Assembly: GCF_009741825.1 (NCBI RefSeq)
Contig: NZ_WPCA01000006.1
Location: 1-45,761 of the forward strand
Direction: 5' to 3'
Length of the DNA stretch: 45,761 bases
Source: Halapricum sp. CBA1109
Lineage (GTDB): Archaea; Halobacteriota; Halobacteria; Halobacteriales; Haloarculaceae
Below the pieces are notes generated by a model. That model saw only the letters and a program-made list of their open reading frames with translations. It did no database searches and was not told where the DNA came from. Below are positions 1 to 45,761 of the stretch, one piece after another. A program made the translations under genes and the position numbers. Within the stretch, counting starts at the first letter, position 1. Every line of letters starts with the position of its first letter.

Positions 1-144
1 CCGACTGCTTCGTGTCGGCCGGAGACGATGCCCCGCCCGACTGCTTCGTGTCGGCCGGAGACGATGCCCCGTCCGGCTGATCGTTGCCGGCCGGAGACGA
101 TGCCCCGCCCGACTGCTCCGTGTCGGTCGGCGGCGACGCCCCGC
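1..144 (-). repeat. 36-bp tandem repeat coding the tail of the BrkB-like protein
   Basis: Four consecutive 36-base units begin at 1, 37, 73 and 109. The first two differ at one base; the third and fourth are more diverged. In frame on the minus strand each unit codes 12 residues of the type SGGASSPADTKQ. The array continues past the left edge, so the copy number is unknown. The unit length keeps the reading frame, so copy-number change would lengthen or shorten the tail without breaking the protein. Confidence 0.85.
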
Positions 145-1078
145 CCGATTCGCTCGCCTCTCCGGAGCGGTCGTCCTCGGTCGGATCGCCGTCCCGGCCA
201 TCCGCGCCCTCGGTCATAAGTCGTTGTCCGGGAACTTGGGGCGGTCCCTGTTGTAGTTGCCGGTCTGTGTCGCTCCCGAGGTCGTCGCTCAGGACGCCGT
301 TGAGGACCGCGCCGAGCAACAGGAGGATGCCACCGACGTAGAACCACGTCACCAACAGGAGGACGGCCCCGACGACGCCGTAGACGGAGACCCCGGCAGT
401 GGCGGCGTACATCCGGAACGCTGTCCCCAGCACCGTCCAGCCGACGGCCGCGAACGCCGCCCCCGGAAGCGCCGCCCGCGGCGTCATCGCCACGTCCGGG
501 AAGATGTAGTACAGCGGCCAGAACGCGCCCGTGAGGACGACGACGAGCGCCCCAGGGCCGAGCAATCCGACGAATCTGAGCCCCGCCACGTCGGCGGCGA
601 CACCGACGGCGACGACCGCGGCGATGGCGAGGCCGACGGCCCCCAGCGCGATCACGGCGTTGCGTAACTGTCCGAGGAAGGTCTTCTCGCTCCCGGTGCC
701 GTACACCATCGAGAACGCGATGTCCAGCCCACGGAACAGCTTCAGCCCGCTCCAGAGCAACACCACGAGGCCGGCGACCGTCGCGCCGCCGCGGCCCGCC
801 GGCCCGACGAGCGCTCCCCGGACGACGTCCTGCCCGCTGGGCGAGAGCACGCCGCCCAGTCCCTCGACGACGGCGAGCGCGAACGACTCGCCGCCGACGG
901 CCGTGGCGACGGCGAGGCTCAACAGCAACAGCGGCAACAGCGACACGAACGCGTAGTAGGCGATACCGGCGGCCAGCATCGTCAGCGGCGAGTCCTGTAC
1001 TGCCGAGACGAGCGCCCGCGCGACCGCCCGCGAGGACCGTTGGTGGCTCACGCTCGCCTCTGGGTCCAGACGGGACAT
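1..1078 (-). CDS. YihY/BrkB-family inner membrane protein, C-terminus off the left edge
   Basis: Starts at the ATG at 1078 and reads leftward without a stop to the window edge (359 codons). About 270 residues carry several hydrophobic membrane segments. The first follows a short polar N-terminus, and the stretch DSPLTMLAAGIAYYAFVSLL matches the start of the YihY/BrkB (formerly RNase BN) family. The segment ending in WFYVGGILLLLGAVLNG is the family's last membrane helix. After it comes a long, polar, probably cytoplasmic or surface tail rich in D, G, S and P that turns into 12-residue repeats. The molecular role of the family is not settled, and it is not an RNase. The neighbouring gene at 1139 diverges from it with a 60-base gap. 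The family call is firm; the tail length is unknown. Confidence 0.85.
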   Translation of the reverse strand, partial: MSRLDPEASVSHQRSSRAVARALVSAVQDSPLTMLAAGIAYYAFVSLLPLLLLSLAVATAVGGESFALAVVEGLGGVLSPSGQDVVRGALVGPAGRGGATVAGLVVLLWSGLKLFRGLDIAFSMVYGTGSEKTFLGQLRNAVIALGAVGLAIAAVVAVGVAADVAGLRFVGLLGPGALVVVLTGAFWPLYYIFPDVAMTPRAALPGAAFAAVGWTVLGTAFRMYAATAGVSVYGVVGAVLLLVTWFYVGGILLLLGAVLNGVLSDDLGSDTDRQLQQGPPQVPGQRLMTEGADGRDGDPTEDDRSGEASESGGASPPTDTEQSGGASSPAGNDQPDGASSPADTKQSGGASSPADTKQS

Positions 1079-1138
1079 AAACAACCGGGGCGTACCGGAA
1101 CCGAAACCGCCTTGCGGGACCCCGGCACACCACTGCCT

Positions 1139-1522
1139 ATGGACGAACGGCTCGACCGGCTCTCCCGTCAGTTCACGTCGGTCACACTCGCCGCCGCCGC
1201 GGTGCTGATCATTTCCGCGTTCGCCGGGTTCGGCCCCTCTCTCTTCCTCGGCGTCGCCGCGGCCGGCGTCGCCGCCGCGCTGTATCTCGCCCGTGACCCC
1301 GTCCGCGAGCGCACCGCCCTGGAACCGGTCGCGGTCCACGCCCCGACGCTGTGGGTCGGCCCCGCCTTCGCGGCCGTCGTCGCCGTCGTCGTCGGGCCGC
1401 TCACCCCCGCGGAACTCCAGACCGTCGGCGCGGTGATCGGACTGGTCGGGATGGCCAACTACCTGCTCCGACCGCTGTATCTCTTCGTCGTCGCGCTGCT
1501 CGAACGCGCCGTCGCCGCCTAG
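1139..1522 (+). CDS. Small integral membrane protein of unknown function
   Basis: 127 residues beginning at the ATG at 1139. A short charged N-terminus (MDERLDRLSRQF) is followed by two hydrophobic helices at about residues 14-50, a polar linker, and two more at about 65-120, so four membrane spans are likely. I recognise no catalytic motif or family. A longer reading frame exists upstream, but its extra codons lie in the intergenic space shared with the divergent BrkB-like gene. The stop at 1520-1522 overlaps by four bases the convergent stop of the trm1 gene. Confidence 0.7.
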   Translation: MDERLDRLSRQFTSVTLAAAAVLIISAFAGFGPSLFLGVAAAGVAAALYLARDPVRERTALEPVAVHAPTLWVGPAFAAVVAVVVGPLTPAELQTVGAVIGLVGMANYLLRPLYLFVVALLERAVAA

Positions 1523-2618
1523 TCTTCGACCGCCGCCGCTATCTCGGTTACGTCCGCCGGCGTCTTGAACGTCGTCCCGCCGTAGTGGGTCCGAGAGGCC
1601 TCGTGACCGGCGTCCCGCAACTGCTCCAGAAAGTCGTCCATCGCTATCGCGCTCGTCCCCCAGCGCTTGGTGAGTCGATGCTGGTCGTAGTGGGTCGGCG
1701 TCGCCAGTTCGGCGTCGAGGGTGGCAAGCAGTTCGCGTGCTTTCTCCGCGGTCCCCATCGTCCCGTCCAGTTTCCCCGCGACCGCCTCGAGGAACGCGCC
1801 GTCGGCGGTCGGGCCGAGCCACACCGGTCCCGCCGGCTGGAGGTGCTGGCCGCAGTTCGGACACTCCGCGGGCGGGTTCGCCACGAGGCCGGCATCGTGC
1901 TCGCGGTAGAGACACTCCTGACAGTGATACAGATACCCGAGCGAGTCCAGCATCTCGTCGCGACGCTCGCGCCGCCCTCGACGAGCAGGTACGTCCGGAC
2001 GTAGTGTTTCGTGGCGTGTGTCAACACGGGTCGGAGCCCGCGGTCGTGGCGCGCGCCGGCCCGGACCAGCGAACTCAGCAGGACGCGGACGCCCATCTCG
2101 GCGTGGTACTCGGTGTTTCGCGGGACAGCGCCGTAGTGGCGGACGCCGCTCTCGAAGTGGGCGCCACACAGCGGCGCGGTGTCGGTCGCGGTGACACAGA
2201 GGAGGTGCCGGGCGCTGCGGACCGCCGCGTCGGCGAACGGCGTCGGCGTCCCGAACGGGTCCAGGTCGACGACGTCGAAGCGTCGCTCGGACATCAGGGC
2301 GCTGGCGTCCCGGTGGTACACCTCGCCGTCGACGTCGTTGCGCGCCAGATTCTCCCGGCAGAGGGCCACCGCGTCGGGGTCGACGTCACAGAGCGTCGCG
2401 TCGAAGCCGTCGGCGGCGGCCCGGACGCCACGGACGCCGCTTGCGGCCGTCGCGTCGAGGTAGCTCTCCGCGTCGTCCCGTTCGCGGGCCACCCGCAACG
2501 CGGCGACGGTCAGGTCGCGGTTCAGCTCCTGTACGGGGTTGAAAAAGACCCCCTCGCCGACGCCGTCCTCGGGTTGTTCGGGCACGTCGAGTTCGACGCC
2601 GCCCTCCGTCACGCGCAT
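1519..2618 (-). CDS. trm1: tRNA (guanine-26-N2)-dimethyltransferase Trm1 (frame broken near 1962)
   Basis: Trm1 uses SAM to dimethylate G26 of tRNAs. Starting at the ATG at 2618 ([15 protein letters not shown]), the protein shows the archaeal Trm1 marks in order: [15 protein letters not shown] motif I ([13 protein letters not shown]), [17 protein letters not shown]. The reading then has to move by one base near 1962, where one base appears to be missing (GC-GAC where GCx-GAC is expected). It continues as [20 protein letters not shown] and then CPNCG, the four-cysteine zinc site, followed by the C-terminal domain, to a TAG at 1519-1521. The restored length of 366 residues is normal. Both halves are well conserved, so an assembly error is more likely than a dead gene. 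Confidence 0.88.
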
Positions 2619-2768
2619 ACCTGTTCTCGCTTGCTGGGCCCCAAAGCCGTTGTGTTCCGACTCGGGGCTTTCATACTGTTCCAAACAGCCCTGCCGGCGA
2701 CAGCTCATCTGAACAGTACTCCGACTCGCCACCGAAGCGTTTTGTCGGGGCCGTCCCTACCGGCGGCC

Positions 2769-3107
2769 GTGACAGAGTGGCGGGCGGCCCTCGAAGACGC
2801 CGACGAACTCACCCCCGAGGTAGTCGAGACGCTGACCGACGTCCACGGCTCCCGGGGGGTCCGGGCCGTCGAGGCCGTCGCCGAGGGACGGGTCAAACAG
2901 TACAACGACTTCACGGTCGTCGTCGGCCACGAGGAGGAGTACATCGTCGAGGACGAGGGCTGTACCTGCAAGGACGCCGAGTACAACCTCGACGCCGAGG
3001 ACCCCGACCAGTTGTGCTGGCACGCGCTCGCGGTGGCCGTCGCCGTCGCCATCGACGCCGTCGACGACCACGATATGTTCTACGCCGAGGTCCGGGAGTT
3101 CATCTGA
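2769..3107 (+). CDS. Small SWIM zinc-finger protein
   Basis: 112 residues from a GTG at 2769. No ATG precedes the conserved region, and a longer open frame upstream runs antisense through trm1 and is not credible. The C-terminal half holds a SWIM-type site: CTC in EGCTCKDAEYN, then CWH about 15 residues later, giving the C-x-C...C-x-H zinc pattern. SWIM domains bind DNA or protein. The N-terminal half (about residues 1-40) is acidic and helical with no recognised motif. Its end overlaps the convergent histidine kinase stop by 8 bases. Family assignment is good; the partner is unknown. Confidence 0.78.
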   Translation: MTEWRAALEDADELTPEVVETLTDVHGSRGVRAVEAVAEGRVKQYNDFTVVVGHEEEYIVEDEGCTCKDAEYNLDAEDPDQLCWHALAVAVAVAIDAVDDHDMFYAEVREFI

Positions 3108-4968
3108 CGCGCTTGAGATCGACGTTCCCGAAGACGAACCGGGTCCCTCCGCCGTCGCCGTCGACGTCGACCGTCCAGCCGTGGGCGTCGGCGATGACTG
3201 CCACGAGGTAGACGCTGTCGCCCTCGCTGACCTCGACGTCGGAGTGGGTCGGTTCCAACAGCGTCGCGTACTGGTCTTCCGGGATGGCCTCGCCGTCGTC
3301 GGCGACGTAGAAGCCGTCGTCGGTCGTTCCGACGGTGACCGTCTCGCTTGCGCCGCCGTCGACCGCGGTCCGGAACAGCGTCTCGAACACCTCCAGCAGG
3401 CCGTCCCGGTCGGCGCTGACGATGCCGTCGTCCGCGACGGTCAGCGTCGCCGCGCCGCCGTCGACAGTCGCCCACGCCTCCTCCGCGAGTCCCGACAGCG
3501 CGACGTTGCTCGTCGCGTTGCTCACCGTCCCCGTCCGGGCGAGGGTCAGCAACTGCGTGACCAGTCGGTTCATCCGGCCCAGCGTCTCGACGACGTCGTC
3601 GACGGCCTCGATGTCGTCCTGTGCGCGGGCGCGCTCGGCGGTCCCCAGCGCGACCTGCAGGCGGTTGCGGAGTTCGTGTGAGCCAAGCAGCGCGAACTCC
3701 TCCAGCCGGTCGGCCTGTGCCTCCAAGCGGGCCTGCTGTTCGGCCCGGTCCAGCGCCGCCTCGACGTTCGACGCGAGGACGTGCGCCAGTTCGACGGTGA
3801 ACGGGGACAGCGACTCCTCGCCGGCGTCGAGGGTGAACACGCCGTGGTCGCCCAGCGGTATCCGGAGGCCGCTGACGCTGTCGACGCCCTCCGGGAGCGA
3901 CAGCGCGTCGTGGTCGTGGCGGTCGGTCGCCACCGCGACCACCTCGCCGGTCGCCGTCCGGTAGTGTGAGGTCCCCGCCTCGGCGACGGACGCGCCGACG
4001 TCCCTCTGCCACTCCGGCCACTCGTCGTCGCTCGCGGCGACCTCCCGCAACTCGCCGCTCTCGCGGTCGAACAGGTCGATCCGCGCCTGTGGCAACACGT
4101 CGAACTCGGTCGCTATCTCGACGGCCGTCTCCCCGACCGTCTCCCGGTCGGTGGCCCTGACCAACCGTCGGCTGGCGTCGTGCAGCGTCGCCATCATCCG
4201 CTCGCGCCGCTTGATGGGCGTCACGTCCCGCACGTCGCCGACGACGCCGACCGGATTCCCGTCCGCGTCGTACCGGGGCACCTTCGTCGTCGAGGTGAAC
4301 CGCTCCTCGCCGTCGATGTGGACGCGGTCGATGCGGTTCTCGATGCGCTCGCCCCGGGCCATCAGCGCCTGCTCCTCCTCGAAGAACGACGACGCCGCCT
4401 CGGCGTCGAACAACTCGAAGTCGGTCAGCCCGACGGCCATACGCCGATCCATCTCCAGGTCCCGGTACCCGTCGTAGGAGTACGCCGTCGCGTCCAGAAA
4501 TCGGCCGTCGCGGTCCTTGACGTAGATGGAGCCGGGGTAGTGATCCAGCAGCGACGCGTACCGCTGTTCGGCCGGTTCGTCCTCCAGCACGCCCGCGAGA
4601 TGCCGCACCCGATTGGCGAGTAGTCCGTCTCGCTCGGGCGGGACACAGATGACCGTCCCCGCGCCGGCCGCAAGCAGTTCGACGACCCGGTCACGGTCCG
4701 CCCCGGCCGCGTAGACGCCGACCGGCGCGTCCGTCCGTTCCAGTGCGTCGGCCAGCAGTCTCTCGCCGTCCGGCCCACCCTCGTCGCTCGCTGGGGCGTC
4801 GGGGACGAGGACGCAGGCGACCGACGGACAGTCCGCTATCGCGGCGACGCTGTCTAGCGTCCGCACGTCCGCTATCCCGCCGCGGGTGAGTGCGTCGACG
4901 ACGTCTCCCAGTCGCCCGTCGGGGTCGACGACGGCTACCGTCCCCGGGACGGATTGGGCCTCGCTCAT
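3100..4968 (-). CDS. PAS/GAF sensor histidine kinase with degenerate ATPase domain
   Basis: 622 residues. Order: a receiver-like N-terminal domain (about 10-125) in which the expected phospho-acceptor Asp is not obvious; a PAS domain (about 130-255, ending DVRDVTPIKRRE); a GAF-like domain (about 265-415); a HisKA dimerisation helix with phospho-acceptor His in LGSHELRNRLQVALG (about 435); and a HATPase region. The ATPase region is unusual. The N-box reads LFRTAVDGG where an Asn-Ala is expected, the G1 box is DDGEAIPED, and the G2 glycines are replaced (SEGDSVYLVAVIADAHGW). No membrane segment is seen, so it is cytoplasmic. ATP binding may be weak or lost. The start ATG is at 4968, divergent from the MATE gene. 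Confidence 0.82.
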   Translation of the reverse strand: MSEAQSVPGTVAVVDPDGRLGDVVDALTRGGIADVRTLDSVAAIADCPSVACVLVPDAPASDEGGPDGERLLADALERTDAPVGVYAAGADRDRVVELLAAGAGTVICVPPERDGLLANRVRHLAGVLEDEPAEQRYASLLDHYPGSIYVKDRDGRFLDATAYSYDGYRDLEMDRRMAVGLTDFELFDAEAASSFFEEEQALMARGERIENRIDRVHIDGEERFTSTTKVPRYDADGNPVGVVGDVRDVTPIKRRERMMATLHDASRRLVRATDRETVGETAVEIATEFDVLPQARIDLFDRESGELREVAASDDEWPEWQRDVGASVAEAGTSHYRTATGEVVAVATDRHDHDALSLPEGVDSVSGLRIPLGDHGVFTLDAGEESLSPFTVELAHVLASNVEAALDRAEQQARLEAQADRLEEFALLGSHELRNRLQVALGTAERARAQDDIEAVDDVVETLGRMNRLVTQLLTLARTGTVSNATSNVALSGLAEEAWATVDGGAATLTVADDGIVSADRDGLLEVFETLFRTAVDGGASETVTVGTTDDGFYVADDGEAIPEDQYATLLEPTHSDVEVSEGDSVYLVAVIADAHGWTVDVDGDGGGTRFVFGNVDLKRVR

Positions 4969-5068
4969 ATCTCTTCACCCCGCTACAGGTCACCGGGGAC
5001 AATAAGCCTCCCGTGCGGTTCTCAGCGGAGACGAAAGGCACGTCACTCCCGAGTCCGTTGTCAGACCG

Positions 5069-6532
5069 ATGGGGTTCCGCGCATCGGTCCGGGCCGCGAT
5101 GGACCGGTTCCCGGCCGCGCTCGCTCGTCTCGGGCTTGTCGACCGCCAGCGGGCGACCGAGGCCCAGACGCTCGCCGCGCCGGTGATGGTCACCGGCGGC
5201 CTCCGGGTGCTCCTCCGGATGGCCGACTTCCTGATGGTGGGTATCGCTTTGGGCGACGCCGCAATCGCCGGCCTCGAACTCGGGTTTCAGTACTACTTCG
5301 TCGGCTTCGGGCTCTCGCTTGCGGTCACCAGCGGGACCATCAGCGTCGTCTCCCGGCTGAAGGGGGCGGGCGAGGACCGACGGGCCGACCTCGCCGTCAC
5401 CCAGTCGCTGTGGCTCTCGCTGGTCCTTTCGGTCCCGCTGACGGCTGCCTCGTGGGTGTTTGCCGACCAGATGGTCGCCGTCCTGACCGACGACCCGCGG
5501 GCCATCGAACTCGGCGGGGCCTACCTGCGGGTCGTGATGCTGTCGCTCGCCTTCCGGTTTTTCAGCATGATCGCCGCGCGGGCGCTGGCCGGCAGCGCCG
5601 ACACCAAGACCCCGATGTACGTCCGGTTGCTCACTCTCCCGACGAACGTCGTCCTCAACGCCGTGCTCATCTTCGGCCTCGGACCGTTCCCCCGCCTCGG
5701 TATCGTCGGCGCGGCGCTGGGGACCGCCGCCGCCAACGTCCTCGCCGCTGGCGTCTTCTTCGCCCTGCTGGTCTCGGGGAACTACGCCGTCCAGTTGCGG
5801 CTCTCGCGGCCGCTGTTCGACCGCGGGCTGTCGACCGAAATCGTCCGCGTCGCGTCGCCGCTGGCGGGGATGCGCCTGCTCCAGACGTTCGGCCGCTTCC
5901 CGTTCCTCTTTGTCCTCGGCGTGCTGGGGACGCCGGCCGTCGCCGCCTACGCCATCGGCCGGCGGGTGATGCTGCTCGCGCTGATGCCCGCGTGGGGGTA
6001 CTCGACGGCCGCCAGCACACTCGTCGGCCAGCGGTTGGGCGCCGGCGACCCCGACGGCGCGGCCGACTACGGCTGGCAGACGCTGCGTATCGCCCTGGTC
6101 ACACAGCTTCTGATCGGTGTCGTCCTCGTCGTGTTCGCCCGCCCTATCGCCGCGCTGTTCGGCACCGACCACGTCTCGTTGACGGTGACGTTCATCCGGG
6201 TGTTCGGCCTCGCTATCGCCGGGTTCTCCGTCTCCCGGACGATGCGTGGGAGTCTCCGCGGCGCTGGCGACACGCGCTGGCCCCTCTACGGCACCCTTGT
6301 CGCTACCTACCTCGTTCGCCTCCCCATCGCGGCGCTGGCGCTGCCGGCCGGCTACGCCGCCACCGTCGCCGGTCTCTCGATACCGCTCGGGTTGGGGCTC
6401 GGCCTCCCGGCCATCTACCTCGCGTTGCTCGGGGACTTCTACGTCAAGGCCGCCGTCAACACCGGCCGCTTCCGGTCGGGCCGCTGGCGGTCCGTCGCCC
6501 GCGACGCCGGCGTCGGGTCCTCCGGAGATTGA
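5069..6532 (+). CDS. MATE-family multidrug/sodium antiporter
   Basis: 487 residues with about twelve hydrophobic helices arranged as two similar halves, the standard size and layout of MATE (NorM/DinF) exporters, which extrude cationic drugs or metabolites in exchange for Na+ or H+. The segment TLAAPVMVTGGLRVLLRMAD opens the first half. FFSMIAARALAGSADTKTPM closes the first repeat, and SVSRTMRGSLRGAGDTRWPL is the matching segment of the second repeat. The start ATG at 5069 lies 100 bases from the divergent kinase start. The substrate cannot be read from sequence. Confidence 0.87.
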   Translation: MGFRASVRAAMDRFPAALARLGLVDRQRATEAQTLAAPVMVTGGLRVLLRMADFLMVGIALGDAAIAGLELGFQYYFVGFGLSLAVTSGTISVVSRLKGAGEDRRADLAVTQSLWLSLVLSVPLTAASWVFADQMVAVLTDDPRAIELGGAYLRVVMLSLAFRFFSMIAARALAGSADTKTPMYVRLLTLPTNVVLNAVLIFGLGPFPRLGIVGAALGTAAANVLAAGVFFALLVSGNYAVQLRLSRPLFDRGLSTEIVRVASPLAGMRLLQTFGRFPFLFVLGVLGTPAVAAYAIGRRVMLLALMPAWGYSTAASTLVGQRLGAGDPDGAADYGWQTLRIALVTQLLIGVVLVVFARPIAALFGTDHVSLTVTFIRVFGLAIAGFSVSRTMRGSLRGAGDTRWPLYGTLVATYLVRLPIAALALPAGYAATVAGLSIPLGLGLGLPAIYLALLGDFYVKAAVNTGRFRSGRWRSVARDAGVGSSGD

Positions 6533-6553
6533 CTCCGCAAACTGTTTCAATAT

Positions 6554-6567
6554 TTAGGCTGACCTAA
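6554..6567. promoter_or_regulatory. Iron-box-like palindrome (DtxR/SirR/Idr type operator)
   Basis: TTAGGCTGACCTAA is a near-perfect dyad (TTAGG...CCTAA) that ends five bases before the ATG at 6572. It matches the form of DtxR-family metal-repressor operators. It lies where the transcription start of a leaderless haloarchaeal gene would be, just downstream of the A/T-rich stretch at 6548-6556, so bound repressor would block initiation. The match is seen directly; the regulator is inferred. Confidence 0.72.
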
Positions 6568-6571
6568 GAAT

Positions 6572-7531
6572 ATGTCTAACGAGACGACGCCGGACGGCGA
6601 CGGGCCGTCGACAGCACCCGACTCGGCGCTTCAGGACCCCGACGTGGTGGTCGTCGGCGGCGGCCCCGCGGGCGCGTCGGCGGCGGTGTTCACGGCCCGT
6701 TACGGCCTCGAAACGATCGTGTTCGACCGCGGTACCGCCGCGCTCCCCCGGTGTGCCTACCTCGAGAACTACCCCGGCTTCCCCGCCGGTATCCCCGTCG
6801 CGGACTTCCGGTCGCTGTTGGCCGCTCACGTCGACGAGGCCGGGGGGACCCGCCGCGAGGAACGGGTCGAGTCCGTCGCCCGAACCGACGACGGTGCCTT
6901 CCGCGTCGCCACTGACGAGGGGACCACCGTCGAGACGCCGGCCGTCGTCGCCGCCGCGTGGTACGACGGTTCGTACCTCCGAGACCTCGAAGAGCCGTCG
7001 ATGTTCACCACCGACGACCACCACGGAGAGACAATCGAGCGGTTCGACCCCGACTACGCCGACGCCGACGGCCGGACGCCACTCGAGGGCCTCTACGTCG
7101 CCTCGCCGGCAGGGGCCCGGAGCGCTCAGGCCGTCGTCGCCGCCGGCAACGGTGCCCACGTCGCCCGGTCGCTGATCGAGGACCGCCGCCGCGAGGAGGG
7201 GTTCGCCGGCGACGTGGCTCCCGAGTTCGACTGGCTGCGCTCTACTGGGGAGTTCTCCGGCGAGTGGGCCGACCGCGACCGATGGCGCGAGTACGCCGAG
7301 AACGAACTCCCCGAGGACCTCCCGGCGGACCGCCGCGCCGAACTCCGCGACCGGGCCGTCGACCGTGCGTTCGACACCCGCGTCTCAGACAGCGAGGCCG
7401 CGGCCCGCGCCGACCACGGCCGCGAACGCCTGCTCGACGTACTCGGCCACGATGCAGTCCTCGACGCCATCCCCGAGGAGAAAATCCGCGCGTACCTCGA
7501 TTCGGAGCAGACTGTCGAGAGCGACCGCTAA
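6572..7531 (+). CDS. Thioredoxin-reductase-like FAD protein lacking the NADPH domain and CxxC
   Basis: 319 residues. After a 25-residue acidic leader comes an FAD-binding Rossmann motif (VVVVGGGPAGASAAVFTARYG), then LENYPGFPAGI, as in thioredoxin reductases. The second FAD motif is present (GLYVASPAGARSAQAVVAAGNGA, about residues 172-194). Between them, the region that normally carries the NAD(P)H-binding subdomain and redox CxxC pair is reduced to about 40 residues with neither. About 110 charged residues follow at the C-terminus, with no motif I know. The gene sits alone behind an iron-box palindrome, which suggests induction under iron limitation and a role in iron or siderophore redox. 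The function is inferred from context only. Confidence 0.75.
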   Translation: MSNETTPDGDGPSTAPDSALQDPDVVVVGGGPAGASAAVFTARYGLETIVFDRGTAALPRCAYLENYPGFPAGIPVADFRSLLAAHVDEAGGTRREERVESVARTDDGAFRVATDEGTTVETPAVVAAAWYDGSYLRDLEEPSMFTTDDHHGETIERFDPDYADADGRTPLEGLYVASPAGARSAQAVVAAGNGAHVARSLIEDRRREEGFAGDVAPEFDWLRSTGEFSGEWADRDRWREYAENELPEDLPADRRAELRDRAVDRAFDTRVSDSEAAARADHGRERLLDVLGHDAVLDAIPEEKIRAYLDSEQTVESDR

Positions 7532-7568
7532 GGCGTGGCTCTCGGCACCCACCTCGCAGTGAAGAAGT

Positions 7569-7641
7569 GGGCCCTGCCGGATTGTGAACCTCGCCGTCGG
7601 CTCGCGTTGCTCGCCGCCGTCTGGTTCAAATCCTCTGGCAG
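7569..7641. repeat. Head-to-head pair of degenerate tRNA(CAU) 3'-end copies
   Basis: At 7569-7590 there is a copy of the last ~21 bases of the tRNA gene at 10455 (minus-strand sense), with one inserted G. At 7621-7641 the same piece appears in the opposite orientation (CTGGTTCAAATCC then TGGCAG). The two copies can pair as a long imperfect hairpin. No protein gene is supported between 7532 and 7775; the stretch consists of these relics and the left direct repeat. Confidence 0.65.
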
Positions 7642-7660
7642 CATAATTCGCTCCTCACGT

Positions 7661-7691
7661 CTGTTCGTCGCAGAATTATGGGCCCTGCCGG
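7661..7691. repeat. Left 31-bp direct repeat (att-like)
   Basis: Identical to 10329-10359 except for one base (T/C at the 17th position). It contains GGGCCCTGCCGG, the reverse complement of the tRNA(CAU) acceptor 3' strand, and 19 bases of shared sequence beyond the tRNA end (CTGTTCGTCGCAGAAT...). Beyond it, toward the island, the similarity stops at once. Confidence 0.7.
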
Positions 7692-7775
7692 GAAGCATCC
7701 GCAGTATGCATCGCTATGAGCTAGCTATTCAGTAGCGTTTCAGACGCTGAGACGGATCATCTGTCGAGAATAGAT

Positions 7776-8306
7776 TCAGGTAATTTCCTCGATCAACTCG
7801 AACCCGTCTTTCAGCTCGATTCGATCATCGAACCCGCTTCTCGAAAGCGCGGAGATTACTCCCTCACCAGCGTCAATATCGGTCGTCACGATATACGCGA
7901 AGTCAGCGTCACCCGCATCGAGACGTTCCGCTGCAACGGCCCCGAGAGCGGTGTCGGCCCTCTCGATCTGATCCTCCCGCCGATTCGACGACTGTGCGAT
8001 GAACGTCCGGACATCGTCCATCACTCTCGACACGATGCTATTCGCGTAATCCGGTTCGTCGGCGACGGTCGCCCAGCCTGCGTCGATCGCACTGTTGATC
8101 GGGGTTTGCCCCGGCGTACTCCGGTCGGGAGCGCCTCCGAGTTCCTCGTAGACGCGCTGTGGAATCACGAACGAGAGATCGTTGCGCCGGGCGAACTGCT
8201 CCAGCGCGGTGTACTTGTTGTTCTGTTGGCGACCACAGGCGACGAACAGCCCCGTATCTGCAACCCAGACGGCGTCCTCTCGCGTCGGATCGAATGACTC
8301 ACTCAT
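7776..8306 (-). CDS. PIN-domain nuclease (likely RNase, toxin-type)
   Basis: 176 residues. The PIN acidic residues are all visible: Asp in VWVADTGLF (about 17), Glu in QRVYEELGG (about 55), Asp in ERADTALGAVAAERL (about 122) and Asp pair in IVTTDIDAGEGV (about 143). PIN domains cut single-stranded or structured RNA with Mg2+ or Mn2+. The gene starts 12 bases after the HTH gene stops, so they are surely cotranscribed. This arrangement of an upstream DNA-binding protein and a downstream PIN protein resembles a type II toxin-antitoxin pair, though the upstream protein is longer than usual antitoxins. Codon usage and GC are lower than in the chromosome around it. Confidence 0.78.
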   Translation of the reverse strand: MSESFDPTREDAVWVADTGLFVACGRQQNNKYTALEQFARRNDLSFVIPQRVYEELGGAPDRSTPGQTPINSAIDAGWATVADEPDYANSIVSRVMDDVRTFIAQSSNRREDQIERADTALGAVAAERLDAGDADFAYIVTTDIDAGEGVISALSRSGFDDRIELKDGFELIEEIT

Positions 8307-8318
8307 CGTTGCGCCCGA

Positions 8319-8903
8319 TCAGTCCTCTGTCTCGAGCGGCAGTTCACGGGCACTCCGAACGTCCTCGAAGTACGGATCGACCGACTTCGTGTCGAGTACG
8401 ACCTCCCGGAGGGCCTGCAAGACAGCGATCGCGAAGGCGTGCTGGAGATCGAGTTCCCGGGCAGCCACCCGCTCCGACATCTCACCCTCGGCGTAGGGGA
8501 TCGCATACGTCAGCGCGGCCGCGAGTTTCCCTAGACCGTGCTTTTCGAGCAAGAGGTCGAGATCCTGATCCCGGGGAGAGCGTCCGAACGCTTCGACGAG
8601 GGTGGGCGTGACTGTGTATTCGTTCCCATCTAGGTTCGCGGTAAGCGTGATCGGAACTGCCGAGTACGTGTGCGTCTTCTGCGCTTCGTCCCGCGTCAGC
8701 ACCCCCAGTTCGACGAGCGTGCCCGTATCCGAGTACGCGGTCGTCCGCGGCATCTCCAGCGCATCAACGATATCGTCGATGGTGACTTCCCCTCCGCGGA
8801 GGACGAACGTGTAGAGTCGCGCCAGTCGTGGCTCCTCCAGGAGCTGGGCGACTGACAGGAGGCCGTTGACGGCGCGCTCGGGATCTCCGGCGGCTTTCGA
8901 CAT
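8319..8903 (-). CDS. HTH transcriptional regulator paired with the PIN gene
   Basis: 194 residues from ATG 8903 (MSKAAGDPERAV). An ATG nine bases upstream is possible, but a TATA-like TTATTATCC at about 8925-8933 sits 22-30 bases before 8903, as expected for a leaderless start. Residues about 15-75 form a winged helix: LARLYTFVLRGGEVTIDDIVDAL, then a recognition helix in MPRTTAYSDTGTLVELGVL, then a wing. The remaining ~115 residues are acidic and helical, with no motif I can name, and may be the PIN-binding part. It probably autoregulates the HTH-PIN operon, and an antitoxin role is inferred from the gene order only. Confidence 0.68.
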   Translation of the reverse strand: MSKAAGDPERAVNGLLSVAQLLEEPRLARLYTFVLRGGEVTIDDIVDALEMPRTTAYSDTGTLVELGVLTRDEAQKTHTYSAVPITLTANLDGNEYTVTPTLVEAFGRSPRDQDLDLLLEKHGLGKLAAALTYAIPYAEGEMSERVAARELDLQHAFAIAVLQALREVVLDTKSVDPYFEDVRSARELPLETED

Positions 8904-9003
8904 ACAATTCATAATTCGCGTATTGGATAATAACGCTTTGGAATGTTCGTTTCGATGACCGGGAATCCAGATCGGACCCGCTTGTCCGCCGTAATGCCAT
9001 CTG

Positions 9004-10080
9004 TCAGGAGAGGTGCTCCCACACAGTCGTTGGGTCGGTCTCGTTCAGTTCGGCGTTTGTCTTCATCTTGCGGAGTTCGGTGATACAGCGCTCGGCGACC
9101 AGCGGATACACGTCGGCGGGCGTGAGCGAGACGTCGAGACGCATTAGTTCCGACCAGTTCTCGGCCCATATGTCCTCGACAACGCGAGGATACAGGTCGT
9201 CGTTCAGATGGAGGCCGAATTCACGACCGTCTTCGAGGACCATCGTCCGGATCTGTTTGCGGATTCGCGCTGGCGTGCAGAAGCACGCGACCACGTACTC
9301 CGCCCCCGATTCGGCGTCTTCGGGCTGACGACCGAACTGGTCGCGGTTCAACTCCTCGAACCCCTCACGGACGAGCTTGACTCGATGAGCGTGAGCGTCG
9401 CTCCTCGCGACCACTCCTTCCACCGTGACGTCAGGCGCCAGCGACGAAGACGGGAACGTGTAGGCTGCCGGGTCGAACCCACCACTGGGTGTTTCGAGAA
9501 CCGTCGCAGAGACGAACGAGAGCTCGGTCGGGGCGGTCTCGATCCGGATCCGTTCGAAACAGTCCCAGGCCGCCTCCGTCGGGAGAAAGCCCTCGAACGT
9601 CTCGTCGTAGGGGTTTCCGGGAGGCGTCATTGTCTCGATCTCGGTGTACGGTAGGATGTCGAATCCGACGAGTGCTGGCAGGTCACGCTCGGTGTAGCCG
9701 TAGTCCAGCGTCGAGTAGACGAGATTTTCGGCGTAGACGACCAGTGGTGAGTCGTATTCCGTATGCAGGCTTCGAAGTGCCGCGGTATCGACGCTCTCGC
9801 GTAGACAGCGAACCGCGCGGTGGAGGGCACCGTCGATGTCTTCGAGGTCGTCTCGGTGACTGCCTCTGATGGCTCTGCGAGTTCCGAAGACGAGGCTGTC
9901 GTCGCCGGCCGCCGCGGATTCGACTCGCTCCGGATAGCGTTCCGAAAATCGCTCGTCGTACAGTGTGAACCGAAAGCTACTTCCGTCGAACTTCTCGACG
10001 AGCGTGAGGTCTTCGCCCTCGAAGAATGATTCCGGAACGCTCGGATGATCGTATCGTGGTATCTTCGGATACACCTTCAC
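9004..10080 (-). CDS. ATP-dependent RNA ligase (Rnl2-like nucleotidyltransferase fold)
   Basis: 358 residues from GTG 10080, 8-9 bases after a GGTGAG ribosome-binding-like stretch; an in-frame stop lies just upstream. All nucleotidyltransferase motifs can be seen. Motif I is EKFDGSSF (adenylated Lys about 30), followed by GTRRAIRG, motif III VVYAENLV, IIIa LVGFDIL, motif IV VEGVVARSD and motif V HRVKLVRE. No BRCT, OB-fold or zinc motif of DNA ligases is seen. The C-terminal ~120 residues are helical and may serve RNA binding. It is the first gene of the island, 100 bases upstream of the HTH start and on the same strand. It could seal RNA cut by the PIN protein or by an invader's nuclease; that pairing is inference. 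Confidence 0.78.
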   Translation of the reverse strand: MKVYPKIPRYDHPSVPESFFEGEDLTLVEKFDGSSFRFTLYDERFSERYPERVESAAAGDDSLVFGTRRAIRGSHRDDLEDIDGALHRAVRCLRESVDTAALRSLHTEYDSPLVVYAENLVYSTLDYGYTERDLPALVGFDILPYTEIETMTPPGNPYDETFEGFLPTEAAWDCFERIRIETAPTELSFVSATVLETPSGGFDPAAYTFPSSSLAPDVTVEGVVARSDAHAHRVKLVREGFEELNRDQFGRQPEDAESGAEYVVACFCTPARIRKQIRTMVLEDGREFGLHLNDDLYPRVVEDIWAENWSELMRLDVSLTPADVYPLVAERCITELRKMKTNAELNETDPTTVWEHLS

Positions 10081-10328
10081 GAGTTCTCACCACGGGATCG
10101 AACCGTCGTCTATGATCCCGTACGTTGGCTTCCACGAAGAATGACGAAAAGGTATGGGGACCTCCAGTCGTGCTACCAGTCCCCAATAGGCCGTTCAGTC
10201 ACGGCGTGAATCGCATACCACAGATTCGAGGAAGGCAGTATCGCATAGCGGGAAGAACTGGATCTGAAGCCATCGCCGCTGGGCTCAGGGTGTCGCTTTG
10301 TCCGACCGGATCGCGAACGAGTAGTCGG

Positions 10329-10359
10329 CTGTTCGTCGCAGAATCATGGGCCCTGCCGG
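10329..10359. repeat. Right 31-bp direct repeat (att-like)
   Basis: Partner of 7661-7691 with one mismatch. Unlike the left copy, the similarity to the tRNA continues to 10368, giving 21 bases identical to the tRNA 3' end. The 10081-10328 stretch holds no supported gene. An open frame from 10125 ends inside this repeat and has no family features. Confidence 0.7.
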
Positions 10360-10413
10360 ATTTGAACCGTCTGCGGACTCACTACGTTCGTCCGCTGGGG
10401 TTCAAACCGGCAG
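10353..10413. repeat. Hairpin of opposed tRNA 3'-end copies
   Basis: CTGCCGG-A-TTTGAACC at 10353-10368 faces GGTTCAAA-CCGGCAG at 10399-10413, so one arm is a copy of the tRNA 3' end and the other is its mirror. An inner stem GCGGAC/GTCCGC extends the pairing. The same design occurs at 7569-7641 and beside tRNA-Val. Confidence 0.65.
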
Positions 10414-10454
10414 GTATCTGACTCACACGCGACGCAGTTGCGTCGCGGTTCGTA

Positions 10455-10560
10455 TGGGCCCTGCCGGATTTGAACCAGCGCTCAATCGGTATCCCATACC
10501 GTCCGACGAACGGACCGGTATTATGAGCCGATCGCTTTAACCAGACTAAGCTAAGGGCCC
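10455..10560 (-). tRNA. tRNA with CAU anticodon (elongator Met, or Ile2), 31-nt intron
   Basis: Folds as a complete cloverleaf: acceptor GGGCCCT/AGGGCCC with discriminator A at 10455, D stem GCTT/AAGC, anticodon stem ATCGG/CCGAT, variable TGAGC, and T arm GCTGG-TTCAAAT-CCGGC. The loop reads CT-CAT-A, then an intron (10491-10521), then A. The intron is at the canonical 37/38 position and can form the helix TACC...GGTA with GTCCG/CGGAC inside, as for archaeal bulge-helix-bulge splicing. Introns in haloarchaeal elongator tRNA-Met are known, which favours Met. The GGGCCC acceptor also occurs in archaeal Ile2, so the identity is left open. CCA is not encoded. Confidence 0.85.
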
Positions 10561-10648
10561 TTCGCCTCTCCCTTTTCCACCGATAGACTAAACTGTACCG
10601 TCTTCGCCCGACCGCTACTCTCTCGTCGGTCCCGTTCCATCTCCCGAT

Positions 10649-11353
10649 ATGACCAAACAGCCCATCCGCGAACGCATCTGGGACGACTTAGAGGACAGCG
10701 GCGTCGCGCGCTTCCCGTTCCCGCCCCACGGCCGCATCCCGAACTTCGAGGACGCCGCGGCGGCCGCCGACCGCCTGACCGACACCGACGCGTGGGCGAG
10801 CGCCGACACCCTCAAAGCCAACCCCGACGCCCCGCAACTCCCCGTCCGCCGGGCGGCGCTCCGGGCCGGCAAGACCCTCTATATGGCTGTCCCGCGCCTG
10901 CGCGAGGAGAAGTGTTTCCTCCGGCTCGACCCCGCCGAAATCGACGATATCGACCACGCGACGACCGTCGGCGGGTCATCGGAGGTGGGCGTCCCGGTCG
11001 GTCCCGAGTCGATGCCCGAGATAGACCTCGTCGTCAGTGGGAGCGTCGCCGTCGACGAATCGGGGGGTCGCATCGGGAAAGGCGAGGGATACAGCGATCT
11101 GGAGTTCGCGGTCTTGGGCGGATTCGACCTCGTGGACGACGGCACACAGACGGCGACGACTGTCCACGAACGGCAGGTGCTGGACGAGCGAATCGCGACC
11201 GACGACCACGATGTCCCGATGGATCTGGTCGTCACGCCCGACCGGACAATCGAGACGAGCGCGGGCGCGAAACCGTCGGGTATCGACTGGGACGCGATAG
11301 ACGCCGACCGCCGCGCGGAGATTCCGATTCTGGACCGACTGGCCCCGGAGTGA
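10649..11353 (+). CDS. 5-formyltetrahydrofolate cyclo-ligase family protein
   Basis: 234 residues. The family catalyses ATP-dependent conversion of 5-formyl-THF to 5,10-methenyl-THF. The N-terminus has the basic helix with RERIWDDLEDSGVARFPFPPHGRIPNF, and the middle has KANPDAPQLPVRRAALRAGK. The diagnostic loop is RIGKGEGYSDLEFAVL (about 147-162), corresponding to the family's nucleotide/folate loop. Length and motifs resemble the archaeal MTHFSD-like branch more than the classical enzyme, so the exact substrate could differ. The start ATG at 10649 is preceded by a short AT-rich region beyond the divergent tRNA. Confidence 0.8.
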   Translation: MTKQPIRERIWDDLEDSGVARFPFPPHGRIPNFEDAAAAADRLTDTDAWASADTLKANPDAPQLPVRRAALRAGKTLYMAVPRLREEKCFLRLDPAEIDDIDHATTVGGSSEVGVPVGPESMPEIDLVVSGSVAVDESGGRIGKGEGYSDLEFAVLGGFDLVDDGTQTATTVHERQVLDERIATDDHDVPMDLVVTPDRTIETSAGAKPSGIDWDAIDADRRAEIPILDRLAPE

Positions 11354-11455
11354 GGGCTCGCTTCAGGGCGGGACACAGTTGTCGACGTAGCCGTCTCCGT
11401 TCGTGTACACCAGAGTCATTATATGCACCGCGACCGTACCGGATATTTGGGATAG

Positions 11456-11650
11456 ATGAAGCGAAAGAATAGACGCTCTCTACTACTCCTTGCCGCGTAC
11501 CTCGTGACAGTCGCAGTCTCTCTCCCGTTGGTGTCGGGTAGAAACGAACACCTGCTCTTGGTCGCCCTCAGTACTATTACGTTCCTCGGGGGGCTCTACA
11601 TCTCGATACAGGCCGACGAACACTCAGGACAGTCGCCCTCCCTACACTGA
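11456..11650 (+). CDS. Small two-helix membrane protein, hypothetical
   Basis: 64 residues from ATG 11456. A basic N-terminus MKRKNRRS precedes a hydrophobic helix (about 9-26), a short polar loop, and a second helix (about 32-50), then a polar tail. This obeys the positive-inside rule with both ends cytoplasmic. A TATA-like CATTATATG at about 11417-11425 lies upstream. It ends 13 bases before the convergent stop of the WHy protein. No family is recognised. The membrane pattern and promoter support a real gene, but it could be chance. Confidence 0.5.
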   Translation: MKRKNRRSLLLLAAYLVTVAVSLPLVSGRNEHLLLVALSTITFLGGLYISIQADEHSGQSPSLH

Positions 11651-11663
11651 CCCGGGTAGCCAC

Positions 11664-12716
11664 TTACTCCGGGGTGACGCTGTCCGGTTGGGCGCAGTCG
11701 GTCGCGGTCTCTTGGTCGTCGACCATGATGGCCGTCTGGAACTCGCAGGTGTACCCCGGGCCGTCCAGTCGCGGCAGGCGGAACGTCTCGCCGCCCGTCT
11801 CGAAGACGAGTTGGACGCGGGTCTCGACGGTGGTCCGCTCGTCGTTGCGGACGTGGCTCCGGAACCAGTCGTCGACGTTCGAGTTGTTCATCCGTACCGT
11901 GAACGTCACCGACTGGGTCTCGTTGGGGGCGATGACCGCGCTCCGCTCCGTATCGGTCGTCTCGAAGCGGTCGCCCTCGGCCTCGAACAGCGTGACGTCG
12001 TTCATCCCGATTTCCATCCCGAGGCCCTCGGGAACGGCCGGCACCGGCGCGACGCTGCCTGGGTTGTGGATCCGGTAGTGGAAGTTCACGGTGGTCGTCT
12101 CGTCGGTGACCCGGCCCCAACTGGCCCACCCGCGGCGGACCTCGTAGCCCAGCGTCTCCTCGCGCAGGCCCGTGTCGACCGTCCGGGTGTAGTTGCCCTC
12201 GGCCTCGGCGGCCGACTGCGAGAGCGCGTCGATGACGGGCGTCGAGTTGGCCAGCATCGTCCGGTTCTGGGTCGGGAGGTCCGCGACGACGGTCCCGTCG
12301 TCGATGTCGGCCGTCGACTCCGCCCGGAGGTGGACCGTCTCGTTGTCCTCGACGAAGGCGACCCACCACGGCGCGATGGCGTCGTTCCGGACGTACGTCG
12401 AGATATCGACGGTTGTGTTGCCCGCGGGGATGTCGACGCCGCGCTTTTCGCCCTCGGCGAGTCCGACGCCGTTGAGATAGAGGCCGTACTCGACCCCGAC
12501 GGAGTTACGGAGGGTGATCCCGAACGGGTTGGGGTTGTCGACCCAGACGGTGGTGACGACTTCGGTCTCGTTCTCGGTGACGGTCCCCCAGTCGCCGTGG
12601 TCGATTAGTCCCGCCGAGGGTGCCCCGAGGACGCCGGTGGCGAACGCGGCGGCGACGAGGCCGACGACGACAAGCAGACCGACGGCCCCTATCGCGGCCT
12701 TCCTGCGGACGCCCAT
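11664..12716 (-). CDS. Membrane-anchored WHy/LEA-2 domain protein
   Basis: 350 residues. A single N-terminal hydrophobic helix (about residues 7-30) anchors an extracellular part. That part has two immunoglobulin-like WHy (LEA-2) repeats, each with the signature V-x-NPNP or I-HNPG type turn: TTVWVDNPNPFGITLRN near 55-75 and NFHYRIHNPGSVAPVP near 205-220, followed by similar PNET/PAGNTTV strand pairs. WHy proteins are linked to desiccation or envelope stress, but their binding partners in haloarchaea are unknown. Many N-x-T/S sequons suggest N-glycosylation. It lies three bases downstream of the phosphodiesterase gene in the same direction and is probably cotranscribed. Confidence 0.78.
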   Translation of the reverse strand: MGVRRKAAIGAVGLLVVVGLVAAAFATGVLGAPSAGLIDHGDWGTVTENETEVVTTVWVDNPNPFGITLRNSVGVEYGLYLNGVGLAEGEKRGVDIPAGNTTVDISTYVRNDAIAPWWVAFVEDNETVHLRAESTADIDDGTVVADLPTQNRTMLANSTPVIDALSQSAAEAEGNYTRTVDTGLREETLGYEVRRGWASWGRVTDETTTVNFHYRIHNPGSVAPVPAVPEGLGMEIGMNDVTLFEAEGDRFETTDTERSAVIAPNETQSVTFTVRMNNSNVDDWFRSHVRNDERTTVETRVQLVFETGGETFRLPRLDGPGYTCEFQTAIMVDDQETATDCAQPDSVTPE

Positions 12717-12719
12717 CGT

Positions 12720-14261
12720 CTACTCCATGTAACCCAGTTGCTTCAGGCGCTCGGACACTTCCTCGCCGGCGTCGTCGGTCCGCGCGGCGTCGACGAGAGG
12801 GTCCCGTTCGCCCACGTCCGGGTCCTCGACGAAGACGTCCAGTACCTCCCCGCGCATGTCTGTCGGGACGTCACACCCGAGGCTCGCCAGCACCGTCGGC
12901 GCGATGTCGAGGATGGAGATTCGGTCTATCTCCCCCCGCTGCTGGAAGTCCGGACCGCTCGCGACGAAGATGCCGGTGTTGGTGTTCTCGGCGGCCCAGC
13001 GGGCGGGTTCGGTCGTTATCTCGCCGCCGCCCATCCCGTCGTTGACGTGGACGCCGGGGCGTTGCTCGACGACGACTTCCGGCGCCTCCTCGACGTAGGG
13101 GCCGTTGTAGATGTCCTCGCCGCGGTAGACCTCGGTGAAGATGGGGCCGTGTTCGTCCTCGACCTCGCGGAGGTCGGCCATCAACTGCTCGCGGACCGCC
13201 TCGACGTCGAAGTCGTGGTTGAGGTAGATCGGTCCCTGCGAGGAGGCGACGGCCTTCGTCTTCGGCAGGTCGATGGCCTCCAGTTTTCGGCCCCGCTTGA
13301 CGCCGGCCTCTTGGGGCACCATCTGCTGGATCCGCTCGGGGACGACCGTCGCAAGCAGGTCGACCATCCCGAGGCGCTTGGCGACGGCGAGGGCGTTCTC
13401 CCGGGTCAGCCCGACCGTCTGGAAGTAGTCCTCGGCCGTCGTCGTCCGGGTCTGGTAGCCGTTTTCGGCCAGCCACTCGTTGACGTAGAACTCCGTCTGG
13501 GTGGCGGCGCTGCCGTGGTCGGACATCAACACGAGGTTGAGGTCCTCCCGGTCGGCGAGGCGACCGACCCACTCGTCGACCAGTTCCCACCCGCGCTTGG
13601 TCGGTTCGGCGTCCCAGAAGAAGTGATGGAGGACGTTCAAATAAAAGAGGGTGAGGTGGACGAAATCCAGATCACGCTCGTCCATCAGGGCGACGGCGGC
13701 CTCGAAGCGCGCCTCGAAGACGTCGAGGATGGCCTCGACTTCCGCGCCGGTCTCGTCGTTGCTCGACAGCAACGGGTCGGGATGGACTCGGTAAGAAAAG
13801 CGCGACTCCAGTTCCGCTTCCAACTCGGCGGGGGCGGTGTACCCCTGCTCCAGCGAGCGGTACTCACCCTCGACGGCGTCGGGGCCGCCCGAGACCATCA
13901 GGTCCTCGATGTCCCGCGGGGGGTACGTCGAGGGCATGTTGATAACGCCGGCGGTCTGGCCGTCGTCGTTGAGGTAGTCCCACAGTTCGGGCGTGTCGAA
14001 GTCGCTGCCGTTGCAGACGCTGATCTCGCCCGCTTCGAGGTCGACCTTCTCGAACCAGAAGACGCCGAAGCCGCCGGGGTCCTTCCCGGAGGCGTAGCAC
14101 TTCCAGTTGGGGAAGGTGACCGGCGGGAGACAGCTCCGACTCGGTGCGTAGGTGCCCGACTCGCGGAGGGCCGCGATGTTCGGGAGGTCGCCGGCCTCGA
14201 TCCACGGGTCAAGCAGCCGCCAGCTAGCCCCGTCGAGGCCGAGTACGAACGTCTTGGTCAT
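12720..14261 (-). CDS. Alkaline-phosphatase-superfamily phosphodiesterase/nucleotide pyrophosphatase-like
   Basis: 513 residues. The N-terminus VLGLDGASWRLLDPW carries the first metal-binding Asp. CLPPVTFPNWKCYASGKDP supplies the catalytic Thr region of type I phosphodiesterases. FVHLTLFYLNVLHHFFWD and LVLMSDHGSAAT give the second metal set (Asp-His), and GVHVNDGMGGGE with the C-terminal DIAPTVLASLGCDVP completes the site. No signal peptide or membrane helix is visible. It ends SERLKQLGYME, the same C-terminal L-x-x-LGY motif as the sulfatase at 15580. In this glycan neighbourhood it may remove or transfer a phospho- or sulfo-group on a lipid-linked sugar. The substrate is unknown. Confidence 0.82.
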   Translation of the reverse strand: MTKTFVLGLDGASWRLLDPWIEAGDLPNIAALRESGTYAPSRSCLPPVTFPNWKCYASGKDPGGFGVFWFEKVDLEAGEISVCNGSDFDTPELWDYLNDDGQTAGVINMPSTYPPRDIEDLMVSGGPDAVEGEYRSLEQGYTAPAELEAELESRFSYRVHPDPLLSSNDETGAEVEAILDVFEARFEAAVALMDERDLDFVHLTLFYLNVLHHFFWDAEPTKRGWELVDEWVGRLADREDLNLVLMSDHGSAATQTEFYVNEWLAENGYQTRTTTAEDYFQTVGLTRENALAVAKRLGMVDLLATVVPERIQQMVPQEAGVKRGRKLEAIDLPKTKAVASSQGPIYLNHDFDVEAVREQLMADLREVEDEHGPIFTEVYRGEDIYNGPYVEEAPEVVVEQRPGVHVNDGMGGGEITTEPARWAAENTNTGIFVASGPDFQQRGEIDRISILDIAPTVLASLGCDVPTDMRGEVLDVFVEDPDVGERDPLVDAARTDDAGEEVSERLKQLGYME

Positions 14262-14353
14262 ATCTATCCGTCCGTCACTGTCGCATATGTGCTTTTATAT
14301 CGGTTCGGGGGAGAACAGAACGCTCATAATCCGGCCGTCCGGGACATCACAGT

Positions 14354-15552
14354 ATGAGTACATATCGTCGCCGGTTCGAGGGGGTCACCGGCGGGTATCT
14401 CCGGCCGGAACACGTCGCCATCTTCCTGGCGGCCGTGCTGGCCCGGGGGCTGTGGTGGCTGCAGGTGGGAACGATATTCGGCGGTGACGCTCCGCGGTAC
14501 ATCAACTGGTGTACCGAGTTCTCTCTGGGGACGCTGTTCGGGACCCGCGCTATCGTCTACTCGGGGTACTGGCTGCCGTACTGTGGCTGGCTCAACCTCT
14601 CGGGCGGCTGGATAGACGGTTGGATCGGCGTCCAACTCCTGCTGTCGGCGCTGACCTGCGTCGTCGTCTACGAGACGGGCCGGTACCTGCTGGGGAACAC
14701 GGCCGGACTGGTCGCCGGCGGCCTGTTCGTTCTCCAGTGGCAGGTGTTCCGGTGGTTCGTCCGCCCCCAATCGGAATTTATGATGGCGTTCGTCTTCGCC
14801 GTCGCGATGTGGCGGCTCGTCCACTACCACACGACGCCGACGACTCGGAATCGGCTCCTCGCGCTCGCGTCGCTGGGCCTCGTCGCCATCGTCCGCCCCA
14901 ACGGCCTGCCGATCGTCTTCGGCTACCTCGTCTGGGACTTCTTCCCGGAGGACAGCGCCCGCCGCCTCGGACTCTTTTTCTCCTCGAAGGTCAACCTCGC
15001 CATCGCCGGCGTCATCGTCTCGGGCATCGCCTACCGGCTGTACTTCGGGTGGTCCCGCGGCTCCGGCTCTATCCTCGTCCACTGGCGCGACGGCATCATC
15101 GTCACGCCCGAGCGGGTCGTCTACGAGTACACGCCCGCCGCCGCCGACTCGATACTGGAGTTTTTTCGTCGTCAACCTCCCGCACGTCCTCGTCATCGTC
15201 TTCCTCCGGGCCGTGTGGTTCTTCTCACCGGTGTTCCCGACGTGGTCGACCGGGCACATGATCCAGACCGGGCTCACGCTGACGCCGCTTTTTGATCGGT
15301 GCCGCGCTGGGCATCTACACCGCCGCGAGACACGACCGCGACCTGCTGATCCTCTGGGGGACGCCCCTCGTGATGATGGTCGTCACCGCGATGGGGACGT
15401 GGGTCGCGGGGTGGCGCAACTTCCTCGGCCCGGCGGCCGTCGTCTACGCGCTGTTTACCGGGTACTACGTCGCGCGACTCGACCCCCTCCCGCTCGGGAA
15501 CCCGCTGGATCGGTTCCGCTCGGACCCGGTGAGTGACGATTCACAAGCCTGA
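14354..15552 (+). CDS. GT39/PMT-like multi-membrane glycosyltransferase (frame broken at two T-runs)
   Basis: Restored length is 398 residues with about nine hydrophobic helices. The first extracytoplasmic loop has IFGGDAPRYINW, the position of the catalytic Asp of lipid-phosphate-sugar-dependent transferases, and the gene is short for the family. As given, the frame breaks twice. Removing one T from the six-T run at 15161-15166 continues LEFFVVNLPHVLVIVF, and removing one T from the run at 15289-15293 continues LTLTPLLIGAALGIYTAAR to the stop at 15552. Both breaks are T-run lengthenings, typical of sequencing error. It lies 27 bases upstream of the sulfatase start, so the two are likely cotranscribed. 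Confidence 0.75.
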
Positions 15553-15579
15553 TAATCCGAGTCGGTGATGGACCACTCA

Positions 15580-16686
15580 ATGGACGACATCATCTTCGTC
15601 ACCGCCGACTCCGTGCGGTACGACTATATCGACGCTATGGAGTACCTCTCGTCGTTCGACGTCCTCGAGGGCGTGACGGCGGCCCACTACACGCGGCCGA
15701 GCCTCGCCAGCATCCACGCCTCGACGTTCAGTTCGGTGCTGACCGGCCACGTCGAACAGCCCACTCTCGCCCAGTCGCTGTCCGAGGCCGGCTACACCAC
15801 GCTGGGGCTCTCGCCCAACCCCAACACCGACGCAGCCTTCGGGTTCGCCGACGGCTTCGACCGCTACGACAGCTTCATCGAACCCGGCAACCGCGGCTCC
15901 AGCCTCCGGCAGTACCTCGCGAAGTTCGACCTCCTGCGCCGTGTCTACTACAAGTTCTACCCGCCACACGCAAAGAGCGAGGACCGCCCGACCGACCGCG
16001 AAGTCGTCGAGCAGGCCATCGAGTGGTTCAACGAGGCCGAGTCCCCGCGATTCCTCTGGATCCACCTTATGGAGACCCACCGCCCCTACGGCGCCGGCGA
16101 CGACGCCATCTCGAAGGAACTCGACCAGAAGGCCTTCTTCAAACCGACCAAGCTCACCGACGCCGAGCGCGAGGAGATAGAGACGAAGTACCGGGACTCG
16201 CTGGCCCGGGCCGACGAGAACGTCCGATACCTCCGCGAACAGGTCGACAGCGACCCGGCGCTGGTGTTCACCGCCGACCACGGCGAGGGCTTCGGCGACG
16301 AGGGCTACTACTTCCACCAGCCCCAACTCCGCCGCGTCGACGACTGCCTCATCGACGTGCCCGTCATCTTCGACGGCATCGACGTCGAGGAGGGGCCGCT
16401 GAGTCTGCTGGACCTCACGCCGACGATGGCCGCCCACGGCGGCGGCACCGTCGAGGACCGGTGGCTCGGCAACAATCTCTTGGAGGAGACCACCGACACG
16501 GCCGTCACCGTCGCGCCGTGGCACGAGCAGGCCACCGTCGCGTGGCAGGACTTCGAGAACAAACTGATCAGCCACGACGCCGACGTCACCTTCGAAGGGA
16601 GCGACACCTCGACCGACGCCGCCGACGAGGAGGAGGTCCCCGAGGACCTCAAAGAGACGATGCGGGACCTCGGCTATCTGAAGTAG
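15580..16686 (+). CDS. Sulfatase-family protein (alkaline phosphatase superfamily)
   Basis: 368 residues from ATG 15580, which is 11 bases after a GGTGAT ribosome-binding stretch; an ATG at 15568 inside that stretch is less likely. Metal site 1 is IIFVTADSVRYDY; the nucleophile region is HYTRPSLASIHAS, with Ser or Thr in place of the formylglycine Cys; LWIHLMETHRPYG and VFTADHGEGFGDEGYYFHQ give metal site 2. It ends LKETMRDLGYLK. No export signal is seen. Sulfatase-like enzymes in haloarchaeal glycan clusters may act as hydrolases or as phospho-group transferases; the sequence does not settle which. Confidence 0.82.
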   Translation: MDDIIFVTADSVRYDYIDAMEYLSSFDVLEGVTAAHYTRPSLASIHASTFSSVLTGHVEQPTLAQSLSEAGYTTLGLSPNPNTDAAFGFADGFDRYDSFIEPGNRGSSLRQYLAKFDLLRRVYYKFYPPHAKSEDRPTDREVVEQAIEWFNEAESPRFLWIHLMETHRPYGAGDDAISKELDQKAFFKPTKLTDAEREEIETKYRDSLARADENVRYLREQVDSDPALVFTADHGEGFGDEGYYFHQPQLRRVDDCLIDVPVIFDGIDVEEGPLSLLDLTPTMAAHGGGTVEDRWLGNNLLEETTDTAVTVAPWHEQATVAWQDFENKLISHDADVTFEGSDTSTDAADEEEVPEDLKETMRDLGYLK

Positions 16687-16736
16687 GTCGGCCGACAAAC
16701 ACACGACACAAGTAGGCCGACGCGGTACCCCGAGGT

Positions 16737-17585
16737 ATGCCATCGGTCCCGGCGGTGCTCTCGGTCGATCTGGAGTACTTCCAGCACACGCCCGCCTACC
16801 GGAGCGCCGCGGGGACCACCGACCGCCCGACTGTCGGCCGCGAGGCCGTCGACGACATCCTCGACGCTCTCGACTCCGCCGACGCCGACGCCACCTTCTT
16901 CACCGTCTCGGAGATACTCGACTCGACGCCCGACGCCGTCGACGCCGTCGCCGACGCCGGCCACGAGATAGGTTCTCACACCCACTCACACCACCACCTC
17001 TCGGAGCTGTCGGCCGACCGCCGGCGCGAGGAACTGGCGACCTCCCGGGAGCGACTCGAAGCCGCGACCGGCCAGTCAGTCGACGGCTTTCGCGCGCCGT
17101 CGTTCGACATCGCCGACGACCACTTCGGGACGCTCGCGGCGACGGGCTACGCCTACGACTCCAGCATCGTCCCGTGTCGGTCGATTCCGGGGTGGTACGG
17201 CGGGGAGTACGACCTCAAGCGGCCGGCGGCCGCGACGGCCGTCGACCCCGACGCGCCGCCGACCCTCGCCGAACTCCCGGTCGCCGTGATGCCCGGTCTG
17301 GGTCTGCCGCTGACGGGCACGTGGATCCGGTTTTTCGGCGTCTCCTACACCATCCTCGGGATGCGTCTGCTCGCCCGCCGTGGCATCCCGCCGGTGCTGT
17401 ACATCCACCCGTGGGAACTGGCCGACCTGCCCGCCGTCGAGGGCGTTCCAAAGCGGGTGTACGTCCGGTCGGGTGCGTACATGCGGCGGGCGCTGCGGGC
17501 AATCCTCGAGCAGGACTTCGAGTTCGTCACCGCCCGGACAGTCGTCGCGGACCGGACGCTGTACGACGGAGGGCCGCCGCCGTGA
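16737..17585 (+). CDS. NodB-type polysaccharide deacetylase
   Basis: 282 residues. Motif 1 is LSVDLEYFQ, with Asp-Leu-Glu instead of the usual Asp-Asp; motif 2 HTHSHHHLSEL supplies the two metal-binding His; motif 3 DGFRAPSFDI gives the Arg; YDSSIVP follows; and the final motif is LYIHPWEL with the catalytic His. The family removes N-acetyl groups from sugar polymers or lipid-linked sugars. There is no signal peptide, so it probably acts on a cytoplasmic precursor. Its TGA shares bases with the GTG start of the next gene (17582), indicating translational coupling. Confidence 0.87.
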   Translation: MPSVPAVLSVDLEYFQHTPAYRSAAGTTDRPTVGREAVDDILDALDSADADATFFTVSEILDSTPDAVDAVADAGHEIGSHTHSHHHLSELSADRRREELATSRERLEAATGQSVDGFRAPSFDIADDHFGTLAATGYAYDSSIVPCRSIPGWYGGEYDLKRPAAATAVDPDAPPTLAELPVAVMPGLGLPLTGTWIRFFGVSYTILGMRLLARRGIPPVLYIHPWELADLPAVEGVPKRVYVRSGAYMRRALRAILEQDFEFVTARTVVADRTLYDGGPPP

Positions 17586-18616
17586 ACGACCGACTGAAAC
17601 GCGCCGTCGTCCTCGGGGCACAGGCCGCGTTCGCGCTCGGGGCGCTGGCGTACGTCCTCGCCCAGATAGACCTCGAACGGGCGGGCCGGCAGTTGCTCAC
17701 CGTCGATCCGCTCGTCGTCGCGGCCGTCCTCGCCGTGACCACGCTGGAGTTTGTCACTCGGTTCTCGATGTGGCACGCGCTGTTGTACGGCCTCGACCGC
17801 GTGGCCTTCCGGACGAGCGCGACGGTCGATCTGGTCATCAAGTTCGTCAACCACGTCCTCCCGTCGAAGGCCTCGGGGCACTCGGTCGCGCCGCTGGTCG
17901 TCCGCCACTACACGGGCGTCGACTGGACCGACGCCGTGACAGTGGCCGGCCTGAACACCGGGCTGTACGCGGCGCTGTACGGCGTCGTCTCGCTCGCCGG
18001 CCTCGTCCTGTTCGCCACGGCGCTCCCGGGCGGCATCGCCGTCGTCGTCGCCCTCTCGACGGCCGCCTACCTCGCCGCCGGCGTCCTCGTGTTGCTCGCC
18101 GGTCGCCGCCTCGAAGCGGCTGGTCGGCTGTTCGGCACGCTCGAAGGCCTCTTCTCCCGAGTCCCCCGAATCGGCGACCGACTGGCCGGACTGGTCGGGA
18201 AGCTCCCGACGTTCACCGCGGAGTCGGCGGCGACGTTCCGGGACCTCTCCTCCCGTCCCGCCGTCGTGCTCCCGTACGCCCTCGGCTGGGTCGGGACGCT
18301 GGCGCTCGCGCCGGGAATCAGGGTGTGGCTGTTGCTCGACGCCCTCGGCGGCGGATTCTCCCCGGCGCTTTTGTTGCCGGTCGCGCTCGTGACGGCCTAC
18401 AGCGTGACGATACTGCCAGTCACGCCCGGGGGCGTCGGCGTCGCGGAGGCCTCGGCGACGCTCGTCCTCACCGCCCTCGGCGTCGCCCCGGAGGTGGCTG
18501 GCGTCGTCGTGTTGCTCGACCGAGCGTTCGGCGTCTACCTCCCGGCGCTGTTCGGGTGGGTGCCGTTCGCGAGCCTCGACCTCCCGGCGCTGCTCTCCCG
18601 TGAATCCGAGGGGTGA
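17582..18616 (+). CDS. UPF0104 / LPG-synthase-TM-like flippase-type membrane protein
   Basis: 344 residues from GTG 17582, overlapping the deacetylase stop by four bases. Eight or so hydrophobic helices are visible. The conserved pieces FVNHVLPSKASGHSVAPLVVRHYTG, near residue 90-110, and LPVTPGGVGVAEASATLVL, near 280-300, are the two hallmark loops of the lysylphosphatidylglycerol-synthase transmembrane (UPF0104) family, without the cytoplasmic aminoacyl-transfer domain. In archaea this domain is also found joined to glycosyltransferases of the Agl type, so a role in moving or positioning a lipid-linked sugar is plausible. Confidence 0.82.
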   Translation: MNDRLKRAVVLGAQAAFALGALAYVLAQIDLERAGRQLLTVDPLVVAAVLAVTTLEFVTRFSMWHALLYGLDRVAFRTSATVDLVIKFVNHVLPSKASGHSVAPLVVRHYTGVDWTDAVTVAGLNTGLYAALYGVVSLAGLVLFATALPGGIAVVVALSTAAYLAAGVLVLLAGRRLEAAGRLFGTLEGLFSRVPRIGDRLAGLVGKLPTFTAESAATFRDLSSRPAVVLPYALGWVGTLALAPGIRVWLLLDALGGGFSPALLLPVALVTAYSVTILPVTPGGVGVAEASATLVLTALGVAPEVAGVVVLLDRAFGVYLPALFGWVPFASLDLPALLSRESEG

Positions 18617-18693
18617 GGGCGGCTCCCGGTCGCGCGAGACGCAGTGTATCGCGGGGTTTATCTTTTGTGACGTGATACGTTCGGCACGAATCG

Positions 18694-19758
18694 ATGACGG
18701 CAGCAGCGACCGTACTTCAGACGGGGGGACTCAACAGCCCGCAGTTGACGGCGATTCTCGTCGGCGTCGCCGCGCTCACGCTGTTGTGGGGACTCGAACG
18801 ATACCGGACGACGTTCTCCCGGACGGAACTCGGTGTCGCCCTCGTCCTCGCCGCCGGCATCACCGTCCTCGCCGTCGCTCCGGACGTGTTCGCGGCCGTC
18901 GGTGACCTCCTCTCTATCGACCAGCGCCCGCTGGCCGTCGCGCTGGTCGCCAACGTCACCCTGACGGCCCTCGTGTTGTTGCTGTTCGCCAAGACCCGCG
19001 ACAACCAACTCACCATCGCCGAACTGACCCGGAGCCTCACCGTCGAGCAGGCTCCCGAGGGCGAGGACATCGATGACCCGTCGCTGTTCGTCATCATCCC
19101 CGCGTACAACGAGGCGATGCAGGTCGCCGACGTCGTCGCCGAACTCCCGGAGACCATCGACAGCTACCACGTGACGCCGGTCGTCGTCTCCGACGGGTCG
19201 ACCGACGGCACCGCCCGCGCGGCCGCCGAGACCCGCGCTATCGTCGTCGAACACCCGATCAATCAGGGTCAAGGCGGCGCGCTCCAGACCGGCTTCGACA
19301 TCGCCAGCGAACACGGCGCGGACATCGTCGTCACGATGGACGCCGACGGCCAACACCCCGCCGAGCAACTGGGCGATATGATCGCTCCCATCGCCGACGA
19401 CGAGGCCGACTACGTCGTCGGCTCCCGCTACATCGGCACCGACCGCTCGGGCAACGGCCTCACCCGCCAGTCCGGCATCCGCGTGTTCACCGCGCTCATC
19501 AACCTCGTCGCCAAGATGGACATCACCGACTGCACGAACGGCTACCGCGCCATCCGTGGGTCCTCGCTCCGGCAGTTGACCCTCACCGAGGAGCGCTTTT
19601 CGGCCCCCGAACTCCTGATCGAGGCCCGCAAGAAGGGGCTCCGCATCACCGAGGTTCCCGTCACCATCGAACAGCGCGAGACCGGCGAGACGAAAAAGCC
19701 CCAGTTGGGCTACGCCATCGGTCTCGCCCGGACGATATTCGTCACCTGGCTCAGATAA
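18694..19758 (+). CDS. DUF2304-GT2 fusion, dolichyl-phosphate-sugar synthase-like
   Basis: 354 residues. The first ~110 residues are three hydrophobic helices of the DUF2304 type. A GT-A domain follows: FVIIPAYNEAMQVADVV (about 130), VVVSDGSTDGTA, then DIVVTMDADGQHP with the D-x-D metal site, GSRYIGTDRSG, and CTNGYRAIRGSS near the acceptor loop. It most resembles dolichol-phosphate mannosyl/glucosyltransferases that move a sugar from a nucleotide donor to a lipid phosphate on the inner membrane face. Its product would suit the GT39-like enzymes around it. The next gene begins 12 bases downstream. Confidence 0.87.
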   Translation: MTAAATVLQTGGLNSPQLTAILVGVAALTLLWGLERYRTTFSRTELGVALVLAAGITVLAVAPDVFAAVGDLLSIDQRPLAVALVANVTLTALVLLLFAKTRDNQLTIAELTRSLTVEQAPEGEDIDDPSLFVIIPAYNEAMQVADVVAELPETIDSYHVTPVVVSDGSTDGTARAAAETRAIVVEHPINQGQGGALQTGFDIASEHGADIVVTMDADGQHPAEQLGDMIAPIADDEADYVVGSRYIGTDRSGNGLTRQSGIRVFTALINLVAKMDITDCTNGYRAIRGSSLRQLTLTEERFSAPELLIEARKKGLRITEVPVTIEQRETGETKKPQLGYAIGLARTIFVTWLR

Positions 19759-19770
19759 CCCCTCCAAACC

Positions 19771-21896
19771 GTGATCCGCGAACCACTCGCCCGCGCTCGC
19801 CGACAGATCTTCGAGGACCTGCGGGAGGACCCGTACCTCCTGTACATCCTGCTGGCGGCGACCGTGCTGATGACCTTCTGGATCTGGCACCGCCTCCCGA
19901 ACTTCGCGACCCGCGACGAGCGCTGGCGGGTCGTCGACTCGATGGAGATAGTCGCCTTCTGGATCGAGGATCCCACGACCACCGGTATCCGCGACGGCAT
20001 CGACTTCTGGCGGCCCTACGGCGCGACGCTGTACCTCTACGGGCTCGTCACCGCACCGATCATCGCCTTCGCGGCGGTGACCAGTGGGATCGGCGTCTTC
20101 AGCGGCGCCCGCGGGATGCGCTTCGCTCCTGACCACTTCGCCCACTGGCAGGCCGTGCCCGGGTGGGTCTGGTTCAGCAGCGTCCTCGCGGCGCGGCTGG
20201 TCAACGCCGCCCTCGCCGTCGCCTCGGTGTACGTTGTCTACCGCATCGGAACGCTGATCCGCGACCGCGCGACCGGCCGCCTCGCCGCCGTGATGCTCTC
20301 GGTCACGTGGGCCGTCATCGTCCTCGCCCACGAGGCCGGCGAGGACATCCCCGCGATGTTCTGCTTTCTCGTCGTGGTGTATCTGGCGCTCCGGTACGTC
20401 CAGACCGGATCGCTGTGGACCTACCTGCAGGCCTGCGTGATCGGCGGCCTCGCCATCGCGTTCAAGATCAGCGCCGGCCTCGGCGCGGTGTTGCTCGGCG
20501 TCGCCTACCTCGTCCGGATGCGCCGGGAGTACCGCGACCCCGACCTCTCCGTCTCCGGTCGGCTCCCCGGCGTCCCCGAACTCCTCGCGCTCTCGGGGCT
20601 CGCCGTCGGCGTCCCCAAACTCCTCCTGCTCTCGGACATCGGCGTCGGCGTCCTCGGCCCCCTCTCGCCCGTCTTCGACGTCTGGGTCGGGACCGCGCTG
20701 TTGATCCTCGCCTTCGCCCTCCTGCTCCGGCGCCGGGCCGACGACCGCCTGCACTCGGGCGTCCCCGACTGGCTCCCGCTCTCGATACCGGCGATGGGGC
20801 CCCGACTTCGACGTGCGGTCGCGCTCGCCCGCCCCCGCCTGCTCGTTTTCGGCGCGACGACCGGGTTCGTCTTCGTCGTCCTCGGGTTCCCCCACACCTT
20901 CGCCGTCGGTCCGGAGATAATCGTCCAGCGGCTCACCCGCGGCGTCGGTACGAAGGGGAGCCAACACGGCTGGCTCGTCCGTCCCACGTCGTGGTGGATC
21001 GCCCGGAGCTACCTCAACGGCCTCGGCTGGCCGATGGCTGTCGCCACCGTCGGCGGCGTCCTCGCCACTATCCCGCGACTCCGCGAGCGCTCCTTCGAGA
21101 GCGAGGGCGTCACCCTCCTGCTGTCGGGCGTCCTCGTGATGGCCGCCATCGTCTCGGCGTGGACGTACGTCCGCACCCACCACATCCTGCTTTTGTTCCC
21201 GCTGGTCGTGTTGCTCACCGCCGTCGCCCTCCAGCGCCTCCGGGCCGCCCGCCCGCCGGTCGGCCGCGCCGTGATGGCCGTCCTGCTCGTTTCGACGGCC
21301 GTCTACGCCGGCGTCGGCACCTTCGCTACGCCACCCAACCCCGCGACCAGTCGGCCGCCTACCTCCAGTCGAACCTCGGCCCCAACGGCACCGTCGAGAC
21401 CTACTCGTGGGACTCTCAGGAGGCCGGCGTCCCCCACGACGCGACCATCTACCGGCCGAGCTACCGCACCACCGGGATGGAGGATATGTCCCGTTCGCGG
21501 TGGCTCCAGAACGTCGAACGGCGCTGTCCCGACTACATCGCCCTGAACTACCAGCGGGCGTACATCTGGCTCGCGCCGGACAACCACAGCGACCTCTCCT
21601 CGCGCTGGACCGGCTACGGCGACGCCGCCTACGTCCACGACCTGCTCAGCGACGACGGCGAGTACCTCACCGAGAACGCTCCCTACCCCTACGAGGTGGC
21701 CGAGTCCTTCGGCCCGAAGCCGTTCTACATCCGCAACGGCGGCGAGCCAATCGACCAGACGTGGAACGCCGTCCGCGCCGGCATCTTCCCCCGGACCATC
21801 CAGTACGGCGACCCACAGGACTTCGGCGTCTACAACCACGTGACGGTCCTCGAACGCACCGGGGAGTGCTCCGTCGGGAACGAATCGTCCGAGTGA
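19771..21896 (+). CDS. GT39/PMT-like membrane glycosyltransferase (frame broken near 21325)
   Basis: Restored length 708 residues from GTG 19771. About eleven hydrophobic helices fill residues 25-520. DERWRVVDSMEIVAFWIEDP in the first large loop is the likely donor-binding site. HEAGEDIPAMFCFLVVVYLAL is the GT39-type loop with acidic residues. As given the frame fails at 21325-21326, where one base seems missing (TTC-G-C-TAC). In the next frame the protein continues YATQPRDQSAAYLQSNL as a ~190-residue soluble domain with aromatic-rich strands, to the stop at 21896. It probably takes lipid-phosphate sugar and transfers it outside the cell. It lies just after the GT2 gene, whose product may supply it. 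Confidence 0.76.
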
Positions 21897-21921
21897 GACT
21901 GGGCGCTGTTTCCGCGGTCCG

Positions 21922-22429
21922 GCTGTACGCTTCGCTCGTCACGTCCGTTCACCGGAACGCTTCGCGTTCCGAGGTGTCGTTCGCGGTGCTCACGACACCG
22001 TCGCAGTCGGCGACAGAAGTGGGCCCGGGCGGAGTTGAACCGAGCGGAGACGGTCGCTCACTCCGTTCGCGCTGCGACTCCTCGGGTTCTCCCCGCCCGG
22101 CTGTACGCTTCACTCCTCACGTCCGTTCACCGGAACGCACGGCGTTCCGAGGTGTCACTCGCGTCGCTCACGACACCATCGTAGAAGCGATGGGCCCGAG
22201 CGGAGTTGAACCGAGCGGAGACGGTCGCTCACTCCGTTCGCGCTGCGACTCCTCGGGTTCGAACTCTTTGGTCCACACAGTCGCCGCTGGCTCCTCACTT
22301 CGTTCGTCGCAGTCGGCGACAGAAGTGGGCCCGAGCGGAGTTGAACCGCGTGAAGACTCGCCCCGCTCGTCTTCCCTGCTTCGAACTCTTCGGTCCCAGT
22401 ACTCTCCTCGCGTCCGCTCGTCGAGAATA
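21922..22429. repeat. Array of partial tRNA-Val 3'-end copies with mirrored arms
   Basis: Partial copies of the last ~22 bases of the neighbouring tRNA-Val start at 22021, 22192 and 22327; the real tRNA end is at 22431. The first two copies extend as a 69-base unit (22021-22089 and 22192-22260) with one mismatch. Each unit also carries an opposed GGGTTC-type arm, so it can fold on itself. A further repeat links 21922-22000 to 22101-22179 (CTGTACGCTTC...CACGACACC). Short frames such as MGPSGVEPSGDGRSLRSR come from these repeats and are not genes. Confidence 0.75.
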
Positions 22430-22503
22430 TGGGCCCGGGCGGAGTTGAACCGCCGATTTCGGCCTTGTAAAGGCCGCGTCATAACCAACTAGACCACGGA
22501 CCC
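22430..22503 (-). tRNA. tRNA-Val (UAC anticodon)
   Basis: 74 bases, intron-free. Acceptor GGGTCCG/CGGGCCC (one U-G pair), discriminator A, D arm with GGTTAT loop, anticodon stem CGGCC/GGCCG with loop TTTACAA giving anticodon UAC, T arm GGCGG-TTCAACT-CCGCC. CCA is not encoded. It is followed downstream by the array of its own 3'-end copies. Confidence 0.9.
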
Positions 22504-22587
22504 GACACCAGAACCCTCGCCATCGTCGTGAATAACCCTTTCTGTCTCAGCCGAACGGTTTACCACCGCCGACCCCCTCCTCCCGGT

Positions 22588-23103
22588 ATGGTCGACCGCG
22601 AGCGGGCTCTCACTGTCGTCTCGCTGGCTCTTATCGCCGCCGTCGCAGCCCTCTGGCTCACTAGCCCTACAGGCCCTCTCGCGGGCGTTTTCCATCCGCT
22701 CGACTACGAGGAGACGACCGTCACCCTCGCCGACGACAACGGCACCGAACTCGCGGCCGTCGACGTCCGCGTCGCCGAGAGCGACCGCGAACTGTACGTC
22801 GGCCTCAGCGAGACTGGCTCCCTCGATACCGGCGAGGGGATGCTGTTCGTCCACGACTCCCCCGGCGAGTACGGCTACGTGATGCGGAACATGTCCTTCC
22901 CGCTGGACATCCTCTTCGTCGCCGAGAACGGGACCATTACGACTGTCCACCACGCGCCGGTCCCGGGCGACAGTTCCAGCGACGACCTGCGGGAGTATCC
23001 CGGCGAGGGTCGATACGTCCTCGAAGTCCCCCGCGGGTACGCGAACGCGACGGGCGTCGGCGTCGGCGACCGCGTCGGGATTCCCGACTCTGTGACCAGT
23101 TAG
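22588..23103 (+). CDS. DUF192 protein, membrane-anchored
   Basis: 171 residues. One hydrophobic helix (about 8-26) anchors an outward DUF192 domain: VTLADDNGTELAAVDVRVAES, then ELYVGLSETGSL, GMLFVHDSPGEYGYVMRNM, SFPLDILFVAENG, and a final EVPRGYANATGVGVGDRV. DUF192 folds as a small beta-barrel of unknown biochemical role; cytochrome or envelope functions have been proposed without proof. It is followed 44 bases later by the ABC exporter in the same direction. Confidence 0.85.
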   Translation: MVDRERALTVVSLALIAAVAALWLTSPTGPLAGVFHPLDYEETTVTLADDNGTELAAVDVRVAESDRELYVGLSETGSLDTGEGMLFVHDSPGEYGYVMRNMSFPLDILFVAENGTITTVHHAPVPGDSSSDDLREYPGEGRYVLEVPRGYANATGVGVGDRVGIPDSVTS

Positions 23104-23147
23104 CGTGGCCCCGACGGCCTTTTTGTTCCGCGCGCCCTGTTCCGTGT

Positions 23148-25109
23148 GTGGACGCCTCCGCTCTCGACGACGACGACGTGTTCGAGGAACAGCGCGAACG
23201 CGTCGAGCGCCCGATGGCGCGCCTGTTCGCCGAGTACGGCCGGGACAACACCGGCTACTTCGTGGTCGGGCTGATAGCCAGTGTCTTCGCCCGCGTGCTG
23301 GATCTGGTCCCGCCGTTACTGCTCGGTGTCGCCATCGACGCGGTCATCCGCCAGGAGACCGCCTTCGCGTTCGCTCTGGTCCCCCAGTCGTGGCTCCCTT
23401 CCGACCGCCCGATGCAGATGGTGTTCACCGGCGGAATCATCGCCGGCGCTTTCCTGCTTGCGGCCGTCTTCCACTGGGCCCGAAACTGGGGCTGGAACAA
23501 CTTCGCACAGCACATCCAACACGACGTCCGGACGGACACCTACGACAAGATGCAGCGGCTGAATATGGATTTTTACGCCGACAAGCAGACCGGCGAGATG
23601 ATGTCCGTCCTCAGCAACGACGTCAACCGCTTGGAGCGGTTCCTCAACGACGGGATGAACTCCGCGTTCCGGCTGGGCGTGATGGTCGTCGCCATCGCCG
23701 CCATCCTGCTGTGGATGAACTGGCAACTGGCGCTGATCGCGCTCGTCCCCGTGCCGCTGATCGCTTTCTTCACGAAGCGGTTCATCGACACCATCCAGCC
23801 CAAGTACGCCGACGTGCGCTCCTCGGTCGGCCAGTTGAACTCGCGGCTGGAGAACAACCTCGGCGGCATCACGGTCATCAAGTCCGCCAACACCGAGTCC
23901 TACGAGTCAGACCGCGTCGAGGACGTCTCACAGGACTACTTCGACGCCAACTGGGGCGCCATCGAGACGCGGATCAAGTTCTTCCCCGGCCTCCGGATCA
24001 TCTCCGGTATCGGCTTCGTGCTCACCTTTATGATCGGTGGCTTCTGGCTTCTGACCTACCAGACGACCGGCGCGGCCCCGTTTTTCTTCACCGGCGGCCT
24101 CCGCACCGGCGAGTTCGTCGTCTTCATCCTCCTGACCCAGCGGTTCATCTGGCCGATGGCACAGTTCGGCCAGATCATCAACATGTACCAGCGGGCCTAC
24201 GCCTCCGCCGAGCGCATCTTCGGCCTGATGGACACGCCCTCCCGCATCGCCGAGGACCCCGACGCCGAACCGCTCGCAGTCACTGACGGCGAGGTGGCCT
24301 TCGACGACGTGACCTTCGGCTACGACTACGACGCCGAGACGGACACCGGCGAGCGCATTGTCGAGGATGTCTCCTTCGACGTCGAGGGCGGCGACACCGT
24401 CGCGCTGGTCGGTCCCACCGGCGCGGGCAAGTCGACGCTCCTGAAGCTTTTGCTCCGGATGTACGACGTCGACGGGGGCGCTATCACCATCGACGACTCG
24501 GACGTCCGGGACGTGACCATCCCGAGCCTCCGCCAGCAGATAGGCTACGTCAGCCAGGAGACGTTCCTCTTCTACGGCACCGTCGAGGAGAACATCACCT
24601 ACGGGACGTTCGACGCCGACCACGACGCCGTCGTCGAGGCCGCGAAGATGGCCGAGGCCCACCAGTTCATCCAGAATCTCCCCGAGGGCTACGACACGAA
24701 AGTCGGCGAGCGCGGCGTGAAGCTCTCCGGCGGCCAGCGTCAGCGCATCGCCATCGCCCGGGCCATCCTCAAAGACCCCTCGATACTGGTGTTGGACGAG
24801 GCGACCTCAGACGTCGACACCGAGACGGAGATGCTCATCCAGAAGAGCCTCGACAAACTCACCGCAGACCGGACGACCTTCGCCATCGCCCACCGCCTCT
24901 CGACGATCAAGGACGCCGACCAGATCGTCGTCGTCGAGGACGGCCGGGTCGTCGAGCGCGGCACCCACGAGGAGTTGCTGGCCGAGGACGGCCTCTACGC
25001 CAACCTCTGGGCGGTCCAGGCCGGCGAGATAGACGAACTCCCACGCGAGTTCATCGAACGCGCCGCCCGCCGGCGCTCGCAGGTCGACGCCGAGGCCGGC
25101 GACGACTGA
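23148..25109 (+). CDS. ABC exporter (membrane and ATPase domains fused)
   Basis: 653 residues from GTG 23148. The N-terminal half has six helices of a type I exporter with the coupling segment DFYADKQTGEMMSVLSNDVNRLE (about 140-165). The ATPase half has Walker A GPTGAGKST (about 424), the Q-loop region QIGYVSQETFLFYGTV, signature LSGGQRQRIAIARA, Walker B ILVLDEATSDVD and H-loop IAHRLSTI. It acts as a homo- or heterodimer. Substrate unknown; lipid-linked or drug export are both possible. It stops one base before the end of the convergent cruF gene (25111). Confidence 0.9.
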   Translation: MDASALDDDDVFEEQRERVERPMARLFAEYGRDNTGYFVVGLIASVFARVLDLVPPLLLGVAIDAVIRQETAFAFALVPQSWLPSDRPMQMVFTGGIIAGAFLLAAVFHWARNWGWNNFAQHIQHDVRTDTYDKMQRLNMDFYADKQTGEMMSVLSNDVNRLERFLNDGMNSAFRLGVMVVAIAAILLWMNWQLALIALVPVPLIAFFTKRFIDTIQPKYADVRSSVGQLNSRLENNLGGITVIKSANTESYESDRVEDVSQDYFDANWGAIETRIKFFPGLRIISGIGFVLTFMIGGFWLLTYQTTGAAPFFFTGGLRTGEFVVFILLTQRFIWPMAQFGQIINMYQRAYASAERIFGLMDTPSRIAEDPDAEPLAVTDGEVAFDDVTFGYDYDAETDTGERIVEDVSFDVEGGDTVALVGPTGAGKSTLLKLLLRMYDVDGGAITIDDSDVRDVTIPSLRQQIGYVSQETFLFYGTVEENITYGTFDADHDAVVEAAKMAEAHQFIQNLPEGYDTKVGERGVKLSGGQRQRIAIARAILKDPSILVLDEATSDVDTETEMLIQKSLDKLTADRTTFAIAHRLSTIKDADQIVVVEDGRVVERGTHEELLAEDGLYANLWAVQAGEIDELPREFIERAARRRSQVDAEAGDD

Positions 25110-25110
25110 C

Positions 25111-25968
25111 CTACTCCCGCGCCGCAAGCCAGTCCGCCCCGGGCGCGGTCCGCAACACCGAGAAGTCGAAGCGGTCGGTGTACAGCAGACCAACCCCGAA
25201 CAGGACGGCGAGGGCGACCGGTATCCAGTTCCCGAACGCGGCGTTGATGACACCCCAGAGGATGACGAAACTCACCAGATCGTCCAGCATAAACCCACAC
25301 GACCGCAGGCGGGCGAGCAGCGACTCGGTGTCGAACGCGAGGTCGAACGCGACCACCGAGACGGTCGCCGAGAGGACCCACCCGGCGTAGTTGCTCCACG
25401 GGACGCCGTAGAAGGCCCCGCCGCCGTCGTACGCCCAGAAACCGATGGCGACGGCCGCCGGGTCCAACACGAGGTCCATCGCGATGACCGTCCCGATGAC
25501 GGCGGCGAGCCGTACCCCCGTCGAGCGGGCCCGGTCACCGAGCAACAGCAGGCAGAGCAGGTAGCTGTTCAGGACCAGCGGGAAGAAAAAGACCGGGAGA
25601 CCGATCGGGACCTTCCCCAACAGCATCGGCCCGAGGTCGATGCCGTACTCGAAGGCGCCGTAGGGCCACCCGGTCGTCACGCCCAGCAGTTCGATGCCGT
25701 AGGCGTAGGCCGTGATAGCGCCGAGCAGGACGGCTCCCTTTCGGTCCAAAAGCGGCGCGAGCCCGGCCGCGAGCGGCAGTCGCATCACGACCACGCCGGC
25801 GAGGATGAACCACGGGTTGAACGACAAAAGCGGTGGGAGCCACCCGCGCGCCGAGGCGTACAGCGTCACCGCGCCGACGGCGGGGAAGGTGACCGCGATG
25901 GTGAACCGGTTGTCGGTGACGAGTTGATCGAGCCGCTGTTCGACCGTCTTACGGTCCAAATCAGGCAT
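25111..25968 (-). CDS. cruF: Bisanhydrobacterioruberin hydratase CruF
   Basis: 285 residues, seven or eight hydrophobic helices. The conserved TGWPYGAFEYGIDLGPMLLGKVPIGLP (about 98-125), DLVLDPAAVAIGFWAYD (about 165-182) and YGVPWSNYAGW mark the CruF-type carotenoid hydratase family. In Haloarcula the enzyme adds water to bisanhydrobacterioruberin to give bacterioruberin, the C50 pigment. It is the last gene of crtD-lyeJ-cruF, overlapping the lyeJ end by eight bases. Membrane-bound. Confidence 0.85.
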   Translation of the reverse strand: MPDLDRKTVEQRLDQLVTDNRFTIAVTFPAVGAVTLYASARGWLPPLLSFNPWFILAGVVVMRLPLAAGLAPLLDRKGAVLLGAITAYAYGIELLGVTTGWPYGAFEYGIDLGPMLLGKVPIGLPVFFFPLVLNSYLLCLLLLGDRARSTGVRLAAVIGTVIAMDLVLDPAAVAIGFWAYDGGGAFYGVPWSNYAGWVLSATVSVVAFDLAFDTESLLARLRSCGFMLDDLVSFVILWGVINAAFGNWIPVALAVLFGVGLLYTDRFDFSVLRTAPGADWLAARE

Positions 25969-26838
25969 ACAGCATCACCCACAGCGCCGCCATCGTCAGC
26001 ACGGCCCCGACGACGGTGTTGATCGCCGGGAACCACCAGTAGGCCCGGTCGACGGCCACGTCGGCGGCGACGATGCCGGCCACCAAGAGGGGGTAGACCC
26101 CCAGCACCGCGCCGAGGAAGGGGTGAACGAGCGCGAACGCCGCCGCGGCCGCGGCCCAGACGACGGCGCAGTAGGCGTACGTCCGACCTTGGCCCAAAAG
26201 CGTCGCCGTCGTCCGGATGCCCGCCTCCCGGTCGGGTTCGATATCGGGGATGGCCGAGAAGGTGTGCATCGCCATCGTCCACAGCCACCCGCCCGCGACG
26301 GCCGCCGCCGGCGGGTACGCTCCCGCGACGGCGGTGTAGGCGACGACGCCCGGCATCGCGTACAGGCCGTTAGAGAGCGAGTCGAGGACCGGTTTCGTTT
26401 TGAACCGCAGCGGCGGCGCGCTGTACCCGTCGCGAGGAAGAAGTATATCCCCAGCGGCACCGCCGCGCCGCCGACGAACGGCACCAACAGCACGCCCAGC
26501 GCACCGGCGAGGAACACGACGAAGATGACCTCCGCGCCGCCCTCGAAGCGGACCTCCTTGTCGCCTTTCTTGGGGTTTGCCTCGTCGATGTCGGCGTCGA
26601 AGACGTCGTTGATGCCGTAGAGGTAGATGTTCGCCGGTAGCAGGAAGTACGCGAACAACACCAGTGCGACGGGGCTGAACAACTCCGCCGGCGTGTCCGC
26701 GGCGTAGGCGACGCCGACGACGACCGGGCCGGCGAGGTACAGCCAGAACCGGGGCCGCGAGAGCCGCAACAGGTAGCCCAGCGTCGTCTCCTCGGGCGGG
26801 AGCAGGCGGTCCAGCGACGGGATGCTCACGTCGGTCAT
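25961..26838 (-). CDS. lyeJ: Lycopene elongase/hydratase LyeJ, UbiA prenyltransferase (frame broken near 26426)
   Basis: UbiA-type enzyme that adds C5 units to lycopene and hydrates the ends in bacterioruberin synthesis. The N-terminal part runs in one frame through the first Mg2+/diphosphate site NDVFDADIDEANPKKGDKE (about 77-95). At 26426-26427 one base seems missing, after which the protein continues YSAPPLRFKTKPVLDSLSNG with the second site DIEPDREAGIRTTAT. Restored length is 292 residues with about eight helices. It starts four bases after crtD ends and overlaps the cruF start. Neither half alone would work, so the break matters if it is real. Confidence 0.83.
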
Positions 26839-26842
26839 AGCC

Positions 26843-28350
26843 TCAGTCGTGGTCGTCGATCAGCGCTTCTGCGGTGTGTTGGCCGCTGATGAGACACATC
26901 GGGACACCGATGCCCGGCGTGGTAAAGGACCCGGTGAAGTAGAGGTCCTCGACCGCCGACGAGCGGTTGTTCGGCCGCAAGAGTGCGGTCTGTCTGAGCG
27001 TGTGGGCAAGCCCCAGCGCCGTCCCGCCGGCGGCGTTGTACCGGTCGACGAAATCCGACACCGAGAACCGCTCCTCGACGACGATGCGGTCCCGCAGGTC
27101 TGTCCCGGTGTTCTCGGCGATGTCGTCGAGGATGCGGTCGCGGTAGCGTTGGCGGACCCGTTCGGAGTCTTCCAGACCGGGCGCCAGCGGCACCAGCGCG
27201 AAGAGGTTGCTGTGGCCCTCGGGGGCCACGTCGTCGTCGGTCTTCGAGGGGACACAGAGGTAGTAGGCGGGTTCGTCCGGCCACGCCGGCTCCTCGAATA
27301 TCTGGTCGAAGTGGGGCTGCCAGTCCGTCGGGAGGACCAGCGTGTGGTGGGCCAACTCCTCGACGTCGCCCTCGACGCCCAGATACAGCAGGAACGCCGA
27401 GGGCGCGTAGGTCCGGTCGTCCCAGTAGTCGGCGTCGTACTGGCGTTCGTGTTCGGGGAGCAGTTCCTGTTCGGCGTGGCGGTAGTCGGCGTTGACTACC
27501 GTCTTCTCGGGGTTGTACTGGGTGCCGTCTTCGGTCTCGACGAGGAAGCCGTGTTTCCGCTTTGCTATCTCGGTGACGGGCGCGTCTGTCTCGTAGGTGA
27601 CGCCCAGCTGCTCGCCCAGTTCGACGAAGGCGTCGATCACGAGGCCGATACCGCCCGCGCCGTCGCCGTCCTTCGGGACGGGGTAGAACACGCCGAGGTT
27701 GAAGTCGACGTGGCTCATCATGTTGTACAGCGCCGGCGTGTTCTTCGGGGACCCGCCGAGAAAGACCAGCGTGTACTGCATGATCTGCTGGAGCTTCGGG
27801 TGGTCGAAGTACTCCTCGACGTGGCCCTGCATCGACCCGATCAACTGGAGGCCGATAGGGGCCGCGGTCATCACGTCGAGGTCCACCCAGTCCCGCAGGC
27901 GCGAGCGGTCCTCGTAGACGAACTTGTTCATCGCCGTCTCGTAGTGGGTCTCGCTGGTGTCCAGATACGACTCGAAGGCCTGGCCCGCGCCGTCCTCGTA
28001 GGACTCGAACAGCGCCCGGTTGTGCGCCCGGTCGGGCGTCACGTCGGCCCGGTCGTCGTCCTTGAAGAAGATGCGGTAGTGCGGGTCGAGGTGTTCGAGG
28101 TCGTAGAAGTCGCTGGGCTCCCGGCCGAAGTGGCCGAAAAAGCGCTCGAAGACGTCGGGCATCAGGTACCACGACGGGCCCATGTCGAAGACGAACCCGT
28201 CGCGCTCCATCCGGCTGGCCCGGCCGCCGAGCTGTTCGTTTTTCTCCAGCACGGTCACGTCGCGCCGGCGTCGGCCAGATAACACGCTGTGGAGAGCCCG
28301 CCGACGCCCCCGCCGACGACGGCCACGTCTGTTCCGGATAGATCAGTCAT
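26843..28350 (-). CDS. crtD: Carotenoid 3,4-desaturase CrtD / phytoene-desaturase family (frame broken near 28262)
   Basis: Restored length 502 residues. From ATG 28350 the FAD-binding fingerprint is VAVVGGGVGGLSTACYLADAGA. In the sequence as given the frame then meets a TGA; one missing base at 28262-28263 restores DVTVLEKNEQLGGRASR. The rest is intact: FDMGPSWYLMPDVFERFF, and near the C-terminus LYFTGSFTTPGIGVPMCLISG, the CrtI-family flavin signature. Position first in crtD-lyeJ-cruF, as in Haloarcula, favours the 3,4-desaturase over phytoene desaturase. The enzyme is membrane-associated. Confidence 0.84.
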
Positions 28351-28398
28351 CACCTCACCCTGCGGGTCTCACCGATATAAAACGCGTGCCAAATTCTT

Positions 28399-28821
28399 TC
28401 ACAAACGGAACGGCTCGAACAGTCGGGCACCCATCGCTCGGACGAAGCCGGTGACCAGCCAGCCGTCGTGGCTGTACGGACTCGTCACCTCGTCACGCGT
28501 CTCGCTGTGCCGGAGGTGTTGGAGTCCGTCGAACGTCAACCAACCTCCGACGAGGGCTCCTCCGACAACTATCGGGAGCCACCACGCGGTGACGGCGATG
28601 TAGCCGGTGAACGCTAGTGTGAGCAGACCCAGTGTGAGGTTGTCGGCGTAGTCGCCGAACAGGTTTCCGACGGTGTCGATACCGAGTGTGAGGGCCAGAA
28701 AGAGGGTCGCCGTCACGCCGGCGACCACTGGCGACCCGTCGAGGACGAACAGCGTCAGGCCGACGAGGGCGGCCGAGAGCGAGCGGTTGCGCAACTGGCT
28801 CCGTCCGGGGAGGGCCGACAT
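28399..28821 (-). CDS. Small membrane protein, hypothetical
   Basis: 140 residues from ATG 28821 (MSALPGRSQLRN); an open frame extends further but overlaps the end of the ZIP gene and adds no conserved look. Three or four hydrophobic helices occupy about residues 12-100. The polar tail ends SPYSHDGWLVTGFVRAMGARLFEPF, with an aromatic SHDGW piece. No family recognised. It lies between the ZIP transporter (41 bases) and crtD (48 bases), all on the same strand. Confidence 0.65.
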   Translation of the reverse strand: MSALPGRSQLRNRSLSAALVGLTLFVLDGSPVVAGVTATLFLALTLGIDTVGNLFGDYADNLTLGLLTLAFTGYIAVTAWWLPIVVGGALVGGWLTFDGLQHLRHSETRDEVTSPYSHDGWLVTGFVRAMGARLFEPFRL

Positions 28822-28862
28822 ACTGTTCGCGGGTAGCGGCGGCCGGATGAAAAGCCCTGTCC

Positions 28863-29717
28863 TCACGCGATAGCCAGCCACGCGAGGAAGACGACGACGC
28901 CGCCGATGGAGGTGCTGGCGAGGGCGTGGACCCGCAGGCGGTCGAGCAGACTGTGGGAGTCCTCGGAGACGCCGGCGACGTCGTCTATCTCGCCGCCGAC
29001 CTCACAGGAGGGGAGAAAGTCCATCGCGACGTGGAGGAAGACGCCGGCCGCGAAGCCGAAGACGACGGCGTTGACCGACGCCGACAGCGGGACAGCGACC
29101 AGCGCCATCGGGATGCCCGTCAGGCCGACGCCGGCGGCCGGGAGCAGGATGGGAGCGATAGCGTCCCCGGCCAGTCGCGAGCGTCGGGCGGCGGCGTAGC
29201 CCGCGGGCCCCTTGTGGGAGACGATAGCGAGGCCGAGCAACAGTCCCAACGCCGGCATCGCCCCGTAGATGACGCCGATGACGACGCCAGCCGAGAGCGC
29301 GTGGGCCGCCAGTGCCGTCGCCGTGGTGTTCATCGGGAGGTCCAGATGCGAGAGCCGGTGACCGATAGTGTGGCCGTTGTAGCCGACGAGGACGCCCAGC
29401 GCGATACCGAACCCGCCCAGCGTCGCGGCCTGATTGATGGCCTGCGGGACGAGGAAGACGGCCGCGCTGGTGATCATCGCGCCGCTGGCGAGGCCGTACC
29501 CCCAGACCAGCCGCGTCGCGTGGCGGGACTCCGTCCGAGCGCCGACCAGCGCCCCGCCCGCCATCGCGACGAACGCGACCCACGCGATGACGACTATCTT
29601 TGTCCGGCCCAACTCCACGGCGAGCAACGAGAGCGCGAGCAACCCGGCGACCGACCCCATCCCCACGACGGAGGCCGGCCCCGGATTAACAACGCCGCTT
29701 TCGGTGTTAGTCGACAT
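28863..29717 (-). CDS. ZIP-family divalent metal transporter
   Basis: 284 residues from ATG 29717, with an alternative ATG nine bases upstream. Eight hydrophobic helices can be counted. The metal-binding helices appear as NGHTIGHRLSHLDLP, the HALSAGVVIGVIYG segment (ZIP TM4) and VSHKGPAGYAAARR (TM5), followed by GFAAGVFLHVAMDFLPSCE. These are the pattern of ZIP Zn/Fe/Mn transporters, though the classic TM5 HxxxE is altered to HKxP. Metal not decidable. An A/T-rich ATAATAACC about 25 bases upstream is a likely TATA box. The TrmB-like gene lies upstream on the same strand. Confidence 0.78.
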   Translation of the reverse strand: MSTNTESGVVNPGPASVVGMGSVAGLLALSLLAVELGRTKIVVIAWVAFVAMAGGALVGARTESRHATRLVWGYGLASGAMITSAAVFLVPQAINQAATLGGFGIALGVLVGYNGHTIGHRLSHLDLPMNTTATALAAHALSAGVVIGVIYGAMPALGLLLGLAIVSHKGPAGYAAARRSRLAGDAIAPILLPAAGVGLTGIPMALVAVPLSASVNAVVFGFAAGVFLHVAMDFLPSCEVGGEIDDVAGVSEDSHSLLDRLRVHALASTSIGGVVVFLAWLAIA

Positions 29718-29772
29718 TGTTAACATCTACTCGTAGGTTATTATCAGCCTGTCGGTCCACGCGCTCCGCCAC

Positions 29773-30530
29773 TCAGAACGCTTCCGTGCCGAACATCTCG
29801 AAGGATATCCGGGCGAGCGCGCGAGCGAACGCGGTACCGTCGCTCCAGAACGCTATCTCCTGGTGGCGGTCGGAGTCGGGCGCCGCCACGCTGAGCAGGA
29901 TAGTATCGTCGTCGGCGATCAGCAGGCGGGCGGTACTGATGTCGGTGAGGTGGTCCGCCGGCTGTCGGACCGTCTCGATGGCGTCGTCCTCGACCGCGTC
30001 GAGCACTGCCGCGGATTTGCTGACGACGACGACCCGCCGGCCGTCGGCGGCCGCGTCCGACAGCGCCGACCTGATCGCCGGCCCCAGTTGCTCGGGGTCT
30101 TCGGCCCCGTAGACGACCCGCGAGTCGGCCTCCCGAATTAACTCGACGGTCCGACTCCGGATGCTGTCGGTCCCGCGGACCGTCCACAGTGCCTCGCTCT
30201 CGTCGTCGCCGTCGGCGAACTGCCCGCGGACGTCCTGCAGGTAGCCAAACGCCCGCCGCCGGTCGACTCCAGTTGTTCGAGCAACCGCTGTTCGGCGGTG
30301 TCGGGGTCGACCGGCCGGTACACCGCCGGCCGCGTCTCCTGTATCTCGATCAGCCCGCGCTGCTCTAAGTCGTCGGCTGTCCCGTACACCTGCGAGCGGG
30401 GCACCTCGCTGACTTCGGCCACCTCACTCGCGGTCCCGGTGTCGAGTTTCTGCAGCGCCAGAAACACCCGGGCCTCGTAGGTCGTCAGTCCGAGTCGCGT
30501 GAGACCCTCGATGGCATCCTCGTCGTCCAT
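29773..30530 (-). CDS. TrmB-family transcriptional regulator (frame broken near 30256)
   Basis: Restored length 252 residues from ATG 30530; GTG three bases earlier is possible. The N-terminal HTH is typical of TrmB: LTRLGLTTYEARVFLALQKL, then TASEVAEVSEVPRSQVYGTADDLEQRGLIE, then RPAVYRPVDPDTAEQRLLEQLES. One base is missing near 30256, in a G-rich run. The next frame gives RAFGYLQDVRGQF and a C-terminal effector-binding domain with phospholipase-D-like fold strands, ending at 29773. Many TrmB proteins sense sugars, but this one lacks a clear sugar-binding domain. The neighbouring ZIP gene, 55 bases downstream, is a candidate target. Confidence 0.76.
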
Positions 30531-30648
30531 CACACACTCCTCCGGGCGTCGCGGTTCGTCATGTTGGTACTAGAGTACTTACAGCATCGGCAAAAACCCT
30601 CCGGACGAAGAACACACCTCTAAGTGACTGCTGTGTGAGGGTGGGTGT

Positions 30649-31308
30649 ATGAAGATAGGGGTCGTCTCGGACATCCACGGGAACATCGTCGCCTTCGACG
30701 CGGTGCTGGCGGACATGCCCGACGTCGACCGAGTGATCTGTGCCGGCGACATCGTCGGGTACAACCCTTGGCCCGGCGACTGCGTCGACCGCGTCCGCGA
30801 ACACGGTATCACGAGCATCGAGGGCAACCACGACCGGGCGGTCGTTACCGACCACTATCCGGGGTTCAACGACATGGCCGTCGCCGGCGTCGAACACGCA
30901 CAGGCCACCCTCAACGACGACCAACTGTCGTGGCTCTCGGCGCTGCCGGCCGAGCGAACTATCGAGGACGGCCGGATCAAGATGGTCCACGGCCACCCCG
31001 ACGACCCCGACCGCTACACGAAACCCGAGGAGTACGACCCGTCGATGCTCGACGGCGAGGACCTCCTCGTGCTCGGTCACACCCACGTTCAGGACCACGC
31101 CGTCTTCGCCGAGGGGATGATCGTCAACCCCGGTAGCGTGGGCCAACCCCGCGACCGGGACCACCGCGCGGCCTACTCGGTGGTCGACCTCGAGGAGCGA
31201 ACCGTCACGGAACACCGCGTCGAGTACGACACCGACCGCGTCATCCACGAGGTGGTTGAGGCCGGCCTCCCCCAGCAGATCGGGTTCCGCCTCACGCAGG
31301 GCCGCTAG
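30649..31308 (+). CDS. Calcineurin-like metallophosphoesterase (YfcE/MJ0936 type)
   Basis: 219 residues. All five metal motifs are present: VSDIHGN (about 6-12), CAGDIVGYNPW (about 31), IEGNHDRA (about 59), MVHGHPDD (about 112) and VLGHTHVQ (about 145). Such enzymes are two-metal phosphodiesterases of the YfcE/MJ0936 group, soluble and of uncertain natural substrate. NPGSVGQPRD after the last motif is the usual group mark. Its stop overlaps the convergent 43-residue gene by four bases. Confidence 0.87.
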   Translation: MKIGVVSDIHGNIVAFDAVLADMPDVDRVICAGDIVGYNPWPGDCVDRVREHGITSIEGNHDRAVVTDHYPGFNDMAVAGVEHAQATLNDDQLSWLSALPAERTIEDGRIKMVHGHPDDPDRYTKPEEYDPSMLDGEDLLVLGHTHVQDHAVFAEGMIVNPGSVGQPRDRDHRAAYSVVDLEERTVTEHRVEYDTDRVIHEVVEAGLPQQIGFRLTQGR

Positions 31309-31436
31309 TAGTTGGCGGCGTACAGTTTCTGGAGCGACTCCCTGATGTGGTATCTCGCCTCGTCGTTCTCGGCGTTTTCCAGTGCCTCTCGGAGGTGCGA
31401 TTCGAGTCCGTTGCTGTCGAGGAACAGTGAACTCAT
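31305..31436 (-). CDS. 43-residue hypothetical protein
   Basis: Reads from ATG 31436 to TAG 31305-31307. The composition is typical of real halophilic proteins: MSSLFLDSNGLESHLREALE, then ENDEARYHIRESLQKLYAANY, an acidic amphipathic helix with a conserved-looking aromatic end. It fills nearly exactly the space between the phosphoesterase and the DUF2391-like gene. No domain is recognised; it is probably a small helical microprotein. Confidence is moderate because of the short length. Confidence 0.6.
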   Translation of the reverse strand: MSSLFLDSNGLESHLREALENAENDEARYHIRESLQKLYAANY

Positions 31437-31484
31437 ACGCTTCCCGAAGCCCGACACCGGATTGGTTATACGCCGCCTACTGCC

Positions 31485-31907
31485 TCAGAACACGCTGTCT
31501 GCGGTCGCGGCCCCGACGACGGCGAAGATGGCGCCGACGCTGATCGCCCGGACGGTCGCGCCGGGCCGGTCGGCGGTCGGAATGTCCGCGAGGAACTGGT
31601 CGGGCGCGGTGAACGCGAACGCGAGGACGGCGACAGACCCGAACGAGACGACCATCAGCGAGACGAACCGGACCGGGACGCCGGCCACCTCGGCCTCCCG
31701 GTCGGGGTCGCGGTCGTCGTCGGCCTCGTACAGCGCCCCGTAGCCGATGGCGAAGACGATACCGACGACGAACAGGCCGTGGAGCCACGTCATATTGGTC
31801 GCCAGCACCCACACCTCCTCGGTGACGACGAACGGCCCGGCCAGCAGGAACCCGCCGACGACCTGCTGGGCGGAGTCGGCCACGTTGTACCGCTCTCGAC
31901 GACCCAT
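31485..31907 (-). CDS. DUF2391-like small membrane protein
   Basis: 140 residues from ATG 31907 (MGRRERYNVADSAQQVVGGF). Four hydrophobic helices. The stretch QQVVGGFLLAGPFVVTEEVWVLA resembles the start of DUF2391 (putative integral membrane) proteins. The middle has a charged loop (EADDDRDPDREAEV), and the end IFAVVGAATADSVF is hydrophobic. Function unknown. It is divergent from the methyltransferase gene at 32062. Confidence 0.68.
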   Translation of the reverse strand: MGRRERYNVADSAQQVVGGFLLAGPFVVTEEVWVLATNMTWLHGLFVVGIVFAIGYGALYEADDDRDPDREAEVAGVPVRFVSLMVVSFGSVAVLAFAFTAPDQFLADIPTADRPGATVRAISVGAIFAVVGAATADSVF

Positions 31908-32061
31908 CGACTCACACGTCCGAGTGGAGGTATCTATCTCTTCCGACATCCTCCAGACGAAACAGGGGGCCCCACCCGAAACAGTGGAAGCCGACGACCC
32001 CTGTGAAACAGTGGCGTGGTGAGCCGAACCCGTTTTCACGCTCGCGGGCGTCGCTGGCGGT

Positions 32062-32742
32062 ATGCGCGCGAGCGACGCCTTCGACGAGTGGGCGGCCGAC
32101 GGCCGCGACAAGGGGATGGAACAGCGCCACTGGCACACCGCCAAACACGCGCTGGGTCGGATGCCCATCGAGGACGGCGACACGGTGCTTGATCTGGGGT
32201 GTGGCAGCGGCTACGCCGCGCGGGCGATGGTCGCGGCCGGCGGCGCGGGCCGGGCCTACGGCCTCGACGGGTCGCCCGAGATGGCTCACAACGCCCGCGA
32301 GTACACCGACGACCCGCGGGTCGGGTTCGTCGTCGGGGACTTCGAGGCCCTGCCGTTCCCGGCCGACAACATCGACCACGTCTTCTCTATGGAGGCGTTC
32401 TACTACGCGGGCGACCCGATGGCCGCGCTGTCGGAACTCCGGCGGGTCCTCCGCCCCGGCGGCACCTTCTACTGCGCCGTCGACTTCTACGCCGACAACC
32501 CCCACACCGCCGAGTGGACCGACTACGTCGAGTTGCCGATGACGCGGTGGTCCCGCGAGGAGTACCGAACGCGCTTCCGCGAGGCCGGCCTGCACGTCGC
32601 CGAACAGGAGGCTATCCCCGACGAGGAGACGGCGATACCGCCAGCCGAATCGTTCCCGACCGAGGACTGGGACGACCGCGAGTCGATGGTCGAACACTAC
32701 CGGGAGTACGGGACCCTGCTGACCGTCGGCGTCTCGCCGTGA
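32062..32742 (+). CDS. Class I SAM-dependent methyltransferase
   Basis: 226 residues. Motif I is VLDLGCGSGYAARAMV (about 43-58), followed by the acidic AYGLDGSPEMAHNARE loop that holds the SAM ribose. Motif II is VVGDFEALPFPADNIDHVFSMEAFYYAGD, and motif III is LRRVLRPGGTFYCAVDFY. It matches the UbiE/type-11 methyltransferase group. The acceptor is unknown; the C-terminal region after residue 150 has no known acceptor motif. It is monocistronic between a divergent gene and the histidine kinase, whose start is 48 bases downstream. Confidence 0.83.
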   Translation: MRASDAFDEWAADGRDKGMEQRHWHTAKHALGRMPIEDGDTVLDLGCGSGYAARAMVAAGGAGRAYGLDGSPEMAHNAREYTDDPRVGFVVGDFEALPFPADNIDHVFSMEAFYYAGDPMAALSELRRVLRPGGTFYCAVDFYADNPHTAEWTDYVELPMTRWSREEYRTRFREAGLHVAEQEAIPDEETAIPPAESFPTEDWDDRESMVEHYREYGTLLTVGVSP

Positions 32743-32790
32743 CACCGGCCCACACATTCTTGTCTCGTGGGCGTGTACCCTTCTAGCCAG

Positions 32791-34902
32791 ATGCGTGAGG
32801 ACCCCGCCGGTACACCGACGACTGTCCCGGCCCACGTGCTCGATGCGGACGGGCACCTCCGGTTCGTCAACGACGCGTGGGTCGCGTTCACGGGCTACGA
32901 CCGCGAGTCGGTGCTGGGCGACCCGTTCGGGGCGGTCCTGACTGAGGGGTCGAGTGCCCGGTTGCAGACCCAACTCGCCGGGGACGAGTTGGCCGCCCGG
33001 ACGCTGTTCGTCCGCCGGGCCGACGACGAGGCGGTGCCGGTCGTCCACGACGGCGCGGCCGAACAGGCCGCCGACGGGACGCGCTATCACTGCCAGTGTC
33101 GGCCCGAATCGTCCGCCGACAGCACGGAGACGACGGCGCTGCTCCGCGCTCTGGTCGACGGCCTCCCGGTCGGTGTCCTCGCGGAGACGACGGGTCGGGA
33201 GGTGCTGGCGGTCAACGACCCCCTGCTCTCGATGTTCGACGCCGACGGGACGCCGGCGGATGTCGTGGGGGCCGACTGCGCCGAACTCGCCGCCGAGAGC
33301 GCCGACCAGTTCGTCGACCCCGAGGGCTTCCTCGACGGGATCGAGTCGGCTATCGACGGCGGCGAGCCGGTCGCCTGCGAGCGTCTCGTCCGCGAGGACG
33401 GCCGGGTCTTCGAGCGCAGTTACTTCCCCGTCTCGCTGCCGGCGGGCCCCGGTCACCTCTGGATATACGACGACGTGACCGAGCGCTCACAGCGCGAGGC
33501 CGACCTCCGGACCTACGAACGACTGTTCGAGGTCGCACCGGTCGGCGTGTTCCGGACGACGACCGGCGGGTCGGTGCTGTCGGTCAACCCGAAGATGGCG
33601 TCGATACTGGGCTACGAGGACGTGGATACGCTGTTGTCGAGCTACGACGACCTGGCGACGGAGCTGTACACCGACCCGGGCTCCCGCGAGACGTTCCTCG
33701 ACCGGTTGGAGTCGGTCGGCCTCGTCGAGGACTTCGTCTATCAGGCTATCGACGCCGACGGCGAGCGGATCTGGCTGTCGATGAACGCCCGACTGCTGCC
33801 CGAGACGGTCGACGGCGAGCAGGTCATCACCGGCTTCACGCGGGACGTGACCGAGCGCAGGACCCGCGAGCGCGACCTCCGGACCTACCGCGAGATAGTC
33901 GAACGGCTCCGGGACCCGATTATGCTGCAGGACTGTACGGGTCAGTATGTCCTCGCCAACGAGGCGCTTGCGTCGTACACGGACCGCTCGCCGGCCGAAC
34001 TGGTCGGGGTCGACGAGCGGGCGGTTCTCGACGCGACGACGGCCGCGGAGATAGACCGGATCAAGAAACGCGTCCTGCGGACCGAACAGCCCGTCGAGGC
34101 GACGATCAGGCCGACTTTCGACGGCGGCGGGACGCGGTCGTTCACGACCCTCCGGTTCCCCTACTACGACACAGCAGGAGAACTCGCCGGGACGGTCGCC
34201 CTCTGGCGGGACGTGACCGACCAGCAACAGCGCGAACAGCAACTGGCAGTGTTGGGCCGTATCCTCCGGCACAACCTGCGGAACGCGATGACCGTCGTCC
34301 AGGGGCAGGCCGAGATGATAGCGGCCGGGACCGCTGCGGACCCGGCCGCGGCCGCGACGACCATCCTCGACCGTATCGACGAGTTGATGGCTCTCGTCAA
34401 CAAGGAACAGACAGTCACGACCGTCCTCCGGGAGTCGACGGGTCGGCGCGCCCGGGACGTGACGGCCCTTTTGCGTTCGGCCGTCGAGTCGACGCGGACT
34501 CGCTTCCAGTCAGCGACCGTCGAAATGTCCGCCCCGGACTGCGCTCGGGCGCTGGTGTGTGACCGGTTCGAACGGGCGCTGATCGAACTGCTGGACAACG
34601 CCTTCAGACACACCGACACCGACACCGTGGCGGCCGAGGTGTCCGTCGCCGACGACCACGTCGTGGTCTCGATACGCGACCGCGGGCCGGGGATGGCGAC
34701 CATCGAACGGGACGTCCTCCGTGGCGAGGCCAACATCACGCCGCTGTCACACAGCACCGGCGTCGGCCTGTGGCTGGTCCAGTGGCTGGTCAACCTCTCT
34801 GACGGCACCGTCTCCGTCGCCGACAACGATCCGACCGGGACCGTGGTGACGGTTCGAGTCCCGCGGGCCGACGGTGGAAACGATTTTGAGGGTGTCCGCT
34901 GA
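32791..34902 (+). CDS. Multi-PAS sensor histidine kinase
   Basis: 703 residues from ATG 32791 (MREDPAGTPTT); an upstream GTG at 32767 is in frame but less likely. Four PAS-like repeats are visible at about 15-110 (LDADGHLRFVNDAWVAFTGYDRESV), 115-240, 240-370 (FRTTTGGSVLSVNPKMASILGYEDV) and 372-485, with DDVTERS / RDVTERR / RDVTDQQ ends. The HisKA helix has LGRILRHNLRNAMTVVQGQAEM (phospho-His about 492), and the ATPase has IELLDNAFRHT, DRGPGM and STGVGLWLVQWLV, all intact, unlike the kinase at 3100. No membrane helix, so it is a cytoplasmic sensor. No response regulator is adjacent. Confidence 0.88.
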   Translation: MREDPAGTPTTVPAHVLDADGHLRFVNDAWVAFTGYDRESVLGDPFGAVLTEGSSARLQTQLAGDELAARTLFVRRADDEAVPVVHDGAAEQAADGTRYHCQCRPESSADSTETTALLRALVDGLPVGVLAETTGREVLAVNDPLLSMFDADGTPADVVGADCAELAAESADQFVDPEGFLDGIESAIDGGEPVACERLVREDGRVFERSYFPVSLPAGPGHLWIYDDVTERSQREADLRTYERLFEVAPVGVFRTTTGGSVLSVNPKMASILGYEDVDTLLSSYDDLATELYTDPGSRETFLDRLESVGLVEDFVYQAIDADGERIWLSMNARLLPETVDGEQVITGFTRDVTERRTRERDLRTYREIVERLRDPIMLQDCTGQYVLANEALASYTDRSPAELVGVDERAVLDATTAAEIDRIKKRVLRTEQPVEATIRPTFDGGGTRSFTTLRFPYYDTAGELAGTVALWRDVTDQQQREQQLAVLGRILRHNLRNAMTVVQGQAEMIAAGTAADPAAAATTILDRIDELMALVNKEQTVTTVLRESTGRRARDVTALLRSAVESTRTRFQSATVEMSAPDCARALVCDRFERALIELLDNAFRHTDTDTVAAEVSVADDHVVVSIRDRGPGMATIERDVLRGEANITPLSHSTGVGLWLVQWLVNLSDGTVSVADNDPTGTVVTVRVPRADGGNDFEGVR

Positions 34903-34912
34903 ACGACACGCT

Positions 34913-35902
34913 ATGAAACGGGTGACGGTGCTCGCGGGACTGTTGGCCGGACTGCTCGTGCTGTCGCTCGTCCTGTTGCGCGCGGTGTTCGGGACCATAT
35001 TCTTCGCCATCACCGTCGCGTACGTCCTCAACCCGGTCCGCACGCGCCTCGTCGACCACGGGCTGTCCGCCCGCATCGCGGCGACGATAGCGACCGGCCT
35101 CGCGTTCGTCGGTGCCGCGCTGGTGGTGTTGCCCCTCGTCGTCGTCCTCTACATCCGACGGCAGGACTTGGTCGATTTCGTCCGGACGGTACCCGCCGAG
35201 GTAGTCGTCGAACTCGGCGGCGTCCGGTACCCGATAGAACTGGCGACGTACACCGACCGCGTCACCTCGGCGCTGGGGTCGCTCGCGCTCGATATCGCCC
35301 GGGCCGCGCCGGCGTTGGCGTTCAAGCTCTTCCTGTTCGTCCTGCTGGTGTACGCGCTGTTGATCCGGCCCGACGAGATAAGCGCCGCGCTGTTGCGGCC
35401 GGTGCCCCGCGAGTACCACGACGTCGTTATGTCGATGCACCGGCGGGTGAAATCGGCGCTGTACGCCATCTACGTCCTGCAGGCGGCGACGGCCTTTGGC
35501 ACCTTCCTCCTCGCGTACGTCTTCTTCACCATCTTCGGCTACGACGCCGCGTTCTCGCTGTCAGTCATCAGCGGCATCCTGCAGTTCATCCCTATCGTCG
35601 GGCCGAGCATCGTTATCCTCGCGCTCGCGGCGTTCGAGGTGACGCTCGGCAACACCGTGACCGCACTGCTGGTCGCCGCCGTCGGCCTGTTTTTCGTCGG
35701 GTTCCTCCCGGACGCGGTGATCCGGACCCAGTTGGCCTCTCTCACCGCCGAGATGTCCGGCAGCCTCTACTTCATCGGGTTCACCGGCGGTATTCTGAGC
35801 ATCGGTATCGTCGGCGTCATCGCCGGGCCGGTGCTGGTGGCGATGCTCGCCGAGGCCGGGCAGTTGCTCGGTAGCGAGCGCCGGGCGGACTACTCGGACT
35901 GA
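34913..35902 (+). CDS. AI-2E family transporter
   Basis: 329 residues from ATG 34913. Two N-terminal helices, a third near 65-85, a soluble segment (about 85-140), then four or five helices. Family marks: FGTIFFAITVAYVLNPVRTRLVDHG, AISAALLRPVPREYHDVV-like loop before the third helix group, and GILQFIPIVGPSIVILALAAFEV (about 215-237) with FLPDAVIRTQL. The family was named for autoinducer-2 export but includes Na+/H+ antiporters; the substrate is open. It starts 11 bases after the kinase stop, suggesting cotranscription with the sensor. Confidence 0.84.
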   Translation: MKRVTVLAGLLAGLLVLSLVLLRAVFGTIFFAITVAYVLNPVRTRLVDHGLSARIAATIATGLAFVGAALVVLPLVVVLYIRRQDLVDFVRTVPAEVVVELGGVRYPIELATYTDRVTSALGSLALDIARAAPALAFKLFLFVLLVYALLIRPDEISAALLRPVPREYHDVVMSMHRRVKSALYAIYVLQAATAFGTFLLAYVFFTIFGYDAAFSLSVISGILQFIPIVGPSIVILALAAFEVTLGNTVTALLVAAVGLFFVGFLPDAVIRTQLASLTAEMSGSLYFIGFTGGILSIGIVGVIAGPVLVAMLAEAGQLLGSERRADYSD

Positions 35903-36690
35903 CCGGTCGAAAGCGGCCGCCCCGCGGCCTCCCACTCGGTGAGGCTCCCCTCGTAGAAGCCCACGTCCTCGTATCCCAGATGCCGCAGGACGACGTAGGT
36001 GTGGCTGATCCGCCGGGCGGTGTTACAGTAGAGGACGACCCGCCGGTCTGGCGTGATGCCGCGTTCGGCGAGTACCGCGCCCAGTTCGTCCCGCGGGCGG
36101 AGCCCGCGGTTCTCGTCGTCGACCGCTTCCCGCCAGTCGAACCTGACCGCGCCGGGGATGTGGCCCTCCTCGAACTCCCAGTCCTCGCGGGTGTCGACGA
36201 TGGTCGCGTCCGTGTCGATGGCCGCGGCGACGCCCTCGATGTCGACCAGCGGCGTCTCGGCGGGCGGGTCGACGGTGTAGTCGGTCGGCTCTCGCTCGGG
36301 CGCGTCGCTCTCGACCGCTCGCTCGCGCTGCCACGCGCTGAAGTCCCCGTCAAGCAGGTGGAGTCTCTCGGGGTCGTGACCCAGCAACTCCGCGGTCACC
36401 AGAAACCGCGCGGCGAAGACGCCGTGGGTGTCGTCGTAGGCGACGACGTGGTCCTCCGGCGCGATACCGGCCTCGCTCAACAGTCCCGCCCACGTCTCCC
36501 GGTCGGGGAGCATCCCCTCGCCCTCGCCGGACTCGACGGCGTGCTCGCTCGCCCGGAAGGTGTCGAAGGGAACCGAGACGGCCGTCGGTAGGTGCCCGAT
36601 GCCGCTGTACTCCCAGTCCTCCCGCGTGTCGACCAGCGCCACCTCGCCCAACCGGTCGGCCAGCCACGACCGCGTCACGATGTCCGTCAT
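35890..36690 (-). CDS. Two-domain sulfurtransferase (rhodanese family)
   Basis: 266 residues from ATG 36690. Two rhodanese domains: domain 1 (about 5-125) has DTREDWEYSGIGHLPTAVSVP but lacks Cys in its active loop (YDDTHGVFAAR). Domain 2 (about 145-260) has VDTREDWEFEEGHIPGAV and the active loop VLYCNTARRISHTY with catalytic Cys near 220. It transfers sulfane sulfur from thiosulfate or mercaptopyruvate to a thiol or cyanide. Its last 13 bases overlap the convergent AI-2E gene. A second, related gene lies divergently at 36930. Confidence 0.87.
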   Translation of the reverse strand: MTDIVTRSWLADRLGEVALVDTREDWEYSGIGHLPTAVSVPFDTFRASEHAVESGEGEGMLPDRETWAGLLSEAGIAPEDHVVAYDDTHGVFAARFLVTAELLGHDPERLHLLDGDFSAWQRERAVESDAPEREPTDYTVDPPAETPLVDIEGVAAAIDTDATIVDTREDWEFEEGHIPGAVRFDWREAVDDENRGLRPRDELGAVLAERGITPDRRVVLYCNTARRISHTYVVLRHLGYEDVGFYEGSLTEWEAAGRPLSTGQSE

Positions 36691-36896
36691 ACAGCCTCGT
36701 TCCCGGCGCGTTCGCTTGAACCGTGTGATTTCGCGTCTCACAGCTACTGACAATACTTGCCAGTACCCGCCCCGGTCGTGTCCGTCCGGTGGCCGACCGC
36801 CCCTCGCCGTCCGGCTTTCCGAGCGGGGGCGCCGACAGTACCGGCAACAATTGCTTCGGCTGGAGAACAGTGGCGTATGATGCCCTGACTGGAGCC

Positions 36897-36902
36897 ATTA
36901 TA
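36897..36902 (+). promoter_or_regulatory. TATA box of the second sulfurtransferase
   Basis: ATTATA in CCATTATATG sits 28-33 bases before ATG 36930 and 19-24 before ATG 36921. The spacing best suits a leaderless transcript starting at or close to 36930, since a haloarchaeal TATA box lies about 25-27 bases before the start site. Confidence 0.55.
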
Positions 36903-36929
36903 TGAACGGGGGAAGTACGGATGGATGCA

Positions 36930-37790
36930 ATGAGCGACTACGCAAACGACGTTCTCGTGTCGGCGGACTACGTCGAGGAGCACCTCGACGAGTTCCAGAG
37001 CGACGACCCGGCCCATCGGCTGGTCGAGGTCGACGTCGACACCGAGGCGTACGACGAGAGCCACGCCCCCGGTGCCATCGGCTTCAACTGGGAGACACAG
37101 CTACAAGACCAGACAGAGCGGGACATCCTCGACAAGGCGGAGTTCGAGGAGTTGCTGGGCAGTCACGGCATCTCCGAGGACTCGACGGTCGTCCTCTACG
37201 GTGACAACGCCAACTGGTTCGCGGCCTACACCTACTGGCAGTTCAAGTACTACGGTCACGACGACGTGAAGCTGCTCGACGGCGGCCGCGAGTACTGGAT
37301 CGAGAACGACTACACCGTCACCGACGAGGTGCCCGACTTTTCGCCGGTCGAGTACACCGCCTCCGGCCCGCGCGAGTCCATCCGCGCCTACCGCGACGAC
37401 GTCGAGAACGCCATCGAGAAGGGCCTGCCGCTGGTCGACGTCCGCTCGCCCGAGGAGTACTCCGGCGAGGTCCTCGCACCGCCGGGCCTCCAGGAGACCG
37501 CCCAGCGCGGCGGCCACATCCCCGGCGCGTCCAACATCTCGTGGGCGGCCGTCACCAACGACGACGGCACCTTCAAGACCCGCGAGGAGATCGAGGAGCT
37601 GTACGCCGAGGAGGGCATCGACGGCGACGAGACGACCGTCGCCTACTGCCGCATCGGCGAGCGCTCCTCCGTCGCTTGGTTCGCCCTGCACGAACTCGCG
37701 GGCTACGACGACACCGTCAACTACGACGGCTCTTGGACGGAGTGGGGCAACCTCGTCGGCGCGCCCATCGAAAAGGGCTCGGGCGACTAA
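36930..37790 (+). CDS. Two-domain thiosulfate sulfurtransferase
   Basis: 286 residues from ATG 36930 (MSDYANDVLVSADYV); an ATG nine bases upstream is possible, but the TATA spacing fits 36930 better. Domain 1 (about 8-130) is inactive in form, with VVLYGDNANWFAAYTYWQF and no Cys. Domain 2 (about 155-280) has VDVRSPEEYSGEV, GHIPGASNISW and active loop AYCRIGERSS with catalytic Cys. It fits the SseA/TST type. It is homologous to the gene at 35890 but only distantly, so this is an old duplication, divergently arranged with 239 bases between. A hairpin at 37805-37832 follows. Confidence 0.9.
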   Translation: MSDYANDVLVSADYVEEHLDEFQSDDPAHRLVEVDVDTEAYDESHAPGAIGFNWETQLQDQTERDILDKAEFEELLGSHGISEDSTVVLYGDNANWFAAYTYWQFKYYGHDDVKLLDGGREYWIENDYTVTDEVPDFSPVEYTASGPRESIRAYRDDVENAIEKGLPLVDVRSPEEYSGEVLAPPGLQETAQRGGHIPGASNISWAAVTNDDGTFKTREEIEELYAEEGIDGDETTVAYCRIGERSSVAWFALHELAGYDDTVNYDGSWTEWGNLVGAPIEKGSGD

Positions 37791-38412
37791 GCGTAGCGCA
37801 GGAGCCCGAGAGTCGAAACGGCGACCCTCGGGAGCCTAGAGCAAGCCGACCCGCGGAGAAGGGCAACTAGGACACACGATCGGTTCTTTTCGCGTGCTAC
37901 CACTTACCGAGTGGCGACACTGTGTGAGTTGGCGCCGTGCGAGGGACGAGCACCGGAGCGAACGTCGTGAGCGAAGGGCGCAGCGAGTCGGAGCACTCGA
38001 CCGCGCTGGGGCTTTCGAGGACTCGTGAGTGGATATGGCAGCGACGACGAAACGCGAACACCGAAACGCCCCGCCGTTCGGACTCGCGCAGCGACATATC
38101 CTCGCTCTCCGCGTCGGTTCTCACGCCGTTCGAACCGCCCATCGCTCGGATAGGGGTCGCTGCGACGAGCAGGCAGGTCCGAACGGCCGGCCCCTTTCAG
38201 TCCGCCCCGACGCACCGCCGACCACACCACACCCTCCCCAACCGATTCGCTCACTCCGGAGTCGTTCGCTCATCCCTCGCGCAGTGCGGTCGCGCACGGA
38301 GGCGCGACGGCGCACGCCGTCGGATGTCTCTACGGGCTTGTCCCCGACTGTCCGACACGCGACAGTGACCACTCACGAGCGCAACGGACCGAAGAAACAG
38401 CGACCGCCGGTG
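37791..38412. other. Long non-coding stretch with hairpins and haloarchaeal-style palindromic words
   Basis: No credible gene on either strand: open frames here lack family features and overlap one another. A hairpin at 37805-37832 pairs CCCGAG-GTCG with CGAC-CTCGGG around AAACGG, 14 bases after the sulfurtransferase stop. It could terminate transcription or be part of a small RNA. Further on, 38151-38199 pairs AGGGG with CCCCT across a 40-base loop. Words such as CGAACG, GAGCGA and GACGGCGCACGCCGTC are self-complementary. I cannot assign an RNA family. Confidence 0.45.
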
Positions 38413-38532
38413 TCAGTATACGCCGATCCCGTGGGCGTCTCGTGCGTGCTCGAGGAGTTCCTCCGTCGTGTCGAACTCCTCACCGCATGTACACGTGTGA
38501 TACCCCGTCTGGGATTGTTGGCGTGTCGCCAT
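38413..38532 (-). CDS. 39-residue zinc-finger microprotein
   Basis: From ATG 38532 to TGA 38413-38415. The sequence MATRQQSQTGYHTCTCGEEF continues to DTTEELLEHARDAHGIGVY, giving a C-x-C...H-x4-H zinc site. The C-x-C spacing departs from the usual C-x2-C of C2H2 fingers. A TATA-like TATAAT (38554-38559 on the plus strand) lies 22-27 bases upstream, right for a leaderless transcript. Haloarchaea carry many such tiny zinc proteins; the role is unknown. Confidence 0.72.
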   Translation of the reverse strand: MATRQQSQTGYHTCTCGEEFDTTEELLEHARDAHGIGVY

Positions 38533-38553
38533 ACCAAAACATTGTGTGCCAAC

Positions 38554-38559
38554 TATAAT
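38554..38559 (-). promoter_or_regulatory. TATA box of the zinc-finger microprotein
   Basis: An A/T island (AACTATAATAATTG on the plus strand) in very GC-rich surroundings, centred 25 bases before ATG 38532. Its place suits a haloarchaeal TBP site for a leaderless start. Confidence 0.5.
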
Positions 38560-38647
38560 AATTGTTTGTGGGCGTGTGCTACCGATGCGCACGCGACGGC
38601 CGGGGCCGACCCCAAGACGCAAGCGGGCCGGCCACGATGCTCCCGGC

Positions 38648-39151
38648 ATGTTCGACGAGATTATGCGGAAGTTCGCCGACAGTCCGAGCCAACAGCGGGT
38701 GATCAGGCTGTTGCTCGAACGCGGGTTCTCGGTCAACGACGACGGGCGGGTCGTCTCTGGCGGCATCGAGATCCCGAACACCGGCATCGCGCGGGAACTG
38801 GACGTCGACCGGCGGGTCGTCGACGCCACCACCGACGCCATCCTCGAGGACGACGAGTTGCGGCCCATCTTCCAGAACATCTCCGCCATCCCGAGCCTGA
38901 TGGACCTCGCGCCGGTGCTGGACCTGACCGTGGTGACACTGACGGTCAGCGACGCCGAGGCGTCGGGCCTCGTCGCCGACGTGACGGCCGCCATCGCCGA
39001 CGCTGGCCTGTCTATCCGGCAGGTCATCAGCGACGACCCGGAGTTCTCCGACGAACCGAAACTGTACGTCATCACCGCCGAAGCCCTCCCCGGCGAACTG
39101 ATCAACGACCTCCGGGCGATGCCGTTCGTCCAGAAGATACAGATCGAGTGA
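38648..39151 (+). CDS. ACT-domain amino-acid-binding regulatory protein
   Basis: 167 residues from ATG 38648 (MFDEIMRKFADSPSQQRV); an open frame extends upstream but is basic and unlike a halophile protein. The N-terminal ~85 residues look like a winged helix: PSQQRVIRLLLERGFSVNDDG, then NTGIARELDVDRRVVDATTDAIL. The C-terminal ACT domain (about 95-165) has TVVTLTVSDAEASGLVADVTAAI and ISDDPEFSDEPKLYVITAEALPGELI. This is the archaeal regulator of amino-acid metabolism group; it likely binds an amino acid and DNA. It is divergent from the zinc-finger gene. Confidence 0.8.
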   Translation: MFDEIMRKFADSPSQQRVIRLLLERGFSVNDDGRVVSGGIEIPNTGIARELDVDRRVVDATTDAILEDDELRPIFQNISAIPSLMDLAPVLDLTVVTLTVSDAEASGLVADVTAAIADAGLSIRQVISDDPEFSDEPKLYVITAEALPGELINDLRAMPFVQKIQIE

Positions 39152-39353
39152 CGATACCGGTAGTAAACAAATACTGATTAGTTACCGCGCCCGTCAGGCC
39201 CTATGTACGAGTAAACGTGCCCGCTCCCGATAGGTTGGGCCGGCTGATACAGACCGAGCATAAACAATACTATTTGGGCCGTCCGCATATCTAATAAACA
39301 ATTATGAATATATGCTCGGAAACCGTTCCCAACAGTAAGGAGATTTGTTTACA

Positions 39354-41884
39354 ATGGGAACGACCGACCTCCTCCGTCGGCTCCTCGGGCTAGGGCGGCC
39401 CGTCGAGACAGACGGCGGGACGGAACGGCGGACGCAGTCGGACCGGCCCGACAGCGACGCTCGGCGCTCCGAGACGGACCCGGAGACGGTCGAGCACCTG
39501 CGGGCCGAGTTACGGGAGACGCGCGAGGAACTCCAGTCGGTTCGCGACCAACGGGACAGCGCGCGTGCTCGGGCCGACAGCCTCGAAGCCGCAGTCGAGA
39601 CGGCGGCGGCGACGCTGGAACGGGCTGTCGACGGCGACCTGACGGTCAGGGTCGACGCCGACGGCGGCGAGTCGGTCGCCGACCTCGAGGCGGCCTGCAA
39701 CGACCTGCTGGCGGAGTGGTCGCGGTCGATAGAGCGCCTCCGGGAGTTCAGCGGGCAGGTCGAGGGGGCCACTGAACAGGTCTCGGACACCACCGAGACG
39801 GTCAGGACCCAGAGCCGCGCGGTCACCGAGTCGATCCGGGAGATCTCGCTGACGCCGACCGCCAACACGACCGCATCGAGGCGGTGTCCGACGAGGCCGA
39901 GGACCTCTCGGCGACCGTCGAGGAGGTCGCGGCCTCGGCCGACGAGGTGGCCCGCGCGGCCGAGGCCGCCGCCGAGAAGGCCCACTCCGGAAGCGACGCG
40001 GCGACGTCGGCGCTCGATGAACTCCACGCCATCGAGGAGCGGATGGAGGCGACCGTCGAGAGCGTCCAGTCGCTGACGGAGTCGGTCGCCGAGATAGCGT
40101 CCATCGTCGGGACTATCGACGACATCGCCCGCCAGACGAACATCCTCGCGCTGAACGCTTCGATCGAGGCCGCCCACGCCGACAGCGACGGCGACGGGTT
40201 CGCCGTCGTCGCCGACGAGGTCAAGGACCTCTCCGGACAGACCCAGTCGGCCTTAGAGGAGATAGAGCGGGCCATCGAACAGGTCCGCACGGAGGCCGAC
40301 GGGACGACCGAGGAGATACACCGGACCCGCGAGCAGGTCGCCGACGGCCGCGACACCATCGACGAGGCGCTGTCGGCCCTAGAGGAGATAGCGAGCGACG
40401 TCGAGTCCGTCTCCGAGCAGGTGACCGAGATCAGCCGCGCGACCGACTCACAGGCCGAGTCGACCCAGCAGGTCGCGGTGATGGCCGAGGAGGCCGGCGA
40501 CATCAGCGAGGCGACCGCCGAGACGGCCGAGGGCGTCGTCTCACAGGCCCGCGACCAGACCAGCGTCCTGACCGAGGTCCAGACGGCGACGACGACGCTG
40601 GCCGAACGGACCGAGACGCTCTCGTCGTCGCTGTCGACGTACGACACTTCGACACACACCGCGGACGCGGCGACGACCGTCGAGTTCTGGCACGCGATGA
40701 GCGGCGAGAAGGGACTGTTGCTGGAGACGCTGGCCCGGGAGTTCGAGTCCCAGTACGACCGGGACGTCTCCATCCGGCCGACGTCGAAGGGTAGCTACCG
40801 CGGGACGCTCAACGCGACGCTCGACGCCGTCGAGAACGGCCGGCCGCCGACGGTCGCACAGATCTTCGAGATCGGGACCAAGCGAGCGATGGACAGCGGC
40901 GGCTTCCGCCCCGTCGAGGACGTTCTCCCGAACGATTTCGACGCCGACGACATCCTCGCGCCGATCCGGTCGTACTACCGCTCGGACGGGCAGTTGTACT
41001 CGCTGCCGTTCAACGTCTCGATCCCGGTGTTCTGTTACAACCGGACGGCCTTCGAACGCGCGGGGCTGGACCCGGACCGCCCGCCCGAGACGTTCGACGC
41101 CGTCCGGGAGGCCGCCGAACGGATCGTCGAGGCGGGCGTCGCCGACGCCGGCATCACCTTCGCCAACTACTCGTGGTACGTCGAACAGTGGTTCGCCGAG
41201 GACGGCCAACCGCTGGTCGACCGCCGCAACGGCCGCGACGGCGACGCCACCGAGGCGTACTTCGACAGCGACACCGGCCACCGACTGTTCGAGTGGTGGG
41301 CTGACTTGGAGAACGACGGTCTCTATTACAACCCCGGAATCGAGGCTCGTGGCGCCGCGAAGTCGGCCTTCTTCGACGGCGAGGCCGCGATGTTGATCGG
41401 ATCGACCTCCTCGCTGACGGACATCCGTGACGGCGCCGAAGCGGCCGGGTTCGACCTCGGGACGGGACCGCTGCCCGTCGCCGACGAACGGCACGGCGTC
41501 GTCGTCGGCGGGGCGTCGCTGTGGGTGCCCGAGGACGTCCCCCGAAAGCAGCGACAGGTCGCCGGCGACTTCCTCGCGTGGCTGGCCCAACCGGCCCAGC
41601 AGGCCCGCTGGCACCGCGAAACAGGCTACTTCCCCATCCGTCACGACGCCGTCGACTCCCTGCGGGCCGAGGGCTGGTTCCGCGAGCACCCCCATCTGGA
41701 GTCGGCCATCCAGCAGTTACTCGACAGCGACGACACCGTCGCAACCACCGGTGCCCGTATCGGGCCGTTCGACACCGTCCGGACGCTCGTCGCCGAGAGC
41801 TACCTCGACGCCCGGGACAACGGCGTCGACGCGGCGCTGACTGACCTCGACCAGCAGGTCGAACGGCTCCTGACCGACTACTAG
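39354..41884 (+). CDS. Soluble methyl-accepting chemoreceptor fused to a UgpB-like binding domain (frame broken near 39849)
   Basis: Restored length 843 residues from ATG 39354, 11 bases after an AAGGAGA ribosome site. Residues about 45-90 are a coiled coil; 75-110 resemble a HAMP-like linker (LERAVDGDLTVRVDADGGES); about 130-430 form the MCP signalling hairpin with tip IDDIARQTNILALNASIEAA (about 255-275), followed by GDGFAVVADEVKDLS. One base is missing near 39848-39850; restored, it reads SIREIS-x-DADRQHDRIEAVSDE. From about 440 onward the protein is a full UgpB-type periplasmic-binding domain: TVEFWHAMSGEKGLLLETLA, SKGSYRGTLNATLDA, LPFNVSIPVFCYNRTAFERAGLDP, GGASLWVPEDVPR and WHRETGYFPIRHDA. 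UgpB binds glycerol-3-phosphate or its diesters. No signal peptide, lipobox or membrane helix is seen, so both parts are cytoplasmic. Confidence 0.83.
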
Positions 41885-41921
41885 CCGGGCCGTATTTGAG
41901 CGTTGGCCGCCTACTGTGCCT

Positions 41922-42299
41922 GTGTCCGAGACAGTCCCGCTCCGGGTGTTGCTCGGCGAGGACGGCCCGGAGCGACGCCTCGACGTCGAACCCGGGACCG
42001 TCCTCAGAGACGCCCTCCTCGACGCCGGTCTCTCCCCGCACGGCCGCTACGCCCGGCGGCTCAACTGCGGCGGGCGCGGCCTCTGTGCGACCTGTGGCGT
42101 CCGGTTCGGGACAGACGACCCCGACCCCGACCACTGGCACGACGAGTTGGCCGACCGCTTTGGCTACCCGCGACTGTCCTGTCAGCTACGAGTGACCGAC
42201 CCGGCGACGGTCTGCCTCCTCCCCGAAAAGCGCGTGTGGGGCGCCGGGAGTAGCCCGGCGCAAGCAGTATGTCCCTCGCCGCCGAACTGCCGACAGTGA
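41922..42299 (+). CDS. Plant-type [2Fe-2S] ferredoxin
   Basis: 125 residues from GTG 41922; a GTG six bases earlier is equally usable. Ligand cysteines in the pattern C-x5-C-x2-C...C: RLNCGGRGLCATCGVRFG (about 47-57) and RLSCQLRV (about 87). The N-terminal strand LRVLLGEDGPERRLDVEPG matches the ferredoxin beta-grasp. It carries electrons in the cytoplasm; its partner is unknown. It lies 37 bases after the chemoreceptor stop. Its stop lies 28 bases inside the start of yigZ, so the two are translationally coupled, or yigZ starts later. Confidence 0.85.
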   Translation: MSETVPLRVLLGEDGPERRLDVEPGTVLRDALLDAGLSPHGRYARRLNCGGRGLCATCGVRFGTDDPDPDHWHDELADRFGYPRLSCQLRVTDPATVCLLPEKRVWGAGSSPAQAVCPSPPNCRQ

Positions 42300-42892
42300 C
42301 CGACACCTACCGGACCGTCGCCGGCCGCGGGCAGGCCCGTTTCGAGGTGCGTGGCTCGGAGTTTATAGGCCACGTCGCGCCCGCGACCGACCGGGAGAGC
42401 GCCGAGTCGTTCGTCGACTCGGTCCGTGCGGAGTACGCCGACGCGACCCACAACGTCCCGGCCTATCGCGTGCGGACCGACCCGCTCCGGGAGTACGAAA
42501 GCGACGACGGCGAACCCTCCGGTAGCGCCGGAAAACCGGCGCTGAACGTCCTCCAGCAACGCGATGTCGAGAACGTCGTCGCCGTCGTCACCCGCTACTA
42601 CGGCGGGACGAACCTCGGTGTCGGCGGCCTCGCCCGGGCGTACTCCCGCGCGGTCAAGGAGGGCGTCGACGACGCCGGCGTCGTCACCGAACGACCCCAC
42701 GAACGGCTCTCGATCACGACCGAGTACGACGACAGCGGCACCGTCCGGTCCGTCATCGAGAGCGAGGGCGTCGCGTTCGAGGCCGACTACGGCGAGACTG
42801 TCGCCTTCGACGTCCGGGTCCCCGTCGCCGAGGCCGAGGCCCTCCGCGAGCGACTCAGAAGCGCGACCAGCGGCCGCGTCGACATCGAGTGA
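42269..42892 (+). CDS. YigZ/IMPACT (UPF0029) family protein
   Basis: 207 residues from ATG 42269; GTG 42296 is an alternative that would remove most of the overlap with the ferredoxin. Hallmarks: VRGSEFIGHVAPA, THNVPAYRVR, DDGEPSGSAGKPALNVL (about 78-94) and VVTRYYGGTNLGVGGLARAYS (about 106-126). A C-terminal DUF1949-like domain starts near 140 (ERLSITTEYDDSGTVRSVI). YigZ proteins are linked to translation or amino-acid stress; the biochemistry is unclear. The stop abuts the large inverted repeat at 42892. Confidence 0.88.
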   Translation: MSLAAELPTVTDTYRTVAGRGQARFEVRGSEFIGHVAPATDRESAESFVDSVRAEYADATHNVPAYRVRTDPLREYESDDGEPSGSAGKPALNVLQQRDVENVVAVVTRYYGGTNLGVGGLARAYSRAVKEGVDDAGVVTERPHERLSITTEYDDSGTVRSVIESEGVAFEADYGETVAFDVRVPVAEAEALRERLRSATSGRVDIE

Positions 42893-42973
42893 TAGTGTTT
42901 CTTGTAGCTGTGTACCGGTGTGACCGCCCGAATGCGGCCGGTCGATACCGAAATGACCTACAAGAAACACTAT
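42892..42973. terminator. Large inverted repeat between convergent genes
   Basis: A 16-base perfect inverted repeat: 42892-42907 (ATAGTGTTTCTTGTAG) and 42958-42973 (CTACAAGAAACACTAT). Inside, GACCG/CGGTC (42922-42926 with 42939-42943) and GGT/ACC (42917-42919 with 42947-42949) pair in register. The whole forms one long cruciform between yigZ and the HAD gene. It has no long T-run, so a bidirectional terminator or a palindromic mobile-type element are both possible. Confidence 0.55.
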
Positions 42974-42976
42974 GAG

Positions 42977-43603
42977 TCAGACGAACGCCTGCAGCGTCGC
43001 CCAGAAGTCCGGCGCGTCTTCGGTGTCCTCGACGTGGACCGGGACGAACCCCGCACCTCGGGCGCCCTCGACGTCCGCCTCGTAGTCGTCGCCGACCATC
43101 ACGTACTCCTCGGCGTCGATTTGCTCTCGGACGGCCTCGAAGATGGCGGCGTCGGGCTTGCTCGCACCCACGTCGTAGGCAGTCACGACCGTCTCGAAGT
43201 AGTCCGTCAAGTCGTGGTGAGCGAGTTTCTCGCGCTGGAACTCGCTGGTCCCGTTGGTGACGACGGCGAGTGGGTTCTCGGCGGCCAGCGCCGCTAGACT
43301 CTCGCGGGTCCCGGGCGGGACCTTCGTCGCTCGCTTTTCGGCCACCAACAGCGTCTCGACGACGTCGTCGACATCGGCGTCGATATCGCCCTCGGCGGCC
43401 TCGATCGCCGCTTTGACTCCGGCGTGGTACGGCTCCGGTTCGCAGGCCGCGATGGCGTCGAAGAAGGCCGTCCCGGAGGCCTCAAGCATCGCCGGCGTCG
43501 CCTCGCCGAGGGACTCCTCGAAGACGGCCTGCCTGACCGCTCGGTACGAGCGGTCGAACCGCAGCAGCGTCCCGTCCAGGTCGAAACAGATAGCGGTCGT
43601 CAT
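42977..43603 (-). CDS. HAD-superfamily hydrolase (phosphoglycolate phosphatase-like)
   Basis: 208 residues. Motif I is ICFDLDGTLLRFDRS with the nucleophile Asp at about 8; motif II is LAVVTNGTSEFQREK; motif III is GASKPDAAIFEAV; motif IV is VMVGDDYEADVEGARGAGF. A four-helix cap lies between motif I and II (about 15-85). Members include phosphoglycolate phosphatase and nucleotidases; the substrate cannot be read. The GGDDY-type motif IV and the following VPVHVEDTEDAPDF are common in haloarchaea. The start ATG at 43603 overlaps the stop of the UPF0201 gene by four bases (43600-43603). Confidence 0.87.
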   Translation of the reverse strand: MTTAICFDLDGTLLRFDRSYRAVRQAVFEESLGEATPAMLEASGTAFFDAIAACEPEPYHAGVKAAIEAAEGDIDADVDDVVETLLVAEKRATKVPPGTRESLAALAAENPLAVVTNGTSEFQREKLAHHDLTDYFETVVTAYDVGASKPDAAIFEAVREQIDAEEYVMVGDDYEADVEGARGAGFVPVHVEDTEDAPDFWATLQAFV

Positions 43604-44034
43604 CGGTCGCCGTCCCCGGCGTCGGGGTCGATTGGTTGCCCCTCCCGCGTCGGCGGCGCGACGTGGTCGATGTACGACTCCACGTCCGGTTCCCGGACGG
43701 TCACGGTCACCGCTATCTCGCCGAGTTCGTCCGGGTCGCCGACGGCGAAGTTCACGACGCCCTCGAAGGCCGGCTGTTTCTTCAACTCGAAGCTGAAGCT
43801 GTCGCCCTCGCGGTTCTCGAAGAAGGCCCCACGGGCGGTGTCGAGAATCTCCTGTCGGTGGAGCAACTCCGAGAAGTGACTGAGGTCGTGGACCGTCGCC
43901 GTCAACTCGCCGGGGTGGTGGCCGATGTCGGCGCCGGGGAAGAGGTTCGTGACGGCGTCGGCCACGCGGTCGGTGACCTCGGTGTCGTGGACGGGGGCCG
44001 CTATTTCGACGTCGACGCTGTAGACGGCGCTCAT
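43600..44034 (-). CDS. UPF0201 RNA-binding-like protein
   Basis: 144 residues from ATG 44034. The alternating strands VYSVDVEIAAPVHDTEVTDRV, LFPGADIGHHPGELTATV, and EILDTARGAFFENREGDSFSFELKKQPAFEGVVNF are the UPF0201 pattern, an archaea-specific family with an RNA-binding-like fold seen next to RNA-processing genes. Its ATG overlaps the TGA of the UPF0200 gene (44031-44034), and its own stop overlaps the HAD start, making a three-gene run with coupled translation. Confidence 0.82.
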   Translation of the reverse strand: MSAVYSVDVEIAAPVHDTEVTDRVADAVTNLFPGADIGHHPGELTATVHDLSHFSELLHRQEILDTARGAFFENREGDSFSFELKKQPAFEGVVNFAVGDPDELGEIAVTVTVREPDVESYIDHVAPPTREGQPIDPDAGDGDR

Positions 44035-44600
44035 CGCTGTCCCTCCACCGCGTCGAAGCCGTCGGCCAACAGCGTCCGAGCCGTCTCGTGGAACGCCGCC
44101 AGACTGTCGGTGTTCTCGACGGTCAGGTCGGCCATATCCATCGCTTCGCCCATCCCGAAGCCCAGTTCCCGCTCGTCGCGGTCTTCGAGGGACTCGCCGC
44201 CGTCCTCGGCGCCGGCGTCCCGGCCCCGGAGGTCCAGTCGCTCGGCGCGGGCCTCGAATGGGGCCTCGATACGGAGCAACTGGAAGTCCTCGCCGAAGGC
44301 CTCCCGGAACGCCTCGACTTCGACGTCCGAGCGGAGGCCGTCGACGAGGACGGTGTCCGACTCCTCTAGGGCCTCCCTGATCAGCGGGAGCGAGCGCTCG
44401 GCGATGGCGGCCGGACCGTTCTCCTCGCGCAGCGCCTTCGCGACCGTCCCGTGCTCGGTCGCGGGGTCGAGGCCGCGGTCACGACACTCCGCCCGGATCA
44501 CGTCCCCCATCGTGACCACTGGCACGTCGAGGTCCCGCGCCACCTCGGCCACCTCGCTTTTGCCGCTGCCCGGTAGCCCGACGGTTCCGATGACTCTCAT
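44031..44600 (-). CDS. UPF0200 nucleotide-kinase-like protein
   Basis: 189 residues from ATG 44600 (MRVIGTVGLPGSGKSEVA); an open frame goes further upstream but is poor. The P-loop GLPGSGKS is at 8-15, VVTMGDVIRAECRDRGLD forms the nucleoside region, and VLVDGLRSDVEVEAFREAF includes the lid/Arg region. It resembles dephospho-CoA kinase and archaeal UPF0200 proteins; a substrate has not been established. First gene of UPF0200-UPF0201-HAD on the minus strand. Confidence 0.83.
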   Translation of the reverse strand: MRVIGTVGLPGSGKSEVAEVARDLDVPVVTMGDVIRAECRDRGLDPATEHGTVAKALREENGPAAIAERSLPLIREALEESDTVLVDGLRSDVEVEAFREAFGEDFQLLRIEAPFEARAERLDLRGRDAGAEDGGESLEDRDERELGFGMGEAMDMADLTVENTDSLAAFHETARTLLADGFDAVEGQR

Positions 44601-44816
44601 TGGCGCGGAATTGGCCATAACGGGAAGTAAGGGTTGCGACCGCGGGACAGAACTCCTGCCGGACACACCACGTCACCGAACGGACGACGGAGACTCCCTT
44701 CGACCGCACGGTGGCGCGTCGGACATGACCACCCGCAGTCGCGCCTCGCCGTGGCTGTCGGATGGGGACTCCGAAAAAGGGGCCGACAGCTGGCCTCCTT
44801 ACTTGGGGGCGTTCGA

Positions 44817-45434
44817 TCAGTCGTCGGCCGCGAGCGCCATCGTAGCGTCCTCGGTGATCACGGCACTCAGCGAGTCGTCGCCGAGCAGGCCGACGGCGAT
44901 AGCTGTGATCGCACTCCCGCCGTCGAGGGTGGTGGTGGGCAGCGAGAGGGCGATGTCGTCGGAACCGGCCGGGCAGACCTCGATGTCGTACGTGTCGGCG
45001 TCGACGGGCGTGTACTCCGAGGCCTCTCTGAAGCTGACGTTCTCGAAGAGTGTCGGCCCACCGCCCGCGACGCGGATGTCTATCGCCGGTGCGTCCGGCG
45101 AGGCGTGGATGAACCGCGCGTGACACTTCCGGTCCGCGACCGTGCCCGGGTCGTCCATCATCACGGTCGCCGCGATGTCGTCCTCGTCGAGCATCCCGGT
45201 CGCCAGTACCGTGTAGGAGGTGTCGTCGTCGAGGTCGAGTGTCGTCTCGATGACTGGATCGCTCTCGCCGTGTGCGGTGATGGTCACCTCGTGACTGCCC
45301 GATGACAGGCCCGCGTAGTCGGTGACCTCCGTGAACGCGATTCGCTCGAACGCTATCTCGCCGTCGACGTGAACGTCCACGTCGGGGGCGTCCGGAACAC
45401 AGTGTCCGATTCGTACCGGTGATTGGTTTGCCAT
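44817..45434 (-). CDS. DUF4397 protein, two domains
   Basis: 205 residues from ATG 45434. Two DUF4397 beta domains in tandem: VRIGHCVPDAPDVDVHVDGEI (about 7-27) and ARFIHASPDAPAIDIRVAGG (about 106-125). Each is followed by FTEVTDYAGLSSGSHEVTITA or FREASEYTPVDADTYDIEVC and a glycine-rich turn. Most DUF4397 proteins are exported, but here no signal peptide, Tat motif or membrane helix is visible, so a cytosolic location or non-classical export is implied. It is likely monocistronic. Confidence 0.83.
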   Translation of the reverse strand: MANQSPVRIGHCVPDAPDVDVHVDGEIAFERIAFTEVTDYAGLSSGSHEVTITAHGESDPVIETTLDLDDDTSYTVLATGMLDEDDIAATVMMDDPGTVADRKCHARFIHASPDAPAIDIRVAGGGPTLFENVSFREASEYTPVDADTYDIEVCPAGSDDIALSLPTTTLDGGSAITAIAVGLLGDDSLSAVITEDATMALAADD

Positions 45435-45761
45435 AGCTGCACTCTCCGCTTGTCCGGGGATGCGGTTCGTTATACGGGAGCTATTCGTCCGTCCTGTTCG
45501 GTCGAGCTTCGTTACTGTTCACGCTATGGTGATACGATGCGCCTATCACGAGTAACACGGCCGTACCCGGCCGAGACAGGGACGCCGGTCACGCCCCCGA
45601 TGATCGGCGGGACGGCAGGCGTCCACGGATCGTCGCCGGACGGGGGCCCGTAGAGAAGGCGACTGGATCGGCGCTCCCTCCGGACACGAGCGACAACCTT
45701 TGGCCCGTGGTCTCTCGCGCCGGCCGGACTCGCTCGCCACACGATCGCGTTTCGTGGGTCT
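45435..45761. other. Right-edge stretch with no gene recognised
   Basis: About 330 bases upstream of the DUF4397 gene. Short open frames on the minus strand (for example one ending in RDRRIVSP near 45524) have proline/arginine-rich, non-halophile-like sequences, and I do not accept them as genes. The part close to 45440-45540 probably contains the DUF4397 promoter. Confidence 0.5.

Follow-up and report, generated by a model that had tools for sequence, protein, structure and literature searches.

The receptor–UgpB fusion gene at 39354–41884 (+) of the window, by which we mean the entire 45,761-nucleotide stretch of Halapricum sp. CBA1109 DNA analyzed here, couples an MCP signaling domain to a UgpB-type solute-binding domain on a chain predicted to be soluble, and belongs to a haloarchaeal family whose genes often lie within glycerol (glp) loci. 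We consider it likely that this soluble chemoreceptor with a C-terminal UgpB domain is a candidate cytoplasmic sensor of glycerol 3-phosphate acting in metabolism-based taxis to glycerol, and that it probably lets cells steer by the amount of glycerol metabolized. Its ligand, the sign of its response and the making of a working product from the window's own copy are all putative. The features of the gene, with the evidence for each, are:

39354–39848, + strand: N-terminal receptor part (coiled coil, HAMP-like stretch and start of the signaling helix); 50–58% identity to the receptors of 4/4 same-genus relatives
about 39615–39746, + strand: HAMP-like stretch, with boundaries set by eye
39846–39852, + strand: reading-frame change of net one base; tblastn matches of four relatives stop at 39848 and restart at 39848–39851 in another frame
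39995–40495, + strand: MCP signaling domain with the conserved hairpin tip (PF00015, 1.9e-39)
40496–40666, + strand: end of the C-terminal helix and linker, without a membrane segment (hydropathy; AlphaFold2 pLDDT <50 at residues 196–261)
40667–41884, + strand: UgpB-type solute-binding domain, up to the stop codon (SBP_bac_8, 2.7e-40; NCBIfam; Foldseek)
40796–41782, + strand: region of the ligand residues, aligned to the nine positions of Phaeobacter UgpB
codons at 40796, 40868 and 41018, + strand: Tyr (=Tyr64), Glu (=Glu88) and Ser (=Ser143) in the Phaeobacter UgpB alignment
codons at 41165, 41174 and 41402, + strand: Asn (=Trp188; Trp in bacterial UgpB), Trp (=Trp191) and Ser (=Ser266) in the same alignment
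codons at 41510, 41627 and 41780, + strand: Gly (=Gly303), Tyr (=Tyr342) and Arg (=Arg393) in the same alignment

The two frames of the gene were searched separately rather than as a reassembled 843-residue protein. Pfam recovers the MCPsignal domain at residues 38–204 of the single open frame at 39884–41884 (+; 666 codons) and, in the same chain, SBP_bac_8 (PF13416) at residues 283–604 together with SBP_bac_1 (PF01547; 6.1e-31). Hence, the possibility that the halves are separate genes parted by a true stop codon is ruled out, as both lie within this frame. The UgpB equivalog model of NCBIfam (NF008211) matches with 245.8 bits, below its cut-off of 411. The tip of the signaling hairpin is invariant or almost so in 35 aligned fused proteins. 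Pfam detects no HAMP domain in the N-terminal piece of the window; among the relatives, one passes the cut-off of 25 bits (L115, 26.6 bits) and another falls below it (L043, 19.4 bits). The earlier note had described an MCP module followed on one chain by a full-length UgpB domain, which is borne out by the domain matches and the 666-codon frame, except that the chain is interrupted once, at about 39848, in the assembly. It had also called the order of signaling domain first and sensor last unusual: the order is real, but its oddness is reduced by the anatomy of the MCP hairpin, both ends of which lie together at one end of the helix bundle. Soluble chemoreceptors of the TlpD type likewise place a C-terminal sensor behind the signaling hairpin, theirs being the zinc-binding CZB domain, where the window protein instead has a solute-binding protein domain.

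The N-terminal receptor part sits in a different frame from that of the 666-codon piece, and the change falls in the N-terminal part of the MCP region rather than at the MCP/UgpB junction. All four same-genus relatives, whose own fusion genes have an uninterrupted frame, align to both frames in tblastn, with the matches abutting at about 39848 and at most one residue between them. The host assembly is a draft of 266 contigs and 78.65% completeness, which makes a single-base assembly error plausible. Two further MCP matches in the same genome (L002 and L007) contain an in-frame stop, so that more frame or stop problems are possible in this draft. The change is thus plausibly either an assembly error or a very recent mutation, both of which fit the conserved frames. 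A doubtful alternative is that the family functions as proposed while the window copy has decayed, the frame change being real and the strain making no complete receptor; the change itself suits this account, and the absence of the fusion from one of the six same-genus genomes (G165; the other five have it) indicates that its loss is tolerated. The state of the draft argues against decay, as do the conservation of both frames right up to the break, the 666 open codons and the whole pocket (see below), which are expected if the change is an error or arose very recently.

Matches running through both parts of the fusion are present in 57 of 292 sampled haloarchaeal genomes, a count taken from match rows that takes in the window's own genome, two partial matches (at a contig end or truncated) and one with a shortened frame (G188). 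Recurrence of the same order in this many genomes is more than chance would give. A scan of named genomes with six short peptide patterns drawn from the query, which was not exhaustive, yielded 72 loci, of which 29 are fused; all of these are haloarchaeal, and they include Halapricum, Haloarcula, Halomicrobium and Halorubrum. A likewise non-exhaustive sample of 294 genomes across the phylum gave nine matches spanning both parts, every one in the window's order. Long open frames at three loci of bacteria (L089, L091 and L097) were considered as further fusions and rejected, Pfam finding only the binding domain in them. A tree of 61 binding domains, made with a quick method and with SH-aLRT as the only support measure, sets the 35 fused representatives apart by a branch with support 99, their neighbors being free haloarchaeal proteins. 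The fused family is therefore one clade with a single origin, beside the ordinary exported haloarchaeal UgpB.

The genomes with the fusion have the machinery for both chemotaxis and glycerol phosphorylation. With kinship ignored, CheA is found in 57/57 of them as against 183/235 of the others, and GlpK in 57/57 as against 199/235. The window's own genome encodes CheA (PF02895 on contig C50), six members of the archaellin family (PF01917, three of them on C50) and GlpK. As GlpK is present in 256 of the 292 genomes overall, co-presence is weak evidence, and the stronger point is the position of the gene in the glp locus. We retrieved the flanks of the 56 fused genomes other than the window's own and assigned the neighbors by reference proteins, as all-against-all BLAST clustering was too noisy owing to shadow frames; the genes were named by NCBIfam (GlpA, GlpB, GlpC, GlpK, HPr, PTS enzyme I and DhaL). 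The fusion gene lies within a glp locus in 26 of these 56 genomes and 8 of the 12 genera. In 17 genomes of two genera (g3 and g5, Haloarcula- and Halomicrobium-type as judged from named loci), glpABC lie divergently upstream and glpK comes next downstream on the same strand, at about 130–145 bases in 16 of them and at 476 bases in G188. Six genomes of three further genera (g44, g43 and g38) have the order glpK, membrane protein, Orc-like gene, receptor and ptsH. Single genomes show the ptsH–ptsI–dhaL side alone at a contig end (G200), the order receptor, Orc-like gene, glpK and glpCBA (G268), or glpK 2.9 kb away on the opposite strand (G076). The membrane protein beside glpK matches a family that has been predicted to comprise glycerol transporters (PMC3102087). 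Separately, we observe that the Orc1/Cdc6-like gene is a repeated member of the glp locus, where it adjoins glpK, the membrane protein or the receptor (e.g., L115 at 11021–12232, L136 at 3988–5163, and their kin).

The chance of such proximity to glpK is roughly 0.6% per genome for one glpK copy and 3% for five. The linkage requires four changes on the tree, and the 26 genomes hence represent far fewer independent events. It is absent from the remaining 30 genomes, namely 4/4 same-genus relatives, 17/17 of g17 (Halorubrum, as judged from named loci), 7/8 of g31 and two single genomes, although the available flank is shorter than 5 kb in nine of these; the window itself contains no glp genes. 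As a control, free UgpB loci lie near glpK in 2 of 11 cases, and linkage by itself is consequently no proof that the product of GlpK is sensed. Metabolism-based glycerol taxis would predict a receptor gene at such a position, and the linkage of the fusion gene to the glp locus is new here.

The nearest solved proteins by sequence are UgpB structures, namely 6x84 and 4aq4 (E about 4e-62) and 9lff (1.6e-54). An AlphaFold2 model of the 666-residue frame has a mean pLDDT of 78, with mostly 80–97 in the binding domain; the values below 50 in the linker mean that the relative geometry of hairpin and binding domain is not given by the model. The structural comparison with UgpB suggested earlier places the modeled domain close to that fold: Foldseek matches it to 6x84 (E 1.9e-34, TM 0.91 on the target, rmsd 1.8), as well as to 4aq4 and 9lff. 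In Phaeobacter UgpB the residues that contact glycerol 1- and 3-phosphate are Tyr64, Glu88, Ser143, Trp188, Trp191, Ser266, Gly303, Tyr342 and Arg393 (PMC12718374). Eight of these nine are identical in the window protein, the exception being Trp188, which is replaced by Asn, so that the loss of all UgpB ligand residues, raised earlier as a point against the reading, is not what is seen. The same eight are kept in 68/68 non-redundant fused proteins from 12 genera, where the pocket reads Y-E-S-N-W-S-G-Y-R in 56 and Y-E-S-T-W-S-G-Y-R in 12. Invariant columns thus make up 8/9 of the pocket as compared to 69/406 of the alignment overall (hypergeometric 3.8e-6, with three alignment rows partly trimmed). 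Among 13 free haloarchaeal relatives, both Glu88 and Arg393 are lost in two, which indicates that their retention in the fused proteins is not automatic. Loss of Trp188 as a change specific to the fusion is ruled out, since all 13 free relatives also have Asn at this position; the differences between fused and free proteins lie at nearby positions, such as Phaeobacter position 189, which is Tyr in 68/68 fused proteins and His in 11/13 free ones.

Bacterial UgpB, as exemplified by that of Phaeobacter, binds glycerol 1-phosphate as well as glycerol 3-phosphate, which makes the former a possible ligand, and archaeal lipids are built on glycerol 1-phosphate (PMC12718374). It is accordingly conceivable, if unlikely, that the natural ligand of the same cytosolic receptor is glycerol 1-phosphate, or else a glycerophosphodiester released as archaeal lipids turn over, and that the receptor reports on lipid or phosphate status; the replaced Trp could widen the pocket, and mycobacterial UgpB with glycerophosphocholine is among the Foldseek matches. 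Yet, the genomic linkage is to the catabolic side (glpK, glpABC, ptsH–ptsI and dhaL), which would favor glycerol 3-phosphate. We find it improbable that the UgpB domain is no small-molecule sensor and instead docks to a glp enzyme or is a mere scaffold: SBP folds can bind proteins and the genome context would suit any partner from the glp locus, but the eight invariant ligand residues speak for a retained small-molecule site.

We judged topology from 19-residue Kyte–Doolittle means with a peak threshold of 1.6. The highest mean is 0.43 in the N-terminal piece of the window and 0.96 in the 666-residue piece, and neither a Sec signal nor a Tat signal with lipobox is found in the window's protein. 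Nor does a signal peptide or membrane helix appear upstream of the start by hydropathy, as an in-frame stop codon begins 18 bases 5′ of the ATG. Among the 68 fused proteins, 64 stay below the threshold throughout. The other four (L015, L017, L020 and L120) have an N-terminal hydrophobic peak of 1.83–2.37 that precedes the HAMP and MCP regions, and two of their kin show weaker N-terminal peaks (L025, 1.28; L031, 1.31). The four are receptors of genera g44 and g38, in which the segment may form a hairpin anchor, with the UgpB domain still on the inner side. The earlier description of the receptor as entirely cytoplasmic and without a signal therefore suits the window's protein but does not extend to these four relatives. 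All 68 are free of hydrophobic segments in the stretch that joins MCP to UgpB, with a maximum of 0.95 over the 110 residues leading up to UgpB. In this they differ from their free haloarchaeal UgpB relatives, which have the twin-arginine motif in 13/13 and the lipobox in 11/13 cases. As contact between the MCP tip and CheA has to take place in the cytoplasm and no hydrophobic segment precedes UgpB, the binding domain of the window's protein is also predicted from hydropathy to be cytoplasmic. An extracellular binding domain, as in the two-protein systems BasB–BasT and CosB–CosT, is hence ruled out as a serious contender and is highly improbable, despite the export of the free relatives and the N-terminal segments of the four exceptions, because both parts are predicted to lie on the CheA side in all 68 proteins and those segments precede HAMP and MCP.

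Returning to glycerol 3-phosphate as the ligand, we propose the following course. Glycerol, a main food of haloarchaea in brines, would enter the cell and be converted by glycerol kinase to cytoplasmic glycerol 3-phosphate, on which the UgpB domain would close. This closure would be relayed to the MCP hairpin, at its base, and to the HAMP-like segment, and the resulting change in CheA activity would alter archaellum switching. Glycerol would thereby be tracked through its metabolism and not by external binding. The cytosolic sensing of glycerol 3-phosphate had been put forward in the earlier note, and both the glp-locus linkage and the conserved pocket support this metabolite as the candidate ligand. 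The points against it are the replacement of one of the two clamp Trp residues, the score under the NCBIfam UgpB cut-off and the 30/56 genomes without glp linkage. Moreover, transport UgpB binds tightly and cytoplasmic glycerol 3-phosphate may be abundant; a useful sensor would thus need weaker binding.

Several known systems share parts of this design. Car (Htr11) of Halobacterium salinarum is likewise a soluble haloarchaeal chemoreceptor for an intracellular metabolite (PMC3579733), but from its description it is set apart by its ligand, arginine rather than glycerol phosphate, and the UgpB-type domain is the new element in the window family. BasB–BasT and CosB–CosT of the same organism also have a substrate-binding protein feeding a chemoreceptor; however, they consist of separate, putatively periplasmic binding proteins and membrane receptors, as opposed to one chain without a membrane segment (PMC3579733). 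The window family unites the two ideas, the cytoplasmic receptor of Car and the binding-protein receptor of BasB and CosB, in one soluble chain. With the UgpB of ABC transporters (E. coli 4aq4 and Phaeobacter 9lff) it shares the fold and the eight ligand residues, while differing in the lack of an export signal, the fusion behind an MCP, the score beneath the NCBIfam UgpB cut-off and the replaced clamp Trp, the last also seen in free haloarchaeal relatives. CheWS of Treponema denticola is comparable in that it belongs to the chemotaxis array and monitors a metabolite inside the cell, S-adenosylmethionine, but it is a CheW fusion with another ligand, whereas the window protein is a receptor (PMC10653840). 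The MCP–UgpB fusion is not described in the open-access literature searched by title or abstract start, and the excerpts of PMC3102087, PMC11962113, PMC3863723 and PMC5992828 mention neither such a fusion nor a chemoreceptor in a glycerol locus.

The surroundings of the gene in the window offer some further observations. The window has five exact TAAACAA sites, four of which lie in the 190 bases before the receptor (39164–39351), and five sites were reached in 0/100 shuffles of the window; the 250 bases before the receptor in four same-genus relatives have none. A promoter scan used the bacterial consensus and says little for an archaeal host. A 2Fe-2S ferredoxin-like gene (Fer2; 41916–42299, +) starts 32 bases after the receptor and adjoins it in 2/4 same-genus relatives, and a YigZ/IMPACT-like gene, named by eye (42269–42892, +), is kept beside it in 4/4. 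Elsewhere, we note two divergent sulfurtransferase (rhodanese)-like genes recognized by eye (35890–36753, −; 36921–37790, +), two PAS-domain histidine kinases (3103–4968, −; 32767–34899, +), and a cluster of type I phosphodiesterase, sulfatase and PMT_2 mannosyltransferase-like genes (12723–21543) that is perhaps a surface glycan cluster.

Although metabolism-based taxis is a frequent proposal, few receptors are known to sense a catabolic intermediate directly. The present family offers a named candidate ligand, a solved homolog with a mapped pocket and a gene within the matching catabolic operon, and its glp-linked form occurs in cultured genera (Haloarcula and Halomicrobium). For the family as a whole, we lean slightly towards a scenario in which haloarchaea relocated one copy of an ABC-transporter binding protein to the cytoplasm and coupled it to the chemotaxis array, such that the GlpK-made pool of glycerol 3-phosphate would steer the archaellum; the receptor gene, built into the glp regulon, would read catabolic flux, and in the g38/g44 lineage the receptor would be tethered to the membrane by its N-terminal segment with the sensor inside. 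If this is true, the single haloarchaeal origin of the family would represent the conversion of a binding protein that had been exported to the sensing of a metabolite inside the cell.
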